DNA from: Herbiconiux oxytropis
Lineage (GTDB): Bacteria; Actinomycetota; Actinomycetes; Actinomycetales; Microbacteriaceae
NCBI RefSeq assembly: GCF_024979315.1
Contig: NZ_JANLCK010000018.1
Span: 1-46,356 of the forward strand
DNA: 46,356 nt
Direction of reading: 5' to 3'
Numbering within the stretch: the stretch's first letter is position 1; the number at the start of each line of letters is the position of its first letter. Of this stretch, positions 1 to 46,356 are shown one piece after another. The position numbers and the translations under genes are program-made. The notes under the pieces were generated by a model. It ran no database searches and was not told where the DNA came from. It saw only the letters and a program-made list of their open reading frames with translations.

Positions 1-2
1 CG

Positions 3-839
3 GTGGCGGCGGCGAGCGCGCCGGCCGCCGCGGTGGCGGCGCCCCTGATGCGGGCACCGCAGGCGCCGTACGCGCCGCAAACCCCGCACGCGCCGCAGGG
101 CCCGCCGCTCGGCTGGTACCCCGCGCCGGGCGACGTGCTGCGCTGGTGGGACGGCAGGCGCTGGACCGGACTCCGCGTCAAGAACGGCGTCCCGGGATCC
201 GACTGGGCCACCACCGAGCAGCCCGGCGCCGCCTGGGCCTTCGGAGGCATCTTCCTCGGGCTGGCGGCTCTGCAGTTCCTGCTCGGAGCTCTGGGGTCCA
301 TCGTGTCCCCGAACGGCATCGCCACTCTGGCTCTCGCCGCCTTGTGGTTCGCGATCGCCGCGCAGTCGCAGGCCGTGCGGCGCATCCCGGCTCCCACCGG
401 CGACGCGGTCGTCATCGACGCCGTGCGCCCGCTGCCCGGCGAGGAGGAGGGCCCCGGCGCGGGATGGTTCCCCGTCGCGCCGCGTTTCACCCGGTGGTGG
501 ACGGGCACACGCTGGTCCCAGTACACCGGCACGATCTACGGGGTGCGTCCCTCGTTCCAGGGCGCACGCGCCTACCGGGTGCTCCTCATCATGAGCTGGA
601 TCCTGGTGGGCCTCGGCGTGCTCGCACTGCTCGCGGGGATCATCCTCCTCGTCGTGGCAGCGGATTCACTGTGGGCCGCCATCGGAGTGATCGTGATCAT
701 CGGCGGTGTCCTCATCGCGGTGCTCGGCCTGGTCATCCTGCTCCTCACCAGGTACCAGCGCCGCATCCTCCTCCTGCCCACCGATCCGCCGCAGAACAAG
801 GCTCCCGCGTCTCATGGCCAGGGCATAGGAGCGCCATAG
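3..839 (+). CDS. DUF2510-containing membrane protein (5' end possibly outside window)
   Basis: The protein has two DUF2510-type tryptophan-rich modules, of the pattern GWYPxP...RWWDG..WT. The first is at about residues 37-58 and the second, more diverged (GWFPV...RWWTGTRW), at about 154-175. The N-terminal 35 residues are Ala/Pro-rich and low complexity. Hydrophobic segments follow each module: two at about 76-125, and three closely spaced ones at about 192-252 that end in a basic tail. DUF2510 is a short domain common in actinobacterial membrane proteins; its function is not established. The GTG at base 3 is the first start in the window, but the reading frame is open to the edge, so the true start may lie upstream. 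The stop is 34 bases before the next gene on the same strand. Confidence 0.75.
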   Translation: MAAASAPAAAVAAPLMRAPQAPYAPQTPHAPQGPPLGWYPAPGDVLRWWDGRRWTGLRVKNGVPGSDWATTEQPGAAWAFGGIFLGLAALQFLLGALGSIVSPNGIATLALAALWFAIAAQSQAVRRIPAPTGDAVVIDAVRPLPGEEEGPGAGWFPVAPRFTRWWTGTRWSQYTGTIYGVRPSFQGARAYRVLLIMSWILVGLGVLALLAGIILLVVAADSLWAAIGVIVIIGGVLIAVLGLVILLLTRYQRRILLLPTDPPQNKAPASHGQGIGAP

Positions 840-873
840 CCGACCGAAAGACAGGGTTCGTACCGTCGTCTCC

Positions 874-2142
874 ATGAACGACACCCACGAACCCACCGGC
901 ATCCGCCCACCCCGCCGCCGCACGGCGCTCTGGCTCACCTCGACACTGCTCATCGGCGGTCTCGCTCTCAGCGGCTGCGCCTCCGTCGCCGGATCCGACG
1001 CCGGGTCCGACGCCGACTCGACGAGCTCGGCCGCCGATGGCTCCAGCTCGAGCTCCACGGGCCTCACCGACGCCGCCACGATCTCGACCACGGATGCCAC
1101 GACCACCGCCGAGACCATCTCGGCCACGACCGCCGCGGCCGAGGCCTTCCTCGCCACGCTGACCGACGAGCAGCGCGAAGCCGTGCTCTACGACTACGAC
1201 GACGAGACGAAGACCACGTCGTGGTCGAACTTTCCGGTGACCTTCGTCGAGCGCGCCGGGCTCAACCTCACCGACCTCTCCGAGGAGCAGCAGACGGCGG
1301 CCCTCGCCGTGCTGGAGTCGCTCCTGAGCGACGACGCCTACGCCACGGTGCTGGGCATCATGGGCGGCGACGAGTACCTGCTCGATAACTCCAGCAGCAC
1401 CGAGGAGTCGCTCGGCCAGTACTCCATCGCCTTCTTCGGCGACCCCACCGACTCGAGCGCCTACGAGGTGCAGTTCGGCGGCCACCACCTCGGCATCAAC
1501 GCGACCCTCGACGGCTCCGGGGAGTCGGGCGCCGGCGCCATCACCTTCGCCCCCACCCACCTGGGGGTGCAGCCCGCCGTCTACACGGCGGCCGACGGCA
1601 CGGAGGTTCAGCCCTTCGACGGCATCTACACCGAAGCGTTCGCGTTCTTCGACAGCCTCACGGCCGAGCAGCAGGCGACTCTGACGTCGGGAGACGTGAG
1701 CATGTGCGCTCCCGGCGACACGTGCGACTTCGCGACCGGGGCGGGCCTCACCGGGGCCGACCTGACCGATGGGCAGAGCCAGCTTCTGCTCGACCTCATC
1801 GCGAACTGGGCGGGGATGGCCGACGAGCAGACCACCGCCGCCGAGCTCGCCGAGATCGAGGCGACCCTGGACACCACGGTGGTCGCCTGGTCGGGCGAGA
1901 CCACCTACGACATGAGCGCCGGCGACGGGATCTCCTTCTCGATCTCGGGCCCTGATGTCTATGTCGCCTTCCAGGCCCAGAACGGATCGGCGGGCGCCGA
2001 CGTCGAGGGCGTCAGCACCTCGGGCTGGGGCCACGTGCACACCATCTACCGCGATCCCACCGACGACTACGCGAACAGCGTGACGCAGCAGGCCGCCACC
2101 GGCATGGCCGGCGGAGGGGCCGGCGGCCCTGGCGGCAGCTGA
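874..2142 (+). CDS. DUF3500-family lipoprotein
   Basis: The N-terminus has a basic stretch (PPRRRTALW), a hydrophobic core and a lipobox LSGC with the lipidated Cys at residue 35, so this is a predicted surface lipoprotein. Residues 36-90 form a Ser/Thr/Asp/Ala-rich linker. From about residue 93 the protein matches the DUF3500 pattern: FLATLTDEQR near the start, a GGHHLGIN segment in the middle, then FAPTHLGVQP and an FFDSLTAEQQ repeat. DUF3500 proteins are secreted or periplasmic and of unknown activity. The C-terminus ends in a Gly/Ala-rich tail. The ATG at 874 is the only start that gives a complete lipoprotein signal. The RR motif before the hydrophobic core could also suit the Tat pathway. 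Confidence 0.85.
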   Translation: MNDTHEPTGIRPPRRRTALWLTSTLLIGGLALSGCASVAGSDAGSDADSTSSAADGSSSSSTGLTDAATISTTDATTTAETISATTAAAEAFLATLTDEQREAVLYDYDDETKTTSWSNFPVTFVERAGLNLTDLSEEQQTAALAVLESLLSDDAYATVLGIMGGDEYLLDNSSSTEESLGQYSIAFFGDPTDSSAYEVQFGGHHLGINATLDGSGESGAGAITFAPTHLGVQPAVYTAADGTEVQPFDGIYTEAFAFFDSLTAEQQATLTSGDVSMCAPGDTCDFATGAGLTGADLTDGQSQLLLDLIANWAGMADEQTTAAELAEIEATLDTTVVAWSGETTYDMSAGDGISFSISGPDVYVAFQAQNGSAGADVEGVSTSGWGHVHTIYRDPTDDYANSVTQQAATGMAGGGAGGPGGS

Positions 2143-2157
2143 CCAGGCGGCGCGGGC

Positions 2158-2820
2158 TCAGTTGCCCGCGCCGTCGAGCAGCCAGTGATAGCGGAGCCGC
2201 AGAGCGCGCTCGGTGCTCGCGGTCGCCGCGGCGATCGTGAGGGCGGTGTTCGCCCAGACCGGCAGCTGCACGGGTGAGACGAACACCCCGAGGTTCTCGG
2301 CCACCGGCGGGATGCGGGTGAGCAGCGCGAGAAGCTGCGGCACGAGCAGCGCCACACTCGCCACGAGCACCGCCACCGCGGCCGCCCCGATCCCGCGGCT
2401 CGCGGCCGGGTGGTCGCGGGCGAGCCGAGCCCGGCGCCCCTCGGCCGAGCGCGGATCGGGTGTCAGCTGCCGCTCGGTGCCATCGAGCGCCACGAGGTGG
2501 CAGCGCTTCAGCCCGAAACCCGACGTCGCCACCTCGATGGTGCCGCCCGGCACGGAGAAGGCGGCGGGCGTCCGCGACTCGGCGATGTGCCGCCCGTCCC
2601 GGTAGAGCCCGGCCATCACCTCGCCCGACTCCTTGTCTCCGAGGTGGTTCACCTCGACCGTGAACACCGAGGTCGTCCCGTCGCCCACCGCCACCTCGAC
2701 CGACAGCACCGATCGCGAGAGCAGCTGCCACCAGCGGAACGGCTTGAGCGGCCGCCCGTCTCCGGGCTTCACCCGCTTCGCCGCGCGTCGTGACCGCCAC
2801 TCGTCCAGTTCCTCGATCAT
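2158..2820 (-). CDS. Hypothetical membrane-associated protein
   Basis: I do not recognise a family. The predicted protein (220 aa from the ATG at 2820) begins with a charged segment MIEELDEWRSRR. A soluble, beta-rich-looking region of about 120 residues follows, with text such as VFTVEVNHLGDKESGEVMAG that repeats a value/gradient style seen in small regulatory or binding domains. Two hydrophobic segments lie near the C-terminus, at about 146-170 and 186-203. An in-frame ATG at 2853 would add 11 residues; 2820 is preferred because the extension has no conserved look. It converges on the DUF3500 gene with a 15-base gap. Confidence 0.6.
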   Translation of the reverse strand: MIEELDEWRSRRAAKRVKPGDGRPLKPFRWWQLLSRSVLSVEVAVGDGTTSVFTVEVNHLGDKESGEVMAGLYRDGRHIAESRTPAAFSVPGGTIEVATSGFGLKRCHLVALDGTERQLTPDPRSAEGRRARLARDHPAASRGIGAAAVAVLVASVALLVPQLLALLTRIPPVAENLGVFVSPVQLPVWANTALTIAAATASTERALRLRYHWLLDGAGN

Positions 2821-2909
2821 GTCCCTATTCCACCGGAGCGTCGCCGCGGCCACGAGGGAGCACAGTCACCGCTTCGTGTGACATCTGTCACGACTGCCAG
2901 GATTGACGC

Positions 2910-3434
2910 ATGTCCGATCACGCGTTCTCGCTCGGTTCGATGGTCCGCTTCCACGAGCTCCGCTCGCCGCAGGATCCGGCGACGACCCTCACGGCGTTCC
3001 TCACCGCGCTCGAGGCCGAGGGCTTCACGATCGATCCCGGCACCTACGCCGATGGGCACCGGATGCTCCGGTTCGGCGAGATCGGCGACGACTCGGCCTC
3101 GAACTGGACCGGGCTGCTGATCGAGGTCATCCCGCTCGCAGCCCTGCTCGGCGCGCGCCGCCGCTTCGCCCGCTGCGCGGTCCCGGCGGTCGTCGAGGCC
3201 GACGGGAGCGGGTCGAGACTCCTCACGGGCACGGTCTGGGGCTTCCGCGGCGAGGGCGGAACCGTCGGCCTCGTCGCCAAGCGCGTGAGCGCGGCGGCCC
3301 GGTCCGCTGCAGCCGTCGTCGGGGGCACGCTCGACTCGCGCGTGACGCCGATCGACAAGGACGCCCCGTTCACGCTCAAGCGGTTCGACCAGCTCACCGG
3401 GTGGAGGAACCGGCCGAGACAGGGTTCGCGCTAG
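2910..3434 (+). CDS. Hypothetical protein, 174 aa
   Basis: No family recognised. The protein has no signal peptide and no clear membrane segment, apart from a mildly hydrophobic stretch around residues 70-80. The composition is typical of the genome, with strong third-position GC, which supports real coding. It starts at ATG 2910, 89 bases from the divergent hypothetical gene on the other strand, so the two may share an intergenic promoter region. The middle part (RFARCAVPAVVEADGSGSRLLTG) looks like a globular alpha/beta fold. It stops 27 bases before the convergent GDSL hydrolase gene. Confidence 0.6.
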   Translation: MSDHAFSLGSMVRFHELRSPQDPATTLTAFLTALEAEGFTIDPGTYADGHRMLRFGEIGDDSASNWTGLLIEVIPLAALLGARRRFARCAVPAVVEADGSGSRLLTGTVWGFRGEGGTVGLVAKRVSAAARSAAAVVGGTLDSRVTPIDKDAPFTLKRFDQLTGWRNRPRQGSR

Positions 3435-3461
3435 CGGCCTGGCCGAGGCCCGGCCTGACGC

Positions 3462-4760
3462 CTAGTGGTGCTGCGCGTGCCGGCGCCGACGGATGACGAC
3501 GGCCACCAGCCCCGCCACGAGCAGCGCGGCCGCAGCGGCACCGGCGATGGCCGCTTCCGAACCCGTGGCGGCGAGCCCTGAGTCGCGCCCCGACGGCGCT
3601 CCGGGTGCCGCGGCATCCGGAGCGGGGACGGGCGTCGCCGACGCGGTGGCCGTTGCCGTCGGCTCAGGATCACCGTCGCCACCACCGTCTCCCGCCAACG
3701 CCTCCGTGACGGCCGACGACACCTGCTCGGCGAGGAATCCCACGCCCGCCTCGTTCGGGTGCAGGGCGCCGAGCGCCACGAACAGACCGGGGTCCGGCGT
3801 GGGGGTGCCGCCGGTGCTGGTGAGGGTGATCCCGTTGATGAATGCCTCGCCGTCCGGGGCGCACGCCGAGTGCGTCTGGGTGAGGGGGAGGGTCGAGATG
3901 TAGTGGGCGCCGTGGGCCTCGGCCGACGCTCCGATCGCGGCGTCGAGTCGCGCCTCGGTGCCGTGCAGGTAGAGGGTGTCGACCTCGGTGAACGGGAACG
4001 CGTTCTCGGGGAACGGCGGTTCGAACGGGTTCGGTCCCGTGCCGAGCGGCGACGAGTAGCACCCGCCCTCAGGCTGGTTCGCGGCATCCGGGGTGATGGC
4101 GGGGTAGCCGATCACGAACACCTCCGCGTTCGGCGCCTTCTCCCGGATGAGCGCGAAGGTCTCATCGAGCGCGGGCGTCACGGTGTTGTCGAGCAGGTAC
4201 TTCAGCCGGTCGAGTTCGATGCCGTCGACGACGGGGGCGTAGAACTGCTTGCAGTTGGCCAGGTCGGCGCCGAGCACGTCGATCAGCAGCGGCCCCTGGG
4301 CGCTCTCGGCCACGCAGGTCTGTGCGACGTCGGCGAACCCGAGGTCGTTGCCGCCGATGGTGACCGTCACGATGTCGGTGTCGGCGCTGAGGGCGTCCGA
4401 CTGCACAGGGGCGGTGCCGGCGCCCGTGATGGTCGGCTGAGGGGTGTCGCGGATGTTCGCCGTCACGGCGCCGCTGCAGGTGCGGTCCTCCAGCACGAGG
4501 CCGAGCGACTCGGCCACGAGGTGCGGGTAGTTCTGGTCGGCCTGGAAGCACCCGGGAGCCGGTTCGTCGCCGTAGGGCGTGATCCCGAACCCGGCCGAGT
4601 ACGAGTCGCCGAGCGCGACATAGGTCTTGCCGGCGGGGGAGTCGTCGGGCGAGGGCCCGGGAGCGGCGACCGCCGCCGCCCCTCCGAACGCCCCTCCGCC
4701 CAGAACGAGTGCCGCCATGACCACCCCGACCACGAGGCCCCCTGCATCGATGCGCTTCAC
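3462..4760 (-). CDS. Secreted SGNH/GDSL hydrolase with LAATG cell-wall sorting signal
   Basis: This is a 432-aa exported esterase or lipase of the SGNH family, starting at GTG 4760. A signal peptide covers about residues 1-33. Block I is GDSYSAG (51-57, nucleophile Ser53), block III is GGND (136-139), and block V is HPN with His334. The residue three before His334 is Gly, not Asp, so the enzyme may use a Ser-His dyad as some actinobacterial SGNH esterases do. Cysteine pairs suggest disulfides. After a Pro/Thr/Ala/Gly-rich spacer (about 356-392) comes LAATG at 396-400, then a hydrophobic helix and the basic tail RRRRH. This is the layout of a sortase substrate of the class E (LAxTG) type. It is probably attached to the wall and acts outside the cell on an unknown ester. 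Confidence 0.88.
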   Translation of the reverse strand: MKRIDAGGLVVGVVMAALVLGGGAFGGAAAVAAPGPSPDDSPAGKTYVALGDSYSAGFGITPYGDEPAPGCFQADQNYPHLVAESLGLVLEDRTCSGAVTANIRDTPQPTITGAGTAPVQSDALSADTDIVTVTIGGNDLGFADVAQTCVAESAQGPLLIDVLGADLANCKQFYAPVVDGIELDRLKYLLDNTVTPALDETFALIREKAPNAEVFVIGYPAITPDAANQPEGGCYSSPLGTGPNPFEPPFPENAFPFTEVDTLYLHGTEARLDAAIGASAEAHGAHYISTLPLTQTHSACAPDGEAFINGITLTSTGGTPTPDPGLFVALGALHPNEAGVGFLAEQVSSAVTEALAGDGGGDGDPEPTATATASATPVPAPDAAAPGAPSGRDSGLAATGSEAAIAGAAAAALLVAGLVAVVIRRRRHAQHH

Positions 4761-4830
4761 GCCCCCAGCGTAACGCCGGCATCACCCCTTGACCCGGGCC
4801 CCGGCCTCATCCGCGACCCGAGGTGGTGAA

Positions 4831-4901
4831 TCGACGGAGGTCTGCCGGATAGGCAGCCTGGAACTCCGTCGACGCCGACCAAGTCGGCCGAACTCCGTCG
4901 A
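4831..4901. repeat. Small intergenic inverted/direct repeat cluster
   Basis: TCGACGGAG at 4831-4839 is followed by its reverse complement CTCCGTCGA twice, at 4864-4872 and 4893-4901. Between the two direct copies lies a perfect small hairpin, GCCGAC-caa-GTCGGC (4874-4888). The cluster sits between two divergently transcribed genes, the GDSL hydrolase and a small membrane protein, so it could be a regulatory site or a copy of a dispersed intergenic repeat. Confidence 0.55.
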
Positions 4902-4962
4902 TGCCGCCGAGCATACGCAGCCGTCACCCGCTCTGCCGGTGGGTGGGGCCTAGAGTGGCCGC

Positions 4963-5289
4963 ATGAGCACACCGGGCGAGTCGCAGGGGGCGGGAGCGGG
5001 CATCCTCGTGGTGCGGGTCCTCGCCGGAGTCGTCGCGGCGGGCACCGGTCTCGTGTTCCTCCTCACCGCCTGGGTGGCCTTCAGCAGCCGTTTCGGCCTC
5101 GGGTCGCAGGATCCGCACGGGTACGGCCTCCTCTTCGGAGCGGCGGCGGCGGTCGTGGCGGGCTTCCTCACGGCCGTGGTGCTGCCGCTGGCCTTCCCGC
5201 GCCGCTCCTGGAGCCGCGGCTACTCCATCACCCTCCTGACCTTCGCCGCGGTCGCCGTCCTCCTCGTGGCGGCGGTCCTCACGGCCTGA
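4963..5289 (+). CDS. Small membrane protein, three to four helices
   Basis: This is a 108-aa protein of unknown family. Three strong hydrophobic segments lie at about residues 10-36, 46-71 and 82-107, joined by very short loops, and it ends directly after the last helix. The ATG at 4963 comes shortly after a likely -10 element (TAGAGT, 4952-4957). It is divergent from the GDSL hydrolase gene and convergent with the helix-hairpin-helix gene. No functional residues can be named. Confidence 0.6.
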   Translation: MSTPGESQGAGAGILVVRVLAGVVAAGTGLVFLLTAWVAFSSRFGLGSQDPHGYGLLFGAAAAVVAGFLTAVVLPLAFPRRSWSRGYSITLLTFAAVAVLLVAAVLTA

Positions 5290-5313
5290 CCCGACCGTCG
5301 ACCCGGCTGCCGA

Positions 5314-5502
5314 TCAGGCGTCCGCCGCACGCTCGGCCAGGGCGGCGCGCAGCACGCGGACCGCTTTCGGGCCGACGCCGTGCAGCCCGAGGAGGCCGTC
5401 GAGGTCGACTCCCTCGAGGTCGTCGAGGCTCCGGATGCCGACCGCGGCCAGGGCCGCCCGCGCGGGAGCTCCGGTCTTCGGCAGGGGAGTGGGCGCAGCC
5501 AT
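5314..5502 (-). CDS. Short helix-hairpin-helix protein
   Basis: A 62-aa protein made almost entirely of a helix-hairpin-helix unit: LPKTGAPARAALAAVGI, then LDDLEGVDLDGLLGLHGVGP and KAVRVLRAAL. The LHGVGPKA turn is the classical HhH hairpin that contacts the DNA backbone. Stand-alone proteins of this length and pattern are common in actinobacteria and are annotated as DNA-binding proteins; their role is not established. It starts at ATG 5502. The divergent LLM oxidoreductase gene begins 62 bases away. Confidence 0.7.
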   Translation of the reverse strand: MAAPTPLPKTGAPARAALAAVGIRSLDDLEGVDLDGLLGLHGVGPKAVRVLRAALAERAADA

Positions 5503-5564
5503 ACCGGCACGATACCGGTTCCGCGAGCGGGAATGCGGATCGGGCGGCGGGCGTTGCAGAGGCC

Positions 5565-6602
5565 GTGACCGCTACGAATCGCAAGAGCATCGGCTTCCTC
5601 TCCTTCGGGCACTGGACGCCGTCGCCGCAGTCGAAGACCCGCAGTGCCGGAGAGAACCTCCTGCAGTCGATCGACCTCGCCGTGGCGGCCGAGGAGCTGG
5701 GGGCCGACGGCGCCTACTTCCGCGTGCACCACTTCGCCCGCCAGCTCGGCTCGCCGTTCCCGCTGCTCGCGGCGGTCGGAGCCCGCACGAAGACGATCGA
5801 GATCGGCACGGGCGTGATCGACATGCGCTACGAGAACCCGCTCTACATGGCGGAGGACGCGGGCGCCGCCGATCTCATCTCGGGCGGCAGGCTGCAGCTC
5901 GGCATCAGCCGTGGCTCACCCGAGCAGGTCATCGAGGGCTGGCGCTACTTCGGCTACCGCCCGGCCGAGGGGCAGGACGACGCCGATCTGGCGCGCGAGC
6001 ACACCAAGGTGCTGCTCGAGGTGCTGAAGGGCGAGGGCTTCGCCGAGCCCAACCCGCGGCCGATGTTCCCGAACCCGCCCGGACTCCTCCGCATCGAGCC
6101 GCACTCCGAGGGGCTGCGCGAGCGGATCTGGTGGGGTGCGGCCTCGAACGCGACCGCACGCTGGGCCGCCGGGCTCGGCATGAACCTGCAGTCCTCGACG
6201 CTCAAGGCCGATGAGACGGGCGAGCCGTTCCACGTGCAGCAGGCGGCGCAGATCCGCGAGTTCCGCGACGCCTGGGCGGAGGCCGGCCACGCGCACACGC
6301 CGCGGGTCTCGGTGAGCCGCAGCATCTTCGCCATCACGAACGACCTCGACCGGGCTTACTTCGGCGGCGAGGGCGAGAGCCGCGATCAGATCGGCAACAT
6401 CGACGCGAGCATGCGCGCCATCTTCGGCCGCAGCTACGCCGCCGAGCCCGAGCGCCTGGTGAAGCAGCTGGCTGAGGACGAGGCGATCGCCGAGGCCGAC
6501 ACCCTCCTCCTCACGGTCCCCAACCAGCTGGGCGTTGCTTATAACACATCGGTTCTCGACAACATCCTGCGGTATGTGGCGCCTGCATTGGGATGGCGTT
6601 AA
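5565..6602 (+). CDS. LLM-class flavin-dependent oxidoreductase (3' end replaced by island)
   Basis: This is a 345-aa luciferase-like monooxygenase. Family signatures include GADGAYFRVHHFA near residues 45-57, the segment EIGTGVIDMRYENPLYMAEDAGAAD typical of the flavin-binding barrel, and GGRLQLGISRGSP at about 108-120. It probably oxidises an unknown small substrate with reduced FMN or F420. It starts at GTG 5565. The last 22 codons after base 6535 switch to codons with more A/T (GCT TAT AAC ACA), unlike the rest of the gene. A second, GC-rich version of the same 3' end (ending VAPALGWR) lies 7.2 kb downstream at 13696-13782. I infer that an integrated segment replaced the original tail with its own; the reading frame and the terminal VAPALGWR are kept, so the enzyme is probably still functional. 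Confidence 0.9.
   Translation: MTATNRKSIGFLSFGHWTPSPQSKTRSAGENLLQSIDLAVAAEELGADGAYFRVHHFARQLGSPFPLLAAVGARTKTIEIGTGVIDMRYENPLYMAEDAGAADLISGGRLQLGISRGSPEQVIEGWRYFGYRPAEGQDDADLAREHTKVLLEVLKGEGFAEPNPRPMFPNPPGLLRIEPHSEGLRERIWWGAASNATARWAAGLGMNLQSSTLKADETGEPFHVQQAAQIREFRDAWAEAGHAHTPRVSVSRSIFAITNDLDRAYFGGEGESRDQIGNIDASMRAIFGRSYAAEPERLVKQLAEDEAIAEADTLLLTVPNQLGVAYNTSVLDNILRYVAPALGWR
6516..6535 (+). repeat. Left attachment-like direct repeat
   Basis: GTCCCCAACCAGCT (6516-6529) is followed by one variable base and GGCGT. The same 20-base pattern with one mismatch occurs at 13696-13715. Both copies lie in the same codons of the LLM oxidoreductase 3' end (VPNQLGV). They flank the sulfatase island, as att sites flank an integrated element. 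Confidence 0.7.
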
Positions 6603-7018
6603 GGCAGCACCAGGCGGTGATGCGGCGCCCAAAACGCGATTGCGTGCGGCCCTCCGAACTCCGGCGTTGACCGTCTCTGCGTCACCGGCCGATCGTTGCC
6701 GTGCTTCAAGGTAACGCGAACGCCACCCGCATTACGGAGATGCAACCACGGGTCCTGAGACACCACACTGTAGGACGAAGCGGTAACTGGCCATGGTCTA
6801 TCCGCGCAAATCGTCAGCTCGCAGAGGGCTTGTCGCGATCCGACTGGTTTTTTCGCTGCCACTCTTGTGGAGGCCGACTTCCAGAAGTGGTGTCGCCCTG
6901 TAATGACGGTCCCTCTGTCTATTCGCCCCCGTCGAGATAGCCGCGCGGGACCTGACTGGTGCGGCCTCGTCACCGGCGATACAGTCGGCCCTAGGTTCAG
7001 GCGACAGGGGTGGGGCAC
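6603..7018. other. Non-coding left arm of the island, lower GC
   Basis: There is no convincing gene in these 416 bases. GC content is clearly lower than in neighbouring genes, and short frames on both strands lack family signatures. Candidate promoter-like sequence for the operon that follows lies near 6978-6990 (ATACAGTCGG), but no -35 partner stands out. The stretch may be remnant DNA of the element that carried the island. Confidence 0.5.
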
Positions 7019-8356
7019 ATGACGGACACGCACGAGCAGATTGTCACGGCGGGGCTGCGGCGACGCGCAGTGGAGGCGGCGGTGTGGGCCATGCCGGCGG
7101 TGAACTTCGAGATCATGCGGTCGATGATGTCGCCGGACGGTGGCAACGAGTTCCTGTACTGGTCGGGCCTTCTCGACTGGCGCAACCAGACCCTCACCCC
7201 GAACCCCGACTTGCTGTACTACATGGCGTTCATGGATCCGGGCGCCGATGGCCCGCTGGTGCTTGAGATCCCGCCGGGGCAGGGTGATTTTCAGCTGAAC
7301 GGCAATGTCTGCACCATCTGGCAGGTGCCCCTCGAGGACGTGGGCCGGTACGGCGCCGACAAGGGCGAGGGTGGCCGGTACCTCATCCTCCCGCCCGGCT
7401 ACGACGGTGACGTGCCCGACGGGTTCATCGTGCTGCAGTCTGACGTGCGCCGCGTCTACGCGCTGCTGCGCACGGTGTTGCCCGAGGCCACGCAGGAGGC
7501 GGTCGACCGGGCGTTGGAGTTCTGTGAGGGCATCCGCATCTACCCTTTGGCCGAGGCCGCAGACCCGCCCGAGACTCCGCGGCGAGACCTGCAGGGAGTC
7601 GAGGTCGACACCCGAATCCCGTACGACATGCGGTTCTGGGAGGCCCTGGATCGGGTCGTGCAGGTCGAATCGTGGCTGCCGCGCGACCGCCCGTTCGCCG
7701 ACATCCTCGCCTCCATCGGGATCGTGCGCGGCGAGGCGTTCGAGCCTGATGCGGATCGTGTGGCGCTCCTGGAGTCGGCGCTCGATGACGCGCACGACTG
7801 GTTGCGGGATGACTACCAGCATGAGCCGGTGTTCTATGAGGGTCGGCAGTGGTTCTTCCCCGCCACAGCCGACTTCGCTGCCGCCCAGGGAAGCAACTTT
7901 GCCGATGACCAGGTGTACCCCTACACCTGTCGGGGTGTGATCTATCACATGGCGTTCATCGGGTTGAAGCGCATCGGCAGCGGCCAGTTCTACCTGGTGA
8001 ACCTGCGTGACTCCGACGGGGAGCTGCTCCGCTCCGATCTGAACTACCGGATGCGTGTGCCGGCCGGGGTGCCGGTGTCGCAGTACTGGTCGGTAGCCAT
8101 GTACGACGGCGACGACCACACCTTCATCCGCGGCAACACGAAGTACTCCGTGGCCTCGATCGCCCCTGGGCTGACCTTCAACGACGACGGGTCGATCGAC
8201 GTGTACTTCGGCCCCACACCGCCGGCGGGGCTCGAGGCGAACTGGATCGACACCGGCGATTCGACGACCTTTGAGCTCATGTTCCGCTTCTACGGCGTCA
8301 GTGCCGGGCTTCTGGAGAAGACGTTCCAGCTCGAAGACGTCGTGCGCGTTTCGTAG
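7019..8356 (+). CDS. DUF1254/DUF1214 domain protein
   Basis: This is a 445-aa protein. The N-terminal half matches DUF1254 (TPNPDLLYYMAFMDPG at about 61-76, then LEIPPGQGDFQLNGN). The C-terminal part matches DUF1214 (YSVAMYDGDDHTFIRGN and IDVYFGPTPPAGLEANWIDT near 400). Such two-domain proteins are widespread and their reaction is unknown. It has no signal peptide, so it is predicted to be cytosolic. The ATG at 7019 is preferred over the in-frame GTG at 7010 because it follows a purine-rich stretch (AGGGGTGGGG). It is the first gene of the island operon, 16 bases before the SulP gene, which suggests a shared transcript with the sulfatase genes. Confidence 0.85.
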   Translation: MTDTHEQIVTAGLRRRAVEAAVWAMPAVNFEIMRSMMSPDGGNEFLYWSGLLDWRNQTLTPNPDLLYYMAFMDPGADGPLVLEIPPGQGDFQLNGNVCTIWQVPLEDVGRYGADKGEGGRYLILPPGYDGDVPDGFIVLQSDVRRVYALLRTVLPEATQEAVDRALEFCEGIRIYPLAEAADPPETPRRDLQGVEVDTRIPYDMRFWEALDRVVQVESWLPRDRPFADILASIGIVRGEAFEPDADRVALLESALDDAHDWLRDDYQHEPVFYEGRQWFFPATADFAAAQGSNFADDQVYPYTCRGVIYHMAFIGLKRIGSGQFYLVNLRDSDGELLRSDLNYRMRVPAGVPVSQYWSVAMYDGDDHTFIRGNTKYSVASIAPGLTFNDDGSIDVYFGPTPPAGLEANWIDTGDSTTFELMFRFYGVSAGLLEKTFQLEDVVRVS

Positions 8357-8372
8357 TCCTGGTCGTCTGCGC

Positions 8373-10013
8373 GTGATTCGCCCACTCTCCGGCGTGACCC
8401 GGAGGAATGCTGCCGGGGAGGTGCTCGCAGGGGTGACCCTGTTGGCGATCGCGGTTCCGCTGAACATCGGCTATGCCCAGATCGCCGGTCTTGCGCCGAC
8501 TGCGGGGCTGTACGCGTTGGTGGTGCCGGCGATCATCTACACCCTCGTCGTGTCGTCGAGGCAGGTCGTGGCGTCACCGGATGCCGCGGCCGCGGCGCTG
8601 GTGGCGTCGTCGGTCGGCGGGCTCGCGGTCGCCGGCAGCACCGGCTACGCGTCGATGGCGCTCGCGCAGGCGGTCATCTCGGGTCTTCTGTTCGTCGCTG
8701 CGGCAGTTTTCAAGCTCGGATTCCTCGCCGCGTTCCTCTCGAAACCGATTCTGGTGGGGTTCGTGGGCGGGCTCGCGCTCGACATCATGGTGTCGCAGGT
8801 CGCGAAGATGCTCGGCGTGAAGATCGACTCCGGCGGCGAGTTCGTCGGAAAGGTCGCAGATCTGATCGGAGGGCTGGGTGGAGTCAACGGCTGGTCGGTG
8901 CTCATCTCGGTGCTGGCCGTCGGCGTGCTGCTTGCCGGGCGGCGGCTTGCCCGCGCGGTGCCGTGGGCGCTCGTCGTGCTTGTCCTGGCCACCGTGGTGG
9001 TGGTCACAACCGGCCTGGAGGTGGCCGGAGTGTCGGTGCTGGGCCAGGTCGAGGCCGGTCCGCCGTCCCTCACCTGGCCGGTGCTCGACCTCGCGACCTG
9101 GCTTGCACTCGTGCCGTCGGCAATCGCTTTGACCCTGGTCACGATGGCGGAGGGGCTGCTCGTCGCCCGCAGCTACGCCGAGAAGAACGGCTACACCACC
9201 TCGCCGAATCGCGACCTGCTCGCCTTCGGGGCGGCCAACATCGCGTCTGGCGCGTCGGGCAGCTTCGCCGTCGGCTCCTCCACCTCTCGCACCGCCGCCA
9301 TGGATCAGGCGGGCTCCCGCACCCAGCTGCCCACCCTCGTCGCCGCTGTCGGCACTCTCCTGCTGCTGGTGTTCGGTACCGCGCTGCTCGAGCACATCCC
9401 CTCGCCCGCCATCGGCGCCGTGGTGGCGGTGGCCATCCTGCCGCTGCTCGGCATCCGGGAGTTCAGGATGCTGTGGAAGCGCGACCGGTTCGAATTCGCG
9501 ATCGGTGCCGCGTGTTTTCTCGCGACACTGTTCATCGGGGCCATCCCCGGCATCCTGATCTCGTTCGTGCTCGCATTGATCAATCTGGCGAAGCGGGCGG
9601 CGAACCCGCCCATCGACGTGCTCGCCGACGATGACCCGGGGTCGGCCCTGCTGTCAACGGCGGCCATCGGCACAACGACCGCGCCCGGTGTGCTCGTCAT
9701 CCGGCTGGCCGCGCCGCTGTTCTTCGCCAACAGCGCGGTCTTCTCCGACACCGTCAAGCGGGCGATCGGCGCCGTGCCGGCCGGTTCGGTGAGGCACCTC
9801 GTGCTCGATCTGGAGGCGGTCACGGACGTTGACGTCACGGCCGCTGAGACCCTCGAGTCGCTCCTGCGTTGGCTTCACGACGAGGGGGTCGGGTTGGCGT
9901 TCAGCCGTGCTCGCCCTGGTCTGGTCGACAGAATGCGCGTCCTGGGCGTTCTCACCGACGAGACCGTCTATCCCAGCAACCGCGCTGCGCTCGAAGCGCT
10001 GGCCGACCGATAG
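8373..10013 (+). CDS. SulP-family anion transporter with STAS domain
   Basis: The protein is 546 aa from GTG 8373. The membrane domain begins with the SulP signature (EVLAGVTLLAIAVPLNIGYA, then IAGLAPTAGLYALVVP, about residues 14-55) and has roughly 10-14 hydrophobic helices to about residue 420. A cytosolic STAS domain follows (about 435-545), with the core LVLDLEAVTDVDVTAAETL; the residue equivalent to the usual Ser/Thr phospho-site is Thr. SulP proteins carry sulfate, bicarbonate or dicarboxylates. Its place in an operon with a sulfatase and its activating enzyme points to sulfate or a sulfated compound. An earlier in-frame start at 8271 would run over the previous gene and lacks SulP-like sequence, so 8373 is chosen. 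Confidence 0.88.
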   Translation: MIRPLSGVTRRNAAGEVLAGVTLLAIAVPLNIGYAQIAGLAPTAGLYALVVPAIIYTLVVSSRQVVASPDAAAAALVASSVGGLAVAGSTGYASMALAQAVISGLLFVAAAVFKLGFLAAFLSKPILVGFVGGLALDIMVSQVAKMLGVKIDSGGEFVGKVADLIGGLGGVNGWSVLISVLAVGVLLAGRRLARAVPWALVVLVLATVVVVTTGLEVAGVSVLGQVEAGPPSLTWPVLDLATWLALVPSAIALTLVTMAEGLLVARSYAEKNGYTTSPNRDLLAFGAANIASGASGSFAVGSSTSRTAAMDQAGSRTQLPTLVAAVGTLLLLVFGTALLEHIPSPAIGAVVAVAILPLLGIREFRMLWKRDRFEFAIGAACFLATLFIGAIPGILISFVLALINLAKRAANPPIDVLADDDPGSALLSTAAIGTTTAPGVLVIRLAAPLFFANSAVFSDTVKRAIGAVPAGSVRHLVLDLEAVTDVDVTAAETLESLLRWLHDEGVGLAFSRARPGLVDRMRVLGVLTDETVYPSNRAALEALADR

Positions 10014-10043
10014 GAGATCATCGTCGGTTCAGTCATCGGAGCG

Positions 10044-10220
10044 GTGCTTCCGCTCGCCATCGGCGTCGCGGTCAGTCCGATCACGATCATCGCGGGCCCG
10101 GTCGTCGGGTTCCTGCTCGCCACCCGACGCATGACCGGACCCCTCCGCGAGCTACGCGCCTGGCTCGAGCACAACACCGCCACGACCCCATCGTTCCGCG
10201 TCCGTAGACTCGGACCGTGA
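10044..10220 (+). pseudogene. Internally deleted GAP/Sap-like membrane protein remnant
   Basis: A short in-frame stretch right after SulP reads GAVLPLAIGVAVSPITIIAG, which resembles the first helix of GAP-family (Sap, sulfolipid-addressing) transporters. It then jumps to a segment like the family's last loop (MTGPLRELRAWLEHNTATT) before a stop. A full GAP protein has about 220 residues and six helices; here only the two ends remain, joined in frame. The open frame extends upstream to 10014 with no ATG, and the only usable start is GTG 10044. An ATC sits where a start would be expected after GGAG. The stop overlaps the GTG of the next gene. It is probably a deletion relic, though a tiny expressed protein cannot be excluded. 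Confidence 0.5.
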
Positions 10221-11164
10221 CCTCAGAACCGACTCGGCTTGTGCCCATCCCTGCAGGCGAGTTCCGGATGGGCTCGGCGGGGCACTATCCCGATGAAGGG
10301 CCGGTGCACGTCCGGCGCGTGGAGGCGTTCCAGATCGAGGACCATCCGGTCACGAACCGGCAATTCGCGGCGTTCGTGCGTGACACCGGCTACGTCACTG
10401 TTGCAGAGCGCACGCTGGATCCGGAGGATTTTCCCGGTGCCGATCCGGCCGACCTCGTTCCTGGGGCGATGGTGTTCACGCCCACGTCTGGGCCGGTCGA
10501 TCTGCGCGACTGGCGCCAGTGGTGGCGGTGGGTACCCGGTGCCTCATGGCGGCACCCGCTCGGCCCTGAAGCCGGGGTCGATGCGGAGCGGGACCGGCCT
10601 GAGCATCCGGTGGTTCAGGTCAGCTTTCTCGATGCGGCCGCGTATGCCGAGTGGGCGGGCCGGCGCCTGCCGACCGAGGCGGAGTTCGAGTACGCCGCCC
10701 GAGGGGGCCTGGAAGGCGCCCGATTCGCGTGGGGCGACGACGAACAGCCCGGCGGGCGCCTGATGGTGAATCAGTGGCAGGGCCGCTTCCCGTACCGCAA
10801 CGATGGCGCTGCCGGCTTCGTCGGCACCTCGCCAGTGGGCACGTTCCCGCCGAACGGGTTCGGGCTCTTCGACGTGACCGGCAACGTGTGGGAGTGGACG
10901 ACCGACTACTACGCGCCCCGCCACCTGCCCCCCGATGTCGGCGAACGTGCGGTTGCCGACGGCGGACGACCGAGCCTCCTAGCGGCAGCCAGTGCTGAGC
11001 CGGGGTCGCGCATGCCGCGTCGAGTCTTGAAAGGCGGATCGCATCTTTGCGCGCCGGAGTACTGCCTGCGGTACCGGCCGGCGGCGCGCTCCCCGCAGGC
11101 GGAGGACACGGCGATGACGCACATCGGTTTCCGCTGTGCCTCCGACGCTGTCGCGGATGCCTGA
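10217..11164 (+). CDS. Formylglycine-generating enzyme (sulfatase-activating)
   Basis: This 315-aa protein oxidises the Cys in the CxPxR motif of type I sulfatases to formylglycine, using oxygen and copper. The FGE-sulfatase fold is evident: IPAGEFRMGS at the N-terminus, RLPTEAEFEYAARGG in the middle and GNVWEWT near residue 225. The two active-site cysteines lie in GGSHLCAPEYC (Cys278 and Cys283), matching the GGSYLC...YC pattern of aerobic FGEs. This marks it as a true FGE rather than one of the many non-catalytic relatives. It has no signal peptide, so it acts in the cytosol on nascent sulfatase. It starts at GTG 10217, overlapping the GAP remnant's stop, and precedes its probable substrate gene by 44 bases. 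Confidence 0.93.
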   Translation: MTSEPTRLVPIPAGEFRMGSAGHYPDEGPVHVRRVEAFQIEDHPVTNRQFAAFVRDTGYVTVAERTLDPEDFPGADPADLVPGAMVFTPTSGPVDLRDWRQWWRWVPGASWRHPLGPEAGVDAERDRPEHPVVQVSFLDAAAYAEWAGRRLPTEAEFEYAARGGLEGARFAWGDDEQPGGRLMVNQWQGRFPYRNDGAAGFVGTSPVGTFPPNGFGLFDVTGNVWEWTTDYYAPRHLPPDVGERAVADGGRPSLLAAASAEPGSRMPRRVLKGGSHLCAPEYCLRYRPAARSPQAEDTAMTHIGFRCASDAVADA

Positions 11165-11208
11165 TCATCGTTAGTGTGAGTTTTGTCGTCGAGATGAGGG
11201 GCAAGCAG

Positions 11209-13554
11209 ATGGCGGAGTTCCAGGGGAAGATCGCGCACGACATCCGGGATTCAGTTCCCGATTGGGCGCCGTACGTCGAACCGCAGGCGAAGCCGGGCGC
11301 GCCGAACGTGCTGTTCATCATCTGGGACGACATGGGTTTCGGCTCGTGGGAACGGTTCGGTGGCCGCATCCGGATGCCGAACATGGACCGCTTGGCGGCG
11401 CGAGGCATCCAGTTCTCGCAGTTCCACACGACGGCGCTCTGCTCGCCGACCCGCGCGAGCCTGCTCACCGGCCGCAACGCGACCTCGAACGGAATGAGTG
11501 TCATCGGCGAGATGGCGTCGGGATTCCCGAACTCCTCCTGCCTGATCCCGGCCGAGAACGGGTTCATCTCCGAGGTGCTGCGCGAGGCCGGATACAACAC
11601 GCTGGCCGTCGGCAAGTGGCACCTGTCGCCCGCTACCGAGATGTCGATGGGTGCCTCGAAGCGCACCTGGCCGCTCGGGCGGGGCTTCGACCGGTTCTAC
11701 GGGTTCCTCGGCGGCCTCACCGACCAGTGGTACCCCGACCTCTGGTACGACAACCACCAGATCGAACCCCCGGCCACCCCGGCCGAGGGATACCACCTGT
11801 CGAAAGACCTCACCGACAAAGCCGTCGAATTCCTGATCGACTCGGCCAGCACGGCCCCGGGCAAGCCCTGGTTCCTCTACTTCGCTCCGGGCGCCTGCCA
11901 CGCCCCGCACCACGTGTTCAAAGACTGGTCGGATCGGTACAAGGGTGTCTTCGACGACGGGTACGAGCTGTACCGGGAGACGACTCTGGCGCGGCAGATC
12001 GAGCTGGGCCTGGTGCCGGCCGACACGGTGCTGCCGCCACTCAACCCGATGGCGGATGAGACGAGCGCCGACGGCAAGCCGTGGCCGGCCTCCGAGATCG
12101 TCAAGCCGTGGGAGGCACTCACCGATGCCGAGCGCACTCTCTTCGTGCGGCAGGCCGAGGTGTACGCCGGATTCGCCAGCTACACCGACGACCAGGTCGG
12201 CCGCATCCTCGATCACCTCGAGGCCACCGGGCAGGCGGACAACACCATCATCGTCACCCTCTCGGACAACGGGGCGTCGGCCGAAGGCGGGCCCTCGGGA
12301 TCGGTGAACGAGAACCGCTGGTACAACGGCGTGCCCGAGAACCCCGAGAAGAACGCCCTGCTCGTCGACGAGCTGGGTCTCGAGACCACGCACCCGCACT
12401 ACTCCAACGGGTGGGCCACAGCGTTCAACACCCCCTTCAAGATGTACAAGACGCACGCCTCCTGGGAGGGCGGCACCGCCGACCCGCTGATCATCTCGTG
12501 GCCGGCTGGCGGCATCGAGCCCGGCGGCACCCGTGACGGGTACATCCACGTCACCGATCTCGCCCCCACCCTCTACGACCTGCTCGACATCACCCCGCCC
12601 GACACCGTCCGGCATGTGCCGCAGACCCCGCTCGAGGGCGTCAGCCACGCCGCCGTGGTCAAGGATGCGGTGGCCGAGCAGCCGAAGAAGACCCAGTTCT
12701 ACTCGATGTTCGGCACCAGGGCGATGTGGGCAGAGGGGTGGCAGGCCAGCACCATTCACGCCGCGACCCCCAGCGGCTGGAGCCACTTCGACCAGGACCG
12801 GTGGACCCTCTACCACCTCGACTCCGACCGCAATCAGCTGCACGACCTGAGCAGTACCGAGCCTGAGAAGCTCGCCGAGCTGAAACGACTCTGGGAGGAC
12901 CAGGCCGAGATCTACCACGGCTACCCGCTCGAAGACCGCAGCGTCGCCGAGATCGCCGCCACGGCTGCCGCCGACGCCCCTGAGCTGTTCGATTTCGGTG
13001 CGAGCCTCACCCTGTACCCGGGCGGCTCGGAAGTGCCCGAGCGGTCGTTCCAGATGATCAACACGTCGTTCCGCATCGAAGCGTCCATCACCGTGCAGGA
13101 TGCCGGGGCGGACGGCGTCATCTTCTCCGCCGGCGGCCGCTTCGGGGGCCACGCGCTCTACCTCCGCGACGGGGTGCCCGTCTACGTCTACAACTGGCTC
13201 GGCGAACGGGAACAGCGTATTGAGGGAAGCGGGCCCCTTCTGGTCGGTGGCCATATCCTCACCGTCGATTTCCTCAAGACCGGACACGAGGGGCCTTCGC
13301 CGTCCGGGCCGGTCATCCTCACTGTCGACGGAACCGAAGCCGCCCGGGCCGACATCCGCATCCAGCCCGCCTACTTCTCCCTGAACGGTGAGGGCGTCAA
13401 CATCGGCCGCGACCGCGGCCAACCCGTCTCCGGCGACTACAGCTCACCCTTCCCACTGACGGGGGCGACCATCGCGACCGTCGTCCTGACCCCGGGCGAT
13501 GACGCAGTCGTCGACCATCACAGAGAACTCGAGGCTGGATTCCACCGCGATTGA
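11209..13554 (+). CDS. Type I arylsulfatase
   Basis: The 781-aa protein is a formylglycine-dependent sulfatase. Metal-site Asp residues occur in NVLFIIWDDMGFG (about 34-46). The activation motif CSPTRASLLTGR begins at Cys78, with the family context FHTTAL before it. GKWHLSP (about 141-147) and the late metal site LSDNGASAEGG (about 352-362) are also present. Residues after about 600 form an extra C-terminal beta-rich domain seen in long arylsulfatases. There is no signal peptide, so hydrolysis of sulfate esters would happen in the cytosol after substrate uptake. ATG 11209 is chosen over upstream in-frame starts because it follows an AGGGG stretch. FGE directly upstream would install formylglycine at residue 78. 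Confidence 0.93.
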   Translation: MAEFQGKIAHDIRDSVPDWAPYVEPQAKPGAPNVLFIIWDDMGFGSWERFGGRIRMPNMDRLAARGIQFSQFHTTALCSPTRASLLTGRNATSNGMSVIGEMASGFPNSSCLIPAENGFISEVLREAGYNTLAVGKWHLSPATEMSMGASKRTWPLGRGFDRFYGFLGGLTDQWYPDLWYDNHQIEPPATPAEGYHLSKDLTDKAVEFLIDSASTAPGKPWFLYFAPGACHAPHHVFKDWSDRYKGVFDDGYELYRETTLARQIELGLVPADTVLPPLNPMADETSADGKPWPASEIVKPWEALTDAERTLFVRQAEVYAGFASYTDDQVGRILDHLEATGQADNTIIVTLSDNGASAEGGPSGSVNENRWYNGVPENPEKNALLVDELGLETTHPHYSNGWATAFNTPFKMYKTHASWEGGTADPLIISWPAGGIEPGGTRDGYIHVTDLAPTLYDLLDITPPDTVRHVPQTPLEGVSHAAVVKDAVAEQPKKTQFYSMFGTRAMWAEGWQASTIHAATPSGWSHFDQDRWTLYHLDSDRNQLHDLSSTEPEKLAELKRLWEDQAEIYHGYPLEDRSVAEIAATAAADAPELFDFGASLTLYPGGSEVPERSFQMINTSFRIEASITVQDAGADGVIFSAGGRFGGHALYLRDGVPVYVYNWLGEREQRIEGSGPLLVGGHILTVDFLKTGHEGPSPSGPVILTVDGTEAARADIRIQPAYFSLNGEGVNIGRDRGQPVSGDYSSPFPLTGATIATVVLTPGDDAVVDHHRELEAGFHRD

Positions 13555-13687
13555 ATCCCGACTCCGGTCTCGGAATGCACCTACGCCGACGGCCGCCGCT
13601 GACGTCGAGGCACTGCTAATCCCGGACTTCTGAGCACGGAGACCAGCCCCGAGCGTATGGTGTGTGGTGTGTCACGAGGCCGATGCA

Positions 13688-13782
13688 ACCTGAACGTCCC
13701 CAACCAGCTCGGCGTCGACTACAACGCCCACGTCATCGAGTCCATCCTCACGGAGGTGGCCCCGGCCCTCGGCTGGCGCTAG
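13688..13782 (+). pseudogene. Orphan 3' end of the LLM oxidoreductase gene
   Basis: This frame reads LNVPNQLGVDYNAHVIESIL then TEVAPALGWR and a stop. It parallels the end of the intact LLM gene (VPNQLGVAYNTSVLDNIL...VAPALGWR), but with the GC-rich codons of the host. Nothing before it encodes the rest of an LLM protein. It is best read as the original gene tail cut off when the island entered at the shared repeat. Confidence 0.75.
13696..13715 (+). repeat. Right attachment-like direct repeat
   Basis: GTCCCCAACCAGCT at 13696-13709, then C and GGCGT. This is the partner of the repeat at 6516-6535, with one mismatch over 20 bases. It marks the right border of the island. Confidence 0.7.
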
Positions 13783-13901
13783 TCGGCTCCGGTGCGGCGG
13801 CACCGCCGAAGCAGTCGGCGCCGCTGTTCGACGGGTGAGGCATACTGGACGAGCCCCGGGCCGTCTCCACCGCCGGAGTGGAGGGGCGAGGGGGAATTCC
13901 C

Positions 13902-15896
13902 GTGCGCCGTACCATCGCCGCCTTCGCGGCTCTGCTCATGACCAGCGGGCTCGTGCTCGTGGGCGCCGCGCCCGCGCGGGCAGACACGGTGCCGTTCGAT
14001 CCGATCGCGGTCACGAGCTTCGCGCGCGGTTCGCTCGACTCGCTCGTGGTCGTGCCCGGTCAAGGGATCGTGGCGACCGGTTGGATGTACGACACCCAGA
14101 ACCCCGGGGCGGCCCTGATGCCGGACAGCGGGTCATGGCAGGTGCTGCGGCCCGACGGTTCGGCGACCTGGTACGGGTCCCACGACAACCGGGCGGGGCT
14201 GTCGCGCCCGGATGTTGCCGCCGCCTACCCGGAAGCCGGCCCGAACCACGGCTTCCAGGCGACGCTCGGCTACCCCGGCCAGGCGGGAACCTACCGCTTC
14301 TGCGCCAGGTGGCGCGCCGAGGTCGTCGGATGCAGATCGGTGCAGGTCGACGCCGAGATGCTCTCGGGTGCCGCGGAATCCCTCACGGCCGAGCTCTCGC
14401 CCGACTCCACAGCCATCCGCGTCCGTGGTTGGGTCGCCGACACCTGGGTGCCGCAGGACAACTGGTTGTCGTTCAACCTCGACCACACCGACGCCGATCC
14501 GAGCTACAACTACTCGAAGGTGATCCCGGGATCATCGAGTCTCGCGCGACCCGACATCCAGGCCTCGCGCCCGGGCCTCGCCGGCGTGCGCGGATTCGAG
14601 CAGACTTTCCCGATCGATCGTCCGGGCTCGTACAAGGTGTGCGTGTGGGCGCAGCCGTACTACAACTATCCCGGCAACCTCCCGGCCGGGCTCGGCTGCG
14701 TCTCGACGACGGTCACCGGCATGAAGGAGCTCACCCCCGCCGCACTCTCCGGCGTCCCCGTTCCGGGGTCGACGCTGACCTACACTCCCGCCACGTGGAC
14801 GCCGTCGCCCACGAACACCCGAATCCTCTGGGAGAGCTCGGGGCGACCAGCCACGCGGGAGGGCGCGCTCGACTACCCGATCACCCTCGCCGACGTCGGC
14901 CACACCATCACGACGTATCAGATGGTGTCGGCGCCCGGGGTGCTCCGCGCCTCCACCGGCCGGATCTCACCGACGGTGACCCTCCCCGGCGTCGCCGCCT
15001 CCCGGGTGGACGGCCAGGACCGCTACGCCGTCGCCGTCGCGAACTCGAGAGCCCAGTTCCCGGATGCGGCCACGGGCGCACCCGTCGTCTACGTGGCGGC
15101 CGGCAAGACCTTCGCAGACGCCCTCTCCGCCGGCCCGGCGGCGGCGGCAGAGGGCGGAGCCCTGCTGCTCACCCCCTCGGATCGCCTTCCCGCGCCGGTG
15201 AAGGCGGAGATCTCGCGACTGCATCCGGCATCGATTGTGGTCGTCGGCGGTGCCGTGAGCGTGAGCGACGCCGTGCTGCGTGAACTCCGCACTCTGGCAC
15301 CGGCCACACGTCTGGGCGGGCCGGACCGGTACGCCGTGTCGCGGGCCGTGGTGGCTCATGCCTTCCCGGCGGGCTCGTCGAACGCCTTCGTCGTGACCGG
15401 CACGACGTATCCGGATGCGCTGTCCGCGGGCGCGGCCGCCGGATCGACAGGAGCACCCGTGCTCCTCACGAGAGGGCTTGCGACATCGGCCGATCCGGGC
15501 ACCCGCGACGCGCTGTCGGATCTCGGTGCGACAGCCGTCACGATCGTGGGCGGCGAGGCATCGGTGTCGGCCGGTGTGGCCGCCTCGCTCGGCGCCGGCA
15601 TCGCCGTGACCAGGCTGTCCGGCCCCGATCGGTACTCCGCCGCGATCGCGCTCAACCGTGGCTCCTTCACCCAGGCCGATACGGTGTTCCTCGCGACCGG
15701 CAAGAACTTCTCCGACGGGCTGGCGGTGGGGGCCCGTGCGGGTTTGCAGCACGCACCGCTGTACCTAGTTAACGGCCAGTGCGTGCCGCTGGACGTGGTC
15801 ACCGACATCGTCGCTCTCGGGGCGTCGAAGGTCGTCGTCGTGGGTGGCACCAGCAGCGTGGCGCGAGCAGTCGAGTCCCTCTACGTGTGCCCGTGA
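13902..15896 (+). CDS. Secreted protein with three cell-wall-binding repeats 2
   Basis: The protein is 664 aa from GTG 13902, which follows the strong ribosome-binding sequence GAGGGGGAA. A signal peptide ends near residue 28 (APARA|D). Two related modules of about 100-110 residues come next (each with GW..D / GF..T...PG.Y..C patterns and paired cysteines). An Ig-like segment follows at about 270-360 (PVPGSTLTYTPATWTP). The C-terminal half has three cell-wall-binding repeats 2 (PF04122 type) beginning VDGQDRYAVA, LGGPDRYAVS and LSGPDRYSAA, at about 368, 469 and 570, each closing with a VVVGG-type turn. Such proteins are held non-covalently at the envelope. The ligand of the N-terminal modules is unknown. 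It lies right beside the island border. Confidence 0.87.
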   Translation: MRRTIAAFAALLMTSGLVLVGAAPARADTVPFDPIAVTSFARGSLDSLVVVPGQGIVATGWMYDTQNPGAALMPDSGSWQVLRPDGSATWYGSHDNRAGLSRPDVAAAYPEAGPNHGFQATLGYPGQAGTYRFCARWRAEVVGCRSVQVDAEMLSGAAESLTAELSPDSTAIRVRGWVADTWVPQDNWLSFNLDHTDADPSYNYSKVIPGSSSLARPDIQASRPGLAGVRGFEQTFPIDRPGSYKVCVWAQPYYNYPGNLPAGLGCVSTTVTGMKELTPAALSGVPVPGSTLTYTPATWTPSPTNTRILWESSGRPATREGALDYPITLADVGHTITTYQMVSAPGVLRASTGRISPTVTLPGVAASRVDGQDRYAVAVANSRAQFPDAATGAPVVYVAAGKTFADALSAGPAAAAEGGALLLTPSDRLPAPVKAEISRLHPASIVVVGGAVSVSDAVLRELRTLAPATRLGGPDRYAVSRAVVAHAFPAGSSNAFVVTGTTYPDALSAGAAAGSTGAPVLLTRGLATSADPGTRDALSDLGATAVTIVGGEASVSAGVAASLGAGIAVTRLSGPDRYSAAIALNRGSFTQADTVFLATGKNFSDGLAVGARAGLQHAPLYLVNGQCVPLDVVTDIVALGASKVVVVGGTSSVARAVESLYVCP

Positions 15897-15998
15897 GGTG
15901 ACGCCACCCGTCTGGGCATCCGGTGTGCATCGGCACAGGGCGCACCGATCGACGGAAGAGTGGAAGCACGGAACATCGATCGTGGGAGGACGACGGAC

Positions 15999-16205
15999 AT
16001 GGAACCGATCTGGATCATCCTGCTGGTGGTCGCCGCCATCATCGTCGGGATCGGCGTAGCCCTCGCGGTGCGCCACCGCCGGAGCGGCGACTACAGCTCG
16101 CACCTCGACCCCCGCGACGCCCCCAATCGGCCCGAGCACGGTCGAACCGCCGAGGCCATCCGCCACGTGGACCGCAGCGGCTTCGGAGCCGGCGGGAGCT
16201 TCTGA
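15999..16205 (+). CDS. Small single-helix membrane protein
   Basis: This 68-aa protein has one N-terminal transmembrane helix (IWIILLVVAAIIVGIGVALAV, about 4-24) followed by a basic, hydrophilic tail rich in Asp, Arg and Gly. The ATG at 15999 has a good ribosome-binding site, GGAGGA at 15985-15990, eight bases upstream; a longer in-frame version from 15960 would read through that site and is rejected. No family is recognised. It converges on the SRPBCC gene with a 9-base gap. Confidence 0.6.
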   Translation: MEPIWIILLVVAAIIVGIGVALAVRHRRSGDYSSHLDPRDAPNRPEHGRTAEAIRHVDRSGFGAGGSF

Positions 16206-16214
16206 CCCCGAGGC

Positions 16215-16703
16215 CTACGCCGCCGCGCCGCCGACGTGCGCCAGCACCACCGGATCCTCGCACCCGCGAGCGAAACCCCGGATGCGCCGGTCGATGTCGC
16301 GCTGCAGGATCACGGCGCCGATCCGCTCGGCCAAGGGGGCCAGCCACCGCGGCTTGCAGGAGAAGTTGTAGCGCCAGACAGCCAAGGTGCTCCCGGGATC
16401 GCCCTCGACGGGCGTGAACCTCCACCCGCCGCCGAGCCGCTCGAAGAACCACGACCCCTTCGTCATCTTCATCCCGACGTTCGAAGGCGGATTGTACGAG
16501 ACGTACTCGCTCACCATCCGCAACCCGAAGCGCTGCACCGTGAAGGTCCGCACGCCCTTGGCGGGCGTGGTCGCTCCGTCCATGAGGTTCTGTCGTCGGA
16601 TGAACGGGTCCCAGCGCAGGCGCACCGAGCCCGTCGTCTGCGACACGGCGAACGCCACCTCGGCGCTCACCGGCACGACGCAGCGCGACTCGACGACGGG
16701 CAT
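16215..16703 (-). CDS. SRPBCC (START-like) family protein
   Basis: A 162-aa protein with the pattern of the polyketide cyclase/START-like fold: VESRCVVPVSAEVAFAVSQT at the N-terminus, RLRWDPF near residue 30, and a final long helix. These proteins form a hydrophobic ligand pocket; the ligand here is unknown. Its ATG at 16703 overlaps the TGA of the upstream dehydrogenase-hydrolase fusion by one base, so translation is probably coupled. That links it to formaldehyde detoxification by context only. Confidence 0.8.
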   Translation of the reverse strand: MPVVESRCVVPVSAEVAFAVSQTTGSVRLRWDPFIRRQNLMDGATTPAKGVRTFTVQRFGLRMVSEYVSYNPPSNVGMKMTKGSWFFERLGGGWRFTPVEGDPGSTLAVWRYNFSCKPRWLAPLAERIGAVILQRDIDRRIRGFARGCEDPVVLAHVGGAAA

Positions 16704-18421
16704 CAGTGCCCCCGGGCGATCCACTCCTCGAGGTGCGGCGCCTCCGCTCCGATCGTGGTGGTGTCGCCGTGGCCCGTGCGCACGACCGTCTCGGCCGGGA
16801 GGGTGAGCAGCTTCGCGGAGATGGACTCGATGATCGTAGGGAAGTCGCTGAACGAGCGACCGGTGGCCCCCGGCCCGCCCTGGAAGAGGGTGTCCCCCGA
16901 GAAGACCGTCTGCAGGCCGGGGGCGGAGAGGCACACGGCACCGGGGGAGTGGCCCGGGGTGTGCAGCACCTCGAGCGCGATCCCGGCGACCTCCACGATC
17001 TGGCCGTCGGAGAGGGTGCCGGTCGGGGGAGCGGACGGGTAGACCGCGTCCCAGAGCATCCGGTCGCCCTGGTTCAGCAGCACGGGCGCGCCTGTGGCCG
17101 CCTGCAGCTCCGCCGCCGCATCGATGTGGTCGTCGTGTGCGTGGGTGAGGAGAATCGCCCGGACGGAGCGGTCTCCGATGGCCGCGAGGATCGCGGCGGC
17201 GTCGTGGGCGGCGTCGATCACGACGCACTCGGAGTCGTCGCCGACGATCCAGACGTTGTTGTCGACGTCCCAGGTGCCGCCGTCGAGGCTGAAGGTGCCG
17301 CTCGTGACGACGTGGTCGATGCGGGCGCAGAGCACCACCACCGAGCGCAGCACGTCGCCGCTCGCCATGCTGCCGAAGGCCTTCTCGATGTCCCGGATGC
17401 CGATCCGCTCGGTCACGAACTCGTCGAGCGGAAGCCGGCCCTGCAGGAACAGGTCGGTGAGCATCGGGAAGTCGCGCTCGGGCAGGCAGTCGCCGTACCA
17501 GCTCGACTTCAGCGAGCCACCCCGGCCGAAGACGTCGAGGAGGGGGATGGAGAGCTGCATGTCGGGCGTCGGCACCCCCACGAGCACGACGGTTCCGGCG
17601 AGGTCGCGGGCATAGAACGCCTGCCGCCAGGTCTCGGGGCGGCCCACCGCGTCGATCACGACGTCGGCGCCGAAGCCTCCGGTGAGCTCCTGCACGGCCG
17701 CCACGACGCCGTGCTCGTCGAGGCTGCTCGAGTCGATCGCGTGCGTGGCTCCGAGCCGGCGTGCGGCGTCGAGCTTCTTCGGATCGCGGTCGATCGCGAT
17801 CACCGTGGTGGCGCCCGCGAGAGCCGAGCCGACGACCGCGGCGGTGCCGACGCCGCCGCAGCCGATCACGGCGACGGAGTCGCCGCGGCCCACACCGCCC
17901 GTGTTCATCGCCGCCCCGAGACCGGCCATGATGCCGCAGCCGAGGAGGCCGACGGCGGCGGCATCGGCGGCCGGGTCGACCTTCGTGCACTGCTTGGCGT
18001 GCACGAGGGTCTTCTCGGCGAAGGCGCCGATGCCGAGCGCGGGGCTGAGCTCGGTGCCATCCTCGAGGGTCATCTTCTGGGTGGCGTTGAACGTGTTGAA
18101 GCAGTACCACGGCTCGGCGCGCAGGCACGCCCGGCATTCCCCGCAGACCGCTCGCCAGTTGAGCACCACGAAGTCGCCGACCTCCACGTTGGTCACGCCC
18201 TCGCCCACGGCGCTCACCCGGCCTGCGGCCTCGTGCCCGAGCAGGAACGGGAAGTCGTCGCTGATCCCGCCTTCCCGGTAGTGGTAGTCGGTGTGGCAGA
18301 CTCCGCAGGTCTCGATGTCGACGACCGCCTCGCCGGGCCCGGGGTCGGGGATGATGATCGTCGTGAGCTCGACGGGCGCCCCTTTCGCGCGGGCGATGAC
18401 ACCGGTGACGTTCGTGGGCAC
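16703..18421 (-). CDS. mscR: S-(hydroxymethyl)mycothiol dehydrogenase fused to MBL-fold hydrolase
   Basis: This is a single 572-aa frame from GTG 18421, with GAGGAG five bases upstream. Residues 1-364 are a zinc- and NAD-dependent mycothiol-linked formaldehyde dehydrogenase. The catalytic zinc motif is GVCHTD (Cys42) with GHEAAG (His63), structural zinc is at Cys93/96/99/107, and the Rossmann motif is VIGCGGVG at 185-192. Residues 366-572 are a metallo-beta-lactamase-fold hydrolase with HAHDDH (427-432), His491, Asp510 and His551, the full two-metal set. In most actinobacteria these are two adjacent genes, and the MBL protein is the presumed hydrolase of S-formylmycothiol. Here the junction reads [11 protein letters not shown] with no stop, so one chain would oxidise the formaldehyde adduct and release formate. 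A Cys codon (TGC) stands where a TGA would be expected, so a sequencing error or readthrough is the alternative. Confidence 0.88.
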
Positions 18422-18485
18422 GGCTACTCCTCGGGGTGGGGCGGGCGGATCGTGTCTCACCCTACCCGCGCCCTCGCGCAGTCGC

Positions 18486-20015
18486 TCAGTGGCCGAGCAC
18501 CGGCGCATCCTGCATCGCGCTGTCCGCCTCGCGTGCGTCCGGAAGCGCGACGCCGACTGTGACGCCGTCGCCCCTGCGCCGGAAGAGCAGGGCGGCGATG
18601 ACAGCACCCACCGCGAAGAACGCGGCCCCCCACCAGTAGGCCGTGGCGTAGCTGTGCACCGCGGCCTCGGCGGCCACGGCAGCGGCCGTCGAGGCATTCG
18701 CCGACGCATCCGCCGGCAGGTGCGACACCAGGTAGTCGGCCGCCGCGGTGGCGGCGAGGGTGTTCAGCAGCGCGGTGCCGATCGATCCGCCCACCTGCTG
18801 GCTCGTGTTCACCGTCGCCGAGGCGACTCCCGCGAACCGGCGGTCGACGCCCAGAGTGGCGGTCTGGATCGACGCGGGCATGATCGTGCCCATCGCGAAG
18901 CCGAGGATCATGAGCGGCGGCATCACGTCGCTCACGTAGGTGGCGCCGACGTCGAGGTGCGTCAGGTACGCCATCCCGAGCGCCGCGAGCGTCATGCCGA
19001 TCGGCACGACCACCTTCGGCCCGAATCGCGGCACGAAGATGTTCGTGCCCAGCTGGGCGGCCGTGACGAGCAGGATGATCATCGGCAGGAAGGCGAGCCC
19101 CGTCTGGATCGGGGAGTAACCGAGCGTGGTCTGCAGGTAGTAGGTGACGAACAGGAAGATGCCGAACATCCCCGCGCCGGCGATGAGCACCGAGGTGTAG
19201 GCCGCACCCCGGTTGCGGTCGAGCACGATCGCGAGGGGGAGCAGCGGATGCGCCGCGCGACGCTGCCACAGCACGAACGCCACGAGCAGCACCACGCTGC
19301 CGGCGAGCATGCCCCAGGTGAGCGGGGAGTCCCAGCCGTTGTTCTCGGCGTTCGAGAATCCGTAGACCAGGCCGAACAGCGCTGCGGAGACGAGCACCGT
19401 GCCCGGCAGATCGAGCTTCGGGCGAGCGCCCTCGCGCTTCGGCGTCGAGACGAAGACGATGGCGCCGACGATCGCGATGACGGCGATCACGACGTTGATG
19501 TAGAGGTTCCAGCGCCAGCTGAAGCTCTCGGTGAGGAGGCCGCCGAGGAGGAGGCCGACCGCCCCGCCCGCGCCGGCGATCGCTCCGAAGATGCCGAAGG
19601 CGCGAGCCCGCTCCTTGGGGATGGTGAAGGTGGTCGTGAGCACGGCGAGGGCGGTGGGGGCGAGCAGTGCGCCGAAGACGCCCTGCAGCGCGCGGGCGGC
19701 CACGAGCAGACCGAACGAGTCGGCCGCGCCGCCGAGGGCGCTGGCCAGGGCGAAGCCGATGAGTCCGATGATGAAGGCGCGTTTGCGGCCCATCAGATCG
19801 GAGAGCCGCCCGCCGAGCAGCAGAAGGCTGCCGAAGGCGAGGGAGTAGGCGGTGACGATCCACTGCCGGTCGCCGTCGGAGAAGCCGAGGTCGGCCTGGG
19901 CGGAGGGGAGGGCGATGTTCACGACGGTCGCGTCGAGCACGACCATGAGCTGGGCGAGCGCGACGGTGGTGAGGGTGAGCCAGCGACGCGACGAGGGAGC
20001 GGGGGATTCGGGCAT
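18486..20015 (-). CDS. MFS drug exporter, DHA2 (14-helix) family
   Basis: A 509-aa membrane transporter. The N-terminus has the DHA2 motif [11 protein letters not shown] (about 26-36). Motif [13 protein letters not shown], is at about 67-78, and motif C lies in the fifth helix ([16 protein letters not shown]). About 14 hydrophobic helices are present and the C-terminus is short and polar. It likely exports hydrophobic compounds by proton antiport. The ATG at 20015 is chosen because a longer frame to 20255 would run into the divergent regulator. It is transcribed away from a TetR gene, with an operator-like palindrome between them, so repression by that regulator is likely. The mycothiol dehydrogenase fusion follows 64 bases downstream on the same strand. 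Confidence 0.9.
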
Positions 20016-20023
20016 GGAAGGAC

Positions 20024-20047
20024 TATATACGGAACTTGCCAGTTTCG
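20024..20047. promoter_or_regulatory. Putative TetR operator overlapping exporter promoter
   Basis: CGGAACT-TGCC-AGTTTCG at 20030-20047 is a seven-base inverted repeat with one mismatch and a four-base centre. It abuts TATATA at 20024-20029. Read on the minus strand, TATATA ends eight bases before the exporter's ATG, as a -10 box would for a leaderless message. A regulator bound to the palindrome would block this promoter. Confidence 0.6.
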
Positions 20048-20133
20048 GATACCATGGGTTCAGTAAACATCTCGTGACAGGATCGGTGCACACCCCCGGC
20101 CCGACGACCCACACCTGAGGAGGAGCAGCGACG

Positions 20134-20838
20134 ATGCCGCTCGAGACCACCACGACCGCTCCGGATGCTGCCGTTCCGGCCCCGGATGCCGCCCCCGCCC
20201 GTCTCGGGCGCCGCCGTGACCACTCGCGGGACGCCGACATCCTCGACGCCGCCATCGAGGTGCTCGCCGAGGTGGGCTACGACGGCATGACGATGGAGAT
20301 GGTGGCGGGCCGCGCGAAGGCCGGCAAGGCCACGCTCTACCGCCGCTGGCCCTCGAAGGGCGAGCTCGTGGTCGACGCCGTGGCCTGCATGAAGTCGAAG
20401 GGTCTCGACGCCGATCACCTGCCCGATACCGGAACCCTGCGGGGTGACCTCGTGGCCATGATCAAGCCGCGCGCGGTCGAGGACGCCGACCGCAAGCTCC
20501 GGGTGATGGGCGGGCTCATGTCGGTGATCTCACGGTCGCCGGAGCTCGCCGAGGCCATCAGCTCGGCCATCGTCGAGCCTCGCGCCGAGGTCAATCGGCG
20601 GCTGTTCCAGCGCGCCATCGACCGCGGTGAGATCGCGGCCGACTGCGACGTGGCGACGATCTCCATGGTCGCCCCGTCGATGACCGCCTACCGTCTGCTC
20701 GTGACCCAGCGCCCCGTCGACCGCGACTACCTGATCGCGATCATCGACGGAGTGGTCCTGCCCGCGGTGGGCTTGAAGCCGCCCGCCGGCGACCCCGGAG
20801 CGCAGGCGGCGCCGCTCGGGCCGCTCGCCGATGACTGA
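20134..20838 (+). CDS. TetR/AcrR-family transcriptional repressor
   Basis: The protein is 234 aa. An Ala/Pro/Thr-rich leader of about 25 residues precedes the DNA-binding domain: ILDAAIEVLAEVGYDGMTME, then VAGRAKAGKATLYRRWPSKGEL, the helix-turn-helix at about residues 52-76. The C-terminal ligand domain (about 95-215) is of the TetR C-terminal type found in regulators of exporters. The start at ATG 20134 has a strong ribosome-binding site (GAGGAGGAG). It is divergent from the DHA2 exporter, which it very likely controls, and its stop overlaps the start of the SseB-like gene. Confidence 0.9.
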   Translation: MPLETTTTAPDAAVPAPDAAPARLGRRRDHSRDADILDAAIEVLAEVGYDGMTMEMVAGRAKAGKATLYRRWPSKGELVVDAVACMKSKGLDADHLPDTGTLRGDLVAMIKPRAVEDADRKLRVMGGLMSVISRSPELAEAISSAIVEPRAEVNRRLFQRAIDRGEIAADCDVATISMVAPSMTAYRLLVTQRPVDRDYLIAIIDGVVLPAVGLKPPAGDPGAQAAPLGPLADD

Positions 20839-21574
20839 TCGCGGGTCGGCCGAGATCGAGGCGCTGCTCGCTGCCGCCGCGGTCGACCCCATCGCCGCGC
20901 CGGCGTTTCTGGAGGCGCTGCTCGCGAGCACCGTGATCGTGCCGGGTACGGCATCCGGAGATGGCACGGCGAGACTCGCCGACCTGCTCGGCGCCGACGG
21001 CCGGTCGGTGCAGCCCTTCTACACCTCGGAGGCGCGACTGACGGAGACCCTCGAGGTGGTGCCGAGTTTCGAGCGCCGCTTCCTGGCGCTGCCGTGCCGC
21101 GTGCTGTGGCAGATGACGCGCGGGGCCACCCTCGTGCTCAACCCGCACTCGGCCCACGGCAAGAACTTCCTGCCCGGTGAGATCGGCCAGTTGCTCGACG
21201 GCGCGGCCACGCTCACACCGCGCATGGTCCAGGCCGAGACGCAGGTGCTCGTGGGGGAGCCCGCGCGGGTGCCGCCCGGCATGAAGGAGGCGCTCGTGGC
21301 GTTCCTGGAGCGCCACCCCGAGGTCGATGAGGCGGTGCTCGGCTGGAAGGTCACGCCCGAGGGGGCGGGCTCGGTCGACGAGAGCTACCTGCTCGTGCTC
21401 GTGGGCGCCCCTGGCCTTCGAGAGTCGCTCGGCGGCGATCTCGCTCAGACGCTCGTGGTGTATTCGCAGAGCGCACCGATCGATGTGATGTACGTCGCAC
21501 CGGGGGCGGACCATCTGCTCCGCTCCGTGAAGCCGTTCCACCGCCGCCGCCGAGGGCTGTTCGGGCGCCGCTGA
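20831..21574 (+). CDS. SseB-like protein
   Basis: This 247-aa protein has an N-terminal SseB-type domain (ALLASTVIVPG, then RSVQPFYTSEARLTETL, then LPCRVLWQMTRGATLVLNPHSAHGK at about 77-101). An SseB C-terminal-like region follows at about 135-240 (PPGMKEALVAFLERHPEVDEA). SseB was named for an effect on serine sensitivity in E. coli; the biochemical role is unsettled. It starts at ATG 20831, eight bases inside the 3' end of the TetR gene, so the two are translationally coupled. The tail is highly basic (RRRRGLFGRR). Confidence 0.8.
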   Translation: MTDRGSAEIEALLAAAAVDPIAAPAFLEALLASTVIVPGTASGDGTARLADLLGADGRSVQPFYTSEARLTETLEVVPSFERRFLALPCRVLWQMTRGATLVLNPHSAHGKNFLPGEIGQLLDGAATLTPRMVQAETQVLVGEPARVPPGMKEALVAFLERHPEVDEAVLGWKVTPEGAGSVDESYLLVLVGAPGLRESLGGDLAQTLVVYSQSAPIDVMYVAPGADHLLRSVKPFHRRRRGLFGRR

Positions 21575-21716
21575 CCGCCGCTTCCTGCGTGCGCTTCGTG
21601 CGCTCGCGGGTGGTGCGCTCGCCCTCGACCTTCAGCTTGCCCGGCCCCGGTGCAGCCGATCGGGAAGAAGTACGGGACCGTCTGGGGATTTTCAGCGGAT
21701 CTCAAGCTCGCGGGAG

Positions 21717-21746
21717 TTGGCATCCGGTGCGCACCGGAGGCAGAAT
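21717..21746 (+). promoter_or_regulatory. Predicted promoter of hsp20
   Basis: TTGGCA (21717-21722) and CAGAAT (21741-21746) are spaced by 18 bases, a good housekeeping-type promoter. The expected transcription start falls at about 21753, immediately before the HAIR operator. Confidence 0.55.
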
Positions 21747-21753
21747 ATCCGTA

Positions 21754-21774
21754 GTTGAGTCGAAGTGACTCAAG
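21754..21774 (+). promoter_or_regulatory. HAIR operator (HspR binding site)
   Basis: GTTGAGT-N7-ACTCAAG differs at only one outer base from the HAIR consensus CTTGAGT-N7-ACTCAAG. It lies at the predicted transcription start of the Hsp20 gene, 29 bases before its ATG. HspR repressor bound here would block initiation until heat stress. Confidence 0.85.
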
Positions 21775-21802
21775 TCCACAACTCGAGAGGAGATTGATCG
21801 TA

Positions 21803-22237
21803 ATGGCTATGACCTTTGACCCCTTCAGCGAGCTCGACCGACTCGCCTCCGGGCTGCTGCAGTCCCGCCCCGGGCCCCGGGTGATGCCCGTCGACCTGTA
21901 CCGCGACGCCGACCGCTACGTGCTGAACGCCGATCTGCCTGGCGTCGACCCGGGATCGGTCGACATCGACGTCGACGGTCAGCTGCTCACCATCCGTGCC
22001 CAGCGCACCGCCGGTGAGGCCGCCGGAGCGAAGTGGCTCACCCAGGAACGCCCGTCCGGCAGCTACCTGCGCCAGTTCAGCATCGGCGAGGGCGTCGACA
22101 CCGCCGGCATCTCGGCGAGCTACGACAACGGCGTGCTGAGCGTGGTCATCCCGATCAGTGAGCGCGCGAAGCCGCGCAAGATCGCGGTGCAGAGCCTGTC
22201 TGCCGAGGCCGACGCGCAGAAGACGCTCACGAGCTAG
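21803..22237 (+). CDS. Hsp20 small heat-shock protein
   Basis: A 144-aa alpha-crystallin-type chaperone. The N-terminal arm MAMTFDPFSELDRLASGLL is typical of actinobacterial Hsp20. The alpha-crystallin domain spans about 34-125, with VLNADLPGVDPGSVDIDVDG and the closing signature GVLSVVIPI (about 114-122). It forms oligomers that hold unfolded proteins. It starts at ATG 21803 behind AGAGGAGA. A longer frame from 21755 would begin inside the HAIR operator and is rejected. HspR control is predicted from the operator just upstream; a hairpin follows the gene. Confidence 0.92.
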   Translation: MAMTFDPFSELDRLASGLLQSRPGPRVMPVDLYRDADRYVLNADLPGVDPGSVDIDVDGQLLTIRAQRTAGEAAGAKWLTQERPSGSYLRQFSIGEGVDTAGISASYDNGVLSVVIPISERAKPRKIAVQSLSAEADAQKTLTS

Positions 22238-22245
22238 CCGCGCGG

Positions 22246-22275
22246 GCCGCCCCCGGCCGGATCGCCGGGGGCGGC
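22246..22275 (+). terminator. Hairpin after hsp20
   Basis: A perfect 12-base stem, GCCGCCCCCGGC / GCCGGGGGCGGC, with loop CGGATC. There is no U run after it. TACACT at 22276-22281, directly after the stem, looks like the -10 box of the next gene. Confidence 0.6.
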
Positions 22276-22303
22276 TACACTCGGAACCCGTGAGGACGAG
22301 ATC

Positions 22304-22927
22304 GTGAAGACCGAGTTCCGGCGACTCGACGAGGCGGCCCTGCGCGCGCGGCTCGGCCACCCGCATCCGGGCACGAGCGAGAAGATCCTCGACCATCTCG
22401 ACCGCAGCAGCCTCGCGTTCCTGGCCCACTCGCCGTTCCTCTGCCTCGCCACCTCCGACGCCGCGGGCAACCTCGACTGCTCGCCCCGCGGCGACTATCC
22501 GGGCTTCGTGCGCGTGCTCGACGAGCGCACGATCGCCCTGCCCGACCGGCTCGGCAACAAGCTCGCCGACTCGTTCCTCAACGTGCTCGAGAACGGCCAC
22601 GTCGGCCTCGTCTGCTTCGTGCCCGGCATGATCGAGACGCTCCGCATCAACGGCAGCGCCTACATCACCGACGACCCGGAGCTCCTCGCCGTTCTCGAGC
22701 AGGATCACGTGACGCCGTCCGTGGCCACGGTCATCCGCATCGAGGAGGTCTACCTGCACTGCGGGCGGGCGCTCGTGCGCTCCGGGCTCTGGGACCCCGA
22801 GATGCAGGATCTCGCGGCCGAGCTCCCGACCTCGGGCACCATGTGGGCGGAGGCCTCCGGCCTGCCGCCCGAGGTCGCGCAGCTGATCGACGAGGGCATG
22901 GTCGGCGCCTACAAGACGCTCTACTGA
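22304..22927 (+). CDS. PPOX-type FMN flavoprotein, MSMEG_1061-like family
   Basis: The 207-aa protein has the split-barrel flavin fold of pyridoxamine-phosphate-oxidase-like proteins. Key segments are FLCLATSDAAGNLDCSPRGD (about 47-66), LPDRLGNKLADSFLN (about 83-97, flavin phosphate region) and IRIEEVYLHCGRALVRS (about 148-164). This matches the family named after MSMEG_1061, whose substrate is unknown. It starts at GTG 22304. It is followed after a single base by a reductase gene, so the two are surely co-transcribed and probably translationally coupled. The reductase may supply electrons to this flavoprotein or to a common partner. Confidence 0.85.
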   Translation: MKTEFRRLDEAALRARLGHPHPGTSEKILDHLDRSSLAFLAHSPFLCLATSDAAGNLDCSPRGDYPGFVRVLDERTIALPDRLGNKLADSFLNVLENGHVGLVCFVPGMIETLRINGSAYITDDPELLAVLEQDHVTPSVATVIRIEEVYLHCGRALVRSGLWDPEMQDLAAELPTSGTMWAEASGLPPEVAQLIDEGMVGAYKTLY

Positions 22928-22928
22928 G

Positions 22929-23876
22929 GTGCCGAGCCGCAAGGGGCTGCGGCCGCTCGTCGTGACGCGCATCCGCCCGGAGTCAAGCGACATCCTGAGC
23001 CTGGAGCTCGAGCACCCCGGGGGCGAACCGCTGCCGCCGTGGGAGCCGGGAGCGCACGTCGACGTGCAGCTGATCACCCGGCAGCAGCGTCAGTACTCGC
23101 TCTGCGGCGACCCGGGCGACCGCTTCCGCTACCGGATCGCGGTGCTCCGCGAGGAGCCCTCCCGGGGCGCGTCGCTCTACATCCACGGCCATCTGCGCGA
23201 GGGCCGCACGGTCTACGTCGGCGAGCCCCGCAACCTGTTCCCGCTGCTGCCCGCCGAGCGCTACCTGCTGCTCGCCGCCGGCATCGGCATCACACCGCTC
23301 CTGCCGATGGCCCGCGAGCTCGAGCGGCGGGGCGCCGAGTGGTCGCTGCGCTATGCCGTGCGGGGCGCTGAGCGCCTGCCCTTCCGGAGCGAACTGGAGG
23401 AGCTCGGCGACCACATCACCCTGCACTCGCGCGATCACGCGCCGAGGCTCGACCTGCCCGCGCTCCTCGCCCATCCGACGCTCCAGCCGGGCCTCGCAGT
23501 CTATGTCTGCGGCCCCGCTCGCTTCACCGACGCCGTCGAGGAGGCCATGCGCGAGTGGCCGCCCGGCAGCCTCCACCTCGAGCGGTTCGAGCCGAAGGCG
23601 GGGATCGTGCGGCCGAACGAGCCGTTCTCGGTCGTCTGCGCCCGCTCGGAGAAGACCGTCGAGGTGCCCGCAGAGCTCACCATGCTGAAGGCCCTCGAGA
23701 TCGCCGGGGTCGAGCTCCCGGGCTCCTGCCTGCGCGGTGTCTGCGGTGCGTGCGCGGTCACCGTCGTGGCCGGACACGCCGAGCACCGCGACTCGCTGAC
23801 CTCCGACGAGGCCTCCTCCACCGTGTATCCGTGCGTCTCCCGGTCGCTCACCCCCGAGCTCACGATCGACCTCTGA
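22929..23876 (+). CDS. PDR/VanB-type flavin reductase with C-terminal 2Fe-2S domain
   Basis: A 315-aa electron-transfer protein laid out like phthalate dioxygenase reductase. The flavin domain (1-95) contains RQYSLCGDP, the NAD-binding domain (about 97-215) contains LLLAAGIGITPLLPMA and YVCGPARF, and the plant-type 2Fe-2S domain (about 225-315) contains CLRGVCGAC with a further Cys in YPCVS. The four cluster ligands are present. It moves electrons from NAD(P)H through flavin to the cluster and then to an oxygenase or other acceptor. No oxygenase gene is nearby; the overlapping neighbour is a PPOX flavoprotein. It starts at GTG 22929. Confidence 0.88.
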   Translation: MPSRKGLRPLVVTRIRPESSDILSLELEHPGGEPLPPWEPGAHVDVQLITRQQRQYSLCGDPGDRFRYRIAVLREEPSRGASLYIHGHLREGRTVYVGEPRNLFPLLPAERYLLLAAGIGITPLLPMARELERRGAEWSLRYAVRGAERLPFRSELEELGDHITLHSRDHAPRLDLPALLAHPTLQPGLAVYVCGPARFTDAVEEAMREWPPGSLHLERFEPKAGIVRPNEPFSVVCARSEKTVEVPAELTMLKALEIAGVELPGSCLRGVCGACAVTVVAGHAEHRDSLTSDEASSTVYPCVSRSLTPELTIDL

Positions 23877-23920
23877 GCCGGGTGCCCGCGACACGCCCGC
23901 ACGTGCCCTCGCCCGGCGTT

Positions 23921-23926
23921 TAGACT
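23921..23926 (+). promoter_or_regulatory. -10 box upstream of dnaE
   Basis: TAGACT, a common actinobacterial -10 sequence, lies 31 bases before the dnaE start. No clear -35 is present. Confidence 0.4.
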
Positions 23927-23957
23927 TGGTACCCAAGCCGAGACAGCCGGAGAATCA

Positions 23958-26900
23958 GTGCCCTCGAACGACTCCTTCGTGCACCTGCACGTCCACAGCG
24001 AATACTCGATGCTGGACGGCGCGGCGAGGGTCAAACCCCTCATCGAAGCGGCCAAGGAGCAGGGCATGCCCGCCGTGGCGGTCACCGACCACGGCAACGT
24101 CTTCGGTGCCTTCGACTTCTGGAAGACGGCCACCGAAGCGGGCATCAAGCCCATCATCGGCACCGAGGCCTACCTCACCCCCGGCACCCACCGCAGCGAC
24201 AAGACGCGGGTGCGCTGGGGCAACGGCGGGCAGGACGACGTCTCGGGCGCGGGCGCCTACACGCACATGACCCTGCTCTCGGAGAGCACCGAGGGCATGC
24301 ACAACCTGTTCCGGCTGAGCTCCAAGGCGAGCATCGAGGGCTACTACTTCAAGCCCCGCATGGATCGCGAGCTGCTCAGCCAGTACGGCAAGGGCCTCAT
24401 CGCCACCACCGGATGCCCGTCGGGCGAGGTGCAGACCCGGCTGCGGCTGGGGCAGTACAAGGAGGCCGTCAAGGCCGCCGCCGACTTCCGCGACATCTTC
24501 GGCCGCGAGAACTACTTCTGCGAGATCATGGACCACGGGCTCGACATCGAGCGCCGCATCATGACCGACCTGCTCAAGCTCGCCGACGAGCTGCAGCTGC
24601 CGCTCGTGGCCACCAACGACCTGCACTACACGCACGCGCACGACGCCACGAGCCACGCAGCCCTGCTCTGCGTGCAGTCGGGCTCGACCCTCTCCGATCC
24701 GAACCGGTTCAAGTTCGACGCCGACGAGTTCTACCTCAAGAGCGCCGCCGAGATGCGCCAGCTCTTCCGCGACTACCCGGAGGCGTGCGACAACACCCTG
24801 CTGATCGCCGAGCGCTGCGAGGTGGCCTTCGACACGAACGCCAACTACATGCCGCGCTATCCGGTGCCGGACGGCGAGACCGAGGCCACCTGGTTCGAGA
24901 AGGAGGTCGAGGCGGGGCTCAAGGAGCGCTACCCGAACGGGGTCACGCAGGAGGTGCGCGAGCGCGCCGACTACGAGGTCGGGGTCATCCAGCAGATGGG
25001 CTTCCCCGGCTACTTCCTCGTGGTGGCCGACTTCATCAACTGGTCGAAGCGCAACGGCATCCGAGTGGGCCCGGGCCGTGGCTCCGGTGCGGGGTCCATG
25101 GCCGCGTACGCCATGAAGATCACCGACCTCGATCCGCTCGTGCACGGCCTCATCTTCGAGCGCTTCCTCAACCCGGACCGCGTCTCCATGCCCGACTTCG
25201 ACGTCGATTTCGACGACCGTCGCCGCGGCGAGGTCATCAAGTACGTCACCGAGAAGTACGGCGACGAGCGCGTGGCGCAGATCGTGACCTACGGCACCAT
25301 CAAGGCCAAGCAGGCGCTGAAGGACTCCGGCCGGGTGCTCGGGTTCCCCTTCAGCATGGGCGAGAAGCTCACGAAGGCGATGCCGCCGCCCATCATGGGC
25401 AAGGACATCCCGCTCTCGGGCATCTTCGACAAGGCGCACCCACGGTTCAAGGAGGCCGTCGACATCCGCACGGTCATCGAGAGCGACCCCGAGGCGCGCA
25501 CGGTGTTCGACACCGCGCTCGGCATCGAGAACCTCAAGCGGCAGTGGGGCGTGCACGCGGCCGGCGTGATCATGTCGAGCGACCCGCTGATCGACATCAT
25601 CCCGATCATGAAGCGCGAGCAGGACGGCCAGATCGTCACGCAGTTCGACTACCCCGCCGCGGAGTCGCTCGGACTGATCAAGATGGACTTCCTGGGGCTC
25701 AGGAACCTCACGATCATCGACGACGCGCTCGACAACATCCGCGCGAACCGGGGTGAGGACCTGGTGCTCGAGGATCTCGAGCTCGACGACAAGCCCTCCT
25801 ACGACCTGCTCGCCCGTGGCGACACGCTCGGCGTGTTCCAGCTCGACGGCGGGCCCATGCGCGGGCTCCTCAGGCTCATGAAGCCCGACAACTTCGAGGA
25901 CATCTCGGCTGTCCTGGCCCTCTACCGCCCGGGCCCGATGGGTGCCGACTCGCACACCAACTACGCGCTGCGGAAGAACGGCATCCAGCCGATCACCCCG
26001 ATCCACCCCGAGCTCGCCGAGCCGCTGCTCGAGGTGCTCGGCGGCACCTACGGCCTCATCGTGTACCAGGAGCAGGTGATGTCGATCGCGCAGAAGCTCG
26101 CGGGCTTCACGCTCGCGCAGGCCGACCTGCTGCGCCGCGCGATGGGCAAGAAGAAGAAGTCAGAGCTCGACAAGCAGTACGAGGGCTTCTCGAAGGGCAT
26201 GCACGACAACGGCTACTCCGAGGCAGCGGTCAAGACGCTCTGGGACATCCTGCTGCCGTTCTCCGACTACGCCTTCAACAAGGCGCACTCGGCGGCCTAC
26301 GGCGTCATCTCCTACTGGACCGCCTACCTCAAGGCGCACTATCCGGCCGAGTACATGGCCGCGTTGCTGACGAGCGTGGGCGACTCCAAGGACAAGATGG
26401 CGATGTACCTGAGCGAGTGCCGCCGGATGGGCATCAAGGTGCTGCCGCCGGACGTCAACGAGTCGATCGGGTTCTTCACGGCCGTCGGCACCGACATCCG
26501 CTTCGGCCTCGGCGCCGTGCGGAACGTCGGCATGAACGTGGTCGAGCTCATCAAGGCCGCTCGCGAGGAGAAGGGCGCCTTCACCTCGTTCGGCGACTTC
26601 CTGAAGAAGATCCCGCTCGGTGCCGCCAACAAGCGCACGATCGAGTCCCTCATCAAGGCGGGGGCGTTCGATTCGCTCGGGTCGACCAGGCGCGCGCTCA
26701 TCGAGGTGCACGAGGGACTGATCGAGAACGCGGTGTCGCAGAAGCGCAACGAGGCCAACGGCCAGGTCGGGTTCGACTTCGACTCGCTCTGGGATGCGCC
26801 CGAGGAGGTGCACGACATCCCCGTGCGCCCCGAGTGGGCCAAGCGCGACAAGCTCGCCTTCGAGCGCGACATGCTCGGGCTGTACGTGTCGGACCATCCG

Positions 26901-27473
26901 CTCGCGGGTCTCGAGATCCCGCTCGCGAAGGTGGCGTCGACGTCGATCCTCGACCTGCTGGAGAGCGAGCACACGCAGGACGGCGACCAGGTGACGGTCG
27001 CGGGCCTCATCACGAGCGTGCAGCACCGGGTGGCCAAGAACTCGGGCAACCAGTACGGCATGATCACGGTCGAGGACTTCGCGGGAGAGATCACCGCGAT
27101 GTTCATGGGCAAGACCTATCAGGAGTTCGGCCCGGCGCTCACGAACGACGCCATCGTGGTGGTGCGGGGCCGCGTCTCGCTCCGAGACGACGGCATGAAC
27201 CTGCACGCGTTCAGCCTCTTCCAGCCCGACCTCGGTCAGGCCGCGGGCGCGTCGGGTCCGCTGCAGATCTCGCTCGCCGAGTTCAAGGCCACGACCGACA
27301 CGGTGCAGGCGCTCAACGACGTGCTCATCCGGCACTCCGGCGACACCGAGGTGCGGTTGCGCCTCGTCAAGAACGACAACGTGCGGATCTTCGAGGTGCC
27401 GTTCGGGGTCAATGTGACAGCCGACCTCTTCGGCGAGCTCAAGTCGCTGCTCGGCCCGAACTGCCTCGCCTAG
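23958..27473 (+). CDS. dnaE: DNA polymerase III alpha subunit
   Basis: This is the 1171-aa replicative polymerase. The PHP domain begins at once (FVHLHVHSEYSMLDGAARV, about 6-24, and AVTDHGNVFGA). The polymerase core carries the catalytic acidic motif PDFDVDFDDRRR with Asp413, Asp415 and Asp417. GPGRGSGAGS is at about 373-382. The finger and beta-binding regions include LYRPGPMGADSH and the KAHSAAYG segment. A helix-hairpin-helix region and the OB-fold (VTVAGLITSVQHR, about 1013-1025) close the protein. The length fits DnaE1 rather than the error-prone DnaE2. It starts at GTG 23958. The last bases overlap the stop of a decayed transposase on the other strand. Confidence 0.97.
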   Translation: MPSNDSFVHLHVHSEYSMLDGAARVKPLIEAAKEQGMPAVAVTDHGNVFGAFDFWKTATEAGIKPIIGTEAYLTPGTHRSDKTRVRWGNGGQDDVSGAGAYTHMTLLSESTEGMHNLFRLSSKASIEGYYFKPRMDRELLSQYGKGLIATTGCPSGEVQTRLRLGQYKEAVKAAADFRDIFGRENYFCEIMDHGLDIERRIMTDLLKLADELQLPLVATNDLHYTHAHDATSHAALLCVQSGSTLSDPNRFKFDADEFYLKSAAEMRQLFRDYPEACDNTLLIAERCEVAFDTNANYMPRYPVPDGETEATWFEKEVEAGLKERYPNGVTQEVRERADYEVGVIQQMGFPGYFLVVADFINWSKRNGIRVGPGRGSGAGSMAAYAMKITDLDPLVHGLIFERFLNPDRVSMPDFDVDFDDRRRGEVIKYVTEKYGDERVAQIVTYGTIKAKQALKDSGRVLGFPFSMGEKLTKAMPPPIMGKDIPLSGIFDKAHPRFKEAVDIRTVIESDPEARTVFDTALGIENLKRQWGVHAAGVIMSSDPLIDIIPIMKREQDGQIVTQFDYPAAESLGLIKMDFLGLRNLTIIDDALDNIRANRGEDLVLEDLELDDKPSYDLLARGDTLGVFQLDGGPMRGLLRLMKPDNFEDISAVLALYRPGPMGADSHTNYALRKNGIQPITPIHPELAEPLLEVLGGTYGLIVYQEQVMSIAQKLAGFTLAQADLLRRAMGKKKKSELDKQYEGFSKGMHDNGYSEAAVKTLWDILLPFSDYAFNKAHSAAYGVISYWTAYLKAHYPAEYMAALLTSVGDSKDKMAMYLSECRRMGIKVLPPDVNESIGFFTAVGTDIRFGLGAVRNVGMNVVELIKAAREEKGAFTSFGDFLKKIPLGAANKRTIESLIKAGAFDSLGSTRRALIEVHEGLIENAVSQKRNEANGQVGFDFDSLWDAPEEVHDIPVRPEWAKRDKLAFERDMLGLYVSDHPLAGLEIPLAKVASTSILDLLESEHTQDGDQVTVAGLITSVQHRVAKNSGNQYGMITVEDFAGEITAMFMGKTYQEFGPALTNDAIVVVRGRVSLRDDGMNLHAFSLFQPDLGQAAGASGPLQISLAEFKATTDTVQALNDVLIRHSGDTEVRLRLVKNDNVRIFEVPFGVNVTADLFGELKSLLGPNCLA

Positions 27474-27630
27474 CTGTACTGCCCAGGCAGGTTGATCAAC
27501 CGGCTGATGGGTGGTCTTGCCGGCGGTGGCGGTGTGGGGTCTGTGGTGATTGTCTTCATGGAGCCATCCGGGGAGGGCTTGAGCGAGAGCCATCTCCCTG
27601 TCGAACTTCTCGGTCTGCCCCTCGTCGAGC
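27470..27630 (-). pseudogene. IS481-family transposase 3' remnant
   Basis: Read on the minus strand, one frame gives GQTEKFDRE, then LPGWLHEDNHHRPHTA, the typical end of an IS481-type integrase core (YNHHRPHTAL). The frame then shifts by one base and continues as RPPISRLINLPGQYS with a stop at 27470. The rest of the transposase is missing and residues between EKF and GWLH are deleted. No terminal inverted repeats could be placed. The remnant's stop overlaps the dnaE stop codon, so an old insertion abutted the end of dnaE. The remaining bases to hisD (about 27631-27805) show no gene. Confidence 0.75.
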
Positions 27631-27807
27631 CGCCCTGACTGATGCCGTGCAGCCCCACACTGGCGGGGTCCACCCCCTCCTGTTGCCCCCGCGGCGTTCT
27701 CGCGATGCCACGGCGGGGCGGTGATGAAGGTGGGGCGCGGGCACGGTGTCGCCTTTCGTCCTGGACGGAACTGGATGCCGTCACCAGGAGGTCAGCGGCG
27801 GACTGGG

Positions 27808-27813
27808 TAGGCT
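27808..27813 (+). promoter_or_regulatory. -10 box of hisD, near-leaderless
   Basis: TAGGCT ends nine bases before the hisD ATG. Transcription would begin at or within about three bases of the start codon. No ribosome-binding site is seen. Confidence 0.45.
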
Positions 27814-27822
27814 GGTTACGCC

Positions 27823-29130
27823 ATGATCCAGACCATCGACCTCCGCGGCCAGACGCCCACCCGAGCTCAGCTCACCACCCTCGTGCCGCGCCCCGACACC
27901 GATGTGTCGGTCGCTGCCGAGGCCGCCGCAGCCCTCCTCGAGGCCGTCCGTGCCGACGGGCTCGTCGCCCTCCGCGATCAGGCCGAGCGCTTCGACGGGG
28001 TCGTGCCCGAGCACGTGCGCGTTCCGCAGAGCGAGATCGATGCGGCCGTCGTGGGGCTCGACCCCGCCGTGCGCGCGGCGCTCGACGAGGCCATCGTGCG
28101 CGTGCGGCAGGCCACCGCCGCCCAGATCCCGGATGCCCGCACCACCACGCTCGCCGACGGCGCGGTGGTGGAGCAGCGCTGGCACCCGGTCGAGCGCGTG
28201 GGCCTCTACGTGCCGGGCGGCAAGGCGGTGTACCCCTCGAGCGTGGTCATGAACGTGGTGCCCGCCCAGCTCGCCGGTGTCGGATCGATCGCGATCGCGT
28301 CGCCGCCGCAGAAGGAGTTCGGCGGCTCCATCCACCCCACCATCCTAGGCGCGGCCGGTCTCCTCGGCGTCACCGAGGTCTACGCCATCGGGGGAGCGGG
28401 AGCCGTCGGCGCGCTCGCCTACGGGGTCGACGAGATCGGCCTCGAGGCCGTGCAGGTCATCACGGGCCCCGGCAACGTCTTCGTGGCCGCCGCCAAGCGA
28501 CTCGTGCGCGGTGTCGTCGGCATCGACTCCGAGGCCGGCCCCACCGAGATCCTCGTCATCGCCGATGAGAGCGCCGACCCCGAGTTCGTGGCCGCCGACC
28601 TGGTGAGCCAGGCCGAGCACGACGAGCTCGCGGCCGCGGTCCTCGTCACGGACTCCGCCGCTCTCGCCCAGAACGTCGTGGCGGCCCTCGGGCGCGCCGC
28701 GGCCACCACGACGCACGCCGAGCGCGTCGCGATCGCCCTCGACGGCCCGCAGTCGGCCATCGTGCTCGTCGACAGCATCGAGCTCGCGGCCGCGGTGAGC
28801 AACGTCTACGGCCCCGAGCACCTCGAGCTGCAGACGGCCGATCCGGATGCGACGCTCGGCCTCATCCACAACGCCGGCGCGATCTTCGTGGGCGCCTATT
28901 CGCCCGTGAGTCTCGGCGACTACCTGGCGGGCTCGAACCACGTGCTCCCCACCGGTGGCCAGTCCCGCTTCTCCTCGGGCCTCGGAGCGTACACGTTCCT
29001 CCGCCCGCAGCAGATCGTGCGCTACGACCGATCCGCCCTCGACGCCGTCGCTTCGCGGATCGTGGCGCTCTCCAGCGCCGAGAACCTCCCGGCCCACGGC
29101 GACGCCGTCACGGCGCGCTTCGCCCGCTGA
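27823..29130 (+). CDS. hisD: Histidinol dehydrogenase
   Basis: The 435-aa enzyme carries out the last two steps of histidine synthesis, oxidising L-histidinol to L-histidine with two NAD. Family signatures are [19 protein letters not shown] (about 125-143), [18 protein letters not shown] (about 212-229), SQAEHDE, which contributes zinc and substrate ligands (about 261-267), and YGPEHLEL near 328. The final region has ANHV-like SNHVLPTGG. No other his genes are visible in this window, though in actinobacteria hisD commonly heads a his operon; here nrdR follows. Confidence 0.97.
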
Positions 29131-29188
29131 CCGCCCTGGGCCCCGCTCCCGCCCGAGGGCCTCGGCGCTCCACTACCATGGAGGTGCC

Positions 29189-29701
29189 ATGTACTGTCCC
29201 TACTGCCGCTACCCCGATTCCCGCGTCGTCGACTCCCGCACGACCGACGACGGTCTCGCCATCCGACGCCGGCGCCAGTGCCCTGACTGCGGTCGGCGTT
29301 TCAGCACCACCGAGACCGCGAGCCTCAGCGTGATCAAGCGCTCCGGCGTGGTCGAGCCGTTCAGCCGGGAGAAGATCGTGAGCGGTGTGCGCAAGGCCTG
29401 CCAGGGCCGCCCCGTCACCGACAGCGACCTCGCGGTGCTCGCCCAGCGGGTGGAGGAGACCGTGCGACTCTCCGGCGCGGCGCAGATCGACGCCAACGAC
29501 ATCGGCCTCGCCATCCTGCAGCCCCTCCGCGAGCTCGACGAGGTGGCCTACCTGCGGTTCGCGAGCGTCTACCAGGCCTTCGACTCGCTCGACGACTTCG
29601 AGAGCGCCATCACGCTGCTGCGCGTCGAGCACGAGCAGGCGCACGACGACGAGAGCCCTGCGGCCGCCCAGGCACGCGACACCACCGGTTCCTACGAGTG
29701 A
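29189..29701 (+). CDS. nrdR: Transcriptional repressor NrdR
   Basis: NrdR represses ribonucleotide reductase genes when dATP is plentiful. The 170-aa protein has the N-terminal zinc ribbon MYCPYC...CPDC (Cys3, Cys6, Cys31, Cys34) and an ATP-cone (about 46-136: [20 protein letters not shown]). The ATG at 29189 has a strong ribosome-binding site (GGAGGT). The C-terminal 20 residues are low complexity. Its stop overlaps the GTG of pyrD by four bases, tying nucleotide reduction control to pyrimidine synthesis in one transcript. Confidence 0.97.
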
Positions 29702-30759
29702 GCGGCGTCTACGGACTCCTCTTCCGGCACGTGCTGTCGAAGATGGATCCGGAGCGGGCCCACCATCTCGCCTTCTCGGTCATCGAGGCCATTCCGGCGC
29801 TCCGGCTCGAGCGACTCGTGAGCCGCTTCACGGGTGCGCAGGGCGGCGACCTGTCGGTCGAGGCGCTCGGTCTGCGGTTCCCGACCCCGTTCGGGCTGGC
29901 CGCGGGCTTCGACAAGGATGCCAAGGGCATCCGCGGGTTCGGCGCCCTCGGCTTCGGCCACGTCGAGGTCGGCACGATCACGGCGCGAGCGCAGCCGGGC
30001 AACCCGCGCCCGCGGCTGTTCCGACTCGTGCCCGACCGCGCCGTCATCAACCGCATGGGTTTCAACAACGCAGGAGCGTCCGGAGCGTCGCTGCGGCTCG
30101 CCCGCACGCGCTCGCTCCGCCATCCGCGACCCGTGATCGGCGTCAACATCGGCAAGAGCCGTGTGGTCGAGGTCGAGGATGCGATCAGCGACTACCTGCA
30201 GAGCACGCGCGCACTCGCACCCATGGCCGACTACCTCGTGGTGAACGTGTCGTCGCCGAACACCCCGGGCCTCCGCGGCCTGCAGGAGATCGACCGGCTC
30301 GCGCCGCTCCTGGAGGCGGTCAAGGCCGAATGCGGACCGACGCCGCTGCTGGTCAAGATCGCGCCCGACCTCTCCGACGAGGAGGTGCGCAAGGTCTCCG
30401 CCCTCGTCGTCGACCTCGGCCTCGACGGCATCATCGCGACCAACACGACACTCTCGCGCGAGCGCCTCGTCACCTCACGCGAGGTCGTGGAGGCCGCCGG
30501 AGCCGGTGGGCTCTCGGGTGCGCCGCTCGCCGCCCGTGCCCTCGAGGTGCTGGTGCTCATCCGCTCCGTCGTGCCGGCGGAGCTCTGCGTCATCTCGGTG
30601 GGCGGCGTCGACACGGCGGTCGATGTGCAGGAGCGCATCGACGCGGGCGCGACCCTCGTGCAGGGCTACACGGCGTTCCTCTACCGCGGCCCGCTGTGGG
30701 CGCGCCAGATCAACCGCGGCCTGGTGGCGCTGCGGGCGGGGCGTCAGGCCCGGCGGTAG
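29698..30759 (+). CDS. pyrD: Dihydroorotate dehydrogenase, class 2 (quinone)
   Basis: The 353-aa membrane-associated FMN enzyme oxidises dihydroorotate to orotate and passes electrons to quinone. Signatures are the N-terminal helix pair typical of class 2 ([20 protein letters not shown]), [21 protein letters not shown] (the first FMN contact, about 63-83), [24 protein letters not shown] with the class 2 catalytic Ser, and ISVGGVDTA near 300. It starts at GTG 29698, overlapping the nrdR stop. Its 3' end overlaps the convergent MarR gene by 16 bases. Confidence 0.96.
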
Positions 30760-31241
30760 CGCTCGCCCGAGCCCTCGTCGAGGGCGGGCGCGACGGTGTC
30801 GGCCGCTGCCGCCAGATCGCGGAAGACGCGCTCGACCACGTGCGCGTCGTGCGGATCGAGCGACTCCGCGAGTGCTCGGATCCGCTCGGGCTGGTCGTGC
30901 GAGGCCATCACCTCGAGCCCGGCCTCGGTGGCGTCGATGCGGAGGCTCCGCCGATCCTCGGAACGGGCGCTCCGGGTGGCCAGGCCGCGCTTCTCCAGGC
31001 GGTCGAGGAGCACGGTGACCGAGGCGCTCGTGATGCCGAGGCCGGCAGCGAGGTCCTTGGGGCCGATCGGTCGCTCGGCGAGGCCGGCCTCGCGCAGCAG
31101 GCGCATCGCCGCGAGGTCGTTCTCCTTCAGGCCCGACCGCTCCGTCTCACGCCGCAGCATCTTCAGTTCGGCCACGCGGAGGTCGGCGATCGCCGCCAGC
31201 ACGCGCCTCGCGGAATCGGTCACGGTGGTGTCGTCCGTCAT
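30744..31241 (-). CDS. MarR-family transcriptional regulator
   Basis: This is a 165-aa winged-helix regulator. The DNA-binding part shows LGITSASVTVLLDRLEKRGLATR (about 69-91) followed by the wing SARSEDRRSLRIDATEAG. Flanking helices at both ends form the dimer. It starts at ATG 31241; an in-frame ATG at 31277 would add 12 basic residues and cannot be excluded because neither start has a good ribosome-binding site. Its target is unknown; no divergent partner gene is adjacent, as the next gene upstream (DUF3043) is on the same strand. Confidence 0.85.
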   Translation of the reverse strand: MTDDTTVTDSARRVLAAIADLRVAELKMLRRETERSGLKENDLAAMRLLREAGLAERPIGPKDLAAGLGITSASVTVLLDRLEKRGLATRSARSEDRRSLRIDATEAGLEVMASHDQPERIRALAESLDPHDAHVVERVFRDLAAAADTVAPALDEGSGERYRRA

Positions 31242-31358
31242 CAGCCGATCGTGGCCCCTCGTCGCTTTCCGATCCATTCGGTGAGTACGCTACCCCCGAA
31301 CCCGAGGATCGGCCCGCAATCGCGTCGGCACCCGGTTCAGGATCGCCGAGCCTCCCGA

Positions 31359-31934
31359 TCAGCTCGGGAACTGGCCGCGCTTGACCTGGGGCTTCGGCAG
31401 GCGCAGTCGACGGAACTGCAGGGCGCGCATGGTGGCGTACCAGCGCGTGCCGCGCTCGATGTTGTCGGCGCCGAACTTCTCGCGGAGCTTCTTCAGCAGG
31501 CGGAAGCCCAGCAGCACGCAGTCGCCGACCACGATCAGCACGAAAGCGTACAGCCCGAGCATCACGCCCGACTGCACCTCGGGCAGGGGCACGAGGGTGA
31601 GCAGGATGACGACGAACATGATCGGGATGAGGAACTCGCCGATGTTGAAACGCGCGTCCACGTAATCGCGCACATAGCGGCGCTGCGCTCCCTTGTCACG
31701 AGCGGGGAGGTAGCGATCGTCGCCGTTGGCCATGCCGATGCGCGCCTTGTCGCGCGCCTCCTGCTGGCGGCGTTTGTAGTCGCGACTCGCCTCTTTGCGG
31801 TCGTTCGGCACGAGCGGCCTGGCGTTCGCGGCCTCCCGCTCCTTGCGGGTCGGGGTCGCGCGACCCTTGCCGATCGTCGACTCCTCCACAGGCGCGTCGA
31901 TGGGGGGCTGCTCGGTGCTCGTCTTCTTGGCCAC
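31359..31934 (-). CDS. DUF3043 membrane protein
   Basis: A 191-aa actinobacterial protein of unknown function. The charged N-terminal part contains GKGRATPTRKEREAANARPL, then VPNDRKEASRDYKRRQQEAR and GMANGDDRYLPARDKG. It is followed by YVDARFNIGEFLIPIMFVVI and a second helix, two transmembrane segments in all (about 102-122 and 130-151). This is the full DUF3043 layout. It starts at GTG 31934 behind GAGGAC. It shares a short intergenic region with the divergent M20 dipeptidase gene. Confidence 0.92.
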   Translation of the reverse strand: MAKKTSTEQPPIDAPVEESTIGKGRATPTRKEREAANARPLVPNDRKEASRDYKRRQQEARDKARIGMANGDDRYLPARDKGAQRRYVRDYVDARFNIGEFLIPIMFVVILLTLVPLPEVQSGVMLGLYAFVLIVVGDCVLLGFRLLKKLREKFGADNIERGTRWYATMRALQFRRLRLPKPQVKRGQFPS

Positions 31935-31957
31935 GGTGTCCTCGTTCGTTCGTCTCT

Positions 31958-31966
31958 TAAGATTAC
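31958..31966. promoter_or_regulatory. Overlapping divergent -10 boxes
   Basis: TAAGAT (31958-31963, plus) ends seven bases before the dipeptidase ATG, so its message would be leaderless. On the other strand TAATCT (31966-31961) suits the DUF3043 gene with a leader of about 20 bases. The two boxes overlap by three bases, so polymerase cannot occupy both. Confidence 0.45.
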
Positions 31967-31970
31967 CTGC

Positions 31971-33392
31971 ATGACAGACCCGAGTGGCTCCCCGTTCTCC
32001 CAGGTAGACGATCGCGAGCAGCGCCTCGCCGAGGAGGTGCGGCTGGCGCTGCCGGCGAGCATCGCCGAGCTCAGCGGTCTCGTGCGCATCCCGTCGGTGT
32101 CCTGGAGCGCCTTCGATCCCGCCCAGGTGGCGGCGAGTGCCGAGGCGGTGGCGGGCCTCGCCCGCGAGACCGGTGTCTTCGAGTCGGTCGAGATCCTGCG
32201 GGCCGAGACCGGCACGGGGGAGAAGGGGCAGCCTGCCGTGCTGGCCACGCGCGCCGCTCGGAACGGCCGTCCGACCGTGCTCCTCTACGCCCACCACGAC
32301 GTGCAGCCGCAGGGAGACGACGCCGACTGGGAGTCGCCGCCGTTCGAGCCGACCGTCCGCGGCGACCGGCTCTACGGCCGGGGCGCGGCCGACGACAAGG
32401 CGGGAGTGGTCTCGCACCTGGCGTCCGTGCGGGCGCTCCGGTCGGTCGCGGGAGACGACTTCGACCTCGGTCTCGTGCTCTTCATCGAGGGCGAAGAGGA
32501 GTTCGGCTCGCGCTCGTTCGCGAACTTCCTCGAGGTGCACCGCGAGAAGCTCGCCGCCGACGTCATCGTCGTGGCCGACTCCGACAACTGGGACGCCGAG
32601 ACCCCTTCGCTCACCATCAGCTTGCGCGGCAACGTCACCTTCCGGCTCACGGTCTCGACCCTCGCGCACGCCTCGCACTCGGGCATGTTCGGGGGAGCGG
32701 TGCCCGACGCGATGCTCGCCGCCTTCCGGCTCGCCGCCTCGTTGCACGACGAGAACGGCTCCGTGGCCGTCGCGGGCCTCACCTCCCGCGAGATGCAGAC
32801 GCCGGAGTACACCGACGAGACGCTCCGGAACGAGGCCGGCCTCCTCGAGGGAGTCTCGCCCATCGGCACCGGGTCCGTGCTCTCGCGGCTCTGGGCACAG
32901 CCCGCCATCACGATCACGGGCATCGACGCCCCGTCGGTGGCCAATGCCTCCAACACCCTCGTCCCGAGCGTCTCGCTCCGCGTCAGCGCGCGCATCGCCC
33001 CCGGTCAGGATCCGCAGGAGGCCTTCGAAGCGCTCGAGGCGCACATCCGCTCGCACGCCCCCTTCGGCGCGAAGGTCGAACTCGACGACGTCGACACCGG
33101 CAGCCCGTTCCTCGTCGACACCTCCGGCTGGGCGGTCACGGCGGCGAAGGACGCGATGCGGGACGCCTGGGGTGCCGAGCCCGTCGAGGCCGGCATCGGC
33201 GGATCGATCCCGTTCATCGCCGACCTCGTGCGCGTGTTCCCCGAGGCGCAGATCCTCGTGACGGGCGTCGAAGACCCCCACACGCGGGCGCACAGCCCGA
33301 ACGAGTCGCTGCACCTCGGCGTCTTCCACCGCGCCATCGGCACCGAGGCGCTCATGCTTCTCCGCATGAACGACCGGGCAGGGAATAACTGA
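31971..33392 (+). CDS. M20-family dipeptidase
   Basis: The 473-aa metallopeptidase has the two-zinc M20 layout: YAHHDVQPQGDD (about 104-115, first zinc His and catalytic Asp), GRGAADDKAG (about 133-142, bridging Asp), EGEEEFGS (about 171-178, catalytic Glu and zinc Glu), VVADSDNWD (zinc Asp) and a late DPHTRAHSPNES with the last His. The lid or dimerisation domain occupies about 205-350. It cleaves dipeptides or acyl-amino acids in the cytosol. It starts at ATG 31971, right after a -10-like box with no room for a ribosome-binding site. Confidence 0.92.
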   Translation: MTDPSGSPFSQVDDREQRLAEEVRLALPASIAELSGLVRIPSVSWSAFDPAQVAASAEAVAGLARETGVFESVEILRAETGTGEKGQPAVLATRAARNGRPTVLLYAHHDVQPQGDDADWESPPFEPTVRGDRLYGRGAADDKAGVVSHLASVRALRSVAGDDFDLGLVLFIEGEEEFGSRSFANFLEVHREKLAADVIVVADSDNWDAETPSLTISLRGNVTFRLTVSTLAHASHSGMFGGAVPDAMLAAFRLAASLHDENGSVAVAGLTSREMQTPEYTDETLRNEAGLLEGVSPIGTGSVLSRLWAQPAITITGIDAPSVANASNTLVPSVSLRVSARIAPGQDPQEAFEALEAHIRSHAPFGAKVELDDVDTGSPFLVDTSGWAVTAAKDAMRDAWGAEPVEAGIGGSIPFIADLVRVFPEAQILVTGVEDPHTRAHSPNESLHLGVFHRAIGTEALMLLRMNDRAGNN

Positions 33393-33452
33393 CCTCTGCC
33401 CCAGGTTGCCGGAGTTAGACTTCCGACATACTTCCGAGCGAATGGAGTGAAC

Positions 33453-33833
33453 ATGAGCGACTCGACACTGACTGTGCCCGCTGAGGGACAGACCGTCGAA
33501 GCCCCCGCGCACAAGGTCGGCATCACCCCCGCCGCGGGCACGAAGGTCAAGAACCTCCTCGAGCAGGAGGGTCGCGACGACCTGCGCCTGCGCGTGGCCG
33601 TGCAGCCCGGCGGCTGCTCCGGCCTGATCTACCAGCTCTACTTCGACGAGCGCATGCTCGACGGCGACAACGTCGTCGACTACGACGGCGTCGAGGTCAT
33701 CGTCGACAAGATGAGCGTTCCCTACCTCGAGGGCGCCACCATCGACTTCGAGGACACGATCCAGAAGCAGGGCTTCACGATCGACAACCCGAATGCCGGC
33801 GGAAGCTGCGCGTGCGGGGATTCGTTCCACTAG
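33453..33833 (+). CDS. erpA: Iron-sulfur cluster insertion protein (HesB/ErpA type)
   Basis: The 126-aa A-type carrier hands Fe-S clusters to target proteins. It has the three ligand cysteines of the family: Cys55 in GGCSG, and Cys119 and Cys121 in the terminal SCACGDSF. It starts at ATG 33453 with GGAG six bases upstream; an ATG two codons earlier is less well placed. It lies just upstream of the cytochrome oxidase genes, separated by a terminator hairpin, and could serve Fe-S enzymes such as the Rieske subunit encoded further along. Confidence 0.95.
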   Translation: MSDSTLTVPAEGQTVEAPAHKVGITPAAGTKVKNLLEQEGRDDLRLRVAVQPGGCSGLIYQLYFDERMLDGDNVVDYDGVEVIVDKMSVPYLEGATIDFEDTIQKQGFTIDNPNAGGSCACGDSFH

Positions 33834-33848
33834 AAAGCACTTCTCATC

Positions 33849-33878
33849 AGGGCCGTCCCACATCGGGGCGGCCCTTTT
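33849..33878 (+). terminator. Terminator after erpA
   Basis: The stem GGGCCG...CGGCCC with inner C/G pairs, followed by TTTT at 33875-33878, is a standard intrinsic terminator. It separates erpA from ctaC. Confidence 0.8.
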
Positions 33879-33938
33879 GCGTGCCCTACCAGACGCCGAT
33901 CCGGTGTGGCTGTGGCAACGGCGGGTAAATCGACCCAG

Positions 33939-33944
33939 TAGGCT
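33939..33944 (+). promoter_or_regulatory. -10 box of ctaC operon
   Basis: TAGGCT at 33939-33944 would give a leader of about 38 bases before the ctaC GTG. No clear -35 is present. Confidence 0.4.
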
Positions 33945-33988
33945 AGGAGAAGGTCAAATACACTGTGGTGTAGCTTCCCGAAAGGTCT

Positions 33989-34870
33989 GTGGTGCGCTCT
34001 AACCGACGTCTCCGATGGGCTGCGATACCGATCGCAGCCGTACTGTCAGTTGTCCTCGCCGGGTGCACGCAGGACCAGCTCCAGGGCTGGCTTCCCACCG
34101 AGCCCGGCACCACGAACAACGTCGATCGCGTCATCGGCCTCTGGGTCACCTCGTGGATCGTGCTTCTCGTCGTGGGTGTCATCACCTGGGCGCTCACCAT
34201 CTGGGCGATCGTCGTGTACCGCCGCCGCAAGGGGCAGACCGGCCTTCCGGCTCAGCTGCGCTACAACATGCCGATCGAGATCTTCTACACGATCGTCCCG
34301 CTCATCCTGGTGCTGGGCTTCTTCGCCTTCACGGCGCGCGACCAGGACGCGATCGAGGCGGCCTACGACGACCCCGAGGTCACCATCCAGGTCTTCGGCA
34401 AGCAGTGGGCATGGGACTTCAACTACGTCGACGAAGACGTCTACTACGCCGGGGTGCAGGGTCAGGACGACCCGGACGACGCCAACGGCAACCTGGTCGA
34501 GTCCGAGATCCCCACCCTCTACCTCCCCGTCGGCAAGACCGTCGAGGTGCAGCTCGAGTCGCGCGACGTCATCCACTCGTTCTGGGTCATCGACTTCCTC
34601 TACAAGAAGGACATGCTGCCCGGCAAGACGAACTACATGTACGTCACGCCCGAGCGCGAGGGAACCTTCACCGGCAAGTGCGCCGAGCTCTGCGGCGAGT
34701 ACCACTCGATGATGCTGTTCAACGTGAAGGTCGTCTCCCAGCAGGAGTACGACGACTACATCCAGTCGCTCCGCGACTCCGGCCAGGAGGGTCAGCTCGG
34801 CCACGAGTACGACCGCAACCAGAACCTCCCGGGCATCGGCACGCCCGAGCACCACGAAGAAGAAGAGTAG
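33989..34870 (+). CDS. ctaC: Cytochrome c oxidase subunit II
   Basis: The 293-aa protein is the electron-entry subunit of aa3 oxidase. It has a lipoprotein-type signal with LAGC (Cys26), then two transmembrane helices at about 47-75 and 97-116, and an outer CuA domain. CuA ligands are His in DVIHSFW and the cluster CAELCGEYHSMM (Cys231, Cys235, His239, Met242). It starts at GTG 33989; the adjacent GTG at 33992 is equally possible. It is followed after nine bases by ctaD. Confidence 0.96.
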   Translation: MVRSNRRLRWAAIPIAAVLSVVLAGCTQDQLQGWLPTEPGTTNNVDRVIGLWVTSWIVLLVVGVITWALTIWAIVVYRRRKGQTGLPAQLRYNMPIEIFYTIVPLILVLGFFAFTARDQDAIEAAYDDPEVTIQVFGKQWAWDFNYVDEDVYYAGVQGQDDPDDANGNLVESEIPTLYLPVGKTVEVQLESRDVIHSFWVIDFLYKKDMLPGKTNYMYVTPEREGTFTGKCAELCGEYHSMMLFNVKVVSQQEYDDYIQSLRDSGQEGQLGHEYDRNQNLPGIGTPEHHEEEE

Positions 34871-34879
34871 GAACGCGAC

Positions 34880-36619
34880 ATGACTGCAACCGTCGACGTG
34901 ACGTCGGCCGGCACTCCGGCTCCCCTTCCCACTCCCTCGAAGACCGTGGGGCGGAAGGGCAACATCCTGGTCAAGTGGATCACCTCCACCGACCACAAGA
35001 CCATCGGGTACATGTACCTGATCGCCTCGTTCATCTTCTTCTGCCTCGGCGGCGTCATGGCCCTCGTCATCCGCGCTCAGCTGTTCGAGCCGGGCCTGGA
35101 GCTGCTGCAGACCAAGGACCAGTACAACCAGCTCTTCACGATGCACGGCACGATCATGCTGCTGATGTTCGCGACGCCGCTGTTCGCCGGCTTCGCCAAC
35201 GCGCTCATGCCGCTGCAGATCGGTGCGCCGGACGTCGCGTTCCCGCGACTGAACGCCTTCGCGTTCTGGCTGTTCCTCTTCGGCTCGCTGATCGCGGTCT
35301 CCGGCTTCCTCACCCCGCAGGGTGCGGCCTCCTTCGGCTGGTTCGCCTACGCACCGTTGTCGTCGACCACGTTCACACCGGGAGACGGCGGAAACCTCTG
35401 GGTCTTCGGCCTGGGCCTCTCGGGCTTCGGCACCATCCTCGGTGCGGTGAACTTCATCACCACGATCATCACGCTGCGTGCCCCGGGCATGACCATGTTC
35501 CGGATGCCGATCTTCACCTGGAACATCCTGGTCACGTCGATCCTCGTGCTGATGGCCTTCCCGGTGCTGGCCGCCGCGCTCTTCGCACTCGGTTCGGACC
35601 GTGTCTTCGGCGCCCACATCTACGACGCGGCCAACGGCGGTGTGCTCCTCTGGCAGCACCTGTTCTGGTTCTTCGGGCACCCGGAGGTCTACATCATCGC
35701 GCTGCCGTTCTTCGGCATCGTCTCCGAGGTGTTCCCTGTCTTCAGCCGCAAGCCGATCTTCGGCTACAAGACGCTGATCTACGCCACGATCTCGATCGCG
35801 GCCCTGTCGGTCACGGTGTGGGCGCACCACATGTACGTCACCGGTTCGGTGCTGCTGCCCTTCTTCGCCTTGATGACGATGTTGATCGCCGTGCCCACGG
35901 GTGTGAAGATCTTCAACTGGATCGGCACGATGTGGCGAGGCTCCGTCACGTTCGAGACGCCCATGATCTGGGCCATCGGCTTCCTCATCACCTTCACCTT
36001 CGGTGGTCTGACCGGCGTCATCCTCGCGTCGCCGCCGCTCGACTTCCACGTCTCGGACACGTACTTCGTGGTGGCGCACTTCCACTACGTGGTGTTCGGC
36101 ACGGTCGTGTTCGCGATGTTCTCGGGCTTCTACTTCTGGTGGCCCAAGTGGACCGGCAAGATGCTCAACGAGCGTCTCGGCTACTGGCACTTCTGGCTGC
36201 TGTTCATCGGCTTCCACACCACGTTCCTCATCCAGCACTGGCTGGGCGTCATCGGCATGCCACGTCGTTACGCCACCTACCAGCCCGAAGAGGGCTACGA
36301 GTGGATGAACCAGCTCTCCACGATCGGTGCGTTCGTGCTGGCGGCCTCGATGATCCCGTTCTTCCTGAACGTGTACGTCACGGCCCGCAAGGCACCCAAG
36401 GTCACGGTCAACGACCCGTGGGGCTACGGCCGGTCGCTCGAGTGGGCCACCTCGTGCCCGCCGCCGCGGCACAACTTCACCTCGATCCCTCGCATCCGCT
36501 CGGAGTCGCCGGCGTTCGACCTGAACCACCCCGAGGCCGGCATCCCGGTCGGTGTGGGTCCGGCGAAGGATGCTCCGGATGCTCCCACCTACGACGTCTC
36601 GCAAGGCAAGGTCAAGTAA
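34880..36619 (+). CDS. ctaD: Cytochrome c oxidase subunit I
   Basis: The 579-aa catalytic subunit holds heme a and the heme a3/CuB centre. Twelve hydrophobic helices are expected. The N-terminus has the typical [12 protein letters not shown] (about 35-46). CuB ligands and the cross-linked tyrosine are in FFGHPEVY (His267, Tyr271), with the histidine pair in WAHHMY (about 314-319). The proximal region [11 protein letters not shown] carries the heme histidines. It receives electrons from CtaC and reduces oxygen. It lies between ctaC and ctaF with spacings of nine and three bases. Confidence 0.98.
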
Positions 36620-36622
36620 CCC

Positions 36623-37042
36623 ATGAGAGCCAACACCAATCTCTTCTGGATCCTGTTCGTCTTCATGCTCCTGGCCACGGCGGCGTACACGATCTGGTCG
36701 TTGCTCTACTTCGACGGCCAGATCGAGTGGGTGGGCACGCTCGGCATCGGCCTCGCGGCCATCCTGTCGGCGTTCCTCGCCTTCTATCTCGGCCGCGTGC
36801 ACAAGTCGCAGGGGGGCGAGCTGCCCGAAGACCGCCTCGACTCCAACATCGATGACGGCGACCCCGAGATGGGCTTCTACAGCCCCTGGAGCTGGTGGCC
36901 TATCATCCTCGCGGGTGGCGGAGCGCTTCTCATGCTGGGTCTCGCTGTGGGCTTCTGGATCTGCTTCATCGCCGGAGCCCTCACCCTCGTCGCCATCGTC
37001 GGCTGGGTCTTCGAGTACTACCGCGGCTACTTCGCCCGCTGA
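36623..37042 (+). CDS. ctaF: Actinobacterial cytochrome c oxidase subunit IV
   Basis: A 139-aa membrane subunit found only in actinobacterial aa3 oxidases. It has four hydrophobic helices: about 5-27, 36-57, and two after the loop (90-110 and 112-131). The middle loop is conserved (GRVHKSQGGELPEDRLDSN, then GDPEMGFYSPWSWWP). It starts at ATG 36623, three bases after ctaD. A strong terminator follows. A damaged copy of its 3' part lies at 37484-37668. Confidence 0.95.
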   Translation: MRANTNLFWILFVFMLLATAAYTIWSLLYFDGQIEWVGTLGIGLAAILSAFLAFYLGRVHKSQGGELPEDRLDSNIDDGDPEMGFYSPWSWWPIILAGGGALLMLGLAVGFWICFIAGALTLVAIVGWVFEYYRGYFAR

Positions 37043-37055
37043 TCTTCCGCTGCAT

Positions 37056-37094
37056 CGAAGGCCCGCCCCTCACTGAGGGGCGGGCCTTCGTCTT
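37056..37094. terminator. Strong terminator after ctaF
   Basis: CGAAGGCCCGCCCCTCA and its exact complement TGAGGGGCGGGCCTTCG (37074-37090) form a 17-base arm pair, followed by TCTTT. This is the end of the ctaCDF operon. Confidence 0.85.
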
Positions 37095-37383
37095 TGCCCG
37101 CTTCTATGAAGAGCCGACGGTGAGTGCGCCGCCCGTCTAGGGTGATTCGCTGCAAGAAGGTGCACCGGGCGTGGCAGCCGAAACTGCGATTGGGTCGTAC
37201 GACTCGCCGACGCTGGTCGCGAGGCCCGAACGATCGAGGCAATGCGTTCCATCCGAGTGATGCGCCGCGCGATCACCGCCGATTCATCCACGAGGCCGCG
37301 TCCGCCCATCGGGGCTCCCTCGTCTCCGCCAGAAGCGACCGGTCCGACGCCCCGCTCCCACCCTCCGGCCCCCGACACCCTGC
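37095..37383. other. Intergenic stretch without recognisable gene
   Basis: Short frames exist on both strands, but none shows a family motif, a good start site or a partner. It lies between the ctaF terminator and the qcrB/ctaF scar, so it may be leftover DNA from the same rearrangement. Confidence 0.45.
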
Positions 37384-37484
37384 GTTAGTCGTCGAACTGC
37401 TCGTGCACCTCGATGTACTCGCCACCGGGGAGTCGAACGATGGGGCCGGACTCGGAGCCGTGCAGCACGATTTCGCGGTCCTTC
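37384..37484 (-). pseudogene. qcrB 3' fragment (duplicated)
   Basis: About 100 bases match the qcrB region 39452-39552 at a constant offset of 2068 bases, with a handful of substitutions and the same orientation. It covers codons near LPGGEYIEVHEQVDD in the qcrB C-terminal tail. It has no start, no stop and no flanking qcrB sequence. Confidence 0.85.
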
Positions 37485-37668
37485 CTGTAGGCGTTCCTCG
37501 CGTTCTACCTCGACCGCGTGCACAAGTCGCAGGGCGGCGAGCTGGCCGAAGACCGCCTCGACTCCAACATCGACAGCGGCGACCCCGAGATGGGCTTCGA
37601 CACCCCTCATCCTCGTCGCCATCGTCGGCTGGGCGTTCGAGTACTATCGCAGCTACTTCGCCCGCTAG
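37484..37668 (+). pseudogene. Truncated, internally deleted ctaF copy
   Basis: Starting directly at the end of the qcrB fragment, this segment matches ctaF from 36763 onward (offset 721). It then skips about 95 bases (roughly 36890-36984) and continues to the stop (offset 626). The skip is not a multiple of three, so the frame is broken, and two helices are lost. The last codons (YFAR) and stop are kept. Confidence 0.88.
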
Positions 37669-37682
37669 GCCCTTACCGCCAC

Positions 37683-37727
37683 GCAGAAAAGCGCCCGCTC
37701 CCTCTGAAGGAGCGGGCGGCTTTCTGC
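37683..37727. terminator. Bidirectional terminator
   Basis: Stem GCCCGCTCC / GGAGCGGGC (37693-37701, 37709-37717), extended by AGAAAAGC and GGCTTTCT arms, so that each strand ends in a U-rich run. It can stop the minus-strand cell-wall-binding gene. Confidence 0.75.
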
Positions 37728-37756
37728 CCGCAGCAGTCAGCTGCCTGCTGGGCAGG

Positions 37757-39076
37757 TCACGAACAGGCGGGGAGGTTCTCGAGGTTGGCGTCGAGGGTCG
37801 CGGGGCCGCCCAGGAGCACGATGTGCTTCGGTTTGAGCGCTCGTACCTGTGCGGCGACATCGCTCGTCACACAGCTCTTGCGGGTGAGCAGGACGGGAGC
37901 GGTCTTGACGCCCGCCAGGACGCCGCCAGCGAGGGCGTCGGGGTAGTTCGCTCCCGTGGCGAAGTACACCGTGTCGATCGGACCTGTGAAGTGTGCAGCA
38001 GTGATGTTGGCGGAGACGGCAAACCGGTCATCACCATCGATTCGCGTGACGGCACCGGTAGTCGTCTTCAGGTCGGTTGCAAGCCCGGCCGAAAGTGTGT
38101 CCTCACCCCCGAACACGGTGCTGGCGGTGACCCCGCGCGACGTCAGGAGGGCCTTCTCCTCTGCGGACAGGGCCGTGGCCTCCCCGTTGACGAGCAGTAC
38201 TGGCGTCTTGACCTTTGCGGCCGCTGGGCTTGCACTCAGGGCATCGGGGAACTTTAGCCCGCTGGCCACGTAGATGTTCGTGGAGGCCATTGCCCCGAAC
38301 ATCGGATTGCTGATGAGATTGCGGGAGACGGCGAAGCGATCTGCGCCGCCGATTCGGGTCACAGTTGCGTTGTTCCGCATGTCTTGAAGCTGCTCAATGA
38401 GCTCGGGCTTGAGCGTGCTCTCGCCTCCGACCACCACGATGTGAGCGGGATCGAAGTGGTTGACGACGTTGTAGACGTAGTTCGGAAGCGTGGTCGACCG
38501 TGCGAGAACCAGTGGTGCCCCGCGCTGTGCGGCGATCGCCGAGGCGCTCAAGGCGTCGGAGTAGTTCTCGCCGCTGGCGATGTAGACAACTGCTGCTGTG
38601 CCCGGCGCGACCTGAAGGGCGATGTTTGCAGCCGCCTCGTAGCGGGTGTCGCCGTCGATCCGCTCGACGATCGAGGTGGTCGGAACGATGTCCGCCACGC
38701 AGGACTTCTCACCGAAGCCGCCCACGTTGTTCCTGAACTGCATCGTGAAGGGGTAGCTGCCCACCTTCGTGGGTGTGCCGGTGATCTTCGGTGTCTGGTT
38801 GGCTGCCTTTGTGAGCGACAGTCCGTCGGGGAGTGAACCCGCCGCGATCGTGCCGTCGTAGCCGGATCCCGACTCGCCGTCGAGAACGTCGAACTGCACC
38901 GGCACCCCGACCTTCGAGATCTGAGGCGGACACGTCACCAGGCCCGGGTTCGCTCCCGGAAGAGCTGAAGCGGCCTGTGGCGCGGTCAGCGCAACGGTGA
39001 GGACGACACCGGTCAACGCGGGACCAGCGATCATCGACGTCAAACGACGCCGTCCGGGGGTAGGTCGAGAGTTCAT
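37757..39076 (-). CDS. Secreted protein with three cell-wall-binding repeats 2
   Basis: The 439-aa exported protein has an N-terminal signal (RRRLTSMIAGPALTGVVLTV; cleavage after about 38). An Ig-like putative domain covers about 45-130 (VGVPVQFDVLDG, GSLPDGLSLTKAA, ITGTPTKVGSYPFTM). Three cell-wall-binding repeats 2 start at RIDGDTRYEAA (139), RIGGADRFAVS (about 240) and RIDGDDRFAVS (about 344). It resembles the product at 13902-15896 only in the repeats. Codon use is less GC-rich than in the flanking respiratory genes, which suggests later arrival. It sits between two convergent respiratory operons that in relatives would be closer together. Confidence 0.88.
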   Translation of the reverse strand: MNSRPTPGRRRLTSMIAGPALTGVVLTVALTAPQAASALPGANPGLVTCPPQISKVGVPVQFDVLDGESGSGYDGTIAAGSLPDGLSLTKAANQTPKITGTPTKVGSYPFTMQFRNNVGGFGEKSCVADIVPTTSIVERIDGDTRYEAAANIALQVAPGTAAVVYIASGENYSDALSASAIAAQRGAPLVLARSTTLPNYVYNVVNHFDPAHIVVVGGESTLKPELIEQLQDMRNNATVTRIGGADRFAVSRNLISNPMFGAMASTNIYVASGLKFPDALSASPAAAKVKTPVLLVNGEATALSAEEKALLTSRGVTASTVFGGEDTLSAGLATDLKTTTGAVTRIDGDDRFAVSANITAAHFTGPIDTVYFATGANYPDALAGGVLAGVKTAPVLLTRKSCVTSDVAAQVRALKPKHIVLLGGPATLDANLENLPACS

Positions 39077-39166
39077 GGTTCGGGCTTTCTGTTGGTGGAA
39101 GGGTCCAACAGACAGCCTGTGGCCGAGGGGGCGGCGGGTGTTATGAGCAGTTCATGCTCAGTTACG

Positions 39167-39205
39167 CCGAAGGGCCCCTCGCGCGGAGTGCGAGGGGCCC
39201 TTCGG
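39167..39205. terminator. Terminator at the qcrB end
   Basis: Perfect 16-base arms, CCGAAGGGCCCCTCGC and GCGAGGGGCCCTTCGG, with a seven-base loop. It lies 11 bases beyond the qcrB stop in the direction of transcription. The U run is weak, as often in high-GC genomes. Confidence 0.8.
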
Positions 39206-39215
39206 GGGAGTGGGG

Positions 39216-40937
39216 CTACGGCTTGGTGAGGCCGGGGCCTTCCTCGAGGGAGTGGTCGGTGCCGTCGCCGTGGGTGCCGTGGTGGCCGTGGCCGGACTCG
39301 AGCTCCTGCTGCTGGGCGGGAGCGATGCGGTCTTCGAAGAACCAGCGCGAGACGCGGGAACGGAAGCGCATGCCGGGCGTGATCTGACCCTTGGCGTTGG
39401 GGCGGAGCATGATCGGCTCGTAGACCTCGTAGTCGACCAGGCGCCAACGCTCGTAGTCGTCGACCTGTTCGTGCACCTCGATGTACTCGCCACCGGGGAG
39501 TCGCACGATCCGGCCGGACTCGAAGCCGTGCAGCACGATCTCGCGGTCCTTCTTCATGAGCGCGATGCACACGCGCTTCGTGACGAAGAACGCCAGGAAC
39601 GGTCCGAGCACGACCCACGCCTGGATGGTGTGGATGACGCCCTCGATCGACAGCTGGAAGTGCGTCGCCATGAGGTCGGACGAAGCCGCCGCCCAGAGGC
39701 CCGCGTAGAAGGTGACGCCGGCCGCACCGATGGCCGTGCGGGTGGGGGCGTTGCGCGGGCGATCGAGGATGTGGTGCTCGCGCTTGTCTCCCGTGACCCA
39801 GCCCTCGATGAAGGGGTAGGCGGCCACGGCGGCGAGCAGGCCCACGAGCGCGATCACAGGCACGATGATGTTGATCGACCAGGTGTGGTCGAGCCAGACG
39901 AACTCCCATCCCGGCGGGATCAATCGCAGGGCGCCGTCGGCGAAGCCGATGTACCAGTCGGGCTGGGTACCCGCCGACACCGGTGAGGGGTCGTACGGGC
40001 CGTAGTTCCAGATCGGGTTGATCGTGAAGAACGAGGCCATGAGGGCGATGACGCCGAACACCAGGAAGAAGAAGCCACCGGCCTTCGCCGCGTACACGGG
40101 GAGGATCGGGTAGCCCACGACGTTGTTGTTCGTGCGGCCGGCACCGGCGTACTGCGTGTGCTTGTGCACGATCACGAACACGAGGTGGAGGGCCAGGAAC
40201 GCCACGAGGATCGCCGGCAGCAGCAGGATGTGCAGCGTGTAGAGGCGCCCCACGATCGCCGTGCCAGGGAACTCTCCGCCGAACAGCAGGAACGAGGTCC
40301 ACGTGCCGATCACCGGGATGCCCTTGATCAGGCCGTCGATGATCCGGAGGCCGTTGCCCGAGAGCAGGTCGTCGGGGAGCGAGTAGCCCGTGAAGCCCTC
40401 AGCCATGGCCAGGACGAACAGCAGGAAGCCGATGACCCAGTTGAGCTCACGCGGCTTGCGGAACGCACCCGTGAAGAACACGCGGAGCATGTGCAGGCCG
40501 ATGGCCGCGATGAACAGCAGTGCCGCCCAGTGGTGGATCTGGCGCACCAGGAGTCCGCCGCGCACATCGAACGAGATGTGCAGCGCCGACTCCATGGCCG
40601 CCGACATCTCGACGCCCTTCATCGGCACGAAGGCGCCGTCGTAGTGCGTCTCGACCATCGATGCCTGGAAGAAGAACGTCAGGAACGTCCCGGACAGGAT
40701 GATGACGACGAAGCTGTAGAGCGCCACCTCGCCGAGCATGAACGACCAGTGGTCGGGGAAGATCTTGCGGCCGAACTCCTTGACGACGCCCGAGATGCTC
40801 GTGCGGTCCTCGAGGTAGTTCGACGCCGCGGCGGTGAAGCCACCGCTCTTCGGCTTCGCGGGCCCGTTGTCGGTGGCGGCCGCGGCGCCCGCAGGCGTGC
40901 TGTCTCCCGATCCGGTCCTGTCGATCGTGCTGGTCAT
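39216..40937 (-). CDS. qcrB: Cytochrome bc1 complex cytochrome b subunit
   Basis: The 573-aa subunit binds both b hemes and forms the quinol sites. The histidine pairs lie in IHHWAALLFIAAIGLHMLR (second helix) and in LLPAILVAFLALHLVFVIVH (fourth helix). The PEWY-like quinol-site region is PDWYIGF (about 330-336). Actinobacterial features are the longer N-terminal arm and a hydrophilic C-terminal tail with HGHHGTHGDG. It starts at ATG 40937, overlapping the qcrA stop by four bases. Part of its tail has been copied to 37384-37484. Confidence 0.97.
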   Translation of the reverse strand: MTSTIDRTGSGDSTPAGAAAATDNGPAKPKSGGFTAAASNYLEDRTSISGVVKEFGRKIFPDHWSFMLGEVALYSFVVIILSGTFLTFFFQASMVETHYDGAFVPMKGVEMSAAMESALHISFDVRGGLLVRQIHHWAALLFIAAIGLHMLRVFFTGAFRKPRELNWVIGFLLFVLAMAEGFTGYSLPDDLLSGNGLRIIDGLIKGIPVIGTWTSFLLFGGEFPGTAIVGRLYTLHILLLPAILVAFLALHLVFVIVHKHTQYAGAGRTNNNVVGYPILPVYAAKAGGFFFLVFGVIALMASFFTINPIWNYGPYDPSPVSAGTQPDWYIGFADGALRLIPPGWEFVWLDHTWSINIIVPVIALVGLLAAVAAYPFIEGWVTGDKREHHILDRPRNAPTRTAIGAAGVTFYAGLWAAASSDLMATHFQLSIEGVIHTIQAWVVLGPFLAFFVTKRVCIALMKKDREIVLHGFESGRIVRLPGGEYIEVHEQVDDYERWRLVDYEVYEPIMLRPNAKGQITPGMRFRSRVSRWFFEDRIAPAQQQELESGHGHHGTHGDGTDHSLEEGPGLTKP

Positions 40938-42004
40938 GAACGCTCCCAGAAGCTAGGGCCGACAGGCTCGTTGAAATCGCTCCGGGCCACGAGGTAGCCC
41001 TCGGAGTCCACCTCGATGGGCAGCTGGGGCAGAGGGCGCTTGGCCGGTCCGAAGATGACCTCGCACTCCTTCGTCACGTCGAAGGTCGACTGGTGGCAGG
41101 GGCAGAGCAGGTGGTGGGTCTGCTGCTCGTACAGCGCCACGGGGCAGCCGACGTGCGTGCAGATCTTGGAGTAGGCGACGATGCCGTCGTACGACCAGTC
41201 CTCGCGACCGGGGCTGATCGTCAGGTCGTCGGGGTTCAGGCGCATGAGCAGCACAGCGGCCTTGGCCTTCTGCTCGAGCAGGTCGTGGCGCTCGTTGAGG
41301 CCCTCGGGGATGATGTGGAAGACCGAGCCGATCGTGACATCCGAAGCCTTGACCGGGATGCCCGACGGGTCGAGCGTGAGGCGTGAGCCCTTCTTCCACA
41401 TGGTGTGGCTGAGCAGCTCCACGGGATCCTCGTCCTGAGGAGCCCAGCCGCGGAAGAGCACGAGGCCCGGCAGCGGGAACGCCACGAGGGCGCCGATGAG
41501 GCTGTTGCGGATGAGCGTGCGACGACCGAAGCCCGACTCCTGGTCGGCCTCGTGGAAGATCTCGACCGCGCGGTCGCGGGTGGCCTGCGTGCCGCGGATC
41601 GGGTGGCGCTCGTCGATGCCCTCCTTGTCGGCCATCAGCGCCTTGCCCCAGTGCACGGCACCGAGGCCGATGCCGAAGAGGGCGAGCGCGGAGCCGACAC
41701 CGATGAACAGGTTGTTCAGGCGGATCGCCGCGATGTCGCCGTCTTCGATCGGGAAGGCCATGTAGGCCGCGAGGGCGAAGATGCTGCCGGCGATCGACAG
41801 GTAGAACAGCGTGTAGACCGTGCGCTGGGCGTGCTTGGCCTTCTTGGGGTCGAGATCCGTGACGCGCTTGCGGTGGGGCGGCTCGCCCGGGTTCACCACA
41901 TCGGAAGCAATGACCGCGGTGCCGGTCGAAGCGGCTCGACTCGTCTCGACGGCCGACGAATCTGAAGCGGCAGAATCGTGCCCGCTCACCTCGTCATGTG
42001 CCAT
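40934..42004 (-). CDS. qcrA: Rieske iron-sulfur subunit of bc1 complex
   Basis: The 356-aa protein has an N-terminal polar extension and three transmembrane helices (about 65-83, 95-113 and 168-186), which is the actinobacterial form. The Rieske cluster binding motifs are CTHVGC (Cys282, His284, Cys287) and CPCHQSTF (Cys301, Cys303, His304); Cys287 and Cys303 would form the disulfide. It passes electrons from quinol to cytochrome cc. It is encoded between qcrC and qcrB in the same operon. Confidence 0.97.
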   Translation of the reverse strand: MAHDEVSGHDSAASDSSAVETSRAASTGTAVIASDVVNPGEPPHRKRVTDLDPKKAKHAQRTVYTLFYLSIAGSIFALAAYMAFPIEDGDIAAIRLNNLFIGVGSALALFGIGLGAVHWGKALMADKEGIDERHPIRGTQATRDRAVEIFHEADQESGFGRRTLIRNSLIGALVAFPLPGLVLFRGWAPQDEDPVELLSHTMWKKGSRLTLDPSGIPVKASDVTIGSVFHIIPEGLNERHDLLEQKAKAAVLLMRLNPDDLTISPGREDWSYDGIVAYSKICTHVGCPVALYEQQTHHLLCPCHQSTFDVTKECEVIFGPAKRPLPQLPIEVDSEGYLVARSDFNEPVGPSFWERS

Positions 42005-42058
42005 TGTTTTCCCTTTCGAGCTTGCTGTTGTGTGCTGTGCCTGTGTTCACGTGCGCGG

Positions 42059-42853
42059 CTAGTTCGACTTCGCGGTCAGCCAGACCATGAGGCCGATGAT
42101 CGCCCCGAGTCCGAAGATCCAGGCGAACAGACCTTCGGCGACCGGCCCGAGGGCACCGAGCTCGTAGCCGCCGGGGGACGGGTTGTTCTCGATGTACTTC
42201 AGGTAGGTGATGATGTCGCGCTTGTCTTCGGGCGTGAGGTTGTCGTCGTTGAAGACCGGCATGTTCTGCGGACCGGTGAGCATGGCCTCGTAGATGTGGG
42301 TGGCGAGCACTCCAGTGAGCTCGGGGGCGTACTTGCCCTCGGTGAGCGCTCCACCGGCACCGGCGACGTTGTGGCACATGGCGCAGTTGATGCGGAACAG
42401 CTCGCCGCCGTTGGCCGCGTCGCCGTCGGCCTGCAGCAGGCTCTCGTCAGGGATCGCGGGGCCGGGGGAGATGGAGGCGACGTAGGCCGCGAGGGCGAGG
42501 GTCTGCTCGTCCGTGAACTGGGTCGGCTTCTGCATGGCCTGCGGGCCCTGCATGGCCATCGGCATGCGGCCGGTGCCCACCTGGAAGTTGACGGAGGCTG
42601 CCCCGACGCCGATCAGCGCGGGGCCGTCATCGGTGCCCTCGAGGCTCATGCCGTGGCAGGTGGCGCAGTTCGCGGCGAAGAGCTTCTCGCCCTCGTCGAT
42701 GACCGCCTGGCTCGTGATCTCGGTGTCGGCGGTCGCGGTGGTGGTGCTGCTGAACGCCGCGTATCCTCCGCCGGTGACGACCAGGCCGATCGCAATCAGC
42801 ACGACAGTTGCCAGGGGATGGCGTCTGCTGGCTTTCCTGCTCCTGCGGGCCAT
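42059..42853 (-). CDS. qcrC: Diheme cytochrome c subunit of bc1 complex
   Basis: A 264-aa membrane-anchored protein with two c-type heme sites: CATCH (Cys63, Cys66, His67) and CAMCH (Cys157, Cys160, His161). An N-terminal anchor helix (about 12-34) and a C-terminal helix (about 236-260) hold it to the membrane. The second heme gives electrons directly to the CtaC CuA centre, which replaces a soluble cytochrome c. It starts at ATG 42853, 49 bases after ctaE. Confidence 0.96.
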   Translation of the reverse strand: MARRSRKASRRHPLATVVLIAIGLVVTGGGYAAFSSTTTATADTEITSQAVIDEGEKLFAANCATCHGMSLEGTDDGPALIGVGAASVNFQVGTGRMPMAMQGPQAMQKPTQFTDEQTLALAAYVASISPGPAIPDESLLQADGDAANGGELFRINCAMCHNVAGAGGALTEGKYAPELTGVLATHIYEAMLTGPQNMPVFNDDNLTPEDKRDIITYLKYIENNPSPGGYELGALGPVAEGLFAWIFGLGAIIGLMVWLTAKSN

Positions 42854-42902
42854 TCTCTCTACTCTCTGTTTCGGGGCTTCGGGTGGATCGGTGCGGGCTG
42901 CG

Positions 42903-43532
42903 CTACTTGAGCACGTAGATCACGAGGAACAGTCCGATCCAGACCACGTCGACGAAGTGCCAGTAGTACGACACCACGATGATCGAGGTCGCCTCTTTGT
43001 GACCGAAGTTCTTGACCGCGAACACCCGCCCGAGCATGAGCAGCATCGCGATGAGACCGCCGGTCACGTGGAGCGCGTGGAATCCGGTCGTGAGGTAGAA
43101 GGCCGAGCCGTACGCGTCGCCGTCGAACGTGATGCCCTCGGAGACGAGCGTCGCGTACTCGAGCACCTGGCCGCTGACGAAGATGGCGCCGAAGGCGTAC
43201 GTGAGGAAGAGCCACTCGGTGACACCCCAGTCCTTCGGCTTCCAGCTCGTTCGCTTCGCCTGGCCGCGCTCGGCGGCGAAGACGGCGAACTGGCACCAGA
43301 AGGAGGAGATGACGAGGATGATCGTGTTCACCAGCGCGAACGGCACGTTGAGGATCGACGCCTGCTCGGCCCACGCGCCCGGGTTGGTGCTGCGGAGGGT
43401 GAAGTAGATGGCGAAGAGGCCCGCGAAGAACATGACCTCGCTGCCGAGCCACACGATGGTTCCCACCGCCACGATGTTGGGGCGCTGGACCATGGGGGCA
43501 CTCTGAGATTGGGTCAATGAGCTGCTCGTCAC
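42903..43532 (-). CDS. ctaE: Cytochrome c oxidase subunit III
   Basis: The 209-aa subunit has five hydrophobic helices. Family signatures are [20 protein letters not shown] near the N-terminus and HALHVTGG and [14 protein letters not shown] toward the end. It starts at GTG 43532. It lies first in the ctaE-qcrCAB operon, apart from the other oxidase genes, as is normal in actinobacteria. The predicted message is leaderless. Confidence 0.96.
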
Positions 43533-43538
43533 AAGACC

Positions 43539-43544
43539 ATTATG
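43539..43544 (-). promoter_or_regulatory. -10 box of ctaE operon (leaderless)
   Basis: CATAAT on the minus strand lies six bases before the ctaE GTG, so the transcript would begin at the start codon. No ribosome-binding site is present. Confidence 0.55.
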
Positions 43545-43622
43545 TCCGATTTCCCAGCTTGGTTTTGCACAGCGGCGCCCTTGCGTGGCGGTACCGGCGT
43601 GTCCCGCGTGAGGAGCGACCCA

Positions 43623-43628
43623 TAGGAT
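43623..43628 (+). promoter_or_regulatory. -10 box of trpD (leaderless)
   Basis: TAGGAT ends seven bases before the trpD ATG, so transcription should begin at or next to the start codon. Confidence 0.5.
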
Positions 43629-43635
43629 CGTTCGT

Positions 43636-44688
43636 ATGGCTGAAACACATTCCTGGCCCGACATGATCGCGCACCTGCTGACCGGATCCGATCTCTCGAT
43701 CTCCGAGGCGAGCTGGGCGATGAACAAGGTCATGCTGGGCGAGGTGACGGAAGCCCAGCTGGCGGGATTCCTCGTCGCGCTCCGGGCCAAGGGGGAGACG
43801 GTCGATGAGATCGTCGGGTTCCGTGATGCCATCCTCGACCACGCGCTGCCCATCCGGGTCGACCCGTTCGTGCTCGACATCGTGGGCACGGGAGGCGACC
43901 GGTTCGGCACCGTGAACGTGTCGACCATGGCCTCGATCGTGGCCGCCGCGAGCGGGGTGCCGGTGCTCAAGCACGGCAACAAGGCGGCGAGCTCGCTGTC
44001 GGGATCCTCCGACGTGATGCGCTCGCTCGGCATCGACATCGACATCGAGCCCGAGCGCGTGGCGGAGGTGCTGCTGGAGACCGGGATCTCGTTCGCCTTC
44101 GCCGCGAAGTTCCACCCGGGCTTCAAGAATGCGGCCGCCGTGCGCGGTGAGCTCGGTGTGCCGACGGTGTTCAACTTCCTCGGCCCGCTCTGCAACCCGG
44201 CCCGCGCCGAGGCGTCGGCCGTGGGCGTCGCGCACCTCGACCGGGTGCCCCTGATCGTGGGCGTGTTCCAGACCCGAGGGGCGACCGCCTTGGTGTTCCG
44301 CGGCGACGACGGACTCGACGAGCTCACGACGACCGGCCACAGCCACATCTGGGAGGTCTCCCGCGGCTCCGTCAAGGAGCACGACCTCGATCCCCGAGAC
44401 CTCGGCATCGCCCGTGCCGACATCGAGCAGCTGAAGGGCGGCGACGCGGCCTACAACGCCGACGTCGTGCGCCGGGTCGTGTCGGGGGAGCAGGGCCCCG
44501 TGCGTGACATGGTGCTGCTGAACGCCGCGGCCGGCCTCGTGGCCTTCGAGCTCGCATCCGACCCCACCGAGGTCGACCGCACGATCGTCGACCGCCTCCG
44601 CGAGAAGATGACGATCGCGGCGGAGGCCATCGACTCGGGTGCGGCGGCGCGGAAGCTCGAGGACTGGATCGCGGCTAGCAACCGCTGA
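43636..44688 (+). CDS. trpD: Anthranilate phosphoribosyltransferase
   Basis: The 350-aa enzyme transfers the phosphoribosyl group of PRPP to anthranilate, the second step of tryptophan synthesis. The PRPP site is GTGGD (84-88), followed by [16 protein letters not shown] (112-120) is the second conserved loop. The rest shows [16 protein letters not shown] and the C-terminal alpha/beta domain. It is divergent from ctaE, an arrangement common in actinobacteria, and no other trp gene is nearby. Confidence 0.97.
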
Positions 44689-46203
44689 TCACTTCACATC
44701 TTCGTCGACCCAGTCGAGGGTCTTCGTGACGGCCTTCTTCCAGTTGCGGTAGAGGCGGTCGCGTTCGGCGGAGTCGAGGGCGGGCTCCCAGCGGGAGTCC
44801 TCCTGCCAGTTGGCGCGGAGCTCGTCGAGGTCGGCCCAGTAGCCCACGGCGAGACCCGCCGCGTAGGCCGCACCGAGGGCGGTCGTCTCGGCCACGACGG
44901 GGCGCACGACGGGGACGTCGAGGATGTCGGCCTGGAACTGCATGAGCAGGTTGTTGGCGATCATGCCTCCGTCGACCTTGAGCTCGGTCAGCGGCACCCC
45001 GGAGTCGGCGTTGACCGCGTCGAGCACCTCCTTGGTCTGGAAGGCCGTCGCCTCGAGCGCCGCACGGGCGATGTGGCCCTTGTTCACGTAGCGGGTGAGG
45101 CCCACGAGCGCACCACGCGCATCCGATCGCCAGTAGGGAGCGAAGAGACCGGAGAAGGCCGGCACGAAGTAGGCGCCGCCGTTGTCGTCGACGGTCTTGG
45201 CGAGCTCCTCGATCTCGGGTGCGGAGGAGATGATGCCGAGGTTGTCGCGCAGCCACTGCACGAGCGATCCGGTGACCGCGATCGAACCCTCGAGCGCGTA
45301 GCGCGGCGCGTCGTCGCCGAGCTTGTAGCCGAGCGTCGTGAGGAGGCCGTTCTGGGACTTCACGATCTCGGTGCCCGTGTTGAAGATGAGGAAGTTGCCG
45401 GTGCCGTAGGTGTTCTTGGCCTCACCCGCGTCGAAGGCGGCCTGGCCGAAAGTCGCCGCCTGCTGGTCGCCGAGGATCCCCGCGACGGGGACCTCGCGCA
45501 GAAGAGACGACGTGTGCACGGTGCCGTAGACCTCGGAGGAGGACTTGATCTCGGGCAGCATCGACTTCGGCACACCGAAGACCTCGAGGATGTCGTCGCG
45601 CCACTGGAGCGTCTCGAGATCCATGAAGAGGGTGCGCGAGGCATTCGTGACGTCGGTGATGTGCACGCCGCCGTCGACGCCTCCGGTGAGGTTCCAGGTG
45701 ACCCAGCTGTCGGTCGTGCCGAAGAGCAGGTCGCCGGCCTCGGCCTTCTCGCGGGCACCCTCGACGTTCTCGAGGATCCAGACGATCTTCGTTCCGGAGA
45801 AATAGGTGGACAGGGGCAGACCCACGATGTCCTTGAACCGCTCGGCACCGCCGTCGGCCGAGAAGCGGTCGACGATCTCCTGCGTGCGGGTGTCCTGCCA
45901 GACGATGGCGTTGTAGACGGCTTCGCCGGTGTTCTTGTCCCAGACCACCGCGGTCTCGCGCTGATTGGTGATGCCGACGGCCTTCACGTTGTGCCGCGTG
46001 ATGTTGGCCTTCGAGAGAGCCTGGCCGATGACCTCGCGGGTGTTGTCCCAGATCTCCTTGGGATCGTGCTCGACCCAGCCGGCCTTGGGGAAGATCTGCT
46101 TGTGCTCGAGCTGACCCGTGGAGACGATCGAGCCGGAGTGATCGAAGACGATCGCCCTGGTGCTGGTCGTGCCCTGGTCGATCGCGATGATGTAGTCCGA
46201 CAT
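44689..46203 (-). CDS. glpK: Glycerol kinase
   Basis: The 504-aa FGGY-family kinase phosphorylates glycerol to glycerol 3-phosphate. The N-terminal phosphate loop is [13 protein letters not shown] (9-21). [15 protein letters not shown] lies at about 80-94. The C-terminal FGGY-type signature is in [19 protein letters not shown] (about 408-426). It starts at ATG 46203 with AAAGGAG upstream. It follows the glycerol facilitator gene on the same strand, so uptake and phosphorylation are paired. Its stop directly abuts the end of the convergent trpD. Confidence 0.98.
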
Positions 46204-46240
46204 GACAAACTCCTTTGTTCACAAGTGGCCGGGACAGGAA

Positions 46241-46274
46241 GAGGGCCGGTCCACATCGTCGTGGACCGGCCCTC
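46241..46274 (-). terminator. Hairpin between glpF and glpK
   Basis: Perfect 14-base arms, GAGGGCCGGTCCAC and its complement, with loop ATCGTC, lie six bases beyond the facilitator stop. The U run is weak. It may end part of the facilitator transcripts, set different levels of the two proteins, or protect the upstream message. Confidence 0.6.
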
Positions 46275-46280
46275 GTGGTG

Positions 46281-46356
46281 CTAGGTGAGGATGGGCAGGA
46301 GCGGGATGGCGGCGAGGCCCGCGAGGACACCACCGATGATGGGGCCGACGACCGGC
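46281..46356 (-). CDS. glpF: Glycerol facilitator (aquaporin family), C-terminal end only
   Basis: Only the last 24 codons are in the window, reading PVVGPIIGGVLAGLAAIPLL and then PILT. The VVGPIIGG segment is the usual ending of the last helix of MIP channels. Its place just upstream of glpK supports a glycerol uptake channel. Confidence 0.75.
   Translation of the reverse strand, partial: PVVGPIIGGVLAGLAAIPLLPILT

Follow-up and report, generated by a model that had tools for sequence, protein, structure and literature searches.

Integrative elements that enter genes at fixed sites have been described in several forms. According to the Islander principle, formulated for tRNA genes and tyrosine integrases, the target is regenerated at one end of an island and a displaced fragment of it lies at the other end (PMC4383910). 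Tyrosine recombinases are associated with repeats of 8–60 bp, and cis-mobilizable elements (CIMEs) are decayed ICEs or IMEs that retain attL and attR (PMC5704250). Some AICEs with a serine recombinase integrate into protein-coding genes, LLM genes not being named in the portion of that source at hand, and a few serine recombinases are known to use tRNA genes, where the target need not break either (PMC3218068). For serine-integrase phages of actinobacteria, such as Bxb1 in groEL1 and the prophages of M. abscessus, disruption of the gene is described (PMC8092301). Finally, Tn5252-related ICEs are reported inside a luciferase-like monooxygenase gene in Streptococcus suis (PMC7168690).

Here, we analyzed a 46,356-bp stretch of DNA from Herbiconiux oxytropis (hereafter the window), which carries a sulfatase island in the 3' end of a gene for an LLM class flavin-dependent oxidoreductase. 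An earlier note on this DNA had remarked that such 3' ends are not a commonly named target. This agrees with our literature search: among the papers listed, none describes a site for a large serine recombinase (LSR) at the 3' end of an LLM gene, and the main texts of PMC10083194 (no "luciferase", "monooxygenase" or "oxidoreductase") and PMC10654092 (no "luciferase" or "oxidoreductase") do not mention such a target. The remark needs qualifying for the S. suis ICEs, whose target belongs to the same broad superfamily when judged by name; their site lies inside the gene and in another phylum.

Results

The LLM gene occupies positions 5565–6602 (+ strand; Bac_luciferase, PF00296, E = 1.3e-29), and its orthologues in 12 other genomes of the genus are 89–97% identical. 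A repeat scan of the whole window, allowing up to three mismatches, returned two matches in total where 0.02 were expected. These copies, at 6516–6535 and 13696–13715 (both +), are 20 bp long with one mismatch, their exact part being 14 bp (6516–6529 and 13696–13709), and they represent the attL and attR core regions of a 7.2-kb island. The scan confirms what had been reported from the letters alone, namely two copies of the gene's 3' end about 7.2 kb apart that share this repeat. No tRNA was found in the window, and Rfam gave nothing at gathering score between 5500 and 14000.

From within the left copy, the gene runs into a replacement 3' end (6527–6602, +) with 24 codons beyond a Gln codon and then a stop. 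Comparison with congener tails assigns this end, and with it the post-core codons of the gene, to the island. The joined tail ends in NQLGVAYNTSVLDNILRYVAPALGWR before the stop codon, and the orphan tail at the far end (13696–13782, +) reads NQLGVDYNAHVIESILTEVAPALGWR before its own. The latter, which over 87 bp matches the 3' end of the LLM gene in the closest relative (G014) at 97.7% identity and was also recovered as a separate match to LLM residues 315–345, is the gene's displaced original end. Among the 11 congeners compared, from 14 others having the LLM gene, the orphan tail was 84–97% identical to 10 and the joined tail 58–62% identical to the same 10; the corresponding values for the eleventh, G005, were 72 and 68%. 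The earlier description of codons as A/T-richer on the left and host-like on the right was correct, with a third-position GC past the core of 0.57 for the joined tail and 1.00 for the orphan (23 codons each). The joined tail keeps 14 of 22 amino acids (p < 0.0002 against random change) and is in frame, so the LLM gene of the window has kept a full reading frame.

In G014, a single tail of the orphan type is joined directly to the LLM gene, which makes this locus an empty site at the level of the gene. Its flank differs beyond the stop codon owing to another gene change: the first gene to the right of the island in the window (13878–15896, +, with CWB2 repeats in a domain search) has no G014 counterpart at this place, and matching DNA resumes at 15.9 kb. 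The two window copies share an identity of 0.94 within the core and 0.27 upstream of it, and the displaced fragment starts at the repeat. This empty site and the stop of homology at the repeat support the proposal, already made in the earlier note, of site-specific integration that supplies a replacement gene tail. With a probability of roughly 0.7, we take the 7.2-kb stretch to be what is left of an integrative element that inserted site-specifically into the LLM 3' end and brought a substitute tail with it.

Two other origins for the paired tails were considered. Degeneration of a second LLM gene, or of a tandem copy of its 3' end, to a fragment could alone give what is seen in G109 and G065, where the displaced copy has decayed and the joined tail is host-like in look. 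In the window, however, it is the orphan that is host-like and the joined tail that is foreign. Paralogue decay is unlikely because homology between the copies begins at the repeat; the 27% identity upstream is at chance, as are the values of 0.18–0.42 at the other loci, and a full second LLM gene once present at 13.6 kb is contradicted by this end of homology. The single tail of G014 weakens the reading further, and an orphan-type tail sits on the LLM gene in 10 of the 11 compared congeners, contrary to a lack of empty sites among relatives. For the window, decay was therefore rejected on its sharp breakpoint, foreign joined tail and empty site, and we consider it highly improbable there; in G109 and G065 it may apply. 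Equally improbable for the window is an exchange of the 3' end by homologous recombination that carried the cargo along. The joined tails of G170 and G005, which are mosaic and partly host-like, would suit such an exchange, but by this process alone no displaced copy of the host's gene end, beginning with the same codons across nine genera, would be left on the other side of the cargo.

The site is used repeatedly in the family. Of 398 family genomes, 11, distributed over these nine genera, carry a displaced LLM tail downstream of their LLM gene; the tail model is matched only partly in G112, G204 and G267, and the count leaves out a second match on the other strand in G302 and the frameshifted gene end of G286. 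At 8 of 12 loci, the joined tail had a lower third-position GC than its displaced counterpart, in a comparison of breakpoints and tails that leaves out G112 and sets aside the values of G043, whose register is one base off. Genome G170 carries a tandem arrangement with other remnants at the LLM site. Each of 80 loci in named genomes, chiefly of Proteobacteria, had one tail, so the fetched flanks gave no sign of a hotspot there.

G300 and G318, two family genomes discovered via their tails, each have an LSR adjoining the displaced tail, as does G657, a genome of another family. The LSRs of G300 and G318 contain Resolvase, Recombinase and Zn ribbon domains. At E ≤ 1e-140, a model built from these two then recovered two more LSRs, in G657 and G146, each of which adjoins an LLM tail (2 of 2 independent cases). 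In G146, the tail is a 12-residue piece with two internal stops, the LLM gene being on another contig. Among 297 genomes searched in the order, G657 was the only addition at E ≤ 1e-80. The same target was found with other DNA, and an integrase was present in some of the genomes, as the earlier note had proposed to check. Weaker LSR matches (E = 1e-83 to 1e-60) had an adjoining LLM tail in none of six cases. Their flanks were rescanned by tblastn, since the pattern scan had overlooked the short tail of G146, and no convincing tail emerged for the six weaker family matches or for three genus matches. A candidate tail near an end, in G126, turned out to belong to the end of the recombinase gene itself. 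The LSRs of G300, G318 and G657 cluster with a support of 100/100 in a tree in which rows L190 and L201, read in a wrong frame, are disregarded and from which L192, L197 and L209, which yielded no frame, were removed. LSRs of phages and plasmids were less than 60% identical, and 15 loci with LSR relatives on viral contigs had no LLM tail by pattern or by tblastn below E 0.009.

We rebuilt attP for the three LSR elements and found a dyad that has the CA of a single Gln codon at its center and scored 18, 13 and 13 of 25 in G300, G318 and G657, respectively (p < 0.0002, 0.008 and 0.006). Its right half encodes the substitute tail. Conservation of such tails at the protein level was significant in all four tested (p ≤ 0.0004). 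Among eight other loci, G109, in which no LSR is known, reached 13 of 25 (p = 0.001), so the dyad also occurs outside the known LSR elements; the values of G043 are again set aside for its register. Of the attB sequences, 3 of 11 (G170, G657 and G204) had a dyad at p = 0.02–0.05, which indicates that part of the dyad resides in the codons themselves. The window and the LSR elements share the target codons and the crossover interval, and the crossover dinucleotide of the window is predicted at 6525–6526 (+), the CA of a Gln codon CAG, by analogy with the dyad centers; this position falls within the 14-bp interval permitted by the empty site. At the predicted crossover, the window's own att arms form no dyad (rebuilt attP 6 of 25, p = 0.69). 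In half-site scoring with a weak model, which also missed G318 when it was left out, the left arm of the window was at background level and the right arm did not stand out from the 124 host controls, 20% of which scored as high, so the scoring did not link the arms to the LSR clade. The right arms of G267 and G043 scored high, the 124 controls including G043's own tail.

Between its ends, the island carries four cargo genes on the + strand. A left end with no clear gene on reading-frame inspection (6603–7009) is followed by a gene for a DUF1254/DUF1214 protein (7010–8356) and one for a SulP family permease with a STAS domain (8373–10013, with a predicted start within an ORF of 8271–10013), both assigned by domain search. 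Then come the genes for a formylglycine-generating enzyme (FGE; 10217–11164, PF03781, E = 3e-78) and a sulfatase with a CSPTR stretch (11209–13554, with a predicted start, PF00884, E = 3.5e-66). From the usual roles of these families, we take the sulfatase, its FGE activator and SulP to be a sulfate-ester scavenging set. The right end (13555–13695) has no gene, and LSR-bearing relatives have their recombinase gene here. The earlier observation that no recombinase is visible in the island was borne out: PF00589 matches in this genome lie on contigs C1–C4 and none on the window's contig C10, the LSR model had no match in the genome at E ≤ 1e-5, and proteins of the three LSR elements gave nothing by tblastn against 6603–13695 at E ≤ 1e-3. 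No LSR, FtsK or Rep remnant and no backbone gene was found in the island. A query with its left end had no match in phages, and the 20 plasmid records listed of 37 all match the LLM part only.

These results bear on how the island came to be placed. The suggestion of a minimal, trans-mobilised element, still moving by excision and integration through another element's LSR that recognizes its att sites, fits a short island with both ends retained and no recombinase. It also fits the lack of an LSR match in the searched stretches of other islands at the site (G170, G204, G267, G337 and G043) and the presence of LSRs with the LLM target in the family. However, the window's attP lacks the dyad, its left arm has no half-site match and its genome holds no LSR of the model. 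In addition, the best relatives of the sulfatase are about 50% identical, with no close copy among 398 family genomes and no sign of recent spread there. A decayed remnant fits at least equally well, and we regard continued mobilization in trans as quite unlikely. That an enzyme of another type placed the island, for instance a lost tyrosine integrase using the same conserved codons, is unlikely as well. An exact repeat of 14 bp is long for a serine integrase core, repeats of 14–20 bp suit tyrosine integrases and the window arms do not match the LSR half-sites; yet the repeat spans conserved codons, where identity is expected regardless. Moreover, PF00589 had no match inside an island at the LLM site in 15 searched genomes (G657 not among them), and the nearest, in G267, is some 1.3 kb past the displaced tail. 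Standing beside NUDIX and CTP synthase genes, it is presumably a housekeeping XerD, and on this search of 15 genomes a tyrosine integrase was rejected as the general agent of the site.

Discussion

Under our preferred reading of a decayed integrative element, the element would have entered the LLM 3' end through site-specific recombination, with a crossover within GTCCCCAACCAGCT, the CA of the Gln codon being its likeliest position. The final 24 codons would have been replaced in frame by those of the element, and the original end would have come to lie 7.2 kb farther downstream. Later loss of the recombinase and backbone, or fusion with other elements, may have left a CIME-like island with sulfatase, FGE and SulP cargo. 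We lean slightly toward placement by the same LSR lineage as in the relatives. With no dyad in the window's att arms and no recombinase remnant in the island, this lineage is a candidate for the placing enzyme, and the two ends of the island may come from different elements.

The island resembles a CIME in keeping both ends at the gene level with no integration or transfer genes, and tandem remnants occur in G170; it differs in that its mobility and parent element are putative and its arms fit no known attP. Its geometry, a regenerated target and a displaced fragment, equals that of the Islander principle, although the target is protein-coding, the enzyme of the relatives is a serine recombinase and the restored part is a diverged mimic rather than an identical repeat. 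Having no integrase gene, it counts as an incomplete island by the Islander rule (PMC4383910). In the G318 element, the LSR is accompanied by an FtsK/SpoIIIE-type protein, and relatives of the two occur in G657, as in AICEs with a serine recombinase, but Pfam recognized no replication initiator in the scanned proteins, and none of the AICE gene set (integrase, replication initiator, FtsK-type transfer protein) was found in the window island. Serine-integrase phages share the enzyme class, the short core and an ORF as integration target, whereas here the LLM reading frame is completed by the element rather than disrupted.

A wider reading, which we hold tentatively and at just under even odds, is that an LSR clade, found here in two families of actinobacteria, recombines at an attP that codes for protein. 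Half of its dyad would be the start of a replacement C-terminus of 34–36 codons (24 in the window), under protein-level selection and fitted to the gene end of the host clade, so that the target gene is spared; the window island would be a passenger or descendant. If true, the attachment site encodes the repair of its target, contrary to the usual gene-breaking account of serine-integrase elements. The elements of G300, G318 and G657 provide candidate natural attB/attP pairs for the LSR clade, and the old and imported tails paired in several genera lend themselves to measuring the evolution of a coding att site under two constraints. For the family, these results name a protein-gene hotspot for mobile DNA, and such integration would account for the entry of a ready-made, presumed sulfate-ester scavenging set into one genome of the genus.

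The sulfatase island and its empty site

The window encodes a luciferase-like flavin-dependent (LLM) oxidoreductase at 5565-6602; 7.18 kb downstream, at 13696-13782, the last 28 codons of this gene recur as an orphan. The two tails have 20 bp in common with one mismatch (the core, 6516-6535 and 13696-13715), and this repeat occurs at just two places in the window at up to three mismatches, where 0.02 were expected. A search with the LLM protein against the genome that contains the window returned the full gene and a separate match to residues 315-345 at the orphan. This search and the repeat scan bear out the earlier note, which had described an island bounded by a direct repeat, with the LLM 3' end duplicated about 7.2 kb apart. 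Decay of a second LLM gene had been named there as one refuter of site-specific insertion. A decayed paralogue is not expected to lose homology at the core, yet identity of the two copies is 94% inside it and 27% upstream, which makes that explanation unlikely.

In G014, the nearest of 16 genus genomes (LLM 97% identical), the orphan-type tail terminates the LLM gene. The window matches G014 at 95.7% over 5428 to 6535 and then at 97.7% over 13696-13782 (E 6e-38). The empty site that the note proposed to look for, with the right-hand tail directly on the LLM gene, thus exists for the gene itself and not for its right flank, since 13783-15911 differs between the two genomes and long matches restart at 15912. 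The window has a CWB2 gene in this interval; the two G014 genes in its place are presumably a transporter and a glutaminase. From 6530 onward the joined tail no longer follows the empty site, and the orphan diverges from it left of 13696, placing the crossover within 6516-6529 / 13696-13709. The stretch to the right of the orphan tail (13783-15896), with a CWB2-repeat gene that lacks a counterpart at this place in G014, makes up a second variable region next to the island.

Of the 14 other congeners that have this LLM gene, 11 entered the tail comparison. The orphan tail was 84-97% identical to 10 of these 11, and the joined tail 58-62%. For the eleventh, G005, the values were 72% and 68%, and its LLM tail is unusual (LRYVAPELGWR). 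Downstream of its LLM gene, G005 (L039, C4:1-13089) has a different gene set until the contig stops 13 kb on. A search of the G005 genome gave no displaced LLM tail, and this genome may be an incomplete second case.

A recurrent target in the family

An LLM-tail profile run on 398 family genomes gave a match in 293. The closer listing covered 38 genomes, namely 35 (the window's excepted) with more than one profile match and three others. Same-strand displaced tails lay downstream of the LLM gene in G300, G170 (two), G109, G318, G043, G065, G267, G337, G204 and G112, those of G112, G204 and G267 being partial profile matches only. Including the window, displaced tails thus occur in 11 of the 398 genomes and nine genera, at 0.5 to 22 kb from the LLM gene. 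Identity upstream of the core averaged 26% (0.18-0.42 over 12 rows, among them a misregistered one from G043), and in G109 and G065 it is the displaced copy that has decayed. Where the intervening genes were read (G300, G170, G318, G267, G043), they were unlike those of the window.

In G170 (L176, C1:118718-125491), one LLM gene is followed by two displaced tails, 0.55 kb from each other. These islands stand in tandem; one carries a small serine resolvase-like gene, and no large serine recombinase (LSR) was found in them. Related transposase genes, which we take to be ISL3-like, are present in G043 (L172, C12), downstream of LLM, and inside the G318 element (L178, C1).

Large serine recombinases beside the displaced tails

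The note had also proposed to look for the repeat around other cargo and for adjoining integrases in other genomes. The same target does carry other DNA elsewhere, in some cases with an integrase: the elements of G300 (22 kb) and G318 (11.5 kb) each encode an LSR with Resolvase, Recombinase and zinc-ribbon domains, its gene start abutting the displaced tail. A model built from these two rows matched nine of the 398 genomes at E<=1e-60, its own rows included, and one of 297 at E<=1e-80 in an order sample overlapping the 398 in part. Both new matches at E<=1e-140, G657 and G146, abut an LLM tail (2/2 independent cases), and none of six weaker family matches or three genus matches did.

In G657, from another family, a 16.4-kb element is flanked on one contig by an LLM gene piece and a displaced tail. 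Its LLM gene (L248/L249, C29:45370-54688) is also split near query residue 90, further upstream, by a different insertion of about 8.3 kb. The G146 recombinase (L190/L250, C6:126758-128296), a relative of those of G300 and G318, adjoins a 12-residue LLM-tail piece; with two stops in this gene and the LLM gene on another contig, the tail pair is not closed. The LSRs of G300, G318 and G657 formed a fully supported group that excluded the other LSRs in the tree. Besides the LSR, G318 and G657 have in common an FtsK-type protein (Pfam match in G318) and one further protein without a Pfam match.

Attachment sites

When attP was rebuilt by joining the inner halves of attL and attR, the dyad in 3/3 LSR elements (G300, G318, G657) centred best, among the positions scanned, on CA in the Gln codon of P-N/S-Q-L-G, with 18, 13 and 13 of 25 positions dyadic (p<0.0002, 0.008 and 0.006). 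Such symmetry is expected of a serine integrase site. By analogy, the window's crossover would fall at 6525-6526 and 13705-13706. Three of 11 host attB rows gave p 0.02-0.05, which indicates a slight dyad in the codons as such. Among eight other rows, G109, with no LSR known, scored 13/25 (p 0.001) and the remaining ones p 0.058 or more; the window's own rebuilt attP showed no dyad (6/25, p 0.69). With a half-site model, the window's right arm scored above the window background but at the level of host tails (of 124 controls, 20% reached its score), and its left arm was background-like. The model is weak: G318, when left out, also scores background-like. The right arms of G267 and G043, where no LSR was found, score high. 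As the window's arms do not fit the half-sites, target and crossover, rather than arms, point to the enzyme. The island's two ends may come from different elements.

Replacement tails as coding sequence

Carried and displaced tails differ at 26-33 bases, and the carried tails keep 14/22 residues in the window, 24/34 in G300, 20/32 in G318 and 18/25 in G657, in each case more than under random change (p<=0.0004). This shows that the carried tails either derive from LLM ends or are maintained as such; conservation of this kind is not by itself proof of present function. The G300 tail bears the ...WKPNTEGPV... extension of its genus. In G657, the carried tail (...GWVPTTESPVEGSAV) exceeds the displaced host tail (...GWVPAG) in length. 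It is similar to tails of the other family, a hint of inter-family transfer.

In the parts of the literature consulted, serine-recombinase IMEs (PMC5704250) and phages (PMC8092301) are described as disrupting their target genes, and target restoration is attributed to tyrosine enzymes, whose repeats are longer (PMC5704250; PMC4383910), an exception being serine recombinases at tRNA genes (PMC3218068). The LLM-tail elements restore a protein gene by supplying, beyond a short core, a diverged mimic of its end. Our paper searches turned up no account of an LLM hotspot.

Cargo and origin of the island

Between its two LLM tails, the window encodes DUF1254/DUF1214, SulP, FGE and sulfatase proteins. 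Judged from their families, the sulfatase, its FGE activator and the sulfate permease would form a self-sufficient sulfate-ester set. Within the 398 family genomes, the sulfatase has its best relatives at about 50% identity, and the plasmid matches are distant, so the cargo was acquired either long ago or from a source beyond the sampled family. The island has 67.2% G+C, and 1-kb windows to its left 68 to 74%. Two lower-GC stretches outside it (23958-27473 and 33989-42004) hold core genes, not islands: DNA polymerase III alpha, and cytochrome oxidase and bc1 subunits.

The island is real and was placed site-specifically; the G014 empty site, the fixed breakpoint and the recurrence uphold the note's central proposal of integration with a replacement gene tail. 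Most likely it is what remains of an integrative element after decay, probably one of the LSR type, or else a composite of more than one. It is a recombinase-less member of a recurrent LLM hotspot, its own agent being inferred. Of greater interest than the window's island is the hotspot itself, together with its coding attP.
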